A DNA stretch of 46,594 nt from an uncultured Roseiflexus sp. Its GTDB lineage: Bacteria; Chloroflexota; Chloroflexia; Chloroflexales; Roseiflexaceae. Both the position numbers and the translations under genes were made by a program. Location of the stretch: the NCBI GenBank assembly GCA_937935075.1, contig CALGYB010000110.1, positions 1 through 46,594 of the forward strand, written 5' to 3'. The notes under the pieces are model-generated. The model was not told the origin of the DNA and searched no databases. It was given only the letters and a program-made list of their open reading frames with translations. Each line of letters begins with the position of its first letter. Position 1 is the first letter of the stretch. Of this stretch, positions 1 to 46,594 are shown in pieces.

Positions 1-62
1 ATAACCGCGCATTCGTATAAGAAGCAAGGGGGTGGTTCTCGGATCGTGAGAAGATTCAGACC
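1..62. other. Window edge, no gene seen
   Basis: No coding region, RNA gene or clear hairpin is recognisable in these bases, which lie just downstream of the stop codon of the first glycosyltransferase. Confidence 0.5.
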
Positions 63-2303
63 TCAACGCTCTCTCCCGGTAAGTGGAATCATCGCTGCCC
101 AATCGATGATCACCCCCAGTCGCCGTCCGTCGGCAGCCGTGAATGTCGGGCTGCGCACTTCGACAAGCGCCGGTGTGTTGCACCGCTCGATCATCAAGGT
201 GTAGGTGCGCCAGCCGGCATTTGCCTCGACCTGCCGGCACGCCCCTTCGACGCAGATGCGTACCGGGACGACTGAACGATCAGGATGCGGCGCTGCCAGC
301 CGAAGCGTCAGTAACGTCGGCGCGCCTGCGTCGGCGCCCCCCAGACGCAGCAGTGCGCGCCCAGCGCTCCAGCGCACCTGCCTGCCGAGAAGTTCTTCGG
401 CGGGGTAGACCCCGCCAATGTACCCGAAATCGAGACCATCGCCGATATCCAGCGATGCCGGCGGGTTTTCGCCGAGCATGCGCCACGACCAGTCCAGCAC
501 CCGCTGTTCGTCGGCATACTCCCCGGCGAATGCGCGCCGTGCCTCGTCTACGTTGCCGAGCGAACGCTCGAGATCGCCGAGGTGCGCGCTAGCGATGTAG
601 TAGGCGCGGCTTGTGTCCCACGCTGCGCGGTAGGCGACCCGCGCCTGGTCGATAGTACCAAGCGCCCGGTGCGCTGCTCCCAACCGCAACCATCCGTCAG
701 GAGTCGCCTGCGCTTCCAGAGCGCGCAGGTAGGCGTGCGCCGCCCGATCCGGCGCACCAAGCGCCATCCAGACATCCCCCGCCAGTGCGCGACTCCCGCG
801 TGCCAGGTTTTCACTCGCCCAACTCCACGGGTACGCGGTCAGCACCGTCCAGAGAAAGACGCCAATCAACGGCGTTATCGCCATCACGAGCCGACGTTCA
901 AAACAGGCGGTGCGGCGCGCCAACGCAGTGAACGTCCACGCCGCGTATGGGATAAGCGCCGGAAATAAAAAGTGCCGGTAACGCGCTTCGCCGTGCGTGA
1001 GCAGCATGGTTGTGAGCGCGTAACCAATCCAGAGCAAACAGAGGGCGGCAGAAGCGACCGGCGGCGCAGACGTGTGAACCAGCATCCGCCGGGCGCTTCG
1101 AGCGACTGGCGTGCGGGAGCGTGCTCTGTCACCGACCAACTCTGCCTCTAAGAGCGGAGAAGCGGTCGAATCGACGTAATCTTTTCGATTCCGTCTCCAT
1201 ACAACGTGCGTCAGAGCGACCATCGCTCCGAGAGCGATCAGGATATACAGCAGGTCGTCAAAGATCAGCGCCGCAACGAACAGGGGCAGATCGACGTCGG
1301 CGTAGTAACTTTCCATCAGAAACCGATCCTGGATCGGCTTGATGCGCGCCAGGAAAACCCAGTTCGGCCAGAGTTTGCGCCCGATGATCAGCGGGTCTTC
1401 GCGCAGGCGCTCCAGCCCGCGTGTAGTGGCGTAGTTCGCCCGCTCAACGGGGTTGCTGATGTTTTCGAGGGTCCGGTGAATGGTTTCACGGTCTTCGCGC
1501 GGCTCGTTGAATACCCACAGGTTGTACGAAAGGCCGGTTTCGATCAGAATGAAGCCGCCATACGCCTGATAGTTGCGGATTGTCCACGGGGCTATGACCG
1601 CCCCCGCACTTGCCAGGCAGACGGCAGCCGCCAGCAGCGACGTTGTCAGCCGACGGCGCAGACCGTCATCTGCCTGCTGGCGGTACAGATGGATCGCAAG
1701 CCAGCCCGCAGCCACCGGTATGAACAGGAGCGCCAGCGATCGAGTGAGCGCTGCCAGCCCCAGCGCCACACCCGCTGCGATGATCAGCAACCAGCGTTTT
1801 GTTGTTGAGCGCTGTTCGCTGACCTGGACCAGACTGAGCAGACCAGCCTGAAACAGCACTGTAAAAAGCGTCTCCGCCATGTACAGGCTGGCAAAGGTGG
1901 CATTCGTCCAGAGCACGGCAGTGAGCAGCGCCGCCAGGAGCGCCGCCTGTCGGTTCACCAGCCGGGCGGCCAGCGCATACGCCAGGTAGACGCTGAGAAC
2001 GCTGAGCGCGATGTTTGGCAACGCAGCCAGGTGGAGCGCGCGTGCAGCGCGAGGCCAGCCGTCGTCGCCTGCCAGCCCCCAGGATGCCGCCAGGAACAGC
2101 GGGTAGAGCGGGGCGCGCAGCCAGTGGTAGCGGTCGTAGAATGACCAGCCGCGCCCCTCCAGCAGATCGCGCGCAACGGTGATGTACTCGACCTCATCAT
2201 TTGCCGGCTCATGGAGCGGCTGAATCCAGAGCAGCAGGCGCAACCCCAGCGCCAGTGCGAGTATCAGGAAAAGAAGCAGGCGTTCCTTCGCTGAACTGTT
2301 CAT
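63..2303 (-). CDS. GT-C membrane glycosyltransferase (ArnT/PMT-like) with TPR and C-terminal domain, paralog 1
   Basis: This 746-residue protein probably transfers a sugar from a lipid-linked donor on the outer face of the membrane. The N-terminus starts with a hydrophobic helix (residues 9-28), followed by the acidic loop DEVEY (36-40), the place of the catalytic acidic pair in ArnT/PMT-type GT-C enzymes. About ten more membrane segments follow, with an APWTIRNY motif in the middle. Residues ~510-610 look like two to three TPR-like helix pairs. The last ~130 residues are non-membrane and carry LDFGYIGG and RWSAG, shared with the next two genes. It lies 18 bases after the preceding paralog, so the genes are probably co-transcribed and coupled. 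The start at 2303 is the only ATG close to the first helix. The substrate cannot be told from sequence. Membrane GT family: well supported; acceptor: unknown. Confidence 0.85.
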   Translation of the reverse strand: MNSSAKERLLLFLILALALGLRLLLWIQPLHEPANDEVEYITVARDLLEGRGWSFYDRYHWLRAPLYPLFLAASWGLAGDDGWPRAARALHLAALPNIALSVLSVYLAYALAARLVNRQAALLAALLTAVLWTNATFASLYMAETLFTVLFQAGLLSLVQVSEQRSTTKRWLLIIAAGVALGLAALTRSLALLFIPVAAGWLAIHLYRQQADDGLRRRLTTSLLAAAVCLASAGAVIAPWTIRNYQAYGGFILIETGLSYNLWVFNEPREDRETIHRTLENISNPVERANYATTRGLERLREDPLIIGRKLWPNWVFLARIKPIQDRFLMESYYADVDLPLFVAALIFDDLLYILIALGAMVALTHVVWRRNRKDYVDSTASPLLEAELVGDRARSRTPVARSARRMLVHTSAPPVASAALCLLWIGYALTTMLLTHGEARYRHFLFPALIPYAAWTFTALARRTACFERRLVMAITPLIGVFLWTVLTAYPWSWASENLARGSRALAGDVWMALGAPDRAAHAYLRALEAQATPDGWLRLGAAHRALGTIDQARVAYRAAWDTSRAYYIASAHLGDLERSLGNVDEARRAFAGEYADEQRVLDWSWRMLGENPPASLDIGDGLDFGYIGGVYPAEELLGRQVRWSAGRALLRLGGADAGAPTLLTLRLAAPHPDRSVVPVRICVEGACRQVEANAGWRTYTLMIERCNTPALVEVRSPTFTAADGRRLGVIIDWAAMIPLTGRER

Positions 2304-2321
2304 GCAACGGGCGCCCCCGAT

Positions 2322-4382
2322 TTATGGCGCATCCACGATCCGCGCTCGATCAATTGCGACTCCAAGCGGGCGATTGTCGGGACTCGCCCGATCAATGCTG
2401 CGCGGACGATACGTTGTGCTCTGAATGCTTACCAGCGCCTGACCATCGTCGGCAGCGCCAGGCGGCAGCGGCAGTCGTACCGTATGCCAGCCTTGCGGCA
2501 CGGCCATCCGACCGACTTCGGTTCCATCAATACGGACAATTATCTCTGGAAGCGACGCCCCAGGCAATCGGTCGCCGTTGAGCCGCAGTTCGAGCATGCC
2601 GCCAGACCGCGCCGCTAGCAGAATCTCAGCGTGATCGGTCGTCCAGCGGAAACCATGTTCGGCAAAATGAAACCCGCGAACATAGCCAAGATCGAGATGA
2701 CCAATGTCCAGGTCGTCCTGCGGCGGGGCAATCGGGCGGAACACATCCCATGCCCAGCGTTGCAGGTCTTCGAGCGAAGCCGTTTCGTATTCCAGGTCGC
2801 GGCGCGCTGCTCGTTCACTCCCGTGCAGGCGATGAACGGCGCCACGAAGCAAATGCGCGTATGGATGATCAGGAATGGCGGTCAGCGCCGCATTCAGCGT
2901 GTCGAGCGCTGCGTCAGCGTCGCCATTCGCAAGATCGGCGCGTGCCAGGACGACACGCGCCAGCGCGGAACGTTCATCGAGGTGCAGCGCTGCCCCGGCT
3001 GCGGTGCGTGCCGTGTCCATATCGCCCCGGTCGAACGCACGACTCGCCTGCCAGAGATAGAAGTGTTTTTGCGCCAACCGCCAGGCTTCCGACACATAGG
3101 GGCGATGCATCAGTGTGATGGCAACGAGCGCGGCGCACGTTGCTCCGGCAGCCATTATTGCCGGCATGCGGCGCTGCGTCGGCATCCGCCACGCGCTCAG
3201 GCGCGCGATCAGCCATGCGGCATATGGAATGAGCGCTGGATAGATGGGCAGCCGATAGCGCGGCTCAACGTGGAAGATCAGGGAGCTCAGCGCGATATAG
3301 AGCGTCCATGGCGCGGCAATCACGAGCGTCCAGCGCCGTGTGGGCGCCAGCCAGAGTCCCGCCGCGCCGCCGAGCAGGATGCCCAGCCACAGTCCATCGC
3401 CAAGGATCAGCCGCAACCAGACCTGCAACGGCGGAACCCAGATCGCCGGACGGCTGCGCATATCGTCGAAGAACTGAAGCGCGGTGAAGCGGCGCGCCTC
3501 GCGCCAGACCTTGGCGATGACGTGATCAGGGTTGGCGAGAATGACTGCAACTCCGCGTTCGGCTGCCAGGCGCTGCCGCGCTGCCATATCGTCGCCAAGG
3601 GCGTACAGTTGGCGCTTGACCGCCTCGCGACCTGCGGGATCATTGTCGAGCCACAGATTTTCTGCGCCGGTGGTATCGATCAGAATGAGCGCATCATAGG
3701 TCAGATAGTTCCGCAACGTCCACGGCGCAATGACCAGGATGGCGGCAAGAACGAAAGCCGCCGCTGCACGTTTTCCGGCGTTCACCATCAACCAGAGCGC
3801 CCCCAGCGCCAGCAACGGCAGCGCAACAGAACGCAGGAGCGCCAGCGCTCCAAGGCAGACTCCCGCGATCAGAGGCGGCCATCGTGAAGAGGTTGTGCAA
3901 TGCGACAACAGCGCGAAGATGATGGTTAGTCCGAAAAGAAACAGTGTTTCGGTCAGCAATTCGGTTGCGGTGAACGCCAGCGTGTAGTTCAGCGCCGCCA
4001 GCAACCCGGCGATCATCGCAACGCGCCGATCACCGAATAGCCGCAGGGTCAGCAGATAGAGCGGCGCAACGGTCAACGCACTGATGATCGCCTGCACCAG
4101 ACGCAGGTTCTGGATCAGGAGATCGAAGGCAACGATGCACGCCGCCAGAAAAATGGCATAGAGCGGAGGGCGCATCAGGCGTAGTTCGACATACTGGCGT
4201 GTGCGCAGCAGCGTCAGCGCCTGATTCAGGTATTCCTGCTCATCGCCTCCCAATGGATACATCTCGTGCCAGCGCCACACCATGAGCCGCAACATCAGCG
4301 CAAGCGCCATGATCCCGATGACTGCCATGATATGGGCGATGCCTGCACGATCTGGCTGGTTGAAACGTCTGATTAGCGACAT
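2322..4382 (-). CDS. GT-C membrane glycosyltransferase with TPR and C-terminal domain, paralog 2
   Basis: This 686-residue paralog of its neighbours has the same order of parts: N-terminal helix, acidic loop DEQEY (47-51), multiple membrane segments, an APWTLRNY motif, a TPR-like block after the last helix, and a soluble C-terminal domain with LDLGYVRG and FRWTTDH. An open frame extends upstream to 4454, but the extra residues run into heptamer-repeat DNA and have no ribosome binding site, so the ATG at 4382 is preferred; 4424 is the alternative. No good Shine-Dalgarno precedes either one. It is separated by 134 repeat-rich bases from paralog 3 and by 18 bases from paralog 1. Divergence from both paralogs is high, so the triplication is old. 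A role in decorating a surface glycan or glycoprotein is inferred from the family and the nearby O-antigen-ligase gene. Confidence 0.83.
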   Translation of the reverse strand: MSLIRRFNQPDRAGIAHIMAVIGIMALALMLRLMVWRWHEMYPLGGDEQEYLNQALTLLRTRQYVELRLMRPPLYAIFLAACIVAFDLLIQNLRLVQAIISALTVAPLYLLTLRLFGDRRVAMIAGLLAALNYTLAFTATELLTETLFLFGLTIIFALLSHCTTSSRWPPLIAGVCLGALALLRSVALPLLALGALWLMVNAGKRAAAAFVLAAILVIAPWTLRNYLTYDALILIDTTGAENLWLDNDPAGREAVKRQLYALGDDMAARQRLAAERGVAVILANPDHVIAKVWREARRFTALQFFDDMRSRPAIWVPPLQVWLRLILGDGLWLGILLGGAAGLWLAPTRRWTLVIAAPWTLYIALSSLIFHVEPRYRLPIYPALIPYAAWLIARLSAWRMPTQRRMPAIMAAGATCAALVAITLMHRPYVSEAWRLAQKHFYLWQASRAFDRGDMDTARTAAGAALHLDERSALARVVLARADLANGDADAALDTLNAALTAIPDHPYAHLLRGAVHRLHGSERAARRDLEYETASLEDLQRWAWDVFRPIAPPQDDLDIGHLDLGYVRGFHFAEHGFRWTTDHAEILLAARSGGMLELRLNGDRLPGASLPEIIVRIDGTEVGRMAVPQGWHTVRLPLPPGAADDGQALVSIQSTTYRPRSIDRASPDNRPLGVAIDRARIVDAP

Positions 4383-4389
4383 GGCATCG

Positions 4390-4567
4390 TTAGGGGTTAG
4401 GAGCAATGAGATCGAAGAATCCATCGCAGATAACCCTTGCTCCTCAACCCTCAACCCTCATCAACCCTTATTCAATCCTCCCCAATTCCTCTCTCCCGGC
4501 TCTCAGTTCTCGGTTCTCAGTTCTCGGTTCTCAGTTCTCGGCTCTCAGTTCTCAGTTCTCGGCTCTC
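4390..4567. repeat. Heptanucleotide repeat tract (TTCTCAG/TTCTCGG, CTCAACC and CCTAACC-like units)
   Basis: At 4498-4567 about ten degenerate copies of TTCTCAG/TTCTCGG follow each other with period seven. At about 4440-4470 CTCAACC units recur, and at 4390-4402 a short TTAGGGG stretch appears. The first array overlaps the 3' end of the next gene. Three heptamers equal seven codons, so the protein ends in a repeated SRELRTE peptide. This resembles the heptameric STRR repeats known from cyanobacterial genomes, by period only. Confidence 0.85.
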
Positions 4568-6892
4568 CCCAATCTCAACCCGATCCAGCCGCACCATCAA
4601 CCGATGCACTTGCCCGAAGGACCCGGCGCCGTGCTGGCTCAGGTAGCGCGCCGCATCGGGAACAAACACAGGACCGCGCAGTTCGATGATGACATCCGTT
4701 CTGTCTGGCGTTGGCGGCAGGATTACCTCGAACGTGCGCACACCGTCTGGGTTGGCGGGAAAGGCGCCGATCTCATCCCCTGCATACACCACCCGTACCG
4801 GCGAAGCCGGTCGAAGATCGGCGGGCCATGCACGCCCATCAACGGTAAACATCAGACGTTGCGGATATGCGCGTCCGGCGCCGGGAAAACGCAGCAAAGC
4901 GCCATCGGTGCACCAGCGATAGGTTCTCCGTTCGGCAGCGTCACCCTCGCCAGGGTAGCAGCCGCGAATGTACCCCAGATCGAGATTTCCGCCCAGATCG
5001 ATGACGCGGGTTGGCGCAGGGCGCAACCAGTCCCAGGACCATGCGACCGGGTTGGCTGCGTCAACGTGGCGCGGGGTAAACGCTGCGCGCGCGCCGGCCT
5101 CGTCGCCCATGCTGCGCAGCAGATCGCCACGAACGACGCTGCCCTGCACATCTCCTGTCGCAGTGAGCGTGTCGGGTGGCGGCAGCAATGCCAGCGCCTC
5201 ACGGTATCGACCCTGATGCGCAGCAATCAGCGCAGCGCCCAACCGCCGTGTGTCACGGCCCGGCGACCCGTGATGCAAAATAGCGTTGGCAGCGGCAATA
5301 TCGCCAGACTGCAACGCCGCCAGAAAACGCGCATCGTCCAGTGCGAGCGGCCGCGCTGCAATGGCAATGCCGGTAATCGCCACGCTCGACGGGTACGGTC
5401 CCAGGTACGACGCCCACTGTGAGTCGCTGCCTGGCGGTCGTGGTTCCAGATAGGCGTGGGGCGACGCGGCGATCAGGGTCAACAAGCCGGCGAGCAGGCC
5501 GCAGGCGACGCCATAGCGCGTGCGCAACGTGTCGAACAGATACGCACGGCGGCGCAGCAATGTATTGATGGTCACTGCCGCAAGGATGAAGATGAACGGC
5601 AACAACGGCATACGAAAGCGATTGATGGCGAACAACAGCGGCGCCAGCAGGATGTTGAACGCCAGCCAGATCCCGATGAGCGATGCCGGCGCTCCGAGGT
5701 TGGGCGCAGAACGACGCACCACTGCCCACCCAATAACCCCCAGCGGCAGGGTGAGGACATACAGCGTATCATCGAGCAGAAACGTCATCAGAACATACCA
5801 GATCGGCAGGCGACCGGTCGAAAATCCATCGGTCAGACGTTCGGCGCCGGTGTAATTGATGCGGAACAGGTCAACAAGTTCGATCAGCGATTTCTGAACG
5901 AATGCCAGCGGACGATCGGCGATCCGGCAGAGACCTTCACGCATCATCGCCGTCTGACGCGCCGCCTGGTTCGGTTGCGGTCCGGGATGGGGCAGGCACG
6001 TGTCATCGGGTGGCGCTGCGCGCCGATCAGGAAACATCGCCAGCACAAAATCGCGCGTTGGCGCGTCACGTCGTTTGCCGGCGTGCGCCGACCATGCGCC
6101 AATGAGCAGGTTGAACGCACCACTGGTGTCCACCGGGATTGGTCCGCCATAGATCCGCGAGTTGTACGCCGTCCAGGGGGCAATAACGATGGCTGCCGCC
6201 ACCAGAAACGCCAGTGCACGTTGTGGGGTGTATTGCCGGACAAACGCCATCCACCCGGCGATCACCGGCAGCGCCAGGAGCGTCTGACTGCGGGTGAGCG
6301 TCGCCAGCCCGAACAGCGCGCCAGCAATGATGACGCCTGAGAGCGGCTGCCTGGCGTGCAGCGGGCGCTCAGCGGAGATGGTCGTCTCTGGCGCATGACT
6401 GCGAAGCAGCGCCAGTATGCCGCCAAGTATCAGGCAGATGTATAGCGTTTCGGAGAGGATCATCTGCGGATAGATAACGAAGGGCAGGTAGACGCTGGCG
6501 AGCGCAGCAGCAATAAACGGCGCCGCATGCAGATTGGACGGTGCGATCGTTCGGGTCAGCGCGTAGATCAGGGCGATGATCATCAGGCTCAGAACGGTTT
6601 GGGTAACGAAGATTGCACCGGGATCATCGCCAAACAGACGCAGATGCGCTGCCAGAAAGAGCGGATAGAACGGTGCTCGCGTCCACAAGTATCCCTGATG
6701 CCAGTCGAAACCGCGTCCGTGCGCCAGCCACCAGGCCGCCGAAAGATATTCGCCTTCGTCGGATATCAACCCCTGCCGGGGCAATGCCCCCCACAGTATG
6801 CCACGGAAGATCGCGGCTGCCGCCAGGAGCGTCAGCAGCGGCAGATGCGCAACGAGGCGCCGGTCAGGACGATGTCGGGATGGCTGTTCCAT
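4517..6892 (-). CDS. GT-C membrane glycosyltransferase with TPR and C-terminal domain, paralog 3
   Basis: First gene of the three-paralog set, about 791 residues. After a basic N-terminus come a hydrophobic helix (~14-35) and the acidic loop DEGEY (45-49), then about ten further membrane segments, including an APWTAYN motif. A C-terminal soluble part has LDLGYIRG and YRWCTDG and ends in a repeated SRELRTE tail encoded by intergenic-type heptamer DNA. A frame open to 6916 offers an earlier ATG, but a perfect TATAAT lies between the two ATGs (6908 to 6903), so the ATG at 6892 is chosen; the transcript would start only about four bases before it. By family it uses a polyprenyl-phosphate sugar donor at the outer membrane face. 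A tail of repeat origin is unlikely to be functional. The donor and acceptor are unknown. Confidence 0.83.
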   Translation of the reverse strand: MEQPSRHRPDRRLVAHLPLLTLLAAAAIFRGILWGALPRQGLISDEGEYLSAAWWLAHGRGFDWHQGYLWTRAPFYPLFLAAHLRLFGDDPGAIFVTQTVLSLMIIALIYALTRTIAPSNLHAAPFIAAALASVYLPFVIYPQMILSETLYICLILGGILALLRSHAPETTISAERPLHARQPLSGVIIAGALFGLATLTRSQTLLALPVIAGWMAFVRQYTPQRALAFLVAAAIVIAPWTAYNSRIYGGPIPVDTSGAFNLLIGAWSAHAGKRRDAPTRDFVLAMFPDRRAAPPDDTCLPHPGPQPNQAARQTAMMREGLCRIADRPLAFVQKSLIELVDLFRINYTGAERLTDGFSTGRLPIWYVLMTFLLDDTLYVLTLPLGVIGWAVVRRSAPNLGAPASLIGIWLAFNILLAPLLFAINRFRMPLLPFIFILAAVTINTLLRRRAYLFDTLRTRYGVACGLLAGLLTLIAASPHAYLEPRPPGSDSQWASYLGPYPSSVAITGIAIAARPLALDDARFLAALQSGDIAAANAILHHGSPGRDTRRLGAALIAAHQGRYREALALLPPPDTLTATGDVQGSVVRGDLLRSMGDEAGARAAFTPRHVDAANPVAWSWDWLRPAPTRVIDLGGNLDLGYIRGCYPGEGDAAERRTYRWCTDGALLRFPGAGRAYPQRLMFTVDGRAWPADLRPASPVRVVYAGDEIGAFPANPDGVRTFEVILPPTPDRTDVIIELRGPVFVPDAARYLSQHGAGSFGQVHRLMVRLDRVEIGESRELRTESRELRTEN

Positions 6893-6902
6893 AGATGCCG
6901 GG

Positions 6903-6931
6903 ATTATACCCGACATGGGCGCGTCTGTCGT
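6903..6931 (-). promoter_or_regulatory. Sigma-70-type promoter of the glycosyltransferase cluster
   Basis: On the minus strand ACGACA (6931-6926) is followed by a 17-base spacer and a perfect TATAAT (6908-6903). The predicted start of transcription is 3-5 bases before the ATG at 6892, giving an almost leaderless message with no room for a Shine-Dalgarno sequence. Confidence 0.6.
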
Positions 6932-6963
6932 ACAGCCCTGTTCTCACCAATAACGGAATGCGC

Positions 6964-9447
6964 TCAGGTTGCTGCCAGCGCACACTCGATGGCATCTTTC
7001 AATTCCTGCGAGGTAAAAGGCTTTTGCAGAAAACTGTTCAGACCGAGATGCGAGAAACGTCGGCTGGCAATATCCTCGGTATACCCGCTCATCAGCACGA
7101 TCGGCGCATCAGGACATATCAAACGGAACTCTCGGACAATCTGGTAAAAGTCGTGATCCGGCATTGTTGCATCGAGCAGGATACACGCCAGATGCTGCCG
7201 GTGTTGTCGCGCAAGAATGAGCGCGGTTTCAGCATCGCCGGTTGTGAGCGTCGGATGTCCCATCCACTCCAGCATACGCGCCGCAACTGCGCGAACACCC
7301 TCCTCATCATCAACGACGAGAAAGATTTTTTGATAATCTGAATGCAGAACCGTCTGTCGATGGGGAGAAGACCCAAGTCGCACGGGCAGTTGATGGACGA
7401 CCGGCAAGAAGATGGTGACCGTCGTGCCCTTGCCGGGGGTGCTGACCACGTGGATAGCGCCGCGGTGACCGCGCACAATGCCCAGCGTCGCCGGCAGCCC
7501 GAGACCGCGCCCGATGAATTTGGTGCTGAAGAAGGGATCAAAGATTCGTTCGAGCGTTGCGGCATCCATACCGCACCCATTGTCACTGACAGAAAGCGCG
7601 GCATATGTTCCATCGGGCAAATCGGGCGTTCCAACCGTCATTGCCAGAAACGTATGGTCCACAAGACGTTCATCGGTCGCAATCACAACTTCGCCGGATT
7701 GATCGCCAATCGCCTCTGCCGCATTGATCGTCAGGTTGAGGAGAACCTGGCGTAATTGAGCGGCATCTCCTTCCACCAGCGGATCATGGTCGCTTAGGTG
7801 ATAGATCAGCGAGATGCCTTTGGTAATCGATGCCTGAAGAAGATCCGCCATCTCCTGGATCAGATCATTAAGGCTCAGGAGGGTTGTCTGCAATGGGCTA
7901 TGCCCCACGTAGGTCAGCATCTGGCGCGTAATCGCTGCTGCACGTCGGCCGGCGCAGGTAATGGCTTCGATCGACATGCGCTCCGGCGCCTGCGGCGGGA
8001 GCGTGGTCAGCGCAAGCTCGGCGTTGTTCAAAATAATGCCCAGCAGATTGTTGAACTCGTGGGCAATGCCCTGCGCCATAACCCCCATGCTTTCGAGTTT
8101 CTGGCGGTGCTGTAACACGAGTTCGTGTTGCCGACGCTCAGTCACGTCGCGTGAGAGCGCCAGGAACGACTCAACACTGCCATCAGGGCTGATTTCGGGA
8201 ACAATACGCGACTCATAGTATCGATATCCTGATGGCATCTGGAGACCGAACTCGATTGTTTGAACCGAGCGGGTCTCGCTGGCAGCCTGAAAACAGGAGT
8301 CCCACAATTGCGCAATATGTTCAGGCACGCCGCGTTCACGCTGCGTTTTGCCCAGAACGTCCGCGCCGGTCGCCCCGGTCGCCTGCTCGAACGCCGGGTT
8401 GACATACAGGTAGCGTCCCTGGAGGTCGTACCGTGAAATGATATCGGGGGCATTCTCGGCAATGGCTTTGAACTGGCGTTCGCTGCGAAACAGTTGTTCC
8501 TCGACGCGCTTGCGTTCGGTAATATCGCGCCCGACCGATTGATATCCAACCAGACGCTCGCCATCATAGAGCGCGCGGTTGGTCCATCGTTGCCAGCGCA
8601 CCTCGCCGCCTGGCAGAATGACGCGATGTTCAATGGTCCCCACCGGCGACTCAGGAGTCAACGCCGCCAGGTAACGATCAAAATTGGGAATATCGTCGGG
8701 ATGGATGAACCGCCGCAGGTTGCTGCCGATGATCTCCTCCCGCTTCAACCCCCAGTAGCGACAGCCGGCTTCATTGACGAAGGTAATGATGCCATCGGGT
8801 CGTGAGCGACAGATCAGGTCGGTCTGTTCCTCGACGACGGAGCGATACCGCGCTTCACTGTCGCGCAGTGCAGCATTGGAGGCTTCGAGGCGCCCCAGCG
8901 TGGCGTGCAGGTGTGAACTGAAGCGCCAGAGAAGCGCTGCGAGCAGGAGCACGGCGCTCACCAGCGCAGTAATACGAAGCGCAGGTGCAAGCGGCTCATA
9001 CGTGATGAACCATGGCTGCGCCAGTTCGCTACTGATGGCAAGAATGACCGTGATCAGGCTGGTGAGCAGGAGCAACGGTCCGACTTCATGACCGCGGAGA
9101 TGCTGCAATGTCGTAATCAGGATAAGTGGCGGAATCAGCACAGCAACCGGCAGGCTGGCTGGCTCGACCCATACCACGGTCATGGCGCCGAGCGAGAGGG
9201 TTGCAGCAAACAGCATCACTGCCGGATGGCGACGCCGTTGCAACGCGAGGCGTCGCGCCAGCGCGAGCGACAGCCCGGCAACGGACGCAATGACGGCGAT
9301 TGCCGCGCCGGTCAGATCACTGCTTGCAAGAAAGAGGCCAATATTGACGACAGCGAGGGTGACGGCGAATCCCTGCATCAGGAGGATCAGCGATGCCAGG
9401 GATGAAGGGTCACGCAACAGGTCCTTTGACCGTTCTGGCTTGCTCAT
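6964..9447 (-). CDS. Hybrid sensor histidine kinase (membrane sensor, PAS-PAS, HisKA-HATPase, receiver)
   Basis: An 827-residue membrane signalling protein. Five or six hydrophobic segments fill residues 20-175, then a short coiled linker, PAS domain 1 (~196-315, with the HPDD signature), PAS domain 2 (~322-438), an H box with GIAHEFNN (phosphorylated His463), an ATPase domain with N box near 580 and the G boxes DNGCGMD and GRGLGLP, and a receiver domain from ~708 with VVDDEE, the phospho-acceptor in LLDATMPD and a final KPF. Kinase and receiver residues all look intact. The ATG at 9447 has a GGGGAG site five bases upstream. No separate response regulator lies nearby, so output probably passes through a phosphorelay. 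The PAS ligands and target genes cannot be read; control of the flanking glycan genes is only a positional guess. Confidence 0.93.
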   Translation of the reverse strand: MSKPERSKDLLRDPSSLASLILLMQGFAVTLAVVNIGLFLASSDLTGAAIAVIASVAGLSLALARRLALQRRRHPAVMLFAATLSLGAMTVVWVEPASLPVAVLIPPLILITTLQHLRGHEVGPLLLLTSLITVILAISSELAQPWFITYEPLAPALRITALVSAVLLLAALLWRFSSHLHATLGRLEASNAALRDSEARYRSVVEEQTDLICRSRPDGIITFVNEAGCRYWGLKREEIIGSNLRRFIHPDDIPNFDRYLAALTPESPVGTIEHRVILPGGEVRWQRWTNRALYDGERLVGYQSVGRDITERKRVEEQLFRSERQFKAIAENAPDIISRYDLQGRYLYVNPAFEQATGATGADVLGKTQRERGVPEHIAQLWDSCFQAASETRSVQTIEFGLQMPSGYRYYESRIVPEISPDGSVESFLALSRDVTERRQHELVLQHRQKLESMGVMAQGIAHEFNNLLGIILNNAELALTTLPPQAPERMSIEAITCAGRRAAAITRQMLTYVGHSPLQTTLLSLNDLIQEMADLLQASITKGISLIYHLSDHDPLVEGDAAQLRQVLLNLTINAAEAIGDQSGEVVIATDERLVDHTFLAMTVGTPDLPDGTYAALSVSDNGCGMDAATLERIFDPFFSTKFIGRGLGLPATLGIVRGHRGAIHVVSTPGKGTTVTIFLPVVHQLPVRLGSSPHRQTVLHSDYQKIFLVVDDEEGVRAVAARMLEWMGHPTLTTGDAETALILARQHRQHLACILLDATMPDHDFYQIVREFRLICPDAPIVLMSGYTEDIASRRFSHLGLNSFLQKPFTSQELKDAIECALAAT

Positions 9448-9689
9448 GGCGCTCCCCTTTCACGGGGAGGAAGTCACCATGCGTAATCCGCGTCATCGCG
9501 GTGGAATGGCGCCTCGTCTGCCAGCATGCGCCATTGGATGCTGATTCCGTGTAACTTGTTCTCTTTCGACCGACTCCGATCAAGCGGCATGTGCGAACAT
9601 TCCTGCGGTGCGTTGCAAACGAGTTTTCAACCGGGGAAGGCGGCAGTAACGTTACGTGGTCGTCTATCAACGGTAGAAGATTAGCACTT

Positions 9690-9717
9690 ATTGTAGCACG
9701 TCTGGCTGGAAGCGCAA
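9690..9717 (-). promoter_or_regulatory. Candidate promoter of the hybrid histidine kinase
   Basis: On the minus strand TTGCGC (9717-9712), a 16-base spacer, and TGC-TACAAT (−10 at 9695-9690), an extended −10. Transcription would start near 9683 and leave a leader of about 236 bases, which is long and makes this call moderate. Confidence 0.4.
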
Positions 9718-9763
9718 CCTGGATCAGAGGTCTGAATCGCTCCAGAAAAGATGTGATTCTGAT

Positions 9764-9793
9764 TTGACACTCCCCCCACTATGCCGCTATACT
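9764..9793 (+). promoter_or_regulatory. Sigma-70-type promoter of the glycoside hydrolase/polymerase pair
   Basis: TTGACA (9764-9769), an 18-base spacer and TATACT (9788-9793). The start of transcription is expected near 9800. AGGAG at 9810-9814 then sits five bases before the ATG at 9820. Confidence 0.7.
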
Positions 9794-9819
9794 CCCCGCC
9801 TGGTCGAAGAGGAGATTAC

Positions 9820-11472
9820 ATGGTTCGTCTGATCGTGCACACAGCGGTTATCGGGCTGCTGGTCGCTGCGCTTGCGGTGTTTACCTGGTTCGACAATGAA
9901 GTCAATCGGGGTGTCACGTACACGTCGCCTGATACGCCAATTCCATGGGCTGATGTTCCGCAGATTGGCGTGAATGCGTACAATCTCCAGTTTGAACCCA
10001 ATCCTGCCGATGTCACTCGCACGCTCGAACTGGCACGCGCGATGGGCGCACATTTCGTGCGCATCCAGATGCCCTGGGACGATGTCGAAATCCACGGCAA
10101 AGGCGATTTTGTCGATCGCCGCAACCCCGATCAGGTGCGCAGTTCCTGGGAGAAGTACGATTTCATCGTGGCTGAAGCGCAACGCCTGGGGCTGGAGTTG
10201 ATCGTGCGCATCGACCGGGCGCCGCAGTGGGCGCGCCCAAACGATCACGCCGATCCACGCTTTCAAGCCGGGCTGCTCGAAAATGCCAACTCGACCGGAC
10301 CGCCGGAAAACTATGCCGATTACGCCGACTTCGTGGCGGCAGTCGCGGCCCGCTACCGCGGCCAGGTGCGGTTTATTCAGGTCTGGAACGAACCGAACCT
10401 GGCGTATGAGTGGAGCTGGCGGGCGCCGGAACCCGAACACTTTGTTGAACTGCTACGAACCACTGCAACCGCCGCGCGCGCAGCCAATCCCGACGTGATC
10501 ATCCTGTTCCCCAGTTTGTCGCCGACCGATGGCAAGGAGCCGCGTATTGCACCGATGAGCGAACTGGAATATCTTGATCGAGTCTATCGCGCTGGCGGCG
10601 CGCCATACTTCGATATTATGTCGGCGCAGGCGTATGGGCTGGGGCAACCGCCCGACGAGAATCGCTACATCCGGTTGCGCTGGCGCCCGGATGCGCCCTT
10701 CCGCGATCTTGATCGCCCAATCGATACCCGCATCGATGTGTCGCGTGTTGTGCTGCTGCGCGAGGTGATGGAACAGCACGGCGACGGCGGCAAGGCGGTG
10801 TGGATCAGTGAGTTCGGCTATAACAGCGCCCCCGACCATATCCCGGAACCGGCGCGCAGTACCTGGGGACCGCCGGTTTCTGAGGACCTGAAAGGCGCGT
10901 ATCTGGTGGGGCAACTGGAACGCGCCCGCAGGGAGTGGCCATGGGTAGGAGTCATGAATGTCTGGTTCCTGCGTTGGGGCGGCTATCGTGAGCCGGACCC
11001 CGCCGATCCGACGCCCTATTTTGCCCTGGTTGATCGCAATTTTCAGCCGCTGCCCGCCTACCATGCCATGCGCGCCTATGCGGAACGTGGCGCGATTGCC
11101 GGTGTCGGAGCGCATTTCTGGAGTCATCCGGCCGTCGAGATGATCGAGGAAGGAGCGTGGCGGGTGCGCTTCACCGGGCAATCGATCACGGTGCGTCTCA
11201 ATGCACCCGCCGAAGTCCGGCTCGATGGCGGAACCGCAGCGCCGATCATGCCGTCGGACGATGGCAGTCCCACGGTCGTTGCTGCGGGATTGACCGATGA
11301 GGTGCACACTGTCGAGATTCGGAGCGCTACAGCGCCGGAGTACTTTGTTGTCGGGCGAGAACGACCGCTGCCATGGGTGTGGGTGCTGATGCCAGCGGCG
11401 ATCACGCTGGCGCTGGCGTCTATTGGGGCGCTGACGATGCTGGAGATTGGACGACGTGCTGCGCGAAGGTGA
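9820..11472 (+). CDS. Membrane-anchored glycoside hydrolase-like protein (clan GH-A type TIM barrel)
   Basis: A 550-residue protein with a membrane helix at each end (residues 4-23 and ~520-542), so the domain between should lie outside the cell. The barrel shows the acid/base motif WNEPN (Glu191) after strand 4 and a nucleophile-like ISEFG (Glu331) after strand 7, the two glutamates expected of a retaining clan-A hydrolase such as families 5 or 39. A beta-sandwich segment (~430-510) follows. The start at 9820 is set by AGGAG and by the promoter, since the longer frame from 9781 overlaps the −10 box. The polymerase gene follows after 136 bases. The likely job is trimming or remodelling a glycan made by neighbouring enzymes; the bond cut is unknown. 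Confidence 0.85.
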   Translation: MVRLIVHTAVIGLLVAALAVFTWFDNEVNRGVTYTSPDTPIPWADVPQIGVNAYNLQFEPNPADVTRTLELARAMGAHFVRIQMPWDDVEIHGKGDFVDRRNPDQVRSSWEKYDFIVAEAQRLGLELIVRIDRAPQWARPNDHADPRFQAGLLENANSTGPPENYADYADFVAAVAARYRGQVRFIQVWNEPNLAYEWSWRAPEPEHFVELLRTTATAARAANPDVIILFPSLSPTDGKEPRIAPMSELEYLDRVYRAGGAPYFDIMSAQAYGLGQPPDENRYIRLRWRPDAPFRDLDRPIDTRIDVSRVVLLREVMEQHGDGGKAVWISEFGYNSAPDHIPEPARSTWGPPVSEDLKGAYLVGQLERARREWPWVGVMNVWFLRWGGYREPDPADPTPYFALVDRNFQPLPAYHAMRAYAERGAIAGVGAHFWSHPAVEMIEEGAWRVRFTGQSITVRLNAPAEVRLDGGTAAPIMPSDDGSPTVVAAGLTDEVHTVEIRSATAPEYFVVGRERPLPWVWVLMPAAITLALASIGALTMLEIGRRAARR

Positions 11473-11608
11473 CGACAGCACGGGATGCCTGCAACGGAGC
11501 AGGCGGTACTCGCCGTCGGGGCGCTCCCCTGGGGGCGCCCTGATCATCATCTTCGTGCCTTGGCGCCTTTGTGTGAGCAACAGTCATTCAGCGTGAAGGT
11601 GTCTGGTT

Positions 11609-13102
11609 GTGCCTGCTCGAAGCCTCCCCCAACGCCTGACGAACCCGGCGCCTGTGCCCGTTACTGCGGTCATGGCGCTGTGCCTGGCATGCTTCCACAC
11701 CAGTGCGTTGCCGCTCCCGTTTCGCCTTGCCGTCCTGGCGATCTTTGCCCTGCTAACGCTTGCGCAGCCGGCTGGCGGACTCGTCTGTGTGATTCTCGCA
11801 GCGCCGCTCTATCTGATGCCGACCGCTATCGAAGGCGCCGGGCGAACCTGGCTCTTTCCGCTCCACGAAGTGGCATTGCTGATCACGGTGGCGGGCGTCG
11901 TCGGGCAGCGAACCATTCGACTGATCCGCGATCGGAACGCCTTCGATCAAAGAGCGCTGGTTCAACACGCTCGCGTACAGGGTGTCGAGTACGCACCGCA
12001 AGCGTTACTGGCGCTGGCAGGCATCATCGGTGTGGCGCTGGCGGTCCCCGAAGGACGCGGCGCGGCGTTGCGCGAGTTGCGCTGGCTGATCGTCGAGCCG
12101 TTGCTGTTCTATGGGCTTGTGCATAGCACCAGGATGCCGCAGGCGCTTCTGGCTGGCGCGCTCGCGTTGAGCGGCGCCTGGGCGGCGACCATTGGCGCGT
12201 TGCAGTTCGCCGGCCTGGACCTGACGCCATTGATCGGCGAGAAACGCGCATTCAGCGAGAATATCATTGCTGTGGACGGCGTGCGGCGGGTCACATCGGT
12301 CTATGGTCATCCCAACAACCTGGGACTCTTTCTTGAACGAGTCTGGCCCCTGGCTGCGGCGCTTGCGCTCGGCGTATGGGGCGGGCAGCGCTTTTCAACA
12401 ACGTCCGGTATACAAAGCGCGGAGCATCCATCGCGCCGTTCCGCAGCGGCGCGGCTTTTCTTCGCCATCTGCGCATTCCTTTCCCTGATCGGGATTGTGG
12501 TTTCATTTTCGCGCGGCGCATGGCTGGCAAGCGTCGTCGCGGCAGCCGTGATTGGCGTGGGTTGGTTCCTCTTCAGGTCACAGCATCGGCGGTCCATGCG
12601 TTGGCAAGCGCTGGCGCTGGTCGGCATCATGATGGCGGCAGTCGTTGGTCTGGCGCTGACGTTGCGCGGTGGTCCCGGCGGAGGGAGCACCGATGCGCGG
12701 CTGCTCCTCTGGCGCGAGTCGCTGGCATATCTTCAACAGCATCCGCTTGGATTGGGACTCGACCAGTTCTACTACTACCACAATCCGGCATTCGGACGCA
12801 GCCAGATCGATCCGTCGCTGCGCGGAACAAGTGAGGAATATGCCGCTCATCCCCACAATCTGCTGCTCGATGCCTGGATTAATGTCGGCCCGATTGGCAT
12901 GCTGGCGTTCGGCTGGCTGCTGTGGCGCTTTTATCGCACTGCGTTCAGCGCTGCGCGTGAACGTCGTGATCTGATGGCGCTGGGAGCGCTGGCGGCAATG
13001 ACCGCTGCGCTCGTCCATGGTCTGGTCGACCGCTTCTACTTCGTGCCGGACCTGGCGATTGCGTTTTGGGCGCTGATAGCCATGGCAGGAAGCGAGCATT
13101 GA
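11609..13102 (+). CDS. O-antigen ligase/polymerase family membrane protein (Wzy_C)
   Basis: A 497-residue polytopic protein with about eleven hydrophobic segments. The central region carries the typical features of the O-antigen ligase/Wzy family: an arginine-rich turn, then DARLLLWRESL and HPLGLGLDQFY, and after a long outer loop EYAAHPHNLLLDAW. These correspond to the conserved Arg and His-His-Asn region of WaaL/Wzy proteins. In a monoderm-like phylum it would polymerise or transfer a polyprenyl-linked glycan rather than build lipopolysaccharide. The GTG at 11609 is preceded by AAGGTG nine bases away; an ATG at 11672 is a shorter alternative. It lies downstream of the glycoside hydrolase on the same strand and probably shares its transcript. 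Confidence 0.87.
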   Translation: MPARSLPQRLTNPAPVPVTAVMALCLACFHTSALPLPFRLAVLAIFALLTLAQPAGGLVCVILAAPLYLMPTAIEGAGRTWLFPLHEVALLITVAGVVGQRTIRLIRDRNAFDQRALVQHARVQGVEYAPQALLALAGIIGVALAVPEGRGAALRELRWLIVEPLLFYGLVHSTRMPQALLAGALALSGAWAATIGALQFAGLDLTPLIGEKRAFSENIIAVDGVRRVTSVYGHPNNLGLFLERVWPLAAALALGVWGGQRFSTTSGIQSAEHPSRRSAAARLFFAICAFLSLIGIVVSFSRGAWLASVVAAAVIGVGWFLFRSQHRRSMRWQALALVGIMMAAVVGLALTLRGGPGGGSTDARLLLWRESLAYLQQHPLGLGLDQFYYYHNPAFGRSQIDPSLRGTSEEYAAHPHNLLLDAWINVGPIGMLAFGWLLWRFYRTAFSAARERRDLMALGALAAMTAALVHGLVDRFYFVPDLAIAFWALIAMAGSEH

Positions 13103-13117
13103 CATCCAGCAGTCGGT

Positions 13118-13146
13118 TTGACAGGCAAGGCCAATTCAGATACTAT
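13118..13146 (+). promoter_or_regulatory. Near-consensus sigma-70 promoter upstream of the TauE/SafE gene
   Basis: TTGACA (13118-13123), a 17-base spacer, then TACTAT (13141-13146). Transcription should begin near 13153, about 250 bases before the exporter start codon. An untranslated RNA from this promoter is also possible. Confidence 0.65.
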
Positions 13147-13156
13147 AGCTCAAATT

Positions 13157-13175
13157 ATACTTATGACATAAGTAT
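13157..13175. promoter_or_regulatory. 19-bp palindrome, operator candidate
   Basis: ATACTTATG and CATAAGTAT are perfect inverted repeats around a single central A, in an AT-rich island. It lies 4-22 bases after the predicted transcription start of the promoter at 13118-13146, a typical place for a repressor operator. The protein that would bind is not known. Confidence 0.55.
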
Positions 13176-13321
13176 TTGGACGGGCAGTCTGGTAATGGAC
13201 GCCCTTTCGCAAGGTGTTGGCGCTACCTGAACCGAACTCGCCAGCAACCGGCGCAATGCTTCCGAAAAGAGAAACTCAATGCGATTGAGCGCGCGTAATC
13301 AGTTGTCTGAAACCATCGAAT

Positions 13322-13394
13322 AAACAACAATGAAGCGCATTTCCTTTGTGTCCCTTTGTGACCTTCGCGGTTGCCACTTTTTGCAGTGAAGTCA
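13322..13394 (+). repeat. Partial copy of the 117-bp palindromic element
   Basis: The segment with TGAAGCGCATTTCCTTTG, then TTCGCGGTTGCC and TTTTTGCAGTGAAGTCA matches, in opposite orientation, the element at 31781-31897. Only one half is present here. It ends ten bases before the exporter start codon. Confidence 0.75.
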
Positions 13395-13403
13395 AACATT
13401 GGA

Positions 13404-14267
13404 ATGCCCAATGCGCCGGAAGATACAGATGCATCGATCAGTGCGCACACTCATGATCGTCCCTGGTATGCCTTCGGAATCGCAATTCCGATTGGGGTAT
13501 TGGGCGGGCTGATTGGGTTGGGCGGCGCTGAGTTTCGGCTGCCGGTTCTGGCGGGACCGCTTGGCTACACGGCACGGCGGGCAGTGGCGCTCAATGTTGC
13601 GATCAGTCTGATCACCCTCCTCGCCTCGCTCGCCATTCGTAGTCGAACGCTCACCCTGACGCCGATTATTCCCCTCCTGGTTCCAATGGCGACAATGATT
13701 GCCGGAGCGATGATCACAGCATTCATCGGCACAGCGTTAGTCGGGCGTCTCTCGAATGAGCGGCTCGAGCAGGTGATCCTGGTTTTCCTGGTCCTGATCG
13801 GGAGCCTGTTGATCATCGAGGGATTTCTGCCGACACAACTCCCGGCGCTGGTTCCTGATGATCCGATCTGGCAGGTTGTAACGGGGGTTCTCTTCGGATT
13901 AGTGATTGGTCTGGTCAGCAGCATGCTTGGCGTTGCAGGCGGCGAGTTGATCATCCCGACCCTGATCTTTGCCTATGGCGCCGAGATCAAAGTCGCTGGC
14001 TCCGCGAGCCTGCTGATCAGCCTGCCCACCGTGCTGATCGGAGTTTTTCGGTATCTGGCTCAGGGCGCCTATCAGGGACAGCACGACCTGACCGAGACAA
14101 TCGCACCGATGGGTGTTGGCTCAATCATCGGCGCTGTGATAGGCGGACTCCTGGTTGGCATTGCCCCGTCGGCAATTCTGAAAGTCGGGTTGGGAGCAAT
14201 CCTGATCTGGTCGGCAAGTCGCATTTTTTACCACCGTCGGGATCGTTCGTCCTCCTCTCCGCAATAA
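13404..14267 (+). CDS. TauE/SafE family membrane exporter
   Basis: About 287 residues with eight or nine hydrophobic segments arranged as two similar halves, the pattern of the TauE/SafE (DUF81) family that exports sulfite, sulfonates or related anions. The first half has GVLGGLIGLGGAEFRLPVL and the second SSMLGVAGGELIIPTL, the paired glycine-rich signatures of the family. The frame is open to 13371, but the upstream codons lie in a dispersed repeat, so the ATG at 13404 is preferred; a GTG at 13386 is possible. No good ribosome binding site is seen. Control by the promoter and palindrome at 13118-13175 is inferred from position. The substrate cannot be assigned. Confidence 0.85.
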   Translation: MPNAPEDTDASISAHTHDRPWYAFGIAIPIGVLGGLIGLGGAEFRLPVLAGPLGYTARRAVALNVAISLITLLASLAIRSRTLTLTPIIPLLVPMATMIAGAMITAFIGTALVGRLSNERLEQVILVFLVLIGSLLIIEGFLPTQLPALVPDDPIWQVVTGVLFGLVIGLVSSMLGVAGGELIIPTLIFAYGAEIKVAGSASLLISLPTVLIGVFRYLAQGAYQGQHDLTETIAPMGVGSIIGAVIGGLLVGIAPSAILKVGLGAILIWSASRIFYHRRDRSSSSPQ

Positions 14268-14311
14268 CCCGTGGCATCGTGCGCCAGAACATGGAGATCA
14301 GCGAAGCCTGG

Positions 14312-14343
14312 CCCCTAACCCCTGATTCCTAACCCCTAATCCC
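14312..14343. repeat. Heptanucleotide repeat (CCCCTAA units)
   Basis: CCCCTAA, CCCCTGA, TTCCTAA and CCCCTAA follow in a row, period seven, directly upstream of the next promoter. The unit resembles a telomere repeat, but the tract is short, internal and belongs with the other heptamers in the window. Confidence 0.8.
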
Positions 14344-14345
14344 GG

Positions 14346-14374
14346 TTGCTATCATTGTGCATTGGTACTACAAT
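14346..14374 (+). promoter_or_regulatory. Promoter of the phosphohexomutase operon
   Basis: TTGCTA (14346-14351), a 17-base spacer and TACAAT (14369-14374). Transcription would begin near 14381, leaving a leader of about 40 bases with AAGGAG before the ATG at 14423. Confidence 0.6.
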
Positions 14375-14422
14375 ACGAGCGCTGGAATCTGGCAATTGCC
14401 GGGTGGCACAAGGAGCGCCTTG

Positions 14423-15796
14423 ATGACGAACATGCATCCGTCCATTTTTCGCGCATACGACATTCGCGGCGTGGTTGATCGCGATCTTTCCGATGAAGTG
14501 TATCGAACGTTGGGGCGCGCGAGCGGGACGTTCTTCCGGCAGCGCGAGCGACGCCGGATTGTGGTGGCGCGCGATGCGCGCCCGACCTCGCCGGCGTATG
14601 CTGCGGCGCTGATCGATGGTCTGCGCCGCAGCGGATGTGATGTCATTGACATCGGGATGGCGCCGACGCCGTTGATGTACTTTGCCGTCTCCTTCCTGCG
14701 CGCTGATGGCGGCGCCGTTGTGACGGCAAGCCACAATCCGCCCCACTTCAACGGCTTGAAACTGCGCCTCTCCGATCCGGTGTACGGCGGGACGCCGCTC
14801 AGCAGCGATCAGATTCAGGAGGTGGGACGGATTGCGATCAGCGGTGCGTTTGTGGCCGGTGACGGCATGTATGAGCAATACGACGTGGCGGAAGACTACG
14901 TGCACGACGTAACCCGTCATATCGCGCTCGAACGAAAGCCCAAAGTTGTGCTCGACGGCGGGAACGGAGTTGCCGGTCCGCTCGGCGTGCGCACGCTGGA
15001 AGCGATTGGCTGCGAAGTCGTCCCGTTGTTCATTGAACCGGACGGCGCCTTCCCCAACCATCATCCCGATCCGCTCAAAGAGGAGAATGTTCAGGACCTC
15101 ATTCGCGTTGTGCGCGAGACCGGCGCCGACATGGGCATTGGCCTCGACGGTGATGGCGACCGTCTTGGCGTGGTTGACGGAAATGGCGAGATCGTCTTCG
15201 CCGACCGCTCCATGATTGTGCTGGCAAAGCAGGCGCTGGCGCGCGGACCGGCGCCGATCGTGTTTGATGTGAAGTGCAGCGTTGTTTTGATCGACGCCAT
15301 TCGCGCCTTTGGCGGCACGCCAGTGATGTGGAAGACGGGCTACTCGAACCTGTCGGCGAAGATGCGCGAGTTGGGAGCGCCACTGGCAGGTGAGTTGAGT
15401 GGTCATATCTTTGGCGCCATCGAACACCATCACCACGATGATGGCATTTTTGCCGCCTGCATGCTGCTCGATGCGCTGGAAAAAAGCGGGCAAACCCTCG
15501 CTCAGGCGCTGGCGCCGTTTCCGCCGTTGCCGTCGCTGTCGGAGGGTCGTCTGCCATTCGATGAAGAGACGAAGTTCAAGGCGATTGATTTCGTGCGCGA
15601 CTACTTCGCTGCGCGATACCCGGTCATCGACGTGGACGGCGTGCGTGTCGATTTTGGCGATGGTTGGGGGATTTTGCGCGCGTCGAATACCGAACCGGCG
15701 ATTACCACTCGTTTCGAGGCGCGCACACTTGAGCGCGTGTACGAGATCCGCAATATGATGATTGGCAAGTTGCGCGAGTTCGCAGCCGCGCAATAA
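14423..15796 (+). CDS. Phosphomannomutase/phosphoglucomutase family enzyme
   Basis: A 457-residue alpha-D-phosphohexomutase that interconverts hexose 6- and 1-phosphates, a supply step for nucleotide sugars. All four active-site loops are visible: the phosphoserine loop TASHNP (Ser103), the Mg loop DGDGDR (near 242-247), the sugar-specificity loop GELSGH (323-328) and the phosphate loop RASNTEP (near 420). GE(L)SGH is usual for phosphomannomutase/phosphoglucomutase enzymes of AlgC type. The ATG at 14423 has AAGGAG seven bases upstream; the longer frame from 14357 overlaps the −10 box and is not used. It is the first gene of a run with a phosphomutase-like protein, a YvcK-like protein and an alternative GlmU. 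Preference between mannose, glucose and glucosamine phosphates is not clear from sequence. Confidence 0.93.
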   Translation: MTNMHPSIFRAYDIRGVVDRDLSDEVYRTLGRASGTFFRQRERRRIVVARDARPTSPAYAAALIDGLRRSGCDVIDIGMAPTPLMYFAVSFLRADGGAVVTASHNPPHFNGLKLRLSDPVYGGTPLSSDQIQEVGRIAISGAFVAGDGMYEQYDVAEDYVHDVTRHIALERKPKVVLDGGNGVAGPLGVRTLEAIGCEVVPLFIEPDGAFPNHHPDPLKEENVQDLIRVVRETGADMGIGLDGDGDRLGVVDGNGEIVFADRSMIVLAKQALARGPAPIVFDVKCSVVLIDAIRAFGGTPVMWKTGYSNLSAKMRELGAPLAGELSGHIFGAIEHHHHDDGIFAACMLLDALEKSGQTLAQALAPFPPLPSLSEGRLPFDEETKFKAIDFVRDYFAARYPVIDVDGVRVDFGDGWGILRASNTEPAITTRFEARTLERVYEIRNMMIGKLREFAAAQ

Positions 15797-15834
15797 GTGA
15801 CGAAACAGCGTATACGATCCATCAGTTTCTGGAT

Positions 15835-16941
15835 ATGCCAATCGTGCGTTACACGTACTGCTGGGAAGGCATCATCGCAGCGGATTTCACACTCGATGCG
15901 GTGCGCCGCAAGTACACGGCGTTTGCTGAACTGCTCAATGCGCGCGGCTGGAGTTGCCTGGTCGCGTATGATACCCGTTTTCTTTCGGCGCATGTCGCTG
16001 CCGATTGCCACCAGGGATTGCGGGCGCTCGGGGCGCGTGTCGTCCTCAGTTCAACGTCGTTGCCGCGTCCGGCAATCGATGTTGCGCTCGATCACGGCGT
16101 CGCCGATTGTGCACTGATTGTCTCCGCCGGGAATCGTGACTACTGGCTCAACGGATTGATCGTCATCGCTCCGGCGCCAGGGTTGAATCCTTTCGTCGAT
16201 GGCAATGCGCCGCCCGTGTGTCCGCCATTTCCTGCGGACATTTCCGACGCACCTATGATCGATGCGCGCCGCACCTATATCGAGAGTCTGCGCCAGGCGA
16301 TTGATGTTGATCTGACGCACCAGACGTCGCTGACCATTTTCGTGGATGCCATGAACGGCACGACAGGCGGTATCATCCCGGCGGTGCTGGGTGACGGCAC
16401 ACAAACCAAAACGATCGAAATCAACCGCGATGCCGATGCCTGGTTTGGTCGTCAGGCGCCACACCCGCACGCCGCACCGCTGGTGCGTCTGCGTAAACTG
16501 GTGCGCGAAAGCGACTCACACCTGGGTGTCGCTCTTTCGGCTGATGGTCGAGCGCTGGGCGTGGTGGACAACGATGGTGATCTGGCGCCGCATCTCGACA
16601 TTGCGCTGCTTCTGGCGCAGTATCTCAACCGTCAGCACCGCCGGCGCGGGCTGGTCATCGTTCCTGCCTCAGCGTCATCGGTGGAATGGGTGCGCACCTG
16701 GGAAGCGCAAACCGGCTTGAATGTCGAGTTTGCGGAACAACCGACAGCCCGCATCGCCGAAGCGCGCGCAGCGCATCAGTTGCTGGTCGGAATGACGGAA
16801 GACGGGCAACCGACCATTGGGCGCATTGGCGGTGTTGGCGACGCAGCCCTGGCAGCGCTGCTGCTGATCGAACTGGTGGCGCGCCGCAACGTCAAGCTGC
16901 GCGTCCTGCGCGAAAAGTTGCGCCAATCGCAGGGAGCATGA
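15835..16941 (+). CDS. Phosphohexomutase-like protein lacking the catalytic serine loop
   Basis: A 368-residue protein related to the preceding mutase but shorter. The fold is recognisable from FVDAMNGTTGGIIP (domain 2 start) and from LGVALSADGRALGVVDNDG, which aligns with the metal loop but has changed it: the DGDGDR aspartates are replaced by SADGRA. Where a TASHNP loop is expected, the sequence reads VSAGNRDYWLNG, with no phosphoserine motif. The C-terminal phosphate-binding domain is missing. The enzyme is therefore probably inactive as a mutase and could bind sugar phosphate or regulate its partner. It begins 38 bases after the first gene and is followed 24 bases later by the YvcK-like gene. 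The start has no clear Shine-Dalgarno sequence. Family: fairly sure; function: unknown. Confidence 0.75.
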   Translation: MPIVRYTYCWEGIIAADFTLDAVRRKYTAFAELLNARGWSCLVAYDTRFLSAHVAADCHQGLRALGARVVLSSTSLPRPAIDVALDHGVADCALIVSAGNRDYWLNGLIVIAPAPGLNPFVDGNAPPVCPPFPADISDAPMIDARRTYIESLRQAIDVDLTHQTSLTIFVDAMNGTTGGIIPAVLGDGTQTKTIEINRDADAWFGRQAPHPHAAPLVRLRKLVRESDSHLGVALSADGRALGVVDNDGDLAPHLDIALLLAQYLNRQHRRRGLVIVPASASSVEWVRTWEAQTGLNVEFAEQPTARIAEARAAHQLLVGMTEDGQPTIGRIGGVGDAALAALLLIELVARRNVKLRVLREKLRQSQGA

Positions 16942-16965
16942 CGTGTTGATCAGGAGCGCAAGGAC

Positions 16966-18156
16966 ATGCAGCGCATTGTACAACGTCTGAGTTCGCTCCG
17001 GCGTCTGATCCGCCCGCTGGCGCTGACGTTTGTCGGCATCGTCTTTCTCTCACTCGGCGTTGCATACTTCTTTATCTTCATCTACCGCACTGCGACGCTG
17101 CCGCCGATCTTTTCGTTCATCACGCTGCAATTCATGCCCTTGTGGGCGCGCGGATTGGTGTTCGCCGCGCTGGGATTGATGACGCTCGCCGTTGGCATCT
17201 GGCAACTCAGCGGCGTGGCCGTCATTCCGCTCAACACCCAGGTCGATACCAGCGGTGAGCTGGTGCTTGCCTATCAGCGCGATCAGACGCCGCCCCGGAT
17301 GACGGTTCTCTCGGGAGGCGCCGGACTCCTGATCACTGCCAGCCTCGGTCGGTCGGCGCAACGCTTGACCTGCATCACCCCCGTGCAAGACCCGGTCGAG
17401 TATTACTATCGCGCATCGAGTCTGTTCAACTTTGAAAATGTCGTTTTCGTTGTGCCAACACCTGAACCGCAGGAGGTCTTCGTCGAACTCGACGACGGAC
17501 AGAGGTTCAATATCAAGCACAATATTGCGCACGATGAACGCCTGGCGGATCGGCACGTCGTCAATATCTATATTGGTGACGAGCAAGGACCGATCACTGC
17601 GTCGCTGCCGGTCACGCAGGTGGCGCTCGATGCCATCGCCTCCGCCGATGTGATTGTGTTCGGTCCCGGCAGTCTGTATGAAAGCATTCTGCCGAACCTG
17701 CTCATTCCTGACCTGCGCGATGCCATCCGGCGCAGCAAAGCATGCAAAATCTATATTTGCAGCCTGATGACGGAACCGGGTATGACGACCGGCTACAGCG
17801 TCGGCGATCATGTGCGCCAGATCGTGCGCTTTGGCGGATTTACTCCTGACTACGTGCTGGTCAATGCACCGCGGATCGATGCCGAGGTGCGCCGGATCTA
17901 CGCAGCAGCTCGACAAATGCCGGTCTTCCTCTCACCAGAGGAATACGAAGAAACCGCCGTCAGCACGACCGACCGTCTCACCACACGCGATATTCTGGTC
18001 GAAGGCGCCAAGGTTATCGAAGCAGACCTGGCGACTGCGGTGGTGCAGTTGACGGCGTCGCTCGACCATCCCGGCGAAGGGCGCACGGTGCGCGTACTGC
18101 GGCACGACCCGGAGAAACTGGCGACAGCGATCCTGGAAGTCTGGAAGCGCCGATAA
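16966..18156 (+). CDS. Membrane-anchored YvcK/CofD-like protein with degenerate N-terminal half
   Basis: A 396-residue protein with two membrane helices (~18-40 and ~58-80) ahead of a soluble YvcK-like domain. The C-terminal half keeps family signatures: VFGPGSLYESILPNLLIPDLR (positions ~231-251) and LMTEPGMTTGYSVGDHV (~268-284). The N-terminal half does not: the glycine-rich loop is only SGGAGLL, and the family's ADDGGSSG and PPGDIRN segments are absent. YvcK proteins bind UDP-GlcNAc and influence cell-wall precursor flow; here the nucleotide site appears altered and the protein is tied to the membrane. CAGGAG and AAGGAC precede the ATG. It sits between a degenerate phosphohexomutase and an alternative GlmU, which supports a sensor role for a nucleotide sugar. 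CofD activity is unlikely. Confidence 0.78.
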   Translation: MQRIVQRLSSLRRLIRPLALTFVGIVFLSLGVAYFFIFIYRTATLPPIFSFITLQFMPLWARGLVFAALGLMTLAVGIWQLSGVAVIPLNTQVDTSGELVLAYQRDQTPPRMTVLSGGAGLLITASLGRSAQRLTCITPVQDPVEYYYRASSLFNFENVVFVVPTPEPQEVFVELDDGQRFNIKHNIAHDERLADRHVVNIYIGDEQGPITASLPVTQVALDAIASADVIVFGPGSLYESILPNLLIPDLRDAIRRSKACKIYICSLMTEPGMTTGYSVGDHVRQIVRFGGFTPDYVLVNAPRIDAEVRRIYAAARQMPVFLSPEEYEETAVSTTDRLTTRDILVEGAKVIEADLATAVVQLTASLDHPGEGRTVRVLRHDPEKLATAILEVWKRR

Positions 18157-18179
18157 CTCACAGAATGGCAGGTTCTGCT

Positions 18180-19553
18180 ATGACTGATGAGACGATTGTG
18201 ATTTTTGAAGATGAAGGGTGTCGCACGTTCCTGCCCTTGACGCATACGCGACCGGTGTGCGACCTGCGCTGCGGCATCTTCACGCTGCGCGAACGGTTGC
18301 AGACATTGACCGGCAAGCCGCCGGCGGTCATCTGCCGTCCCCACCTGGCGCGCGCCTATGGCGTCGGGCGCTGGCCCCTGGCGTTGCTCAGCCAGAGTGC
18401 ACCGCTTACATTTGTGAACGCACGTGCGCTTGATCTCCACTGGCTGCCCGACCTGTGCGACGAACCGCCGGGGACGGTGTACGTCGCCGATGCCGGTCAC
18501 GCGCTGCTTGGCGGTCCGGTGTTGCTGGGGGCGCGCCTGACACCGTGGCTGGCGAGCGCAGTGCTTCCCTATCTGCTGGATCAGCGCGCCGAAATGGCGC
18601 TGGCGGAACTACAGCGTTTCGGACGCCTTGTCGAAGTCGAGACGCGCCTGCTCGCCTTTCCCTGGGACCTGATCGCGCTGAACGGCGAACAGATCACGCG
18701 TGACATTTCGCTGATCGTTGAGCGGGATGGATGGTTCAGCGCTGCCGATCATCCACCGGATCTCCCCGCGATCGTCATCAACAACCCAAAGCATGTGTTC
18801 ATCCATCGCGATGCGCGCCTCGAACCGCCGCTGGCGCTCGATGCCCGCGATGGACCCATCGTGATCGATACGGCGCGGGTCGAGCCGTTTTCATTTATTC
18901 AAGGTCCTTCCTACATTGGTCCTGGCTCGCTTATTGCAAGTGCGCGCATACGCGGCGAAACGAGTATTGGTCCTGTCTGTCGCATTGGCGGCGAAGTCGA
19001 GGCAAGCATCGTTCAGGGGTACAGCAACAAGCACCACGACGGCTTTCTCGGTCATTCGTACCTCGGCGAGTGGGTCAACATCGGCGCGATGACGACCAAC
19101 AGCGATCTGAAGAATACCTATGGCACGATCCGCATGGTGATCGAGGGGTTCGGTCAGATCGACAGCGGCATCCTCAAATTGGGGAGTTTCCTTGCCGATC
19201 ACGTCAAATTGGGGATAGGCGTGCATCTGAACGGCGGCGCTGTCGTCGGAACCGGGTCGAATATTTTTGGCGTGCATTTCGCGCCCAAAACCATCCCGCC
19301 ATTTACATGGGGTGGCGAAGTCTTCCGCGAATACCGCATTCAGTCGATGATCGAGGTGGCGCGCAAGGTGATGGCGCGGCGCAAGGTGAGTCTCAGCGCT
19401 GAGCAGGAAGAGGTGCTGCGCGCCGTCTTTGCGATGACGCGCGGCGACCGCGCCGGACTCGACGGTGGCGACGCGCGCGACGAGGCGGCGTTGCGGCGGG
19501 CGGAGGCGGATGCTGTGCGCGCGTTTGACCTGGTAGAGGCGTCGGGAGGGTGA
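18180..19553 (+). CDS. Alternative GlmU: sugar nucleotidyltransferase/acyltransferase with left-handed beta-helix
   Basis: About 457 residues. The N-terminus (FEDEGCRTFLPLTHTRPV) and the middle (LNGEQITRDI) match the alternative GlmU-like nucleotidyltransferases. From ~240 onward comes a hexapeptide beta-helix with the hallmark GYSNKHHDGFLGHSYLGEW (~281-299) and NNSDLKNTYG-like NSDLKNTYG. The family is predicted to make UDP-N-acetylglucosamine from glucosamine 1-phosphate, by acetylation then uridylylation, replacing classic GlmU. The longer frame begins at 18165, but the second ATG at 18180 gives the family's normal MTDETIVIFED start; neither has a strong ribosome binding site. It lies 23 bases after the YvcK-like gene and ends the operon, making a UDP-GlcNAc route the best reading. 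Other UDP- or dTDP-sugars remain possible. Confidence 0.82.
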   Translation: MTDETIVIFEDEGCRTFLPLTHTRPVCDLRCGIFTLRERLQTLTGKPPAVICRPHLARAYGVGRWPLALLSQSAPLTFVNARALDLHWLPDLCDEPPGTVYVADAGHALLGGPVLLGARLTPWLASAVLPYLLDQRAEMALAELQRFGRLVEVETRLLAFPWDLIALNGEQITRDISLIVERDGWFSAADHPPDLPAIVINNPKHVFIHRDARLEPPLALDARDGPIVIDTARVEPFSFIQGPSYIGPGSLIASARIRGETSIGPVCRIGGEVEASIVQGYSNKHHDGFLGHSYLGEWVNIGAMTTNSDLKNTYGTIRMVIEGFGQIDSGILKLGSFLADHVKLGIGVHLNGGAVVGTGSNIFGVHFAPKTIPPFTWGGEVFREYRIQSMIEVARKVMARRKVSLSAEQEEVLRAVFAMTRGDRAGLDGGDARDEAALRRAEADAVRAFDLVEASGG

Positions 19554-19575
19554 GGACTGAGAACTGAGAACTGAT
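19552..19575. repeat. Short heptamer repeat (GAACTGA units)
   Basis: GGACTGA, GAACTGA and GAACTGA follow each other just past the stop codon of the GlmU-like gene. The unit is the complement of the TTCTCAG heptamer at 4498-4567. Confidence 0.75.
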
Positions 19576-19688
19576 GCTCATGCGCATTCATTCGCACAAT
19601 ACTGCCGACGAACGTTTTCGTCGTTCCATGCAACCGGGCGCTCGAATATCTTGTCTGGCTGACCGCCACGTGGTATCTGACTATCGTC

Positions 19689-20639
19689 TCATTGTTGCCG
19701 GTACCGATCAGTGCGGCGAGACCAGTCCTGCGTGGCGCGCAACCAGCTCTCGATGCTCTCAATAAAATGCACCACCGTGTGCTCATTGTCGTCCAGATGG
19801 CGCGCCTGCGTTTTGAGATGGAGAAATCGCTGCACCGCCTGGTCGTGTTGGGCAATTGCCAGAGATAGCGCCTCAGGAAGGGATAATCGATGTTCACGTG
19901 CAAGAATGTGGACAATGTTGTGCGGCGCCTTGTGCGTCTGAATTTCTTTGGGATACGACCAGAGATCGTTGTACCACAACACCGCCTGGGTTGCAGCGTG
20001 GATCAATTCCTGGACGATTGCGTGCTCGAAAAGATGTGACGGTAACACAAAACCGTGCGCCATATCCGTCAGTGCGACTATCGGCAGAAAGGCGCCGGAC
20101 CAGAGACGCATATTTGTGTATGTATCACTATCTGGTTGTCTATCAGCGATGCGGGTGGAGACTTCCCAAAGATGCGCTTCCAGCGTTTGTGTCAGCGCAC
20201 GCTGAAAGCGAACCAACGTTACCGATCCCGCGTGCTGTCGTAGCAGAGCGCTCAGGTCTGCCGCTGCGTGCGTCATGGGATGATCTCCAGCGCCAATTCC
20301 GCTTCCGCCGACGACCGCCAGGATCCGCACATGCAGATCCGCCAGCATTTCGACCGAGTCGACAGAATCCGTCAGATCATCAAGCAGAAAGAACCAGACG
20401 GTCCACAAGCCTATCAGACGCAGCATTGAGCGTGATATGTCCGCGTTAGCGCGCGCTACGAATTCCGCCAAAAGCGCCGAGCGCAGGCGTTGCTCCTGCA
20501 ATTGACTCTGAATGAGGTAGTGAGTGCGCCCCCAGTGGATGATCTCAGTCTCCAACCAGGATGTATCCCGGTGCATGCACTGCGGAAACGGATAGTTGAT
20601 GGCTTCAACCGCCTGCCAGTACCAGAGTCCGGTTCTCAT
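19689..20639 (-). CDS. Class I terpene synthase (sesquiterpene cyclase family)
   Basis: A 316-residue enzyme of the bacterial class I terpene synthases, which ionise a prenyl diphosphate and cyclise it. All diagnostic elements are present in order: the aspartate-rich DDLTD (87-91), the pyrophosphate-sensor arginine Arg178, exactly 46 residues before the NSE triad NDLWSYPKE (224-232), and a C-terminal RY pair near 310. The length matches single-domain synthases such as pentalenene or germacrene synthases. The ATG at 20639 has AAGGAG nine bases upstream. It is transcribed toward the nucleotide-sugar operon, with no prenyl-transferase or tailoring P450 next to it, so the product cannot be inferred. 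Membership is very likely; the product is open. Confidence 0.88.
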   Translation of the reverse strand: MRTGLWYWQAVEAINYPFPQCMHRDTSWLETEIIHWGRTHYLIQSQLQEQRLRSALLAEFVARANADISRSMLRLIGLWTVWFFLLDDLTDSVDSVEMLADLHVRILAVVGGSGIGAGDHPMTHAAADLSALLRQHAGSVTLVRFQRALTQTLEAHLWEVSTRIADRQPDSDTYTNMRLWSGAFLPIVALTDMAHGFVLPSHLFEHAIVQELIHAATQAVLWYNDLWSYPKEIQTHKAPHNIVHILAREHRLSLPEALSLAIAQHDQAVQRFLHLKTQARHLDDNEHTVVHFIESIESWLRATQDWSRRTDRYRQQ

Positions 20640-20815
20640 GTTGCGATGTCTCCTTCGTTCCTGGCCCTGCCAGTATTAATGATATCGTATCAAATCTGGT
20701 CTGCCGCAACATTGCAAAACCGTCACTGTTCTGAGTCGTTGACGAAATCATCCTGGCGCGCGGGTAAACGTATACTGAGCCTGTAACTCATGTACCTGGA
20801 CCAAGAGGAGCACGT
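20640..20815. other. Divergent intergenic region between terpene synthase and STAS genes
   Basis: An AT-rich stretch at about 20676-20695 lies upstream of the terpene synthase (minus). A TATACT box at 20771-20776 lies 40 bases before the first STAS gene (plus). No convincing −35 element accompanies it. Confidence 0.4.
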
Positions 20816-21841
20816 ATGACAACCGGTGCGGAATTTGTCCTCAACGCGCGTCGACAGTTGATTCGCCTCATTGCCATCACGCTTACCGTGAGTGGGTGCT
20901 CTTCATTTCTCCTTGTCGCCATTCTCATGGTGATCACCCGGAATATGGCGGACCTGGCGCCGTATCTCGGCATTATTGCCTTGGGAATTGGGGGGAGTCT
21001 GGCAACCCTGGCGTTGCTGAGCCATGTTGTGCTATGGAAGGCGGTCATTCCGCTCGCGGTCGGTATTGATGGCGCTGTCATTACGAGCGTATTTCTCTTG
21101 CCGGAGCAAACACTGGTAGCGTTGCCATTCTTACTGGTTCCGCTCGTCATCGTATGCCTTGGGCGGCATCGTCCTGCGACGCTTACGACGGTGGGAATGA
21201 GCATCGTTGCAGGAGCGTTCCTTGCCGGTTTTGCACCGCAATCTCAGGTTGATCGCGTTATTATCGGCGATTCATTGCCCTTCATCAGCGGGATAGGAAT
21301 TGTGACGCTCCTGGTCATTATCTGGCTCTTGAGCGACCGGTTGCTTGCCATTTCCGATCAGGCCGTTGCGTTGGCGGATAACCGCGCAGCCGACGCCGAA
21401 GCGGCGCGGCAGCAGGCGGAGGAGGCGCAGCGTACCATTGCGAAGCAGTATGACGAGCAAAAACAATTGCTCGATCTGGTCAGCGTGCTCGAAACGCCGG
21501 TCATCACGATTGGTGAGGGAGTGTTGCTGGCGCCGATTGTCGGTCGCCTGGACAGCCGGCGCGCTGAGCACCTTACGCAGCGCCTGCTCAACGCCGTTCA
21601 TACGCATCGCGCGAATGCGGTAATCATCGACATTGCCGGGGTGCCGACTGTCGATACCATGGTAGCGCAGTTGTTGATCCGCACGGCGCAGTCCCTCCGA
21701 TTGCTTGGCAGTCGGGTCGTGCTGACCGGCATCACTGCCGAAACCGCCATGACGCTGAGCCACCTGGGCGTGAGCCTGAACGATATGAAAACGGTGCGTG
21801 ATCCGCAGGAGGCGCTCCTGGTTCTGGGCGTCAGACCGTAG
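20816..21841 (+). CDS. Six-helix membrane protein with C-terminal STAS (RsbR-like) domain, copy 1
   Basis: A 341-residue protein with about six membrane segments (residues ~15-175), a coiled linker (~185-220) and a STAS domain (~225-335). The domain is of RsbR type: PVITIGEGVLLAPIVGRLDS, then IDIAGVPTVDTMVAQLL, with the threonine of VDT in the place of a phosphorylated residue of RsbR. Such proteins usually form stressosome-like complexes with RsbS and RsbT and release a partner when phosphorylated. Here the sensor is a membrane domain instead of a globin-like one. AAGAGGAG lies five bases before the ATG at 20816. A second paralog follows 121 bases downstream, but no RsbS, RsbT or phosphatase is in the window. 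The signal sensed is unknown. Confidence 0.85.
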   Translation: MTTGAEFVLNARRQLIRLIAITLTVSGCSSFLLVAILMVITRNMADLAPYLGIIALGIGGSLATLALLSHVVLWKAVIPLAVGIDGAVITSVFLLPEQTLVALPFLLVPLVIVCLGRHRPATLTTVGMSIVAGAFLAGFAPQSQVDRVIIGDSLPFISGIGIVTLLVIIWLLSDRLLAISDQAVALADNRAADAEAARQQAEEAQRTIAKQYDEQKQLLDLVSVLETPVITIGEGVLLAPIVGRLDSRRAEHLTQRLLNAVHTHRANAVIIDIAGVPTVDTMVAQLLIRTAQSLRLLGSRVVLTGITAETAMTLSHLGVSLNDMKTVRDPQEALLVLGVRP

Positions 21842-21962
21842 GATCCGTAGGGGCAGGTTGGCGACTGCCCGGTCGGTGGCCTCCGCCTGGACGCGGGGAA
21901 CCGGTGCGATACGCCGACGGTTGCCGGGCTGTGACCTGCCTGGACTATCGAGAGGGGGAGTG

Positions 21963-23045
21963 ATGAGTCGTTTGTTCTCGGTTGGGTTGCCTTCTCCTGA
22001 TGCACAATTGCTCTATCACTGGCGTCTTCGTCTTCTGAACCAACTGCTGTGGGTTCTGGCGGTTGTCGGGTTTGTGACGCTAATCGGCGCTGGGTGGTCA
22101 GATTATAATGCGCTGGGGGAAGACGCCATCCCGTACCTGGTTGCATATACGGCAGCATACGGTGTGGTCCTGGCCATTGCTGTCGTGCATCGTATTGGCT
22201 TCACAGCGCGAGCGCTCACATTATTGACCATCCTGGCGGCGCTCAGCACGCTGATCCTGGCGACAGACGGGTTGCTGGGGAGCGGACGTGTGTTTTGGTT
22301 AGGGACGGTGGTGCTGGCAGCCGCGTTGTTTGGTGTACGCGGCTGCATCGCAATGTTCGTGATGTCGCTGCTATCGTTCAGCATCGTTGGAGGGTTGCAC
22401 ATCCAGGGCGTTCTGTCTGTTCCTCCGCAGCAGCTTGAAACGCTGCACACCGCGCCGGACTGGATCGGAGCGGGTGTTGTTTACCTGTGCACCGTCACGT
22501 TGGCTGCCGTGCCTTTTTTGTACCTGTTGCAGCGGCTTGGCGCCCTGGCGCAGCGTACCATGCAGGATGCTGCGCTTGCTCAGGAGAATGCGCGCCTTGC
22601 GGAAGAACGCGCTGTTGAACTGGAACGACAGACGGCGCGGTTGCAGGAAACCGAACAGATGCTGCGCGATCTGGTCGCAACCCTGGAAACCCCAACAGTC
22701 GAGATTGCCGACAACATCATGCTGGCGCCGCTGGTCGGTCAGATTGATAGCCGGCGTGCCGATACGTTGCTGCGTCGCCTGCTCACTATCGCCAGCGTTC
22801 GGCGCACCCGCCTGATGATCATCGATGTGGCCGGCGTTCCGGCATTCGACACGCTGGTGGCGCAAAGCCTGATCCGAACAGCGCAGGCGCTCGAGTTGAT
22901 CGGGTGCCAGGCAGCGATCACCGGTATCTCTTCGGCAATGGCGCAGACGATCACGTCCCTCGGTCTACAGATGGACTCAATCACGATTGCGCGTTCGCCA
23001 CAGGAGGTGTTGAAGAGGTGGACGCAGGTTGCGCGGCAGAGGTGA
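21963..23045 (+). CDS. Six-helix membrane protein with C-terminal STAS (RsbR-like) domain, copy 2
   Basis: A 360-residue paralog of the preceding gene with six membrane segments, a longer coiled linker (~200-235) and a STAS domain (~240-350) with PTVEIADNIMLAPLVGQIDS and IDVAGVPAFDTLVAQSL. The place of the phospho-acceptor threonine is kept as FDT. The chosen ATG at 21963 has GGGGGAG immediately upstream; a longer frame from 21798 overlaps the first STAS gene and is not supported. The two paralogs differ a lot in their membrane parts, so they may sense different cues while sharing an output. No kinase or switch gene follows. What they control is not visible. Confidence 0.84.
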   Translation: MSRLFSVGLPSPDAQLLYHWRLRLLNQLLWVLAVVGFVTLIGAGWSDYNALGEDAIPYLVAYTAAYGVVLAIAVVHRIGFTARALTLLTILAALSTLILATDGLLGSGRVFWLGTVVLAAALFGVRGCIAMFVMSLLSFSIVGGLHIQGVLSVPPQQLETLHTAPDWIGAGVVYLCTVTLAAVPFLYLLQRLGALAQRTMQDAALAQENARLAEERAVELERQTARLQETEQMLRDLVATLETPTVEIADNIMLAPLVGQIDSRRADTLLRRLLTIASVRRTRLMIIDVAGVPAFDTLVAQSLIRTAQALELIGCQAAITGISSAMAQTITSLGLQMDSITIARSPQEVLKRWTQVARQR

Positions 23046-23156
23046 CCGTCGCCGACGCGTTGAGGGTGCATGGTCGGAATATGGCAGGGCGGCGCGGATG
23101 GCGCTATGTTCATGGACAACCTTCGACCGTTCACCCCTCTACTGTCCGTGATGGTG

Positions 23157-23206
23157 CGCCGTTGCGGTGCAATGGCGCTACCTGCGCGCCTCTTGCCTCT
23201 TGCCTC
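23157..23206. repeat. Imperfect palindrome followed by CTCTTGC heptamers
   Basis: GCGCCGTTGCGGTGCAATGGCGC is an imperfect palindrome (23157-23180 region), followed by TACC and CTCTTGC repeated twice. The same arrangement occurs at 29912-30030. Confidence 0.65.
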
Positions 23207-23210
23207 TCGT

Positions 23211-23238
23211 CTCGACCCTCTCTCGAAACTGGTATAAT
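23211..23238 (+). promoter_or_regulatory. Promoter of the YvcK-M29-lycopene cyclase operon
   Basis: A perfect TATAAT (23233-23238) with CTCGAC (23211-23216) 16 bases upstream as a weak −35. Transcription would start near 23245, 55 bases before the first ATG. Confidence 0.55.
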
Positions 23239-23299
23239 ACCGGGTGTGTCTCATTTCCGCTTTCACGTAACCTAACCGGGACTGGATCAGGTCTCGACG

Positions 23300-24325
23300 A
23301 TGGATCGCCAAGCGCACGATCGGCATATCCACGTGGTCGCCATTGGCGGCGGCGGCGGTGCAACCCATGTGTTGCACGCCGTTGCGCCATTTGCCGCATC
23401 GCGCACGGCGGTGATCGCAGTAACCGATACCGGTCGCTCGACCGGGCTGGCGCGGCAAATAGGCGCTATGCCCGCCCCCGGCGATCTGCGCGCAACTATC
23501 GCAGCGTTCGCCAGCGACCGGTTGATGGCGGAGATGTTGAACCATCGCTTCGATGGTGCGGCGGTTCCAGCCTTGGAAGGAATGGCGTTCGGCAATCTGC
23601 TGATCGCTGCGCTCACCCGCGTGACTGGCGATTTTGCGACTGCCATTGAGCACACGGCGCGCCTTGCAGCCGCAACAGTGCAGGTGCTGCCGGTGAGCGT
23701 CGCCAATGCGACGCTGTGCGCTGAACTCGCCGATGGGACGCAGGTTGAAGGGGAGTTCGCGGTGCGCGCACCCGGCAAGCCCCCGATTGCGCGTCTCTTT
23801 TTGCGTGAACCGGCGGCTGCCTATCCTCCGGCGCTCGACGCGATCCGCAACGCCGATCTGGTGACGCTTGGTCCGGGAAGTCTCTGGACGTCTACGCTTG
23901 CCTGTGTGCAATTTGCGGGTATGTTGGAGGCGCTCGCCGATTGCCGCGGAACGGTGGCGTATGTCTGCAACTCGACCACGCAGCCGGGACAGACCGATGG
24001 CTACCGCTGCCTCGATCATGTGCAGCGGGTGGTCGAGGCGTTGGGACCGGGCGTGCTTGATGCGGCGCTGATCAATGCCGCCGATCCCGACCCAGCGGCG
24101 CTTCGTTCGTATGAGGACGAGGGGTTGCACCTGCTGCGCCCCGACGATGATGAAATTGCTGCCATCCGCGCGCTTGGCGTAACGCCGCTGGTGCGTGAAC
24201 TGACTAGAGAAATCGGACCCCGACGCGCGCTGTGGAATAAGCAGGACACGATCCGGTATGAGACCGACGCGCTGCGCGCAGCGCTCGACGAGATTGTCAC
24301 AATGAAAGGCGACATCAATGGCTGA
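23300..24325 (+). CDS. YvcK/CofD family protein (UPF0052), soluble
   Basis: A 341-residue soluble member of the YvcK (gluconeogenesis factor) family. Its nucleotide-binding features are much closer to the family norm than those of the membrane-anchored paralog at 16966: a glycine-rich loop AIGGGGGA (14-21), DTGRSTGLAR (43-52, for the usual DDGGSSGRLR), PGDLRA (59-64), GPGSLWTS (192-199) and CNSTTQPGQTDGYR (~215-228). The family binds UDP-GlcNAc and redirects carbon toward the cell wall; F420 biosynthesis by CofD is the alternative. No other F420 gene is visible. The gene overlaps the aminopeptidase start by eight bases, which suggests translational coupling. The start at 23300 has only a weak Shine-Dalgarno sequence. 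Confidence 0.83.
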   Translation: MDRQAHDRHIHVVAIGGGGGATHVLHAVAPFAASRTAVIAVTDTGRSTGLARQIGAMPAPGDLRATIAAFASDRLMAEMLNHRFDGAAVPALEGMAFGNLLIAALTRVTGDFATAIEHTARLAAATVQVLPVSVANATLCAELADGTQVEGEFAVRAPGKPPIARLFLREPAAAYPPALDAIRNADLVTLGPGSLWTSTLACVQFAGMLEALADCRGTVAYVCNSTTQPGQTDGYRCLDHVQRVVEALGPGVLDAALINAADPDPAALRSYEDEGLHLLRPDDDEIAAIRALGVTPLVRELTREIGPRRALWNKQDTIRYETDALRAALDEIVTMKGDING

Positions 24326-25418
24326 TCCGCGTGTCGAAAAAATGGCACAGGTGCTAGCGCACTACTCGCTGGCGCTCAAGCCAGGAGACCTGTTCCGTAT
24401 CATTGCACCGCCTGCCGCCGCGCCGTTGGTGCGGGCGTTGTACAAAGAAACGTTGCTGGCGGGCGCCAACCCGTATCTGGCAATGACCCTCGAAGAAACC
24501 GACGAACTGCTCCTGCGCTATGGCGCCGACGCGCAAATCGGGTATGTTTCGCCGCTGATGCGCCAGGAAATCGAGGAGATCAACGCCACCGTTCGTATTA
24601 TGGCCAGCGAGAATACCCGCGCCCTTTCCGGGATCGACCCGCGCAAGATTGCGTTGCGTCGCCAGGCAATGAGCGACCTCCAGAAGCGCGTGATGCAACG
24701 CTCCGCCGAAGGAACGCTCAACTGGTGCGTGACCCTTTTCCCGACCAACGCCGCCGCGCAGGACGCCGATATGTCGTTGGACGACTTCGAGGATTTTGTC
24801 TATCGCGCCTGTAAACTGCACTACGACGATCCGGTTGCCGAGTGGCGCAGGACGCTCGCAGAACAACAGCGGATCGTCGATTTCCTGAATACATGCAGCG
24901 TTATTCGCCTGGCAGCGCCGGATACCGACCTGACCTACCGCGTCGCCGGGCGAACCTGGATCAACTGCGCCGGCGACCGGAACTTCCCCGATGGCGAGGT
25001 CTTCTCAAGTTGCGATGAAACGGCGACTCAGGGGTATATCCGCTACACCTTCCCGGCAATCTATGCCGGTCGTGAGGTCGAAGACATCCGTTTGTGGTTC
25101 GAGGACGGTAAGGTCGTCAGGGCAACCGCTGCGAAGGGTGAAGACCTGCTCCATTCGCTGCTCGATATGGACGAAGGAGCACGGCGGTTGGGCGAAGTCG
25201 CCTTCGGCACGAACTACGACATCACGCGCTTCAGTCGCAATATCCTGTTCGACGAAAAGATCGGCGGCACGGTTCACCTGGCGCTTGGGGCGGGCTACCC
25301 GGAGACCGGATCACGCAATACGTCGGCGCTCCATTGGGATATGATCTGCGATATGCGCCAGGGCGAGGCATACGCCGATGGACGACTGATCTATAAAGAG
25401 GGGAAATTCCTGATTTGA
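24318..25418 (+). CDS. M29 family aminopeptidase
   Basis: A 366-residue metallopeptidase of family M29, which removes N-terminal residues using two metal ions. Family marks include the N-terminal substrate-shaping region with ENTRALSGIDP, the first glutamate ligand in NFPDGEVFS (Glu227), GEVAFGTNYD (Glu near 293) and the C-terminal HWDMICDM (His near 339, Asp near 341). All expected ligands seem present. The protein is about 40-50 residues shorter than typical 400-410-residue members such as AmpS and AmpT. Its ATG lies inside the last codons of the YvcK-like gene, and its stop overlaps the start of the lycopene cyclase, so three unrelated functions sit in one coupled operon. Shared expression, rather than a joint pathway, is the safer reading. 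Confidence 0.9.
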   Translation: MADPRVEKMAQVLAHYSLALKPGDLFRIIAPPAAAPLVRALYKETLLAGANPYLAMTLEETDELLLRYGADAQIGYVSPLMRQEIEEINATVRIMASENTRALSGIDPRKIALRRQAMSDLQKRVMQRSAEGTLNWCVTLFPTNAAAQDADMSLDDFEDFVYRACKLHYDDPVAEWRRTLAEQQRIVDFLNTCSVIRLAAPDTDLTYRVAGRTWINCAGDRNFPDGEVFSSCDETATQGYIRYTFPAIYAGREVEDIRLWFEDGKVVRATAAKGEDLLHSLLDMDEGARRLGEVAFGTNYDITRFSRNILFDEKIGGTVHLALGAGYPETGSRNTSALHWDMICDMRQGEAYADGRLIYKEGKFLI

Positions 25419-26656
25419 CCGTGGACGATGTACTGGTTGTAGGCGCCGGTCCGACCGGGCTGGCAATCGCAGCGGCGCTAAGCGAAACCGGTTTGCGCGT
25501 CGCAGGGCTGTCGGCGGCGCCGCCCACGAAGCCATGGCAAAATACGTATGGCGTCTGGCTCGATGAACTGCCGGCGCCGGAATTGCGCGCCACTCTGGGC
25601 TATCGCTGGTCGGATGTTGTGGTGCGCGCCGGACGCCGAACCATTCCGCTCCAACGGGAATATGGACTGTTCGATAACCGGCAGTTGCAGCACTATCTTC
25701 TCGAATGCTGCGAGCGCCACGGGGTGGTCTGGCAGAATGGCATCGCCGCTGAGGTCGAGCATCGTGTATCGCACTCGCTGGTGACGACGCGCGATAGGCG
25801 CACGTTCGCGGCGCGACTTGTGGTGGACGCCAGCGGGCATTCACCGGCGTTGCTCCGTCGTCCTGCCGCATCGCAGGTGGCGCGCCAGGCGGCGTATGGC
25901 ATTGTTGGCGAGTTTTCCGCGCCGCCGGTTCAAGCGGGCCAGATGGTGCTGATGGATTATCGTGCCGATCACCTGACGCCGGAAGAACAGCGCGAGCCGC
26001 CGACATTTCTGTATGCGATGGACCTGGGTGACGGGCAGTTCTTTGTCGAAGAAACGTCGCTGGCGCATGTTCCTGGCGTGCCGCTCTCGACTCTCGAACG
26101 GCGGCTGCGGCGGCGGCTGGACGCCGGCGGCGCGGCGGTGCGGCAGGTGATGCACATTGAGCGCTGCCTTTTCCCGATGAACAACCCGCTGCCGTATCTC
26201 GATCAGCCGGTCATGGGGTTTGGCGGCGCGGCGAGTATGGTGCATCCGCCGTCGGGCTACATGGTTGGCAAGGCGCTGCGTTACGCCCCCGAAGTGGCGC
26301 AGGCGATTGCACAGGCGCTTGGCGCATCCGGCTCAACCCCGCTCAGCGCGGCGCGCGCCGGCTGGCAAACCCTCTGGTCCCCGGCGCGTGTGCGTCGGCG
26401 GCAGTTGTACCTGTTCGGACTGGCAAGCCTGATGCGGTGCGATAGCGCGACAATTCAGGCATTCTTCGAGGCATTTTTTCATCTGCCGCGCCACGAGTGG
26501 ACAGGATATCTGTCGGATACATTGAGCACGGCGGAACTGGCGCGCACCATGCTGCGCCTGTTCGTGCGCGTACCGGGAAAGGTGCGTCGCACGCTGATGG
26601 CGGCGGCCGGCGCAGAACACGCCCTGCTGCGTCGCGCGGCATTTGGGCAGGCGTAA
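25415..26656 (+). CDS. Lycopene cyclase, CrtL type (FAD-dependent)
   Basis: A 413-residue flavoprotein that cyclises one or both ends of lycopene. The N-terminus has the nucleotide-binding GAGPTG (10-15). Family-specific blocks follow: VVDASGHSPALL, PTFLYAMDL, FFVEETSLA, ERCLFPMNNPLP and GGAASMVHPPSGYMV near 268-282, which matches the plant/cyanobacterial CrtL cyclases closely. The frame begins with TTG at 25415, overlapping the preceding stop and 11 bases after GAGGGG; a GTG at 25421 is an alternative start 17 bases from the same site. Gamma-carotene-type pigments are typical of this phylum, which fits. No other carotenoid gene is in the window. Confidence 0.85.
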   Translation: MTVDDVLVVGAGPTGLAIAAALSETGLRVAGLSAAPPTKPWQNTYGVWLDELPAPELRATLGYRWSDVVVRAGRRTIPLQREYGLFDNRQLQHYLLECCERHGVVWQNGIAAEVEHRVSHSLVTTRDRRTFAARLVVDASGHSPALLRRPAASQVARQAAYGIVGEFSAPPVQAGQMVLMDYRADHLTPEEQREPPTFLYAMDLGDGQFFVEETSLAHVPGVPLSTLERRLRRRLDAGGAAVRQVMHIERCLFPMNNPLPYLDQPVMGFGGAASMVHPPSGYMVGKALRYAPEVAQAIAQALGASGSTPLSAARAGWQTLWSPARVRRRQLYLFGLASLMRCDSATIQAFFEAFFHLPRHEWTGYLSDTLSTAELARTMLRLFVRVPGKVRRTLMAAAGAEHALLRRAAFGQA

Positions 26657-26748
26657 CGCTCCAACCTTCACCCCTCCCAAACGGCATACCACCTTCGACT
26701 GATGTCTGGCTTTCACAATTCACCCTTGCCATCCTCCGTTCGTCTCTG

Positions 26749-26775
26749 TTGAACACTGTCGATCAGGGCTATACT
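26749..26775 (+). promoter_or_regulatory. Candidate promoter of the ABC-cNMP gene
   Basis: TTGAAC (26749-26754) and TATACT (26770-26775), separated by only 15 bases. Transcription would start near 26782, 113 bases before the GTG. The short spacer suggests an activator may be needed. The rest of the 238-base gap shows nothing else. Confidence 0.4.
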
Positions 26776-26894
26776 GTTGCCGGAAACGCGCAAACTTGCA
26801 ACAATTCACGTCCTGCTGCGTCGAACAAGGCAGAACGGGTTCTCAGCAGGCGTACCATCGCACAATGGCTGGATGATGACGGAAGGAGCGTATT

Positions 26895-28061
26895 GTGTTC
26901 AAAGGCTGGTTTCAGCGTAAAACTGCACCTGTTGCCGCGCATGCGGATGGCGCATACCGTAACGGCAACACAACGCTCATCGAACTGCGTAACGTCACCA
27001 AAATCTTCGAGACGGCGGCAGGACCGTTCACTGCACTCGACAACATCACCCTCAATGTTGATCGCGGTGAGTTCGTGGCGATTATTGGCAAATCGGGCAG
27101 CGGCAAATCCACGCTCATGAACATGATCTCTGGCATTGATCGGCCAACGTCGGGCGAGGTGTTCATTGGCGATACTGCTGTGCATACCCTGAACGAGAGC
27201 GAAATGGCCGTCTGGCGCGGTCGCAATGTCGGGATCGTGTTTCAATTCTTCCAGTTGCTACCGGCGCTCTCGCTGGTCGAAAACGTGATGCTGCCGATGG
27301 ACTTCTGCAACATGTTTACGCCGCGCGAACGGCGCGAACGGGCGATGATGCTGCTCGAACAGGTCGATATGGCCGATCAGGCGCATAAACTTCCCTCCGC
27401 CATTTCCGGCGGTCAGCAGCAGCGTGTTGCCATCGCCCGCGCTCTTGCCAATGACCCGCCGATCATTCTGGCAGACGAGCCAACCGGTAACCTCGACTCG
27501 AAAACGGCGCAGCAGGTGTTTGCGCTGTTCGAGCGCCTGGTCGATCAGGGCAAAACCATTCTGATGGTCACTCACGACAGCGACATGGCGCGGCGTGTCA
27601 GTCGGGCGGTGATCATCGCCGACGGACGGATCGTCAATGAGTACGTCGCGCAGGCGCTCTCCACTCTGACGCTCGATCAACTGGGATGGGTGATGCGTCA
27701 CGCCGAGACCCGCACCTACGCGCCTGGCACGATCATTCTCGAACAGGGCAAACCCGCCGACAACTTCTACATCATCACCAAAGGCGAAGTCGAGGTCTTT
27801 ATCGAGCATCCCGATGGCGGCGAAATCATCGTCAATCACCTGAGCAGCGGCGCCTACTTTGGTGAAATCGGTCTGTTGCGCGAAGGGCGCCGTACTGCCA
27901 GTGTGCGCGCCAGTTTCGCCACCGGTTGCGAGGTTGCCGTGCTCGACCAGCAGGAGTTTCACACCTTGCTGGCAGAGTCGGAGACGACGCGCCACGCCAT
28001 CGATCGGGTCGCAAACGAACGTGATGCGCACACCCGCGCGGTGGACGCCGGCGCGTTGTAA
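26895..28061 (+). CDS. ABC transporter ATPase (LolD/MacB type) fused to a cyclic-nucleotide-binding domain
   Basis: A 388-residue two-part protein. Residues ~28-250 form a LolD/MacB-type ABC ATPase: Walker A GKSGSGKS (65-72), Q-loop FQFFQLLP, signature SGGQQQR (171-177), Walker B ILADEP (191-196) and the switch histidine in VTHDSD. Residues ~255-375 form a CRP-like cyclic-nucleotide-binding domain: an entry helix, [14 protein letters not shown], and a phosphate-binding cassette [16 protein letters not shown] (322-337) that keeps the glutamate and arginine of cAMP-binding pockets. There is no DNA-binding helix-turn-helix. GGAAGGAG lies six bases before the GTG. The following gene encodes a membrane-fusion lipoprotein, but no FtsX-like permease is present. 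The likely idea is an exporter whose ATPase is gated by a nucleotide second messenger; which one, if any, is unknown. Confidence 0.88.
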
Positions 28062-28100
28062 GTTTCTTGTGATGTGTCTCAAAGAGAGTGAGGCAGAGGC

Positions 28101-29606
28101 ATGTTCCGGTTTTCCATCAAACAAACCGTCGTGGCGGCGGCGCTGCTGGCGTTGACCGCCTGCGGCGGGCAGGCGACCACCACTCAACCCACTCCTGTTC
28201 CGCCGGTACGCGCCGATGAGCGGGTTGTCGCCGAAGGCCGTGTGGTGCCGGTGCGCAGCGCGGCATTGGCGATGAACAGCAATGGCGTCGTGGCGGAAGT
28301 GCTCGTGGCAGAAGGCGATATGGTGCAGCCACAACAGGCGCTGCTCCGGCTCGACACTCGACGGCAGGAAGCGCTGGTAGCGCAGGCGGAGGCCGACAAG
28401 GCGCGCGCTGAGGCTACGCTGGCGCGTCTGAAAGCAGGCCCGACCGAAGAAGAGATCATGGCTGCCGAAGCGCAGGTCCGACGCGCCGAAGCGCAACTGC
28501 AACAGGTGCGCGGCAGCGTGACCAATCGCGACATTCTGGCTGCCGAAGCGCGGCTCCAGCAGGCGCGCGCGCGTCTGGCAGAACTCGAACGCGCCAGCAA
28601 TCGTCCTGAAGTCATCCAGGCAAAAGCCCGCTTCGACGAAGCGCGCGCAACGCTCGAAGCGGAAAAAGTGCGCCTCTCGGCTGCCAAGACTGATGCCCGC
28701 CTGCGTATGGAGCAAGCGGTTGATGCCCTCACACGCGCCCAATCGGCCTGGGTGGTCGCCAAAAATGAGTGGGACGCCGTCCAGAGAGACGGCAATCACC
28801 CGACGCTGGGGTATGGATTGAACGAAGCCGAAAAACGCAAGTTCTACGATGCATTTGTACAGGCGGAAACGGCGTTACGCAGCGCCGAGAGCAGCGTCGA
28901 GCAGGCGCGCGTGGCATACGACGCCGCCCGCCAGGCGGAGGCGGTTGGCGTGAGCGCCGCCGAGCAGCGCGTCATCGAAGCGCAGGCGGCATACGACCGC
29001 GTGCTGCGCAGCACGAACAACGACGAACTCGCCGCCGCGCGCGCTGAAGTGGCGGATGCGCAGGCGCGCCTCGACCGCCTCGGCGGTGAAGAGCGCGCCG
29101 GCGCCATTGCCGTCGCCGAAGCGGCGCTGGCGGAAGCGCAAGCCAACCTGGCGCGTCTGAAGGCCGGGCCGACTGCCGCTCAGATCGCCGAAGCGGAAGC
29201 AGAGGTGCGTCGCGCCACGGCCGCACTGCTCGCCGCTCAAACGCAACTCGGCGAAATGACTCTGCGTGCGCCATTCGGTGGACAGGTGGCTTCGGTCAAC
29301 GTCAAGCCGGGCGAATATGTGGCGCCTGGCACAGCGCTGATTACCATCGGCGATCCGTCAGCCTGGCAGATCGAAACCACCGATCTGACCGAACTGAGCA
29401 TCGTCAAAGTGCAACCAGACGCGCTGGCTACTATCACCTTCGACGCACTGCCCGGCGTCGAGATGCAAGGGCGCGTGACGCGCATCCGCGAACTTGGTGA
29501 GAATCGCCAGGGGGATATCACCTATCGCGTGATTATCGTTCCGAACCAACACGATGCGCGTTTGCGCTGGAATATGACGGCTTCGGTGGCTATCGGTCAG
29601 CCGTGA
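28101..29606 (+). CDS. Membrane-fusion (HlyD/MacA-like) adaptor lipoprotein
   Basis: A 501-residue adaptor partner of the ABC ATPase. The signal has a lipobox LTAC, so Cys21 should be lipidated. A beta-barrel/lipoyl half with PVRSAALAMNSNGVVAEVLV (from ~52) is followed by a very long alpha-helical coiled coil (~95-390), with repeated ARLKAGPT segments, then the second lipoyl half with LRAPFGGQVASVNVKPGEY and a beta-barrel. This is the HlyD/MacA architecture with an unusually long hairpin. It begins 39 bases after the ATPase with GAGG before the ATG. In a phylum regarded as having a single membrane, such an adaptor would bridge the permease and the cell wall. No permease follows; a repeat element and a tRNA come next. 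Confidence 0.87.
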   Translation: MFRFSIKQTVVAAALLALTACGGQATTTQPTPVPPVRADERVVAEGRVVPVRSAALAMNSNGVVAEVLVAEGDMVQPQQALLRLDTRRQEALVAQAEADKARAEATLARLKAGPTEEEIMAAEAQVRRAEAQLQQVRGSVTNRDILAAEARLQQARARLAELERASNRPEVIQAKARFDEARATLEAEKVRLSAAKTDARLRMEQAVDALTRAQSAWVVAKNEWDAVQRDGNHPTLGYGLNEAEKRKFYDAFVQAETALRSAESSVEQARVAYDAARQAEAVGVSAAEQRVIEAQAAYDRVLRSTNNDELAAARAEVADAQARLDRLGGEERAGAIAVAEAALAEAQANLARLKAGPTAAQIAEAEAEVRRATAALLAAQTQLGEMTLRAPFGGQVASVNVKPGEYVAPGTALITIGDPSAWQIETTDLTELSIVKVQPDALATITFDALPGVEMQGRVTRIRELGENRQGDITYRVIIVPNQHDARLRWNMTASVAIGQP

Positions 29607-29628
29607 ATACGGAACGACACTCCACCTG

Positions 29629-29763
29629 ATAGAGCGATCAATCGAAACCCGGACCATCAAGCATGTGGAGCGGCTGACGTGGGCTTCGACAGGCTCAGCC
29701 TACGTCAGCCGCAAAACGGTCAACACGGGCAATGATTGTGCAACATCTGGTTGTTCGCTCCAT
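29629..29763. mobile_element. Short element with 13-bp inverted ends (MITE-like), copy A
   Basis: ATAGAGCGATCAA at the left and TTGTTCGCTCCAT at the right are inverted repeats with two mismatches. The 135-bp interior contains GGCTTCGACAGGCTCAGCC flanked by short ACGT motifs, then AAAACGGTCAACACGGGCA and TTGTGCAACAT. Most of this is shared with copy B at 31664-31765. No transposase is encoded. Confidence 0.7.
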
Positions 29764-29769
29764 GAGGGA

Positions 29770-29796
29770 AAGGGGCGCCCACAGGGGGCGCCCCTT
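29770..29796 (-). terminator. Terminator of tRNA-Ser(GGA)
   Basis: On the minus strand, two bases after the encoded CCA, AAGGGGCGCCC and GGGCGCCCCTT form a perfect 11-bp stem with a five-base loop, followed by a short T/C-rich stretch. Confidence 0.7.
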
Positions 29797-29797
29797 C

Positions 29798-29888
29798 TGG
29801 CGGGGAGGGCGGGATTTGAACCCGCGAGGGGGGGTTGCCCCCTACGGCATTTCCAGTGCCGCGCACTAGGCCACTATGCGACCTCCCC
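29798..29888 (-). tRNA. tRNA-Ser (anticodon GGA), CCA encoded
   Basis: A 91-base tRNA with a perfect 7-bp acceptor stem (GGGGAGG/CCTCCCC), discriminator G, encoded CCA, anticodon stem CGGCA/TGCCG around loop CTGGAAA (anticodon GGA) and a long variable arm GGGGG...CCCCC, all as expected for a serine tRNA. It reads UCC/UCU codons. Confidence 0.95.
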
Positions 29889-29911
29889 ATATCGACGGCG
29901 GTGATGGCGCT

Positions 29912-30030
29912 GAGCCGTTGCACTGCAACGGCTCTACCCTCGCACCTCTTGCCTGGGTCAAAGGACGGGTGCAAAGAGCCGCAGCCGGTTGTAGCCGCCC
30001 TCGCACCTCTTACGTCTCACCTCTTGCCTG
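29912..30030. repeat. 23-bp perfect palindrome followed by CACCTCTTGCC units
   Basis: GAGCCGTTGCA and TGCAACGGCTC form an 11-bp perfect inverted repeat around one base (29912-29934). CGCACCTCTTGCCTGG follows, and again CGCACCTCTTAC and CACCTCTTGCCTGG before a TATTAT (30032-30037). The same layout of palindrome plus CTCTTGC heads the operon at 23300. Confidence 0.7.
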
Positions 30031-30055
30031 GTATTATACACCATTCCCGCCTGCA

Positions 30056-30064
30056 TGCTACAAT
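30056..30064 (+). promoter_or_regulatory. Extended −10 promoter of the Rieske-LarA operon
   Basis: TGCTACAAT (TGn extended −10 plus TACAAT at 30059-30064). The predicted transcript starts at about 30071-30073, at or next to the ATG at 30073, which has no Shine-Dalgarno sequence, so translation is probably leaderless. Confidence 0.5.
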
Positions 30065-30072
30065 ACCCCTGT

Positions 30073-30396
30073 ATGGCTCGTGAAATCGTTCGCGTCGCCG
30101 CATCCGGCGACATCCCACCCGGTCGCATGATCTATGTCGAAATCGATGGATTGCCGATTGCGCTGGCAAACGTCGATGGCGCTATCTATGCCTTCAGTGA
30201 CTCGTGCCGGCACGAAGGCGGGCCACTCTCGTCCGGCGTGCTCATTGATGAGACCGTCACCTGCCCGTGGCACGGCTGGACCTACAATGTCCGTACCGGA
30301 AAAGCTATCGTCCCGCCGGTCGGTATCCGCATTCCAACCTACGAAACCAGGATCGACGGCGACAGCATATTGGTTGTTATCGACTGGCCCGATTGA
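30073..30396 (+). CDS. Rieske [2Fe-2S] ferredoxin-like protein
   Basis: A 107-residue small Rieske protein. Its cluster ligands are Cys45-X-His47 in SCRHEG and Cys64-X2-His67 in CPWHGW, the usual CxH...CxxH pair. The size and lack of a catalytic partner domain match the NirD/biphenyl-dioxygenase ferredoxin subgroup, which passes one electron in the cytosol. It probably starts at 30073, right after an extended −10 box; a longer frame from 30055 overlaps that box. The LarA-like gene follows after 11 bases, so they are likely co-expressed. No oxygenase, reductase or nitrite reductase subunit is near. What it donates electrons to is unclear. Confidence 0.9.
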   Translation: MAREIVRVAASGDIPPGRMIYVEIDGLPIALANVDGAIYAFSDSCRHEGGPLSSGVLIDETVTCPWHGWTYNVRTGKAIVPPVGIRIPTYETRIDGDSILVVIDWPD

Positions 30397-30407
30397 TGGA
30401 GCACGCC

Positions 30408-31667
30408 ATGAATAACACGGAGGAATTGCCGCCGTCCTGGCGTATCACACGCGTTGTCAGCCGCGAACCGGAAGCGCCGCAAGATGCCACGCAGGTCATC
30501 GGCGAGCAGCGCCTCGCCGACCTTGCGCGCCCCGGTATGCGCGTGACCATTGCCTTCACCGATGCAACGCGCGCCTGCCCTGACGAACGGCTCGTCGGCG
30601 ATCTCCTCGGTGAACTCGAACAATGCGGCATCGCCCCCGACGACATTACCCTGATCTGCGCTACCGGTCTGCACCGTCCCTCGACTTCAGCCGAACGCCT
30701 CGCCAAACTGGGAGCGGCAATCGTCTCCCGCTACCGGATTATCGACCACAATGCCCTCGACCCTGATGGACTCATCGATCTCGGAAACGTCAACGGAATT
30801 CCACTGGTCGTCAACCGTCACTGTATTGAGACTGACCTGCTACTGGCGACCGGCGTCGTCGAGCCGCATCAGTACGCCGGCTATTCCGGCGGCGCCAAAA
30901 CCGTCGTTATCGGCTGCGGCGGCGAGGCGACGATCAGCGCCACGCACGGACCTGCCATGCTCGATCATCCGGGAACGCGATTGGGAGCGATCAACGGCAA
31001 CCCGTTCCAGGCGTTTGTGCGCGCCGGCGGCGAACGCGCCGGGTTGCGCTACGTCATCAACACCATTCTCGACGAAACCGGCGCGCCCATCGTGATCGCC
31101 GCCGGTCCGCCGGCGCTCGTTCACGATTATCTGGTTGCGCAGGCGCGCACGATCTACGAGGCGCCGGTGGCGCAGCCGGTCCATATCGCCCGTGCTGGCG
31201 TCGATGGACCCAAGGCGGTCAACCTGTATCAGGCGAGCCGCGCAGCGACCTATCTGGCGCTGGCGGAAAACACCCCACTTCTGCCGGGCGCACCGATTCT
31301 GCTGCCCGCTCCCATCCCTGAAGGCGCCGGCGAGGGCGCTGGCGAACGCCGCTTCTTCGATGCGCTCTCGAATGCCACATCGCCGCAGCAATTGCTGGAC
31401 GACCTGCGCCGCACCGGTTTCCCGGCCGGCGCACAACGCGCCTACATCTTGGCGCAGGTGCTGGTGCACCATCCGATCATCGTCGTTGGTGCGCAGCACC
31501 CGGATGTGGTGCGCGCCTGCCATATGCACGCGGTTCCCGACATGGCAGCGGGGATTGCGCTGGCGGATCGCCTGGCGCGTGAGACCTTCAACCTGGCTTC
31601 TGACGCGCCGCTCGAGTTTCTCGACGTGCCGCATGCCCTGCTGACCCTGCCGCGCCTCATCTCATAG
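30408..31667 (+). CDS. larA: LarA-family nickel-dependent 2-hydroxyacid racemase/epimerase
   Basis: A 419-residue protein of the LarA family (lactate racemase is 424 residues), which uses a nickel-pincer cofactor to racemise 2-hydroxy acids. The catalytic set is kept with nearly the published spacing: His89 in TGLHRP, His154 and Lys164 in PHQYAGYSGGAK, and His180 in ATHGP. Lys164 is the cofactor attachment lysine equivalent (Lys184 in Lactobacillus). GGAG lies six bases before the ATG at 30408; the first in-frame ATG at 30396 overlaps the Rieske stop and has no site. The cofactor genes larB, larC and larE are not in the window. The substrate may be lactate or another hydroxy acid. The stop codon lies inside the inverted end of the next repeat element. 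Confidence 0.87.
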   Translation: MNNTEELPPSWRITRVVSREPEAPQDATQVIGEQRLADLARPGMRVTIAFTDATRACPDERLVGDLLGELEQCGIAPDDITLICATGLHRPSTSAERLAKLGAAIVSRYRIIDHNALDPDGLIDLGNVNGIPLVVNRHCIETDLLLATGVVEPHQYAGYSGGAKTVVIGCGGEATISATHGPAMLDHPGTRLGAINGNPFQAFVRAGGERAGLRYVINTILDETGAPIVIAAGPPALVHDYLVAQARTIYEAPVAQPVHIARAGVDGPKAVNLYQASRAATYLALAENTPLLPGAPILLPAPIPEGAGEGAGERRFFDALSNATSPQQLLDDLRRTGFPAGAQRAYILAQVLVHHPIIVVGAQHPDVVRACHMHAVPDMAAGIALADRLARETFNLASDAPLEFLDVPHALLTLPRLIS

Positions 31668-31765
31668 AGCGATCAACCACGTCGGCTGAGCCTGTCGAAG
31701 CCAACGTCAGTCGCAAGACGGTCAACACGGGCAGGTATTGTGCAACATTGGCTTGATCGCTCTAT
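31664..31765. mobile_element. Short element with 13-bp perfect inverted ends (MITE-like), copy B
   Basis: ATAGAGCGATCAA (31664-31676) and TTGATCGCTCTAT (31753-31765) are perfect inverted repeats. The interior matches copy A (29629-29763), but the 19-bp core is inverted: here GGCTGAGCCTGTCGAAGCC, there GGCTTCGACAGGCTCAGCC. The left end supplies the stop codon of the LarA-like gene. No coding capacity. Confidence 0.75.
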
Positions 31766-31780
31766 GAGGGACATGAATAC

Positions 31781-31897
31781 TGACTTCACTGCAAAAAGCT
31801 AACCACGAAGGTCACCAAGAAAGGAAATGCGCTTCATGTTTATTCCCCTTCGTGCGCTTCGTGTCCTTTGTGGTTAAGCCTTTTTGCAGTGGACTCA
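31781..31897. mobile_element. 117-bp palindromic element, TGACTTCACTGCAAAAAG ends
   Basis: The left end TGACTTCACTGCAAAAAGC and the right end CCTTTTTGCAGTGGACTCA are inverted repeats about 40 bp long, including CCACGAAGGTCACCAAG against CTTCGTGTCCTTTGTGG. Partial relatives lie at 13322-13394 and 46431-46526, with a fragment at 41017-41033. No open frame is credible. Confidence 0.75.
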
Positions 31898-31901
31898 ATA
31901 C

Positions 31902-32116
31902 TGACTTGCGGTCCGTCGGACAAGATGTTCGCGCATTTGTTGTGCGAGGCGCAACGGTCAGCGCGCCCCGGCAGCCGTATCGCAGGCGCCCGCGCCCTGG
32001 CATCGGCAGCCCCAGCGGGGCTTTCACGTGCGGTGAGCATGGTCGAGCCGCGTCCTCAGCGAGGGCATCAGCCCGCAGCGCCCCGGCAGGATGGTGCGAA
32101 TGACCGCACATTGGTA
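31902..32116 (-). repeat. ~215-bp dispersed repeat, copy 1
   Basis: Reverse-complemented, this stretch aligns along its length with 33403-33623, including GCGGTCATTCG, CCCTCGCTGAGGACG, GTGAAAGCCCCGC and CGCGAACAT with TTGTC. Identity is roughly 75-80 percent by eye with small gaps. It abuts the palindromic element. Confidence 0.8.
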
Positions 32117-32396
32117 TAAGGTTGACCCCTGCGATAGCCGTGGCGCCTCACACAAAGGCGCAGAGGCAAAAAAGAGGCAGGACAATCAGATATATCGAAG
32201 CGGCACAGGTTCCGGCGTTGCTATCGTGCGTGAAAAATGAGCAAGAAATAGCGCAACTTCCGTCTTTTCTTTCGCAACCATTTGTGGTACGCTAGAGAGG
32301 CACAATTTCATACCTCTGGCAATCAACAGATAGTCAATGCGATTATCTGGCTATTCCTGGCAGTGTGGGCTTTCACGACCGAACAAGGAGCGGGTC

Positions 32397-32885
32397 ATGG
32401 TCCCACTGGATGAGTGGCTTGCAATTCGAGGAGAGCAATACGCGGCATTGCTCGACATGCGGCGTGAGCATATCTGTCGCACCGTTACTGAACGTCTGAT
32501 GCACGCATTTCCGTTGCTCTGTTACGATCCAGCCCGGCCTGATGCAATCGAGTTTCAGCAACTGGCATACGAACGGACTCCACGCCGCTTTCACCGCCTG
32601 ATACAGGTCGTTTTGCGACTGCAATCCATTGCTGTGATCGAGCGCGAGTATCGCTGGGGATGGCCTATCCTGCAACGATACCGCGTGGAACGAATCCATT
32701 TGATTTCGCACATTCACTGGTACTTTGAGGCGGCGCGGAAGTTCGCCCCGCCGGAGCGCAGCGACCGCAAGCCTTTCGCACTGCTGGAAGCTGCGATTGT
32801 CCGGATCGTTCACAGCATTGCCCAAACAACAATCGATGCATTTGGCGGGAATGGTCATCAGAACAACCTTGGCTTTGCATTGTAA
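32397..32885 (+). CDS. Hypothetical 162-residue helical protein
   Basis: No family is recognised. The protein is basic and mostly alpha-helical, has no signal peptide or membrane helix, and contains two aromatic-rich stretches (WPILQRYRVERIHLISHIHWYF and FQQLAYERTPRRFHRL regions). The ATG at 32397 has AAGGAG six bases upstream, good evidence for a real gene; the frame runs 60 bases further up without a site. It is preceded by repeat-rich DNA and followed by three tRNA genes. No neighbour suggests its job. It could be an accessory gene acquired at a tRNA locus, but base composition is not visibly different. Confidence 0.6.
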   Translation: MVPLDEWLAIRGEQYAALLDMRREHICRTVTERLMHAFPLLCYDPARPDAIEFQQLAYERTPRRFHRLIQVVLRLQSIAVIEREYRWGWPILQRYRVERIHLISHIHWYFEAARKFAPPERSDRKPFALLEAAIVRIVHSIAQTTIDAFGGNGHQNNLGFAL

Positions 32886-32909
32886 CACGCGCCGACGTAT
32901 CGCACGATC

Positions 32910-32938
32910 TTGCGAAAATGGCATTGATATGCTATGAT
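32910..32938 (+). promoter_or_regulatory. Promoter of the tRNA cluster
   Basis: TTGCGA (32910-32915), a 17-base spacer ending in TGC, and TATGAT (32933-32938). The start of transcription falls near 32945, just ahead of the tRNA-Trp at 32951. Its −35 begins 25 bases after the stop of the hypothetical gene. Confidence 0.7.
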
Positions 32939-32950
32939 AATCGGCGACGC

Positions 32951-33026
32951 AGGCGGGTAGCTCAATTGGCAGAGCAGCGGCCTCCAAATCCGCAGGTTGC
33001 AGGTTCGATTCCTGTCCCGCCTGCCA
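32951..33026 (+). tRNA. tRNA-Trp (anticodon CCA), CCA encoded
   Basis: A 76-base tRNA with acceptor AGGCGGG/CCCGCCT, discriminator G, encoded CCA, D stem GCTC/GAGC, T arm GCAGG-TTCGATT-CCTGT and anticodon loop CTCCAAA. The anticodon stem GCGGC/TCCGC has a C-U mismatch at the loop-closing 31-39 pair. Confidence 0.94.
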
Positions 33027-33064
33027 CCCCGAAAATGAACCGTTGTCAGGCGCTTCATTCGATG

Positions 33065-33156
33065 GGAGGGGTGGCAGAGTGGTTGTAATGCAGTCGTCTT
33101 GAAAACGACCGGCCCTTCAAAAAGGCCCGTGGGTTCGAATCCCACCCCCTCCGCCA
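33065..33156 (+). tRNA. tRNA-Ser (anticodon TGA), CCA encoded
   Basis: A 92-base tRNA with acceptor GGAGGGG/CCCCTCC, discriminator G, encoded CCA, anticodon stem GTCGT/ACGAC with loop CTTGAAA (anticodon TGA) and a long variable arm GGCCC...GGGCC-like, typical for serine. It reads UCA/UCG. Confidence 0.94.
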
Positions 33157-33182
33157 CCGACACAATCTGGCTCACTCCGCAC

Positions 33183-33273
33183 GGGGAGGTCGCATAGTTG
33201 GCCTAGTGCGGCGGTTTGCTAAACCGCTAGGGGAGCAATCCCCTCGAGGGTTCGAATCCCTCCCTCCCCGCCA
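33183..33273 (+). tRNA. tRNA-Ser (anticodon GCT), CCA encoded
   Basis: A 91-base tRNA with acceptor GGGGAGG/CCTCCCC, discriminator G, encoded CCA, anticodon stem GCGGT/ACCGC with loop TTGCTAA (anticodon GCT) and a long variable arm. It reads AGC/AGU. Its acceptor stem is identical to that of tRNA-Ser(GGA) on the other strand at 29798. Confidence 0.94.
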
Positions 33274-33280
33274 CACCAAC

Positions 33281-33311
33281 AACCCCTTGCAGATGAACCT
33301 GCGAGGGGTTT
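33281..33311 (+). terminator. Terminator of the tRNA cluster
   Basis: AACCCCTTGCAG and CTGCGAGGGGTT form a 12-bp stem with one G-T pair and a six-base loop, eight bases after the CCA of the last tRNA, with a mixed T-rich run (TTCATCTTCTTCTC) afterwards. Confidence 0.8.
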
Positions 33312-33645
33312 CTGATTCATCTTCTTCTCAAACACCCTGAACATCTTCCTAACAATCTTTTTCTACCATGAACCGGCGGTGAAGGCTGCCGCACAACGCT
33401 CATACTAATGCGCGGTCATTCGTACAACACTGCCAGGGCGCGCAGCGGTATGCCGGGGCGCTGCGGGCTGAAGCCCTCGCTGAGGACGTGAAAGCCCCGC
33501 CGGGGCTGCTGATGCCACCGCGCAGTCTGCGTCCACAACATGCCTGCCGGTGCGCGTTGACTGTTGCGCCTTACCCAACGAACGCGCGAACATTTTGTCT
33601 AACGGACCGCGATTTAGTATCAATACACACAGAGGAGATGAAGGT
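33312..33645. other. Intergenic region between the tRNA terminator and the secreted-protein gene
   Basis: The first ~90 bases show nothing recognisable. The rest is the second copy of the ~215-bp repeat, which ends about 20 bases before the start codon. No separate promoter is evident. Confidence 0.6.
33403..33623 (+). repeat. ~215-bp dispersed repeat, copy 2
   Basis: Inverted relative to 31902-32116 and homologous along its length: CGCGGTCATTCG, GAAGCCCTCGCTGAGGACGT, GTGAAAGCCCCGCCGGGG, GCGCGAACATTTTGTCTAAC. The two copies bracket the hypothetical 162-residue gene and three tRNA genes. Confidence 0.8.
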
Positions 33646-34341
33646 ATGAACATTTCTCGCTTACTCACCATCGGCGCGATCGCTCTGGGACTCGTTCTTG
33701 GCATCGCTATCGGTCCACTCGTTTCCGCAACGGTTGCCAGCGCACAGTCGTTACCAACGGCGCAGGCTGTCTTTCCCGGCGTCTCACTGTGGAATGACTT
33801 TCTCGATCAGCTTGCCGCAGCGCTGAACATTCAGCGCACCACGCTCGACAGCGCGATCCAGACGGCGGGGAACAAAACAATCGACAATGCCGTGCAACAA
33901 GGGACGCTGACCCAGGCGCAGGGTGATGCGCTCAAGGCGCGCTTGCAGGCAGGCGACATCGGTGTGCTGTGGGGTCGTGGGCGCGGCAGAGGACCAGGCA
34001 TGCAGGCGCTGGCGAATGTACACCGGGCAATGCTCGATGCTGCTGCGCAAAAACTGGGATTGACCGCCACCGACCTGATCGCCCGACTGCGGAGCGGGCG
34101 GACGCTGGCGCAGATCGCGCAGTCAAAAGGGATTGCTGAACAGGACGTGATTAATGCCGCGCTGTCCGCCGCCAAGACGCAACTCGATCAGGAGGTTGCG
34201 AATGGGACCCTGACGCAGGTGCAGGCGAACGCCATCTATACGAGTCTCCAGCAGAAGGGCGCGATGCTCTTCACTCTGCGCGGGCGCGGCTGGAGGGGTA
34301 TGCCGATGATGCCTATGCCATCGCCTTCGAGCACAACGTAG
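33646..34341 (+). CDS. Secreted helical-repeat protein, function unknown
   Basis: A 231-residue protein with a signal peptide: basic start, a hydrophobic core LLTIGAIALGLVLGIAIG and an SASAQS-like cleavage site (VASAQS, near residue 35). The mature part has two or three copies of a helical module: LDQLAAALNIQ..., NVHRAMLDAAAQKLGL... and LTQAQGDALKARLQ/LTQVQANAIYTSLQ. Between modules is a GRGRGRGPG stretch, and the C-terminus is Gly/Met/Pro-rich. Such repeats are common in secreted proteins of Chloroflexota and Firmicutes, without known function. GAGGAG lies about nine bases before the ATG at 33646. The upstream DNA is a dispersed repeat, so regulation may have been reshaped by it. Confidence 0.75.
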   Translation: MNISRLLTIGAIALGLVLGIAIGPLVSATVASAQSLPTAQAVFPGVSLWNDFLDQLAAALNIQRTTLDSAIQTAGNKTIDNAVQQGTLTQAQGDALKARLQAGDIGVLWGRGRGRGPGMQALANVHRAMLDAAAQKLGLTATDLIARLRSGRTLAQIAQSKGIAEQDVINAALSAAKTQLDQEVANGTLTQVQANAIYTSLQQKGAMLFTLRGRGWRGMPMMPMPSPSSTT

Positions 34342-34420
34342 AGCGTATGGGGCGGGTCTGGTACGGGCGGGTCTCAGACCCGCCCCTCCCCTCCGGCGTT
34401 GCACGCTGCCGGAACACGTG

Positions 34421-34429
34421 TGTTACACT
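34421..34429 (+). promoter_or_regulatory. Extended −10 promoter of priA
   Basis: TGTTACACT (TGn plus TACACT at 34424-34429). The predicted +1 is the A of the ATG at 34436, so the message is likely leaderless. A TTGCAC 19 bases upstream is a poorly spaced −35. Confidence 0.5.
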
Positions 34430-34435
34430 GGTGGC

Positions 34436-37039
34436 ATGACTGCTGAACTGCTTGCCGATGTCGCCGTGGGCGCCGATGCGGTGTTCACCTATCGCGTGCC
34501 GCCACCATTGTACACCATCATCCAGGCTGGTCACCTCGTGTGGGCGCCACTGCGCCAGCGGTGCGTGCAGGGCATTGTGCTCGATCTGTATGCCTGGGGC
34601 AACAACCCGAACGACCTCCAGGAGACGTTCAGCCCGCCTGCGCTCTGGACCGATCCTTCCGACCTTCCCAATTGGCAGACGCCAACATTGCGTGATCTGA
34701 TCGATATTGCCGATCCGGAAGTATCGCTGACGCCAGCGCAGACCCGGCTGGCGCGCTGGATCTCCGGGTATTACCGGGTCTCGTTGTACGAAGCGTTGAC
34801 CCTTATGCTCCCACCCGGCGTCACCCGCGAATCTGAGACCTCCTGGCGCGCAACGGTGGAAGGGCATAGCGCCACGCTGGGCGCATTACCCCCTGGCGAG
34901 CGCGACGTGCTTTACCTGTTGCGTCGTAGCGGCGAAATGACCGAACGCGACCTCCGCAGGCATCTACGCGGCAGCGACGCCGAACTCCAGGCAATCTACG
35001 CTGCTCTGCGCGAACGCGGCTTTATCGAGCGCGGCATGATCCTCAGCCGGACGCGCGCGCGGCCTCGTACTGAACGCCTGGTGCGTCTCGCCGTTTCGCC
35101 AGATGAAGCACGCGCCGCGCTGGAAACGCTTGCGCGCGCCCCTCGACAACGCGCTCTGGCGACATATCTGATCGACCACCCCGAGCCAACGCCAGCATCT
35201 GAGGCGCTTGCCGCCGCTTCCGCCGATACTGGCGCGCTGCGCGCCCTCGAACGCCGGGGGCTGATCGAAATGACGGCGCGTGAGGTATGGCGCGACCCGC
35301 TTGCCGGCATCAGCATTCCGCGCGATACGCCGCCAACGCTGAGTCCGGCGCAGCAGCGGGCATGGGACGAGATTGCCGGCGCTATTGATCGCCTGGCAGC
35401 ACAGTTGCCAGACCGCTACACTGATGCCGCGCCGACGCACTTTTTGTTGCACGGGGTGACCGGCAGCGGCAAGACTGAACTCTACCTGCGCGCTATTGCG
35501 CGCACATTGCGGCTGGGGCGGCAGGCGCTCGTGCTGACCCCCGAAATTGCGCTGACGACGCAACTGGTCCGCCGGTTTGCTGCGCGCTTCCCTGGACGCC
35601 TGGCGGTGTTGCACAGCGAACTTTCGATCGGTGAACGGTACGACCAGTGGCGGCGGCTGCGCCGGGGAGACGCCGACATCGCAATTGGATCGCGCTCCGC
35701 AGTCTTTGCGCCGCTCCCTGACCTGGGGCTGATTATCGTTGATGAGGAACATGAGCCGTCATACAAACACGATACCACGCCGCGCTATCACGCTCGCGAT
35801 GTGGCGCAGCGCCTGGCGGTCATGACCGGCAGCGTCCTGATCCTCGGCAGTGCTACGCCATCGGTCGAGAGTTATGCCGCTGCGCGCGCCGGACGGCTGC
35901 GGTTACTGGAGTTGCCGGAGCGTGTTGCGATGGCCGCCGGTCCTGATGGATTGCCGCACACTCGCACGCTGCCCCTCCCACGAGTGACCATTGTGGATAT
36001 GCGGCGCGAACTTGCAGAGAACAACCGTTCGATCTTCAGCCGCGCGCTGCAAGAAAGTCTGGCGGAAACGCTCGAACGCAATGAGCAAGCGCTCCTGTTT
36101 CTCAACCGGCGCGGTGCAGCATCGTTCGTCATGTGTCGCGATTGCGGTCATGTCGTCGCATGCCCGAACTGCTCCTCGCCGCTGACGCTGCACCGGGAGC
36201 CCGCCGGGCAATCGGACAAGGGCCGCTCTTCTGCAACCGCCAGCCTGCTCGTCTGCCACACCTGCAACCATCGTGAATTGCCGCCTGCCATCTGTCCGCA
36301 GTGCTGGAGTTCCCGCATCAAATCGTTCGGCATCGGCACGCAGCGGGTGGCCGACGAGATTGCCACACTCTTTCCTGGCGCGCGCACATTGCGCTGGGAT
36401 CGCGACAGCGTCGGGCGGAAGGGCGATCATGACCGCCTGCTTGATCAATTTCTGCGTCACGAAGCGGATGTGCTGGTCGGCACCCAGATGATCGCCAAAG
36501 GTCTGGACCTGCCAATGGTGGGTATGGTTGGCGTGATCGCCGCTGACACCGGGCTGTACCTGCCCGATTTTCGCGCCGGCGAACGCACCTTTCAACTGCT
36601 GACGCAGGTCGCCGGGCGGGCAGGACGGCGCACTGAAGGAGCACGAGTCATTATTCAGACCTATGCGCCCGACCACTATGCCATTCGTGCGGCGCAGGAG
36701 CACGATTACCATGCCTTCTATGAGGAGGAAATCGCCTTTCGGCGTCAGACTGGCTACCCGCCTTTCACTCGTCTGGTGCGCTTCGTATACGGCGCCGGCA
36801 GCGACGCGCGCGCACGGCGCGCCGCCGAGTCGCTGGCGAACGACATGCGGTCGCTGGCAACAAAACGCCTCACCGGCGACTGGAGCCTCATTGGACCGGC
36901 GCCAGCCTTCTTCCGCGTTCAGCGCAATCGTTACCGCTGGCACCTCATTCTGCGCGCCGATGACCCGACGCCGCTCCTCAATGCGCTGCGTCTACCACCA
37001 GGATGGGTGATTGACATCGATCCGGTGCATGTGTTGTGA
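34436..37039 (+). CDS. priA: Primosomal protein N' (replication restart helicase PriA)
   Basis: An 867-residue superfamily 2 helicase that reloads the replisome at stalled forks. The N-terminal 3'-DNA-binding domain (~1-105) and a winged-helix region come first. Helicase motifs follow: Walker A TGSGKT (near 343-348), DEEH (~436-439), GSATPS, then a zinc-binding insert with four CxxC pairs (~567-622: CRDC, CPNC, CHTC, CPQC), then the C-terminal lobe with GTQMIAKGLD and QVAGRAGR. It is longer than E. coli PriA (732), with an expanded middle part (~200-300) and a 15-residue insertion inside the zinc region. There is no Shine-Dalgarno site; the extended −10 just before ATG suggests leaderless translation. 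It is not in an obvious operon. Confidence 0.95.
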   Translation: MTAELLADVAVGADAVFTYRVPPPLYTIIQAGHLVWAPLRQRCVQGIVLDLYAWGNNPNDLQETFSPPALWTDPSDLPNWQTPTLRDLIDIADPEVSLTPAQTRLARWISGYYRVSLYEALTLMLPPGVTRESETSWRATVEGHSATLGALPPGERDVLYLLRRSGEMTERDLRRHLRGSDAELQAIYAALRERGFIERGMILSRTRARPRTERLVRLAVSPDEARAALETLARAPRQRALATYLIDHPEPTPASEALAAASADTGALRALERRGLIEMTAREVWRDPLAGISIPRDTPPTLSPAQQRAWDEIAGAIDRLAAQLPDRYTDAAPTHFLLHGVTGSGKTELYLRAIARTLRLGRQALVLTPEIALTTQLVRRFAARFPGRLAVLHSELSIGERYDQWRRLRRGDADIAIGSRSAVFAPLPDLGLIIVDEEHEPSYKHDTTPRYHARDVAQRLAVMTGSVLILGSATPSVESYAAARAGRLRLLELPERVAMAAGPDGLPHTRTLPLPRVTIVDMRRELAENNRSIFSRALQESLAETLERNEQALLFLNRRGAASFVMCRDCGHVVACPNCSSPLTLHREPAGQSDKGRSSATASLLVCHTCNHRELPPAICPQCWSSRIKSFGIGTQRVADEIATLFPGARTLRWDRDSVGRKGDHDRLLDQFLRHEADVLVGTQMIAKGLDLPMVGMVGVIAADTGLYLPDFRAGERTFQLLTQVAGRAGRRTEGARVIIQTYAPDHYAIRAAQEHDYHAFYEEEIAFRRQTGYPPFTRLVRFVYGAGSDARARRAAESLANDMRSLATKRLTGDWSLIGPAPAFFRVQRNRYRWHLILRADDPTPLLNALRLPPGWVIDIDPVHVL

Positions 37040-37466
37040 GAGGTGCGAGGGGAGTGAGGGGGAAGGCCGGAACGTTACACGTTGAACGTTGAACGTGAGA
37101 CGGTTACATGTAAGGGGGTGGCGGCGCCACGCCGGGCGTTGCACGTTGCATGTTGAACGTTGAACGTGCAGTAGGGGCAAGGCGGCGCCTCGTCTGTGGG
37201 GTGCAGGCATGATGTGTCAGGAAACGACGCTATGACTGCCAGCGATTGACATCGCCCCTGACGGACCTGCGGTCAACCGTCCGCCTCAACGGACGGGAAC
37301 GGCGGCGTCCACACGGGTGGACGACCGGCGGAACTCCACCCCCCCGCACGCGGGGGGGGTGGGACGCGCTTTCTTGCCTCCTGACAGTGTATGCCTGGAC
37401 CGGACCCTCGCCTGTGGATGCTCTGCGTCCTCTGTGCCTCTGTGGTTCAAAAGAACAGACCATCCC
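37040..37466. repeat. Intergenic region with AACGTTG heptamers and a G-rich hairpin
   Basis: The 427 bases downstream of priA hold repeats of ACGTTGA (GTTGAACGTTGAACGTG at ~37079-37100 and again ~37149-37168), with GGTTACATGTAA between. At 37335-37364 TCCACCCCCCCGC and GCGGGGGGGGTGG form a strong hairpin that could end either converging transcript. CTCTGTGCCTCTGTGGTTC follows. No gene is seen. Confidence 0.65.
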
Positions 37467-37979
37467 CTACCAGCACATCCAGAACGCATTGCCGCGACCA
37501 ACCGGCGGTTCGGCGGGGAGTTCCGTCCGATGAAAGCCCTGCAATTCGAGGAAGGCAATGCCCTCTTCATTATGCGTTGCAATTGCGCACAATGTACTGA
37601 CTCGTTCCGGGATGAGCCACGACTCGATGAGCGCCATACACTCCTGCCCATATCCCTGGCGCTGAAACCCACCCCAGATCAACACCCAGATCGCCGCCGA
37701 TTCCGGTCGCGGCGCGCCGATCTGAACATCCATTGCACCGATCAGCAAGCCGGTCACCGGATGATACACGCCGAACAGCGTCCGCCCCGGCGTTTCCTGC
37801 GCCCGCTGCCATTGGGCGCGCACATCATCGAGCGTCAAGCGATCCGCGCGGTCTCCCAAACCATCGAAATAGAGCGGCGTTCCCTGATACACCTTGAGCA
37901 AACGCGGCAGATCGTCCTCGGGAAGTGGCCGCAATTCGATATAGTCACCGGTCAATATCGGAGCGAGATCACTGGTCAT
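37467..37979 (-). CDS. GNAT family N-acetyltransferase (RimJ/RimL-like)
   Basis: A 170-residue single-domain acetyltransferase. It has the typical order of the GNAT fold: an N-terminal ligand strand (YIELRPLPEDDLPRLL), a central beta-strand pair (PVTGLLIGAMDVQI) and the acetyl-CoA motif region (WVLIWGGFQRQGYGQECMALI, with Q-R-Q-G-Y-G in place of Q/RxxGxG/A). It resembles RimJ/RimL-type enzymes, which modify protein N-termini or small molecules. It follows the larger GNAT gene after six bases, in a minus-strand operon headed by a hydroxyacid dehydrogenase. Substrate unknown. Confidence 0.83.
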   Translation of the reverse strand: MTSDLAPILTGDYIELRPLPEDDLPRLLKVYQGTPLYFDGLGDRADRLTLDDVRAQWQRAQETPGRTLFGVYHPVTGLLIGAMDVQIGAPRPESAAIWVLIWGGFQRQGYGQECMALIESWLIPERVSTLCAIATHNEEGIAFLELQGFHRTELPAEPPVGRGNAFWMCW

Positions 37980-37985
37980 ACGTAG

Positions 37986-38897
37986 TCACACGGCTTTCTG
38001 AATGACATGAAAACGGCGGGTATAGGTCACTGTCCGCAAACGAGTGCGGAATCCAAGCGACTCGTACAGGATACGGGCACTCTCGTCGTCCTCGTATCGA
38101 TCGATCAACGCAATCGTGGCGCCGTGCGCCTGCAAGCGCCACAGCCCTTCGAGCAATACCGCGCGCCCAAGACCCTGCCCGGCGAAATCGGGATGCACAC
38201 CAAGCGGTTCGATATACCCCTCACCTTTTGGTCCAAGCCAGCAGATGCAGAACGCAGCCAGGCGGCCATCCGGCGCCACGACGACAACATCGAGTTCGGG
38301 AATGTACTGTGGCATACACAGGGTGCGTTTGCGCCACTCAATCGTCATGTCGGCGACGCCGAACGCGGCGCGATGCAGCGCGACATACTGGTGCAACTCG
38401 TGCACGCCATCGATTGGGCGCAATGTGAATCCATCCGGCAGGAGCGGCGTTGGCAGCAGCCGGTCGAGTGAGCACGCCATGCGGATCATCGATGGATAAT
38501 CCGGCGCAAACCCATGCGCCGCCATGAGCGCGAGTCGATCCATATCGTGCTCGAACACATCCACATACAGCGTCAGCATCCGATTGGTCTGATCCACAAT
38601 TTCCTGCGCCCGTTCCGTCGCCCATACCAGCATCAACTCTTCGACGCCCGCGTCGCACGCCGCCGGATGAGCGCACGTGTCGAGCGAATGCCACGGCAAC
38701 TGGATTACGGCGAATCCCAGCAGATGTCCTGCTTCATCCTCCCACAGACTGGCATTGCGCGGATTGTCGAGCGCCCACGATGCCAGGCGGTAGGGAAGGT
38801 CAACTGCGCGCAGACATCGATCGGGGAAGGTCTGTGCCAGTTCTATCATCCGCTCGATATCGGCAGCTCCGGTAAAGGGGCGTATCGTAATGATCAT
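37986..38897 (-). CDS. Tandem GNAT-domain acetyltransferase
   Basis: A 303-residue protein with two GNAT-like halves. The C-terminal half is the clear active one: VVVVAPDGRLAAFCICW, EPLGVHPDFAGQGLGRAVLLEGLWRL (acetyl-CoA loop, with GQGLGRA) and SLGFRTRLRTVTYTRRF. The N-terminal half is more diverged, with CLRAVDLPYRLASWALD and LLGFAVIQLPWH, and probably is a substrate-recognition or dimer domain. Its ATG overlaps the dehydrogenase stop by four bases (ATGA), and the next GNAT gene begins six bases after its stop. Two acetyltransferases with a hydroxyacid dehydrogenase could act on one small molecule, but this is only a positional idea. Confidence 0.83.
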   Translation of the reverse strand: MIITIRPFTGAADIERMIELAQTFPDRCLRAVDLPYRLASWALDNPRNASLWEDEAGHLLGFAVIQLPWHSLDTCAHPAACDAGVEELMLVWATERAQEIVDQTNRMLTLYVDVFEHDMDRLALMAAHGFAPDYPSMIRMACSLDRLLPTPLLPDGFTLRPIDGVHELHQYVALHRAAFGVADMTIEWRKRTLCMPQYIPELDVVVVAPDGRLAAFCICWLGPKGEGYIEPLGVHPDFAGQGLGRAVLLEGLWRLQAHGATIALIDRYEDDESARILYESLGFRTRLRTVTYTRRFHVIQKAV

Positions 38898-39802
38898 GGC
38901 TCGCCCAATGTGAACGCAGGGCGCGCCGTGCGACGCGCCAGATCCGCCAGATAGTCCACCACCGCCGCGAGATCGCGTTCACCATACCCGGCAGCCGTGG
39001 CGGCGGCGAAATGTGCCAGCGCAGCCGACGCAACCGGCGCCGGTACGCCGGCATCCTGCGCGGTTGCGATCATCGACCGCAGATCTTTGCGAACGCCGGT
39101 GACATCAAATGCCACTTCGCTCGTCTCGCCGAGCAGCGTCGGCTTTTTGCTGCGCAATGCCGGCAGCGCCACCGGTGAGTCCAGGTAGACATCGAGCATT
39201 GCTTCGAGACTCAGCCCAAACTGCCGACCTATGGCGAGCGACTCGGCAAGCGCACCCCAGAAGCACGCCATGGTCATATTGAGCACCAGTTTCATGGTGG
39301 CGCCGGCGCCCTGCCCACCGAGGTGAATGATGCGCCGGCTCAATATCTGAAGCGCCGGTCGGGCGCGTTCCAGATCAGAGGCTCGCCCGCCGACCAGCGC
39401 CAGCAGTTGCCCCTCGCGCGCCGGAGCGACGGTGCCCGATACCGGCGCGTCGAGCAGGTGCGCGCCACGCCGCTCGACGGACTCTGCCAGTGCCAGGATC
39501 GTGGCGGTGCGGATAGTGCTCATTTCAATGAACAGGCGACCGGGGACATCTGTTGAAAGCAGACCATGCTGACCGCAGTAGACAGTTTCGACCGCCTGCT
39601 CGTCGGTCAGGATGGTGAGGATGATGTCGCTGCGCGCTGCAACTTCTGCGGGAGTGTCTGCCCAAATTGCGCCTGAAGCAACCAGTGCATCCGCGCGCGA
39701 ACGTGTCCTATTATGAAGTGTGAGCGGGAACCCTGCCGCCAGCAATCGCCCCGCCATCGCCTGACCCATACGCCCAAGCCCAATGAACCCAAGACGTTCC
39801 AT
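38894..39802 (-). CDS. Beta-hydroxyacid dehydrogenase (3-hydroxyisobutyrate dehydrogenase/GLYR family)
   Basis: A 302-residue NAD(P)-dependent dehydrogenase. The N-terminal Rossmann loop is GFIGLGRMGQAMA (5-17) with NRT after beta-2, which suggests NADP. The substrate motif is DAPVSGT (118-124), and the catalytic lysine is Lys171 in GAGATMKLVLN, with Asn175. The C-terminal all-helical domain is complete. The family oxidises or reduces 3-hydroxyisobutyrate, tartronate semialdehyde, glyoxylate or succinic semialdehyde; the Asn-Arg-Thr after beta-2 favours the glyoxylate/succinic semialdehyde reductase subgroup. It heads an operon with two GNAT genes. A TATGAT (39849-39844) lies about 42 bases upstream, and GAGG about seven bases before the ATG. 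Confidence 0.9.
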   Translation of the reverse strand: MERLGFIGLGRMGQAMAGRLLAAGFPLTLHNRTRSRADALVASGAIWADTPAEVAARSDIILTILTDEQAVETVYCGQHGLLSTDVPGRLFIEMSTIRTATILALAESVERRGAHLLDAPVSGTVAPAREGQLLALVGGRASDLERARPALQILSRRIIHLGGQGAGATMKLVLNMTMACFWGALAESLAIGRQFGLSLEAMLDVYLDSPVALPALRSKKPTLLGETSEVAFDVTGVRKDLRSMIATAQDAGVPAPVASAALAHFAAATAAGYGERDLAAVVDYLADLARRTARPAFTLGEP

Positions 39803-40073
39803 GCACGATCCTCGTGATGATAGCGATAGAGTAATCCAGGCATATCATACCATGTATGCCATATACGCGGTAGGGGCGCTGGCGCCGGACCATCTCCGGC
39901 GAGATCGCCATTGGCGCGAAATAGTATCCGCCGCGGGCAGGCACGGGGACCTGCGCGGGCAGGCACGGGGGCCTGCCCCTACGATGACGGTGGCGTTCGG
40001 TGTCGGGGCGCCCGCCTGTGGGCGCCCTGCGCGGGCAGGCACGGGGACCTGCCCCTACGTCTGTGGGTGGGTC
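39803..40073. other. Intergenic region with REP-like GC-rich palindromes
   Basis: GGGCAGGCACGGGG-type units repeat at about 39934, 39957 and 40034, with GCCTGCCCCTACG ends; the middle part is the left arm of the 77-bp inverted repeat described separately. No gene is present. The −10 of the dehydrogenase operon lies at its left edge. Confidence 0.6.
39951..40027 (+). repeat. 77-bp inverted repeat, left arm (identical to 41120-41196)
   Basis: The 77 bases from CTGCGCGGGC to TGGGCGCCC equal the reverse complement of 41120-41196 with no mismatch. Inside are the palindromic GGCAGGCACGGGGGCCTGCC and GGGGCGCCCGCCTGTGGGCG. The arm lies 46 bases after the stop codon of the orphan ABC ATPase. Confidence 0.95.
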
Positions 40074-41006
40074 TCACTGCCCGCTGTCGTCGGCGCCGAT
40101 AATCTCGAGGAAGAGTTGTTCGAGTGAGACACGCTGTGGTGTGAGGGCGTAGAGGCGCGCGCCGCTTGCAATGACATGCTCAGCGATCTGTGGCAGTGCG
40201 TCTTCGCCGGCGACTTCCAGTTCGATCATTCCTGGTGACGTTTCCTGCGGCGCGCTGCCATTGGCGCAAAACGCTGCCAGGGATGTCAGTAGCCCGTTCG
40301 ATGCGTCTGCCACCCGCAGTGTCACGCGCACCCTGCCGGCTGCGGCGTCGTGCAGGTTCAGGGTGCGCAACACGCGCCCTTCACGGATAAACGCCGCCCG
40401 ATCACACGTCATTTCAACTTCGCTGAGGAGATGAGAGTTGAGGAACACCGTCGTGCCGTGCGCGCGCAGATCGCGAATGATGTTGCGCACCAGCATGCGC
40501 CCGAATGGGTCGAGCGCCGAGGTCGGCTCATCGAGAAACACCAGTTCCGGCTCGTGAATGAGCGCCTGCGCCAGCCCGATGCGCTGGAGCATGCCTTTGG
40601 AGAAATCGGCGAGCGGACGCCGCGCATGCTCTGATAACCCGACAAGCGTCAGCACCTCGGGGATGCGCCGCTGCCGCACCGGCGCGGGAAGACCGCTCAG
40701 ACGAGCGTGCAGGTCGAGGAACTCGGCGGCTTGCAGCCATTCGTGGAAGCGGAAATGCTCCGGCAGAAAGCCAATCCGCGCCATAGTGCGCGGATCGGCG
40801 GGGGTGGCGCCCAGCACGCGCGCGCTGCCTCCGGTCGGCGTCACCAGTCCCAGAAGCATCTTGACCGCTGTGCTCTTCCCGGCGCCGTTCGGTCCCAGGA
40901 AGGCAAAGACCTCGCCGCGCGGCACCTGGAGCGTCAGGTCGGCGACGGCGACTTTCGCGCCGTAGACTTTGCGCAGACCGGTTGTTTCAATCACGTAGTC
41001 GGACAT
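40074..41006 (-). CDS. ABC-2 type transporter ATPase, orphan
   Basis: A 310-residue ATPase of the CcmA/DrrA-like subgroup that energises ABC-2 exporters. It has Walker A GPNGAGKST (38-46), the Q-loop region GFLPEHFRFHEWL, a signature FSKGMLQR (135-142) in place of LSGGQ, Walker B LVFLDEP (155-161), the switch histidine in NSHLLSE and an extra C-terminal domain (~225-310), usual for this subgroup. No membrane permease gene lies on either side; both flanks are 77-bp inverted repeats. The ATG at 41006 has only a weak Shine-Dalgarno sequence. The permease may be elsewhere, or may have been lost by rearrangement at the repeats. Cargo unknown. Confidence 0.9.
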   Translation of the reverse strand: MSDYVIETTGLRKVYGAKVAVADLTLQVPRGEVFAFLGPNGAGKSTAVKMLLGLVTPTGGSARVLGATPADPRTMARIGFLPEHFRFHEWLQAAEFLDLHARLSGLPAPVRQRRIPEVLTLVGLSEHARRPLADFSKGMLQRIGLAQALIHEPELVFLDEPTSALDPFGRMLVRNIIRDLRAHGTTVFLNSHLLSEVEMTCDRAAFIREGRVLRTLNLHDAAAGRVRVTLRVADASNGLLTSLAAFCANGSAPQETSPGMIELEVAGEDALPQIAEHVIASGARLYALTPQRVSLEQLFLEIIGADDSGQ

Positions 41007-41016
41007 GGTTGTTTAT

Positions 41017-41033
41017 CCACGAAGGACACGAAG
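41017..41033. repeat. Fragment of the palindromic element
   Basis: CCACGAAGGACACGAAG, immediately upstream of the ABC ATPase start codon, matches the arm of the 117-bp element at 31781-31897. The rest of the element is absent. Confidence 0.6.
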
Positions 41034-41119
41034 TTGCACAAAGAGGGTGGCGCGTAGACGCTCGCCCCTTGCCGTCGGGCGCCCACGAGGGGCGCGCCTG
41101 CGATTGGTGAACGTGCGTT

Positions 41120-41196
41120 GGGCGCCCACAGGCGGGCGCCCCGACACCGAACGCCACCGTCATCGTAGGGGCAGGCCCCCGTGCCTGCCCGCGCAG
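41120..41196 (-). repeat. 77-bp inverted repeat, right arm (identical to 39951-40027)
   Basis: A perfect inverted copy of the left arm. Farther out on both sides the sequences diverge, though GC-rich GGGCGCCC units continue up to about 41230. The two arms are 1,092 bases apart and enclose one gene. Confidence 0.95.
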
Positions 41197-41266
41197 GGGC
41201 GCCCACGAGGGGCGCCCCTGCGATTGTGCGTTCAGCAACTGCGGGCACGGCAGCGCCGCGCCCCTG

Positions 41267-42412
41267 CTATCGCACCGACTCTGCCATCGCCAGGAATGTA
41301 TCGGCGTTCAATCCGCTCCCGGACAGCACATAGAACCGCTCGCCGCGCTGCCAGTAGAGGCTCTGGTACTGCTCTCCCTGATGATCGACGCTCACCAGCA
41401 GCCCCGGCGAACCGCCGACTGACACCTGCCGCAGGGCGTTGATGTCTGCCGGGAAGGGAAAGACCAGCGTGGTGCGCCAGTCGATCTGCGCTGCAAGCGT
41501 CGCCGCCTGGCGCGGCTCCATGCCCAGCACGCGCAGTGCGGCGTATCCCAGTTGCTGCATCTCCACACCGTCGGGCAGCGTCACCTGCGGGCTGACGCCC
41601 TGCACCAGCATCACCTCGTAGCCGTCGCCAGCGTAGCGGGCGCTGACAGCGGGAGACATCTCGGCGACAATCGGTGCGGCGCCGAGCGCATCCGGCAGGG
41701 TGACATCGGTGACGCCGGCGAGACGGAGCAGTTCGCGCGCCGATTCGACGTTTACCTGAAACTCGAAGGTTGCACGGTCAGTCACGGCAAACTCAGCGCT
41801 GGACGATGGACCAGGCAACACCGGCTGCGCTGGCGTGAACCCGACGAGCGTCGACGCCTCGCTCAGGGATGCAACCGGTTGAGCCTCGGACGAACCGCCG
41901 GTCTGCTTCGGCGGCGCGAGGAACAAGGTTTCTCCATCGAAGTTGAGTTGCCGCAACTGCTCCATCCGTTCGTTGGTGACCGGCACAAAGACTACGTTCT
42001 GAACGCGGAATACGTTCAGCAGTTGATCGGCGACGGCGCGCACCGGCGGGAATGCCAGCAGCGCGATAATGACTGCCAGCGCAGCCGCCCATCCCATCCA
42101 GGGACGCCATATTCGTGTCGAGGTCATGGAAATACTCCTTTGCGATGATGGTAAGTGAAATGAGCGACTGCGGTCCGGCACCGGTCGCTCGCGGTCGATA
42201 CGTTGGCGTAATGCAGCCAGCGCCATCGGAACATCCGGCGGTACTACGCGCAACTGCGAAGCCGTTTGGTCCGCCAGCGCCTTTAGTGCGGCGCGGCGCG
42301 CACGGCACTCCGGGCAGGCAGCCAGGTGCTCCTGCTGCGCATGCAGCGCCTCCGCCGTGAGTTCACCGTCCAGTCCGGCGCGCAACGCGCCATCGTCATA
42401 GCATCTGGTCAT
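41267..42412 (-). CDS. Anti-sigma factor with zinc-finger (zf-HC2) N-terminus and outer domain
   Basis: A 381-residue membrane protein, the partner of the sigma factor whose gene overlaps its start (ATGA). The N-terminus has the anti-sigma zinc finger: HLAACPEC, a HxxxCxxC arrangement near residues 29-36. A membrane helix (~107-125, WMGWAAALAVIIALLAF) follows. About 250 residues lie outside, with a beta-rich region (ELLRLAGVTDVTLPDALG..., near 235) resembling the DUF4367-type domains of anti-sigma proteins. It holds the ECF factor inactive until an outside cue alters it. No extra start is needed: the ATG at 42412 overlaps the sigma stop codon, giving coupled translation. Signal unknown. Confidence 0.85.
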   Translation of the reverse strand: MTRCYDDGALRAGLDGELTAEALHAQQEHLAACPECRARRAALKALADQTASQLRVVPPDVPMALAALRQRIDRERPVPDRSRSFHLPSSQRSISMTSTRIWRPWMGWAAALAVIIALLAFPPVRAVADQLLNVFRVQNVVFVPVTNERMEQLRQLNFDGETLFLAPPKQTGGSSEAQPVASLSEASTLVGFTPAQPVLPGPSSSAEFAVTDRATFEFQVNVESARELLRLAGVTDVTLPDALGAAPIVAEMSPAVSARYAGDGYEVMLVQGVSPQVTLPDGVEMQQLGYAALRVLGMEPRQAATLAAQIDWRTTLVFPFPADINALRQVSVGGSPGLLVSVDHQGEQYQSLYWQRGERFYVLSGSGLNADTFLAMAESVR

Positions 42413-43014
42413 GGCTGCACCTGCTTTCCAGGCAATTGATCGTCCGTACCGGCGGATCGATGCCGCGCATATGCTTCTGCAAACGCACGTTCGGCGCGAA
42501 CCAGGAGCGTGCCGACCGAGCCGGGCGCAAGGTCGAGCGCAGCGGCCACTTCGGCATACGACAACCCGGCGTGACGCAGGAGGAGAATCTGCGCCTGACG
42601 CTGCGGCAGGGTCGCCAGGGCGGCGCGCACCTGATGGCGCTCCTCAATGCGCTCCACCGCTGCGGAAGGGTCTTCCACAGCGGGCGCCTGCGCAACCCGC
42701 TCGATGCGCGCGGCGTCCCGTCGTTCGCTGCGCAGTGTGTTGCGCGCAGTGTTGAGCGCAACGCGACAGAGCCACGGGCGTACCGGTTGATTGGGCGCCG
42801 GCGGTCGCCGATAGAGGGTCAGAAACGTTTCCTGCGCTGCGTCCTCTGCTGCCTCGCGCTTCCCGGTAAGCCCGTAGAGCACGCGGTACACCGTCGCATA
42901 ATGGCGCACGAACAGTTCCTCGAACGCCGCCTCGTCGCCGCGCCAGAGACGTTCGAGCAGCGCGCCATCGCTCTCGTGTTCCGCCATCTTCTGGTTGCTC
43001 GCTGTCGCTATCAT
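42409..43014 (-). CDS. RNA polymerase ECF sigma factor (sigma-70 family)
   Basis: About 201 residues. Region 2 contains RGDEAAFEELFVRHYATVYR (core binding) and the DAAQETFLTLYRR segment; region 4 is a helix-turn-helix, with LPQRQAQILLLRHAGLSYAEVAAALDL. This is a typical ECF factor. Three in-frame ATGs (43044, 43014, 42987) follow a frame open to 43158; 43014 is chosen because AGGA lies just upstream and a TATGAT on this strand (43046-43041) would start the transcript about 20 bases earlier. Stop and anti-sigma start overlap by four bases. ECF factors usually control their own gene; the target promoter motif is not evident here. Confidence 0.9.
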   Translation of the reverse strand: MIATASNQKMAEHESDGALLERLWRGDEAAFEELFVRHYATVYRVLYGLTGKREAAEDAAQETFLTLYRRPPAPNQPVRPWLCRVALNTARNTLRSERRDAARIERVAQAPAVEDPSAAVERIEERHQVRAALATLPQRQAQILLLRHAGLSYAEVAAALDLAPGSVGTLLVRAERAFAEAYARHRSAGTDDQLPGKQVQP

Positions 43015-43035
43015 CGATCCTGCGCCATCGTTTGT

Positions 43036-43046
43036 TATAATCATAC
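43036..43046. promoter_or_regulatory. Overlapping divergent −10 boxes for the ABC-F and sigma operons
   Basis: TGTTATAATCATA: on the plus strand an extended −10 (TGT-TATAAT, 43036-43041) points to the ABC-F gene. On the minus strand TATGAT (43046-43041) points to the sigma factor. They share an end base, so polymerase bound at one should exclude the other. Confidence 0.5.
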
Positions 43047-43126
43047 TTGAAACACCACTGCGCCGGTTTTTGTGACATAGGCATGTGACGTTCCAGGACA
43101 AGTCAGAGACGAACGGGGGATCACTC

Positions 43127-45103
43127 GTGTCGATCATCACTGTCAGCAACTTGACCAAATATTACGGCGCTGAACTGATCTTCCGCGATGTCAGTTTTCG
43201 GATCACACGCGGCGATAAAGTGGCGATCGTCGGAGTCAACGGCGCCGGCAAGAGCACCCTGCTGCGAATCATTGCCGGGCAGGAAACGCCAAACGCCGGG
43301 AGCGTCCATCTGGCGCGCGGGACGCGCCTGGCGTACCTGGCGCAGGAAGCGCGCTTCGATAGCCGACGCACACTGCTCGAAGAAATGCACGCCTCGCTCG
43401 CGTATCTCAACGCATTGCGCGATGAAATAACCGCGCTCGAAGCCGCGCTCACGGAGACTGCCCACCCTGACTATGACCACTTAATGGAGCATTACGGCAA
43501 GACGCTCCATCGCTTCGAGCATGCCGGCGGCTACGACATTGACCGGCGGATCGCCATGGTCCTCGATGGTCTGGGGTTTTCCGTCGCGCAACGCCATGAA
43601 CCGGTAGCGCGCTTTAGCGGCGGGCAGAAGACCCGCGTTGCGCTCGCGGCTGCGCTCCTGTCTGACCCTGATGTGCTTCTGCTCGATGAACCGACCAATC
43701 ATCTCGACCTGGCGGCGCTCGAATGGCTCGAACGTTTCCTGCGCGACTGGGACGGCACGCTGATCGTTGTCTCGCACGACCGCTACTTCCTCGACCGGGT
43801 GACGACTCGCACGCTCGATCTCGCGTTCAATCGACTCGACGGCGATTACCCCGCCCCCTACCAGCGTTATCTGGAACTGAAAGCCGCGCGCCTCGAACTC
43901 CAGTTGAAACAGTACCGCGCTCAGCAGGAAGAGATCGCTCGAACCGAAGAGTTCATCCGCCGCTTCAAGAATAGCCAGCTCAGCAAACAGGCGCGTGGAC
44001 GCGAACGACGCCTGGAGCGTCTGAAGGAGGGATGGGAAGGTGGTTCAGGGCGCACCGAAGGGCTGATCGCCCGACCGGAGCAGCAGAAGAAACTGGCGTT
44101 CAAACTCGGCTCGAACCTGCGCGGCGCCGACCTGGTGCTGAAGATCGACGGGTTGACCGTCGGCTACCAACAACCCGCCACTGATGCGCAGCCACTGGCG
44201 CTGCTCCACGTCCCCAACCTCGAAATCTGGCGCGGACAGCGGGTGGCGCTGATGGGACCGAACGGCTGCGGCAAGACGACCCTGCTGCGCACGATTACCG
44301 GCGAACTGCCGCCGCTGCGCGGGCAAGCGCGGCTGGGGAGCAATGTCAGACTCGTCTACTATGCCCAGGCGCATGAGGGGTTGCGCATGGATCAGACCAT
44401 GCTTGATGAAATCCGCCGCGTTCGACCAGACATGAAGGAATCTGAAGCGCGCACGCTGCTGGGGCGCTTCCTCTTCAGCGGCGATGATGTCTACAAACGC
44501 ATCAGCAACCTTTCCGGCGGAGAACGCGGCAGAGTGGCGCTCGCGCAACTCATGCTGCTCGGTGGAAACCTGCTCGTGCTCGACGAGCCGACGAACCACC
44601 TCGACATCGACGCGCGTGAGGCGCTCGAAACTGTGCTGAACGAGTATGACGGCACGGTGCTCTTCGTCTCGCACGACCGTTCCTTCGTCGATGCCGTCGC
44701 CGACACGATCTGGATGGTGCGCGATGGCGCCATCGATGTGTTCGATGGCACATATTCTGAATATGTCGCTGCACGCGATGCCGCGTCCGCTGCTGGCTTA
44801 CTGTCGAACGGTTCACAAAAGCGCGATGTGGTGCGCGAACCGGGCGCTGGTGCGCCGGCAAAGGAGACACGCGCGCTCAATCGTGAGCAGGAGCGTGAAG
44901 AACGCCGCCGGCAGCGTCGCCTTGCGCTGTTGGAAGAAGAGATCGCTGGTCTCGAAGCGAAACTTCGCGGTCTTGAGGAAGCATTGAATACGGCCAGCGC
45001 CGCAGGTGATGTGCAACGCGTGACATCGCTGGGGATCGAGATCGTCGAGTTGCAGAAAACCCTGGACATGCGGTACGATGAATGGGCGACCATAGCAGTC
45101 TAG
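43127..45103 (+). CDS. ABC-F family ATPase (ribosome-associated, Uup/EttA-like)
   Basis: A 658-residue protein with two ABC domains and no membrane part. The first has Walker A GVNGAGKS (36-43) and signature FSGGQKTR. The second has GPNGCGKT (377-384) and LSGGERGR. A charged linker (~245-305, with RRFKNSQLSKQARGRERRLERL) links them, and the C-terminus is a coiled coil (~580-650) as in the Uup subgroup. ABC-F proteins act on ribosomes to relieve stalling or give antibiotic protection. The GTG at 43127 has GGGGGA seven bases upstream; a longer frame from 43085 lacks a site. DUF123 and duplicated-module genes follow directly. No target can be assigned. Confidence 0.93.
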   Translation: MSIITVSNLTKYYGAELIFRDVSFRITRGDKVAIVGVNGAGKSTLLRIIAGQETPNAGSVHLARGTRLAYLAQEARFDSRRTLLEEMHASLAYLNALRDEITALEAALTETAHPDYDHLMEHYGKTLHRFEHAGGYDIDRRIAMVLDGLGFSVAQRHEPVARFSGGQKTRVALAAALLSDPDVLLLDEPTNHLDLAALEWLERFLRDWDGTLIVVSHDRYFLDRVTTRTLDLAFNRLDGDYPAPYQRYLELKAARLELQLKQYRAQQEEIARTEEFIRRFKNSQLSKQARGRERRLERLKEGWEGGSGRTEGLIARPEQQKKLAFKLGSNLRGADLVLKIDGLTVGYQQPATDAQPLALLHVPNLEIWRGQRVALMGPNGCGKTTLLRTITGELPPLRGQARLGSNVRLVYYAQAHEGLRMDQTMLDEIRRVRPDMKESEARTLLGRFLFSGDDVYKRISNLSGGERGRVALAQLMLLGGNLLVLDEPTNHLDIDAREALETVLNEYDGTVLFVSHDRSFVDAVADTIWMVRDGAIDVFDGTYSEYVAARDAASAAGLLSNGSQKRDVVREPGAGAPAKETRALNREQEREERRRQRRLALLEEEIAGLEAKLRGLEEALNTASAAGDVQRVTSLGIEIVELQKTLDMRYDEWATIAV

Positions 45104-45111
45104 AGGAAACG

Positions 45112-45585
45112 GTGAAGGGAACCTACCTGCTCATTCTGCGGCTCGACCGCGACATTGCGGGGTTGCCCGTCGGTAAACTCGGTGTGTTGGATTTTCCCGC
45201 CGGGTATTACCTGTACGTCGGGAGCGCCTTCGGATCCGGCGGGTTGCCTGCGCGCCTGGCGTACCATGCGCGCCGGGAAAAGGCGCGTCCACACTGGCAC
45301 ATCGACTATTTGCGCAAGCATGGGCGACTTGAAGAAGCCTGGAGTATTGCCTGTTCAGAGCGACTCGAGCGCCTGTGGGTCGATGCGTTGAGCGCCGCAC
45401 CGGTTGTTCAGCCAGTTGCGCCTGGTTTTGGCGCCAGCGATAGCCCGTGTAAAAGTCACCTGTTCTTTTCTCCCGTCCGACCGCAGCCGCGCGTTTTGAC
45501 CGATACGCTCCTCCAAAGCGTCGAACGGGCGCCGATGGATGTGAAGCGCCTGAATATTGAAATTTACGCCTTTGACAACCCATGA
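45112..45585 (+). CDS. DUF123/GIY-YIG-like domain protein
   Basis: About 157 residues. The start GTYLLILRL, then LDFPAGYYLYVGSAFGSGG and LAYHARREKARPHWHIDYL match the DUF123 family, thought to be related to GIY-YIG nucleases and often fused to endonuclease III in archaea. No activity is established. The GTG at 45112 has AGAGG five bases upstream and leaves eight bases to the ABC-F stop. A longer frame starting at 45082 would overlap ABC-F by 22 bases and has no site. The stop overlaps the next gene's ATG. Its association with an ABC-F gene suggests co-expression, not a known joint function. Confidence 0.82.
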   Translation: MKGTYLLILRLDRDIAGLPVGKLGVLDFPAGYYLYVGSAFGSGGLPARLAYHARREKARPHWHIDYLRKHGRLEEAWSIACSERLERLWVDALSAAPVVQPVAPGFGASDSPCKSHLFFSPVRPQPRVLTDTLLQSVERAPMDVKRLNIEIYAFDNP

Positions 45586-46412
45586 TCGACAACCGTCCCT
45601 ATCCTTCCGATAGCGTGCCTGATGTGGCTGCCATTTTGGAGCAACTACGCGCGGAAGTGCGCGCACAATCCGCAGCCCGCCGACCAATCGGCGATGATGC
45701 GTTGCAACGCGCATTGCAACGCAGCCTCGATGACCTCGAAATCTCGCGGGTGGTCAGCGCGCACTGGCCCCTCACCGGGCACACCCTGCCGCAGAAGGCA
45801 ATGGCGCTGATCAACAAGGTGGTGCGGCGCTACCTGCGCTGGTATATCAATCCGATCGTCGAGCAGCAGAATGCGTTCAACAACGCGGCGGCGCGCACCC
45901 TGCGCCTGCTGGCGGAAGCGTACCAGGAACTGGCGCATCAGGTGGCGGAGCAGCGGCAGACCGGCGCGCAGACGCGCACCGATGGGAACGAGGCGCACAA
46001 CGACGATCATACCGCCACGATTGCCGCAGAGGAACGTTCCGCTGCCGGGATCGATCCCACGATCGCGCCAACCTATGCCGATCTCATGGCGCAGGTGCGC
46101 AATCGCGCGACAATGGAGCCTCCCGCTCGTTTCATCGAACTGGAATTGCACGATGCTCTGACTCAGGCGCAATCGCGGCAATTCGTCACTTCGCACTGGC
46201 CCCTCATCGGGCGCACGCTTGTCGAAAAAGTGATCGCGCTGCACAACCGGGTGGTGCGCCAATACCTGCGCTGGCTGATCAATCCCATCGTCGAGCAGCA
46301 AAACGCTGCCAACGAAGCGTTGACCGCCGCCTTGCACACCCTGATCCGCATCGATGCCGCCTTCCGCGCCGATGTCGCCGCCTTCCGCGCCGAGCGCAAG
46401 CGGCAGCGATGA
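45582..46412 (+). CDS. Protein of unknown function with an internal duplication
   Basis: A 276-residue protein built from two similar ~52-residue segments (59-110 and 203-254), each with HWPL(T/I)G, then a basic helix ending in RYLRWYINPIVEQQN or QYLRWLINPIVEQQN. A hydrophilic linker (~120-160) separates them. There is no signal peptide or obvious membrane helix. From memory, the INPIVEQQN motif appears at the N-terminus of some Chloroflexota sugar-related methyl- and glycosyltransferases, but I cannot confirm it. Here two copies stand alone without an enzyme domain. The ATG overlaps the DUF123 stop (ATGA), so it is the last gene of the ABC-F operon. Confidence 0.7.
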   Translation: MIDNRPYPSDSVPDVAAILEQLRAEVRAQSAARRPIGDDALQRALQRSLDDLEISRVVSAHWPLTGHTLPQKAMALINKVVRRYLRWYINPIVEQQNAFNNAAARTLRLLAEAYQELAHQVAEQRQTGAQTRTDGNEAHNDDHTATIAAEERSAAGIDPTIAPTYADLMAQVRNRATMEPPARFIELELHDALTQAQSRQFVTSHWPLIGRTLVEKVIALHNRVVRQYLRWLINPIVEQQNAANEALTAALHTLIRIDAAFRADVAAFRAERKRQR

Positions 46413-46430
46413 CCATGGTGCAATCATGTA

Positions 46431-46526
46431 TGAGTCCACTGCGCACTGGCTGAACCACCAGGGACCCGAAGCGCGCGAAGGGGGAGAACCATGAAGTGCA
46501 TTTCCTGTGTATCCCTTTGTGACTGC
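46431..46526 (+). repeat. Diverged copy of the palindromic element
   Basis: TGAGTCCACTGC, then GAACCACCAGGGACCCGAAG, GCGAAGGGGGAGAACCATGA and GCATTTCC resemble the reverse complement of 31781-31897 along most of its length. The window ends soon after; no gene is seen in the last 182 bases. Confidence 0.65.
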
Positions 46527-46594
46527 GTAACGCGGAATGTATTCCGCTCCGGGGTGCTGAGTCCTGGTGAGAAATAGCCCGTCATGTCCGATAT

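Follow-up and report, generated by a model that had tools for sequence, protein, structure and literature searches.

Among the roles reported for GlmR/YvcK proteins are those of a uridyltransferase, an activator of GlmS, and a switch gated by UDP-GlcNAc. In Bacillus subtilis, mutation of either Y265 or R301 of YvcK nearly abolishes UDP-GlcNAc binding, T14 and N218 contributing less (PMC5482804). When UDP-GlcNAc is low, B. subtilis GlmR stimulates GlmS, and when it is high, the protein changes its partner to YvcJ (PMC7525490). Uridyltransferase activity of the Listeria GlmR triple mutant D40A D41A N198A is reduced approximately 100-fold (PMC10128056). A regulatory relative of a nucleotide-sugar enzyme has been described in the case of GMPPA: this non-catalytic paralogue of GMPPB is a GDP-mannose-binding regulator of the enzyme (PMC11228364). 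We found no literature on YvcK in Chloroflexota, as judged by titles and abstracts, and the sole match in the full-text literature on bacterial phosphoglucomutase pseudoenzymes concerned another enzyme.

Here, we report a conserved run of four genes from an uncultured Roseiflexus sp. with a genome of 4.85 Mb, analyzed within a stretch of 46,594 nucleotides (the window), in which an intact phosphohexomutase and an alternative GlmU flank a catalytically degenerate mutase relative and a shortened, membrane-anchored relative of YvcK.

Gene Organization of the Locus

The four genes occupy positions 14423–19553 of the plus strand and are spaced by 38, 24, and 23 bp; the extent of the run and the gene order given in the first-pass annotation were reproduced. 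The run starts with a phosphohexomutase of the PMM/PGM/GlmM superfamily (14423–15796), recognized by Pfam domains I–IV and its motifs, followed by a three-domain pseudo-phosphohexomutase of 368 aa that matches Pfam domains I and II only (15835–16941; hereafter, pseudo-mutase). The third gene encodes a membrane-anchored, shortened YvcK (GlmR)-like protein of 396 aa with a CofD Pfam match (16966–18156; hereafter, mYvcK), and the last one an alternative GlmU with NTP_transf_4 and hexapeptide-repeat domains, assigned by TIGR03991 (18180–19553); comparison of homologues favors the start at 18180 over that at 18165. Upstream of the run, no RNA element was detected at gathering thresholds, and the promoter scan gave a single 9/12 match at 14346–14374, no more than is expected by chance.

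The same cluster contains an intact soluble YvcK (GlmR), absent from the gene list of the first-pass annotation (23300–24325, plus strand; TIGR01826 226.5 bits vs. the cut-off of 196), an assignment also supported by synteny. This gene lies directly 3′ of GlmU in sister genera, and is separated from it in Roseiflexus by a terpene synthase gene and STAS genes. The terpene synthase (19689–20639, minus strand) has epi-cubebol synthases, selinadiene synthases, and encapsulin-cargo cyclases among its relatives; it lies between GlmU and the soluble YvcK in the Roseiflexus-genus loci that were looked at, and is absent from this place in sister genera. The STAS-type membrane proteins are encoded in tandem (20816–21841 and 21957–23045), and a similar-looking third one is found in the same genome (L230:3836–5050). 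In the soluble YvcK proteins of the group (23300–24325; L110–L124), the segment that reads ADDGGSSG in other YvcK proteins is TDTGRSTG, so that the position of the second catalytic aspartate, D41, is occupied by threonine, even though the TIGR01826 cut-off is passed. Elsewhere in the window, three large membrane proteins that match PMT_2/TPR weakly are encoded in a row (63–6916, minus strand), and there is a cluster of three tRNA genes (32951–33270, plus strand) with one more tRNA gene nearby (29801–29888, minus strand). An O-antigen ligase-like gene is located upstream of the run.

The Operon Phosphohexomutase and the Alternative GlmU

Both outer proteins were described as intact enzymes in the first-pass annotation, and rightly so. 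The phosphohexomutase has four Pfam domains and all motifs, namely, TASHNP, DGDGDR, GELSGH, and RASNTEP. It scores under the cut-offs of both GlmM equivalog families (178 vs. 447.6 bits for TIGR01455; 346.5 vs. 439 bits for TIGR03990), and its best profile, PgmG, at 409.7 bits is also under the cut-off of 600. Since no equivalog cut-off is reached, the enzyme could yield a different sugar phosphate. A search of the genome for another mutase clearly of the GlmM type gave none, GlmS is encoded in it, and the phosphohexomutase probably catalyzes the GlmM step for the run.

The alternative GlmU scores 486.3 bits against the TIGR03991 cut-off of 225.3. In addition, the genome carries a classical GlmU uridyltransferase half outside the run (L229:4397–5608, plus strand, on contig G000:C200), and hence the run is not the sole possible source of UDP-GlcNAc. 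This protein stops before the acetyltransferase C-terminal part (it covers positions 3–332 of the 452-position profile), and the missing acetyltransferase may come from the GlmU of the operon.

The Membrane-Anchored YvcK-Like Protein

The N-terminal part of mYvcK (residues 1–82; 16966–17211, plus strand) contains a two-helix membrane anchor with hydropathy peaks at residues 21–39 and 63–81; membrane anchoring as such had been proposed from the first inspection. Alignment of this segment with the anchor of the full-length membrane YvcK proteins from families f3 and f4 of the order (described below) gives scores of 87–131, compared with means of 34–40 for locally shuffled sequences (z 6.6–12.7); as judged by these alignments, the two anchors are homologous. 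The branch point of mYvcK in the tree of whole YvcK proteins is a weak fork (support 44/14) with a stem of 1.97, and it is only the anchor that points to kinship with the full-length anchored form. Such anchored YvcK forms also occur in cyanobacteria and in one Bacillota MAG.

The remainder of the protein matches CofD (PF01933) with 121.6 bits against a threshold of 30, albeit over profile positions 120–283 only, and remains under the YvcK/GlmR cut-off (TIGR01826, 114.9 vs. 196 bits). The AlphaFold2 model aligns with the YvcK of B. halodurans (2hzb, residues 2–312) at Z of 27.8 and rmsd of 2.0 Å over 243 of 311 residues, which means that the core is whole and approximately 70 residues have been cut out. 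Structure prediction for the degenerate proteins, suggested in the first-pass annotation, thus returned the YvcK core fold in this case, and in the case of the pseudo-mutase a three-domain mutase fold.

Loss of the usual N-terminal nucleotide loops, as previously claimed, holds for a part of them. None of the 45 homologues retains the second catalytic aspartate, and deletions have removed the GGSSG, PPGD, and GN loops. On the other hand, the glycine loop GGAG (residues 117–120; 17314–17325, plus strand) is kept, with G117, G118, and G120 in 45/45 proteins and the general form GG(A/P)G, serine occurring once. The first catalytic aspartate, D142, is also kept and lies in a segment whose other residues form the seam of the internal deletion (QDPVEYYYR, residues 141–149; 17386–17412, plus strand); here D142, Y146, Y147, Y148, and R149 are invariant (45/45). 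Expressed in the Listeria numbering of uridyltransferase residues, D40 is kept and D41 is lost in all 45 proteins, and N198 is kept in 38.

By alignment with B. subtilis YvcK (PMC5482804), the two principal UDP-GlcNAc-binding residues, Y265 and R301, correspond to Y312 (17899–17901, plus strand) and R379 (18100–18102, plus strand) of mYvcK, and both are present in 45/45 homologues. Of the lesser binding residues, T14 is replaced by A, P, or S in all proteins, and N218 is either N or S, with serine in 20/45, the protein of the window included.

The Pseudo-Phosphohexomutase

The mutase-like protein was correctly said to lack the serine and metal loops, and its losses extend further, to the sugar-binding loop and domain 4. 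The degenerate serine loop is SAGNRD (residues 97–102; 16123–16140, plus strand), residue 99 corresponding to the catalytic serine, and follows the pattern (S/T)A(G/R/C/S)(N/K) in 36 homologues; the catalytic position is occupied by G, R, or C in 34 of them and by serine in two, where the next histidine is missing. The metal loop, DGDGDR in the enzyme, has become SADGRA (residues 235–240; 16537–16554, plus strand); in its general form S-A-D-G-(T/R)-A the middle aspartate is kept in 36/36 proteins, whereas the first and third are replaced in 36/36. The sugar loop GExS is missing from the 36 homologues, and the chain stops before the phosphate-binding domain 4. Relocation of the catalytic loops to another position was looked for in the alignments of both degenerate proteins, and none was seen. 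The AlphaFold2 model (pLDDT 89, pTM 0.90) matches the three-domain mutase 1tuo with Z of 36.7 and rmsd of 3.3 over 352 residues.

In the maximum-likelihood tree, all sampled pseudo-mutases of both families form one clade with support of 100/100 and a long stem. The clade falls on the side of intact mutases of the same class, 465–494 aa long, with motifs TASHNP, DGD(A/G)DR, GEESGG, and R(F/P)SGTEP (single variants being GEETGG in L233 and TASHNS in L235), and the operon mutase is placed apart. Hence, the pseudo-mutase is, by its sequence, a pseudoenzyme, and its ancestry is separate from that of its operon neighbor. Origin by tandem duplication of the operon mutase is ruled out by the same tree.

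Two other arrangements of mutase genes were observed. In genome G087 (family f6), the gene for an intact pseudo-mutase relative overlaps that for a second intact mutase (L235:4984–6441 and 6437–7852), and two adjacent catalytic mutases are possibly an earlier state of the arrangement. The Roseiflexus genome itself encodes, on the contig of the GlmU uridyltransferase half, an 832-aa fusion of a mannose-1-phosphate guanylyltransferase-like part and a mutase half (L229:8302–10797, minus strand, G000:C200). The latter seemingly lacks SHNP and DGDGD, the alignment being poor; the fusion hints that pseudo-mutases may have been paired with nucleotidyltransferases more than once.

Distribution and Selection

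The order-level profile searches covered 82 genomes. Families are denoted here by handles, whose identity was deduced from overlap with a collection of named genomes: f1 is Roseiflexaceae, f2 is Chloroflexaceae, f3 is probably Herpetosiphonaceae, and genus g12 is probably Chloroflexus. The four genes occur together across Roseiflexaceae and Chloroflexaceae, so that the synteny check suggested in the first-pass annotation came out in favor of the run. The alternative GlmU exceeds the cut-off in 65/82 genomes, all of them from f1 and f2 and none from f3 or f4; these latter families also lack a close mYvcK and the pseudo-mutase, and have the full-length anchored YvcK instead. Of the 51 genomes with a pseudo-mutase, 40 have GlmU downstream of it on the same strand, with a single gene, mYvcK, in between. 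The remaining 11 comprise seven genomes of g12, where GlmU has moved, and four with GlmU on another contig or under the cut-off. In g3 and g9, two genera from the family of the Roseiflexus genome, the other three genes are kept without the pseudo-mutase. Split pseudo-mutases were observed in G044 and G060; there is a run of N in one case and a frame-shifted GlmU in the other, and therefore assembly faults are likelier than gene death.

Proteins with 47–96% identity to mYvcK are encoded in at least 54 named loci of Roseiflexaceae and Chloroflexaceae, with a few MAG titles bearing other names. These loci came from a pattern-based scan of 84,980 species, which also addressed occurrence outside Chloroflexales; among the matches listed, the weaker ones that were checked proved to be full-length YvcK.

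Estimated by the Nei–Gojobori method within the genus and next to it, where dS is often near or above 1 and the ratios are hence rough, dN/dS is 0.03–0.06 for mYvcK, 0.06–0.08 for the mutase, 0.06–0.10 for GlmU, and 0.11–0.20 for the pseudo-mutase. As mYvcK has the lowest dN/dS of the run, it is not decaying. Pseudogene decay of the two degenerate proteins is ruled out by these values together with frames that remain open across families. The term "degenerate" thus applies to catalytic residues, but not to the proteins as wholes, mYvcK being the most constrained of the four.

Functional Interpretation

We tentatively propose that the run is a conserved operon for UDP-GlcNAc production. The mutase would yield hexosamine 1-phosphate, which the alternative GlmU would acetylate and/or uridylylate. 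In mYvcK, the binding residues and the anchor are retained without a complete catalytic site, next to mutase and GlmU genes, and the protein is therefore best read as a candidate non-catalytic reporter of UDP-GlcNAc that is tethered to the membrane and acts on this pair, a reading to which we give slightly less than an even chance. Specifically, it could tune or position the mutase and GlmU at the site of peptidoglycan and envelope glycan synthesis. UDP-GlcNAc binding by mYvcK, absence of catalysis, contacts with other proteins, and regulation with its direction are all inferred here. The pseudo-mutase would be a non-catalytic accessory protein that partners with either the mutase or GlmU and is dispensable in some genera. 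The idea of a UDP-GlcNAc sensor at the membrane, which the first-pass annotation had extended to both middle proteins, gains support at the level of individual residues for mYvcK and becomes much weaker for the pseudo-mutase, given the genera without this gene. Several observations speak against a reporter: both lesser binding residues are changed, the lost loops may themselves contribute to nucleotide binding, g3 and g9 have no pseudo-mutase, GlmU is elsewhere in g12, the mutase is under every equivalog cut-off, and the genome has a GlmU uridyltransferase half outside the run.

Some of the alternatives considered below are mutually compatible. The conserved anchor and the disappearance of catalytic loops would suit a protein that serves only as a tether and recruits GlmU and both mutase-fold proteins to the membrane, with the nucleotide site as an inherited remnant. 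A precedent for a mutase on a membrane-linked protein is GlmM on CdaA (PMC8573169), and the pseudo-mutase model matches the GlmM of this pair with Z of 34.0. Nevertheless, invariance of Y312, R379, D142, and the GG.G loop, together with a dN/dS below that of the other three proteins, would not be required of a tether, and we consider this role unlikely. Invariance of the same D142 and of Y146, Y147, Y148, and R149 could also mean that the QDPxEYYYRA seam is a new active site with changed chemistry, and a long stem (1.97) with strong constraint after it is consistent with neofunctionalization. However, the catalytic half has lost approximately 70 residues, and to our knowledge, an active site in the YvcK fold without these loops would be unprecedented, which leaves a new catalyst quite improbable. 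We similarly regard as unlikely, though worth stating, that mYvcK forms a protein class of its own in Roseiflexaceae and Chloroflexaceae, be it as a membrane sensor dedicated to UDP-GlcNAc or as an enzyme with the new QDPxEYYYRA site.

Two further alternatives concern the neighbors of mYvcK. The run may make another nucleotide sugar, e.g., for exopolysaccharide, as might be suggested by a mutase closer to PgmG than to GlmM and by the upstream O-antigen ligase-like gene; yet the alternative GlmU and YvcK both indicate UDP-GlcNAc, and with GlmS present and no other clear GlmM-type mutase found in the genome, such a product seems rather improbable. Absence from g3 and g9 and the highest dN/dS of the four genes could mark the pseudo-mutase as a passenger being lost, so that only the other three genes count. 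This is very unlikely, as its dN/dS still indicates purifying selection, its sequences form one clade across both families, and the seemingly broken copies look like assembly faults.

Should mYvcK prove a dedicated sensor, the binding role of GlmR would be split in it from the uridyltransferase role. With much of the catalytic side lost, the binding tyrosine and arginine kept, and strong constraint, mYvcK would represent a natural separation-of-function variant, encoded beside the enzymes on which a candidate regulator would act, and accompanied by a conserved bacterial pseudo-phosphohexomutase.

Comparison with Known Systems

With YvcK/GlmR, mYvcK shares the fold (2hzb), the GG.G loop, the first catalytic aspartate, the GPGS and C(N/S)xMTEPG segments, the UDP-GlcNAc-binding tyrosine and arginine, and the C-terminal RHD helix; it differs in the loss of the second aspartate and of the GGSSG, PPGD, and GN loops, and in its TIGR01826 score under the cut-off. 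The full-length anchored YvcK of f3 and f4 has a homologous two-helix N-terminal anchor; in contrast to mYvcK, it keeps the ADDGGSSG, PPGD, and GN loops, and no run of mutase and GlmU genes surrounds it where this was looked at. The pseudo-mutase resembles Arch_GlmM-like (TIGR03990) mutases and 1tuo in its three-domain fold and descends from that lineage, while lacking the serine loop, metal triad, sugar loop, and domain 4 of these enzymes.

Like GMPPA, mYvcK may be a non-catalytic relative that binds the end product and is found beside a nucleotide-sugar enzyme; this is an analogy only, as GMPPA has an unrelated fold and no membrane anchor. Finally, the arrangement recalls the GlmM–CdaA pair: in both, a protein with the mutase fold accompanies a membrane protein whose nucleotide domain is cytosolic. 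A contact between the two would be putative in the run, and CdaA is a catalytic cyclase.
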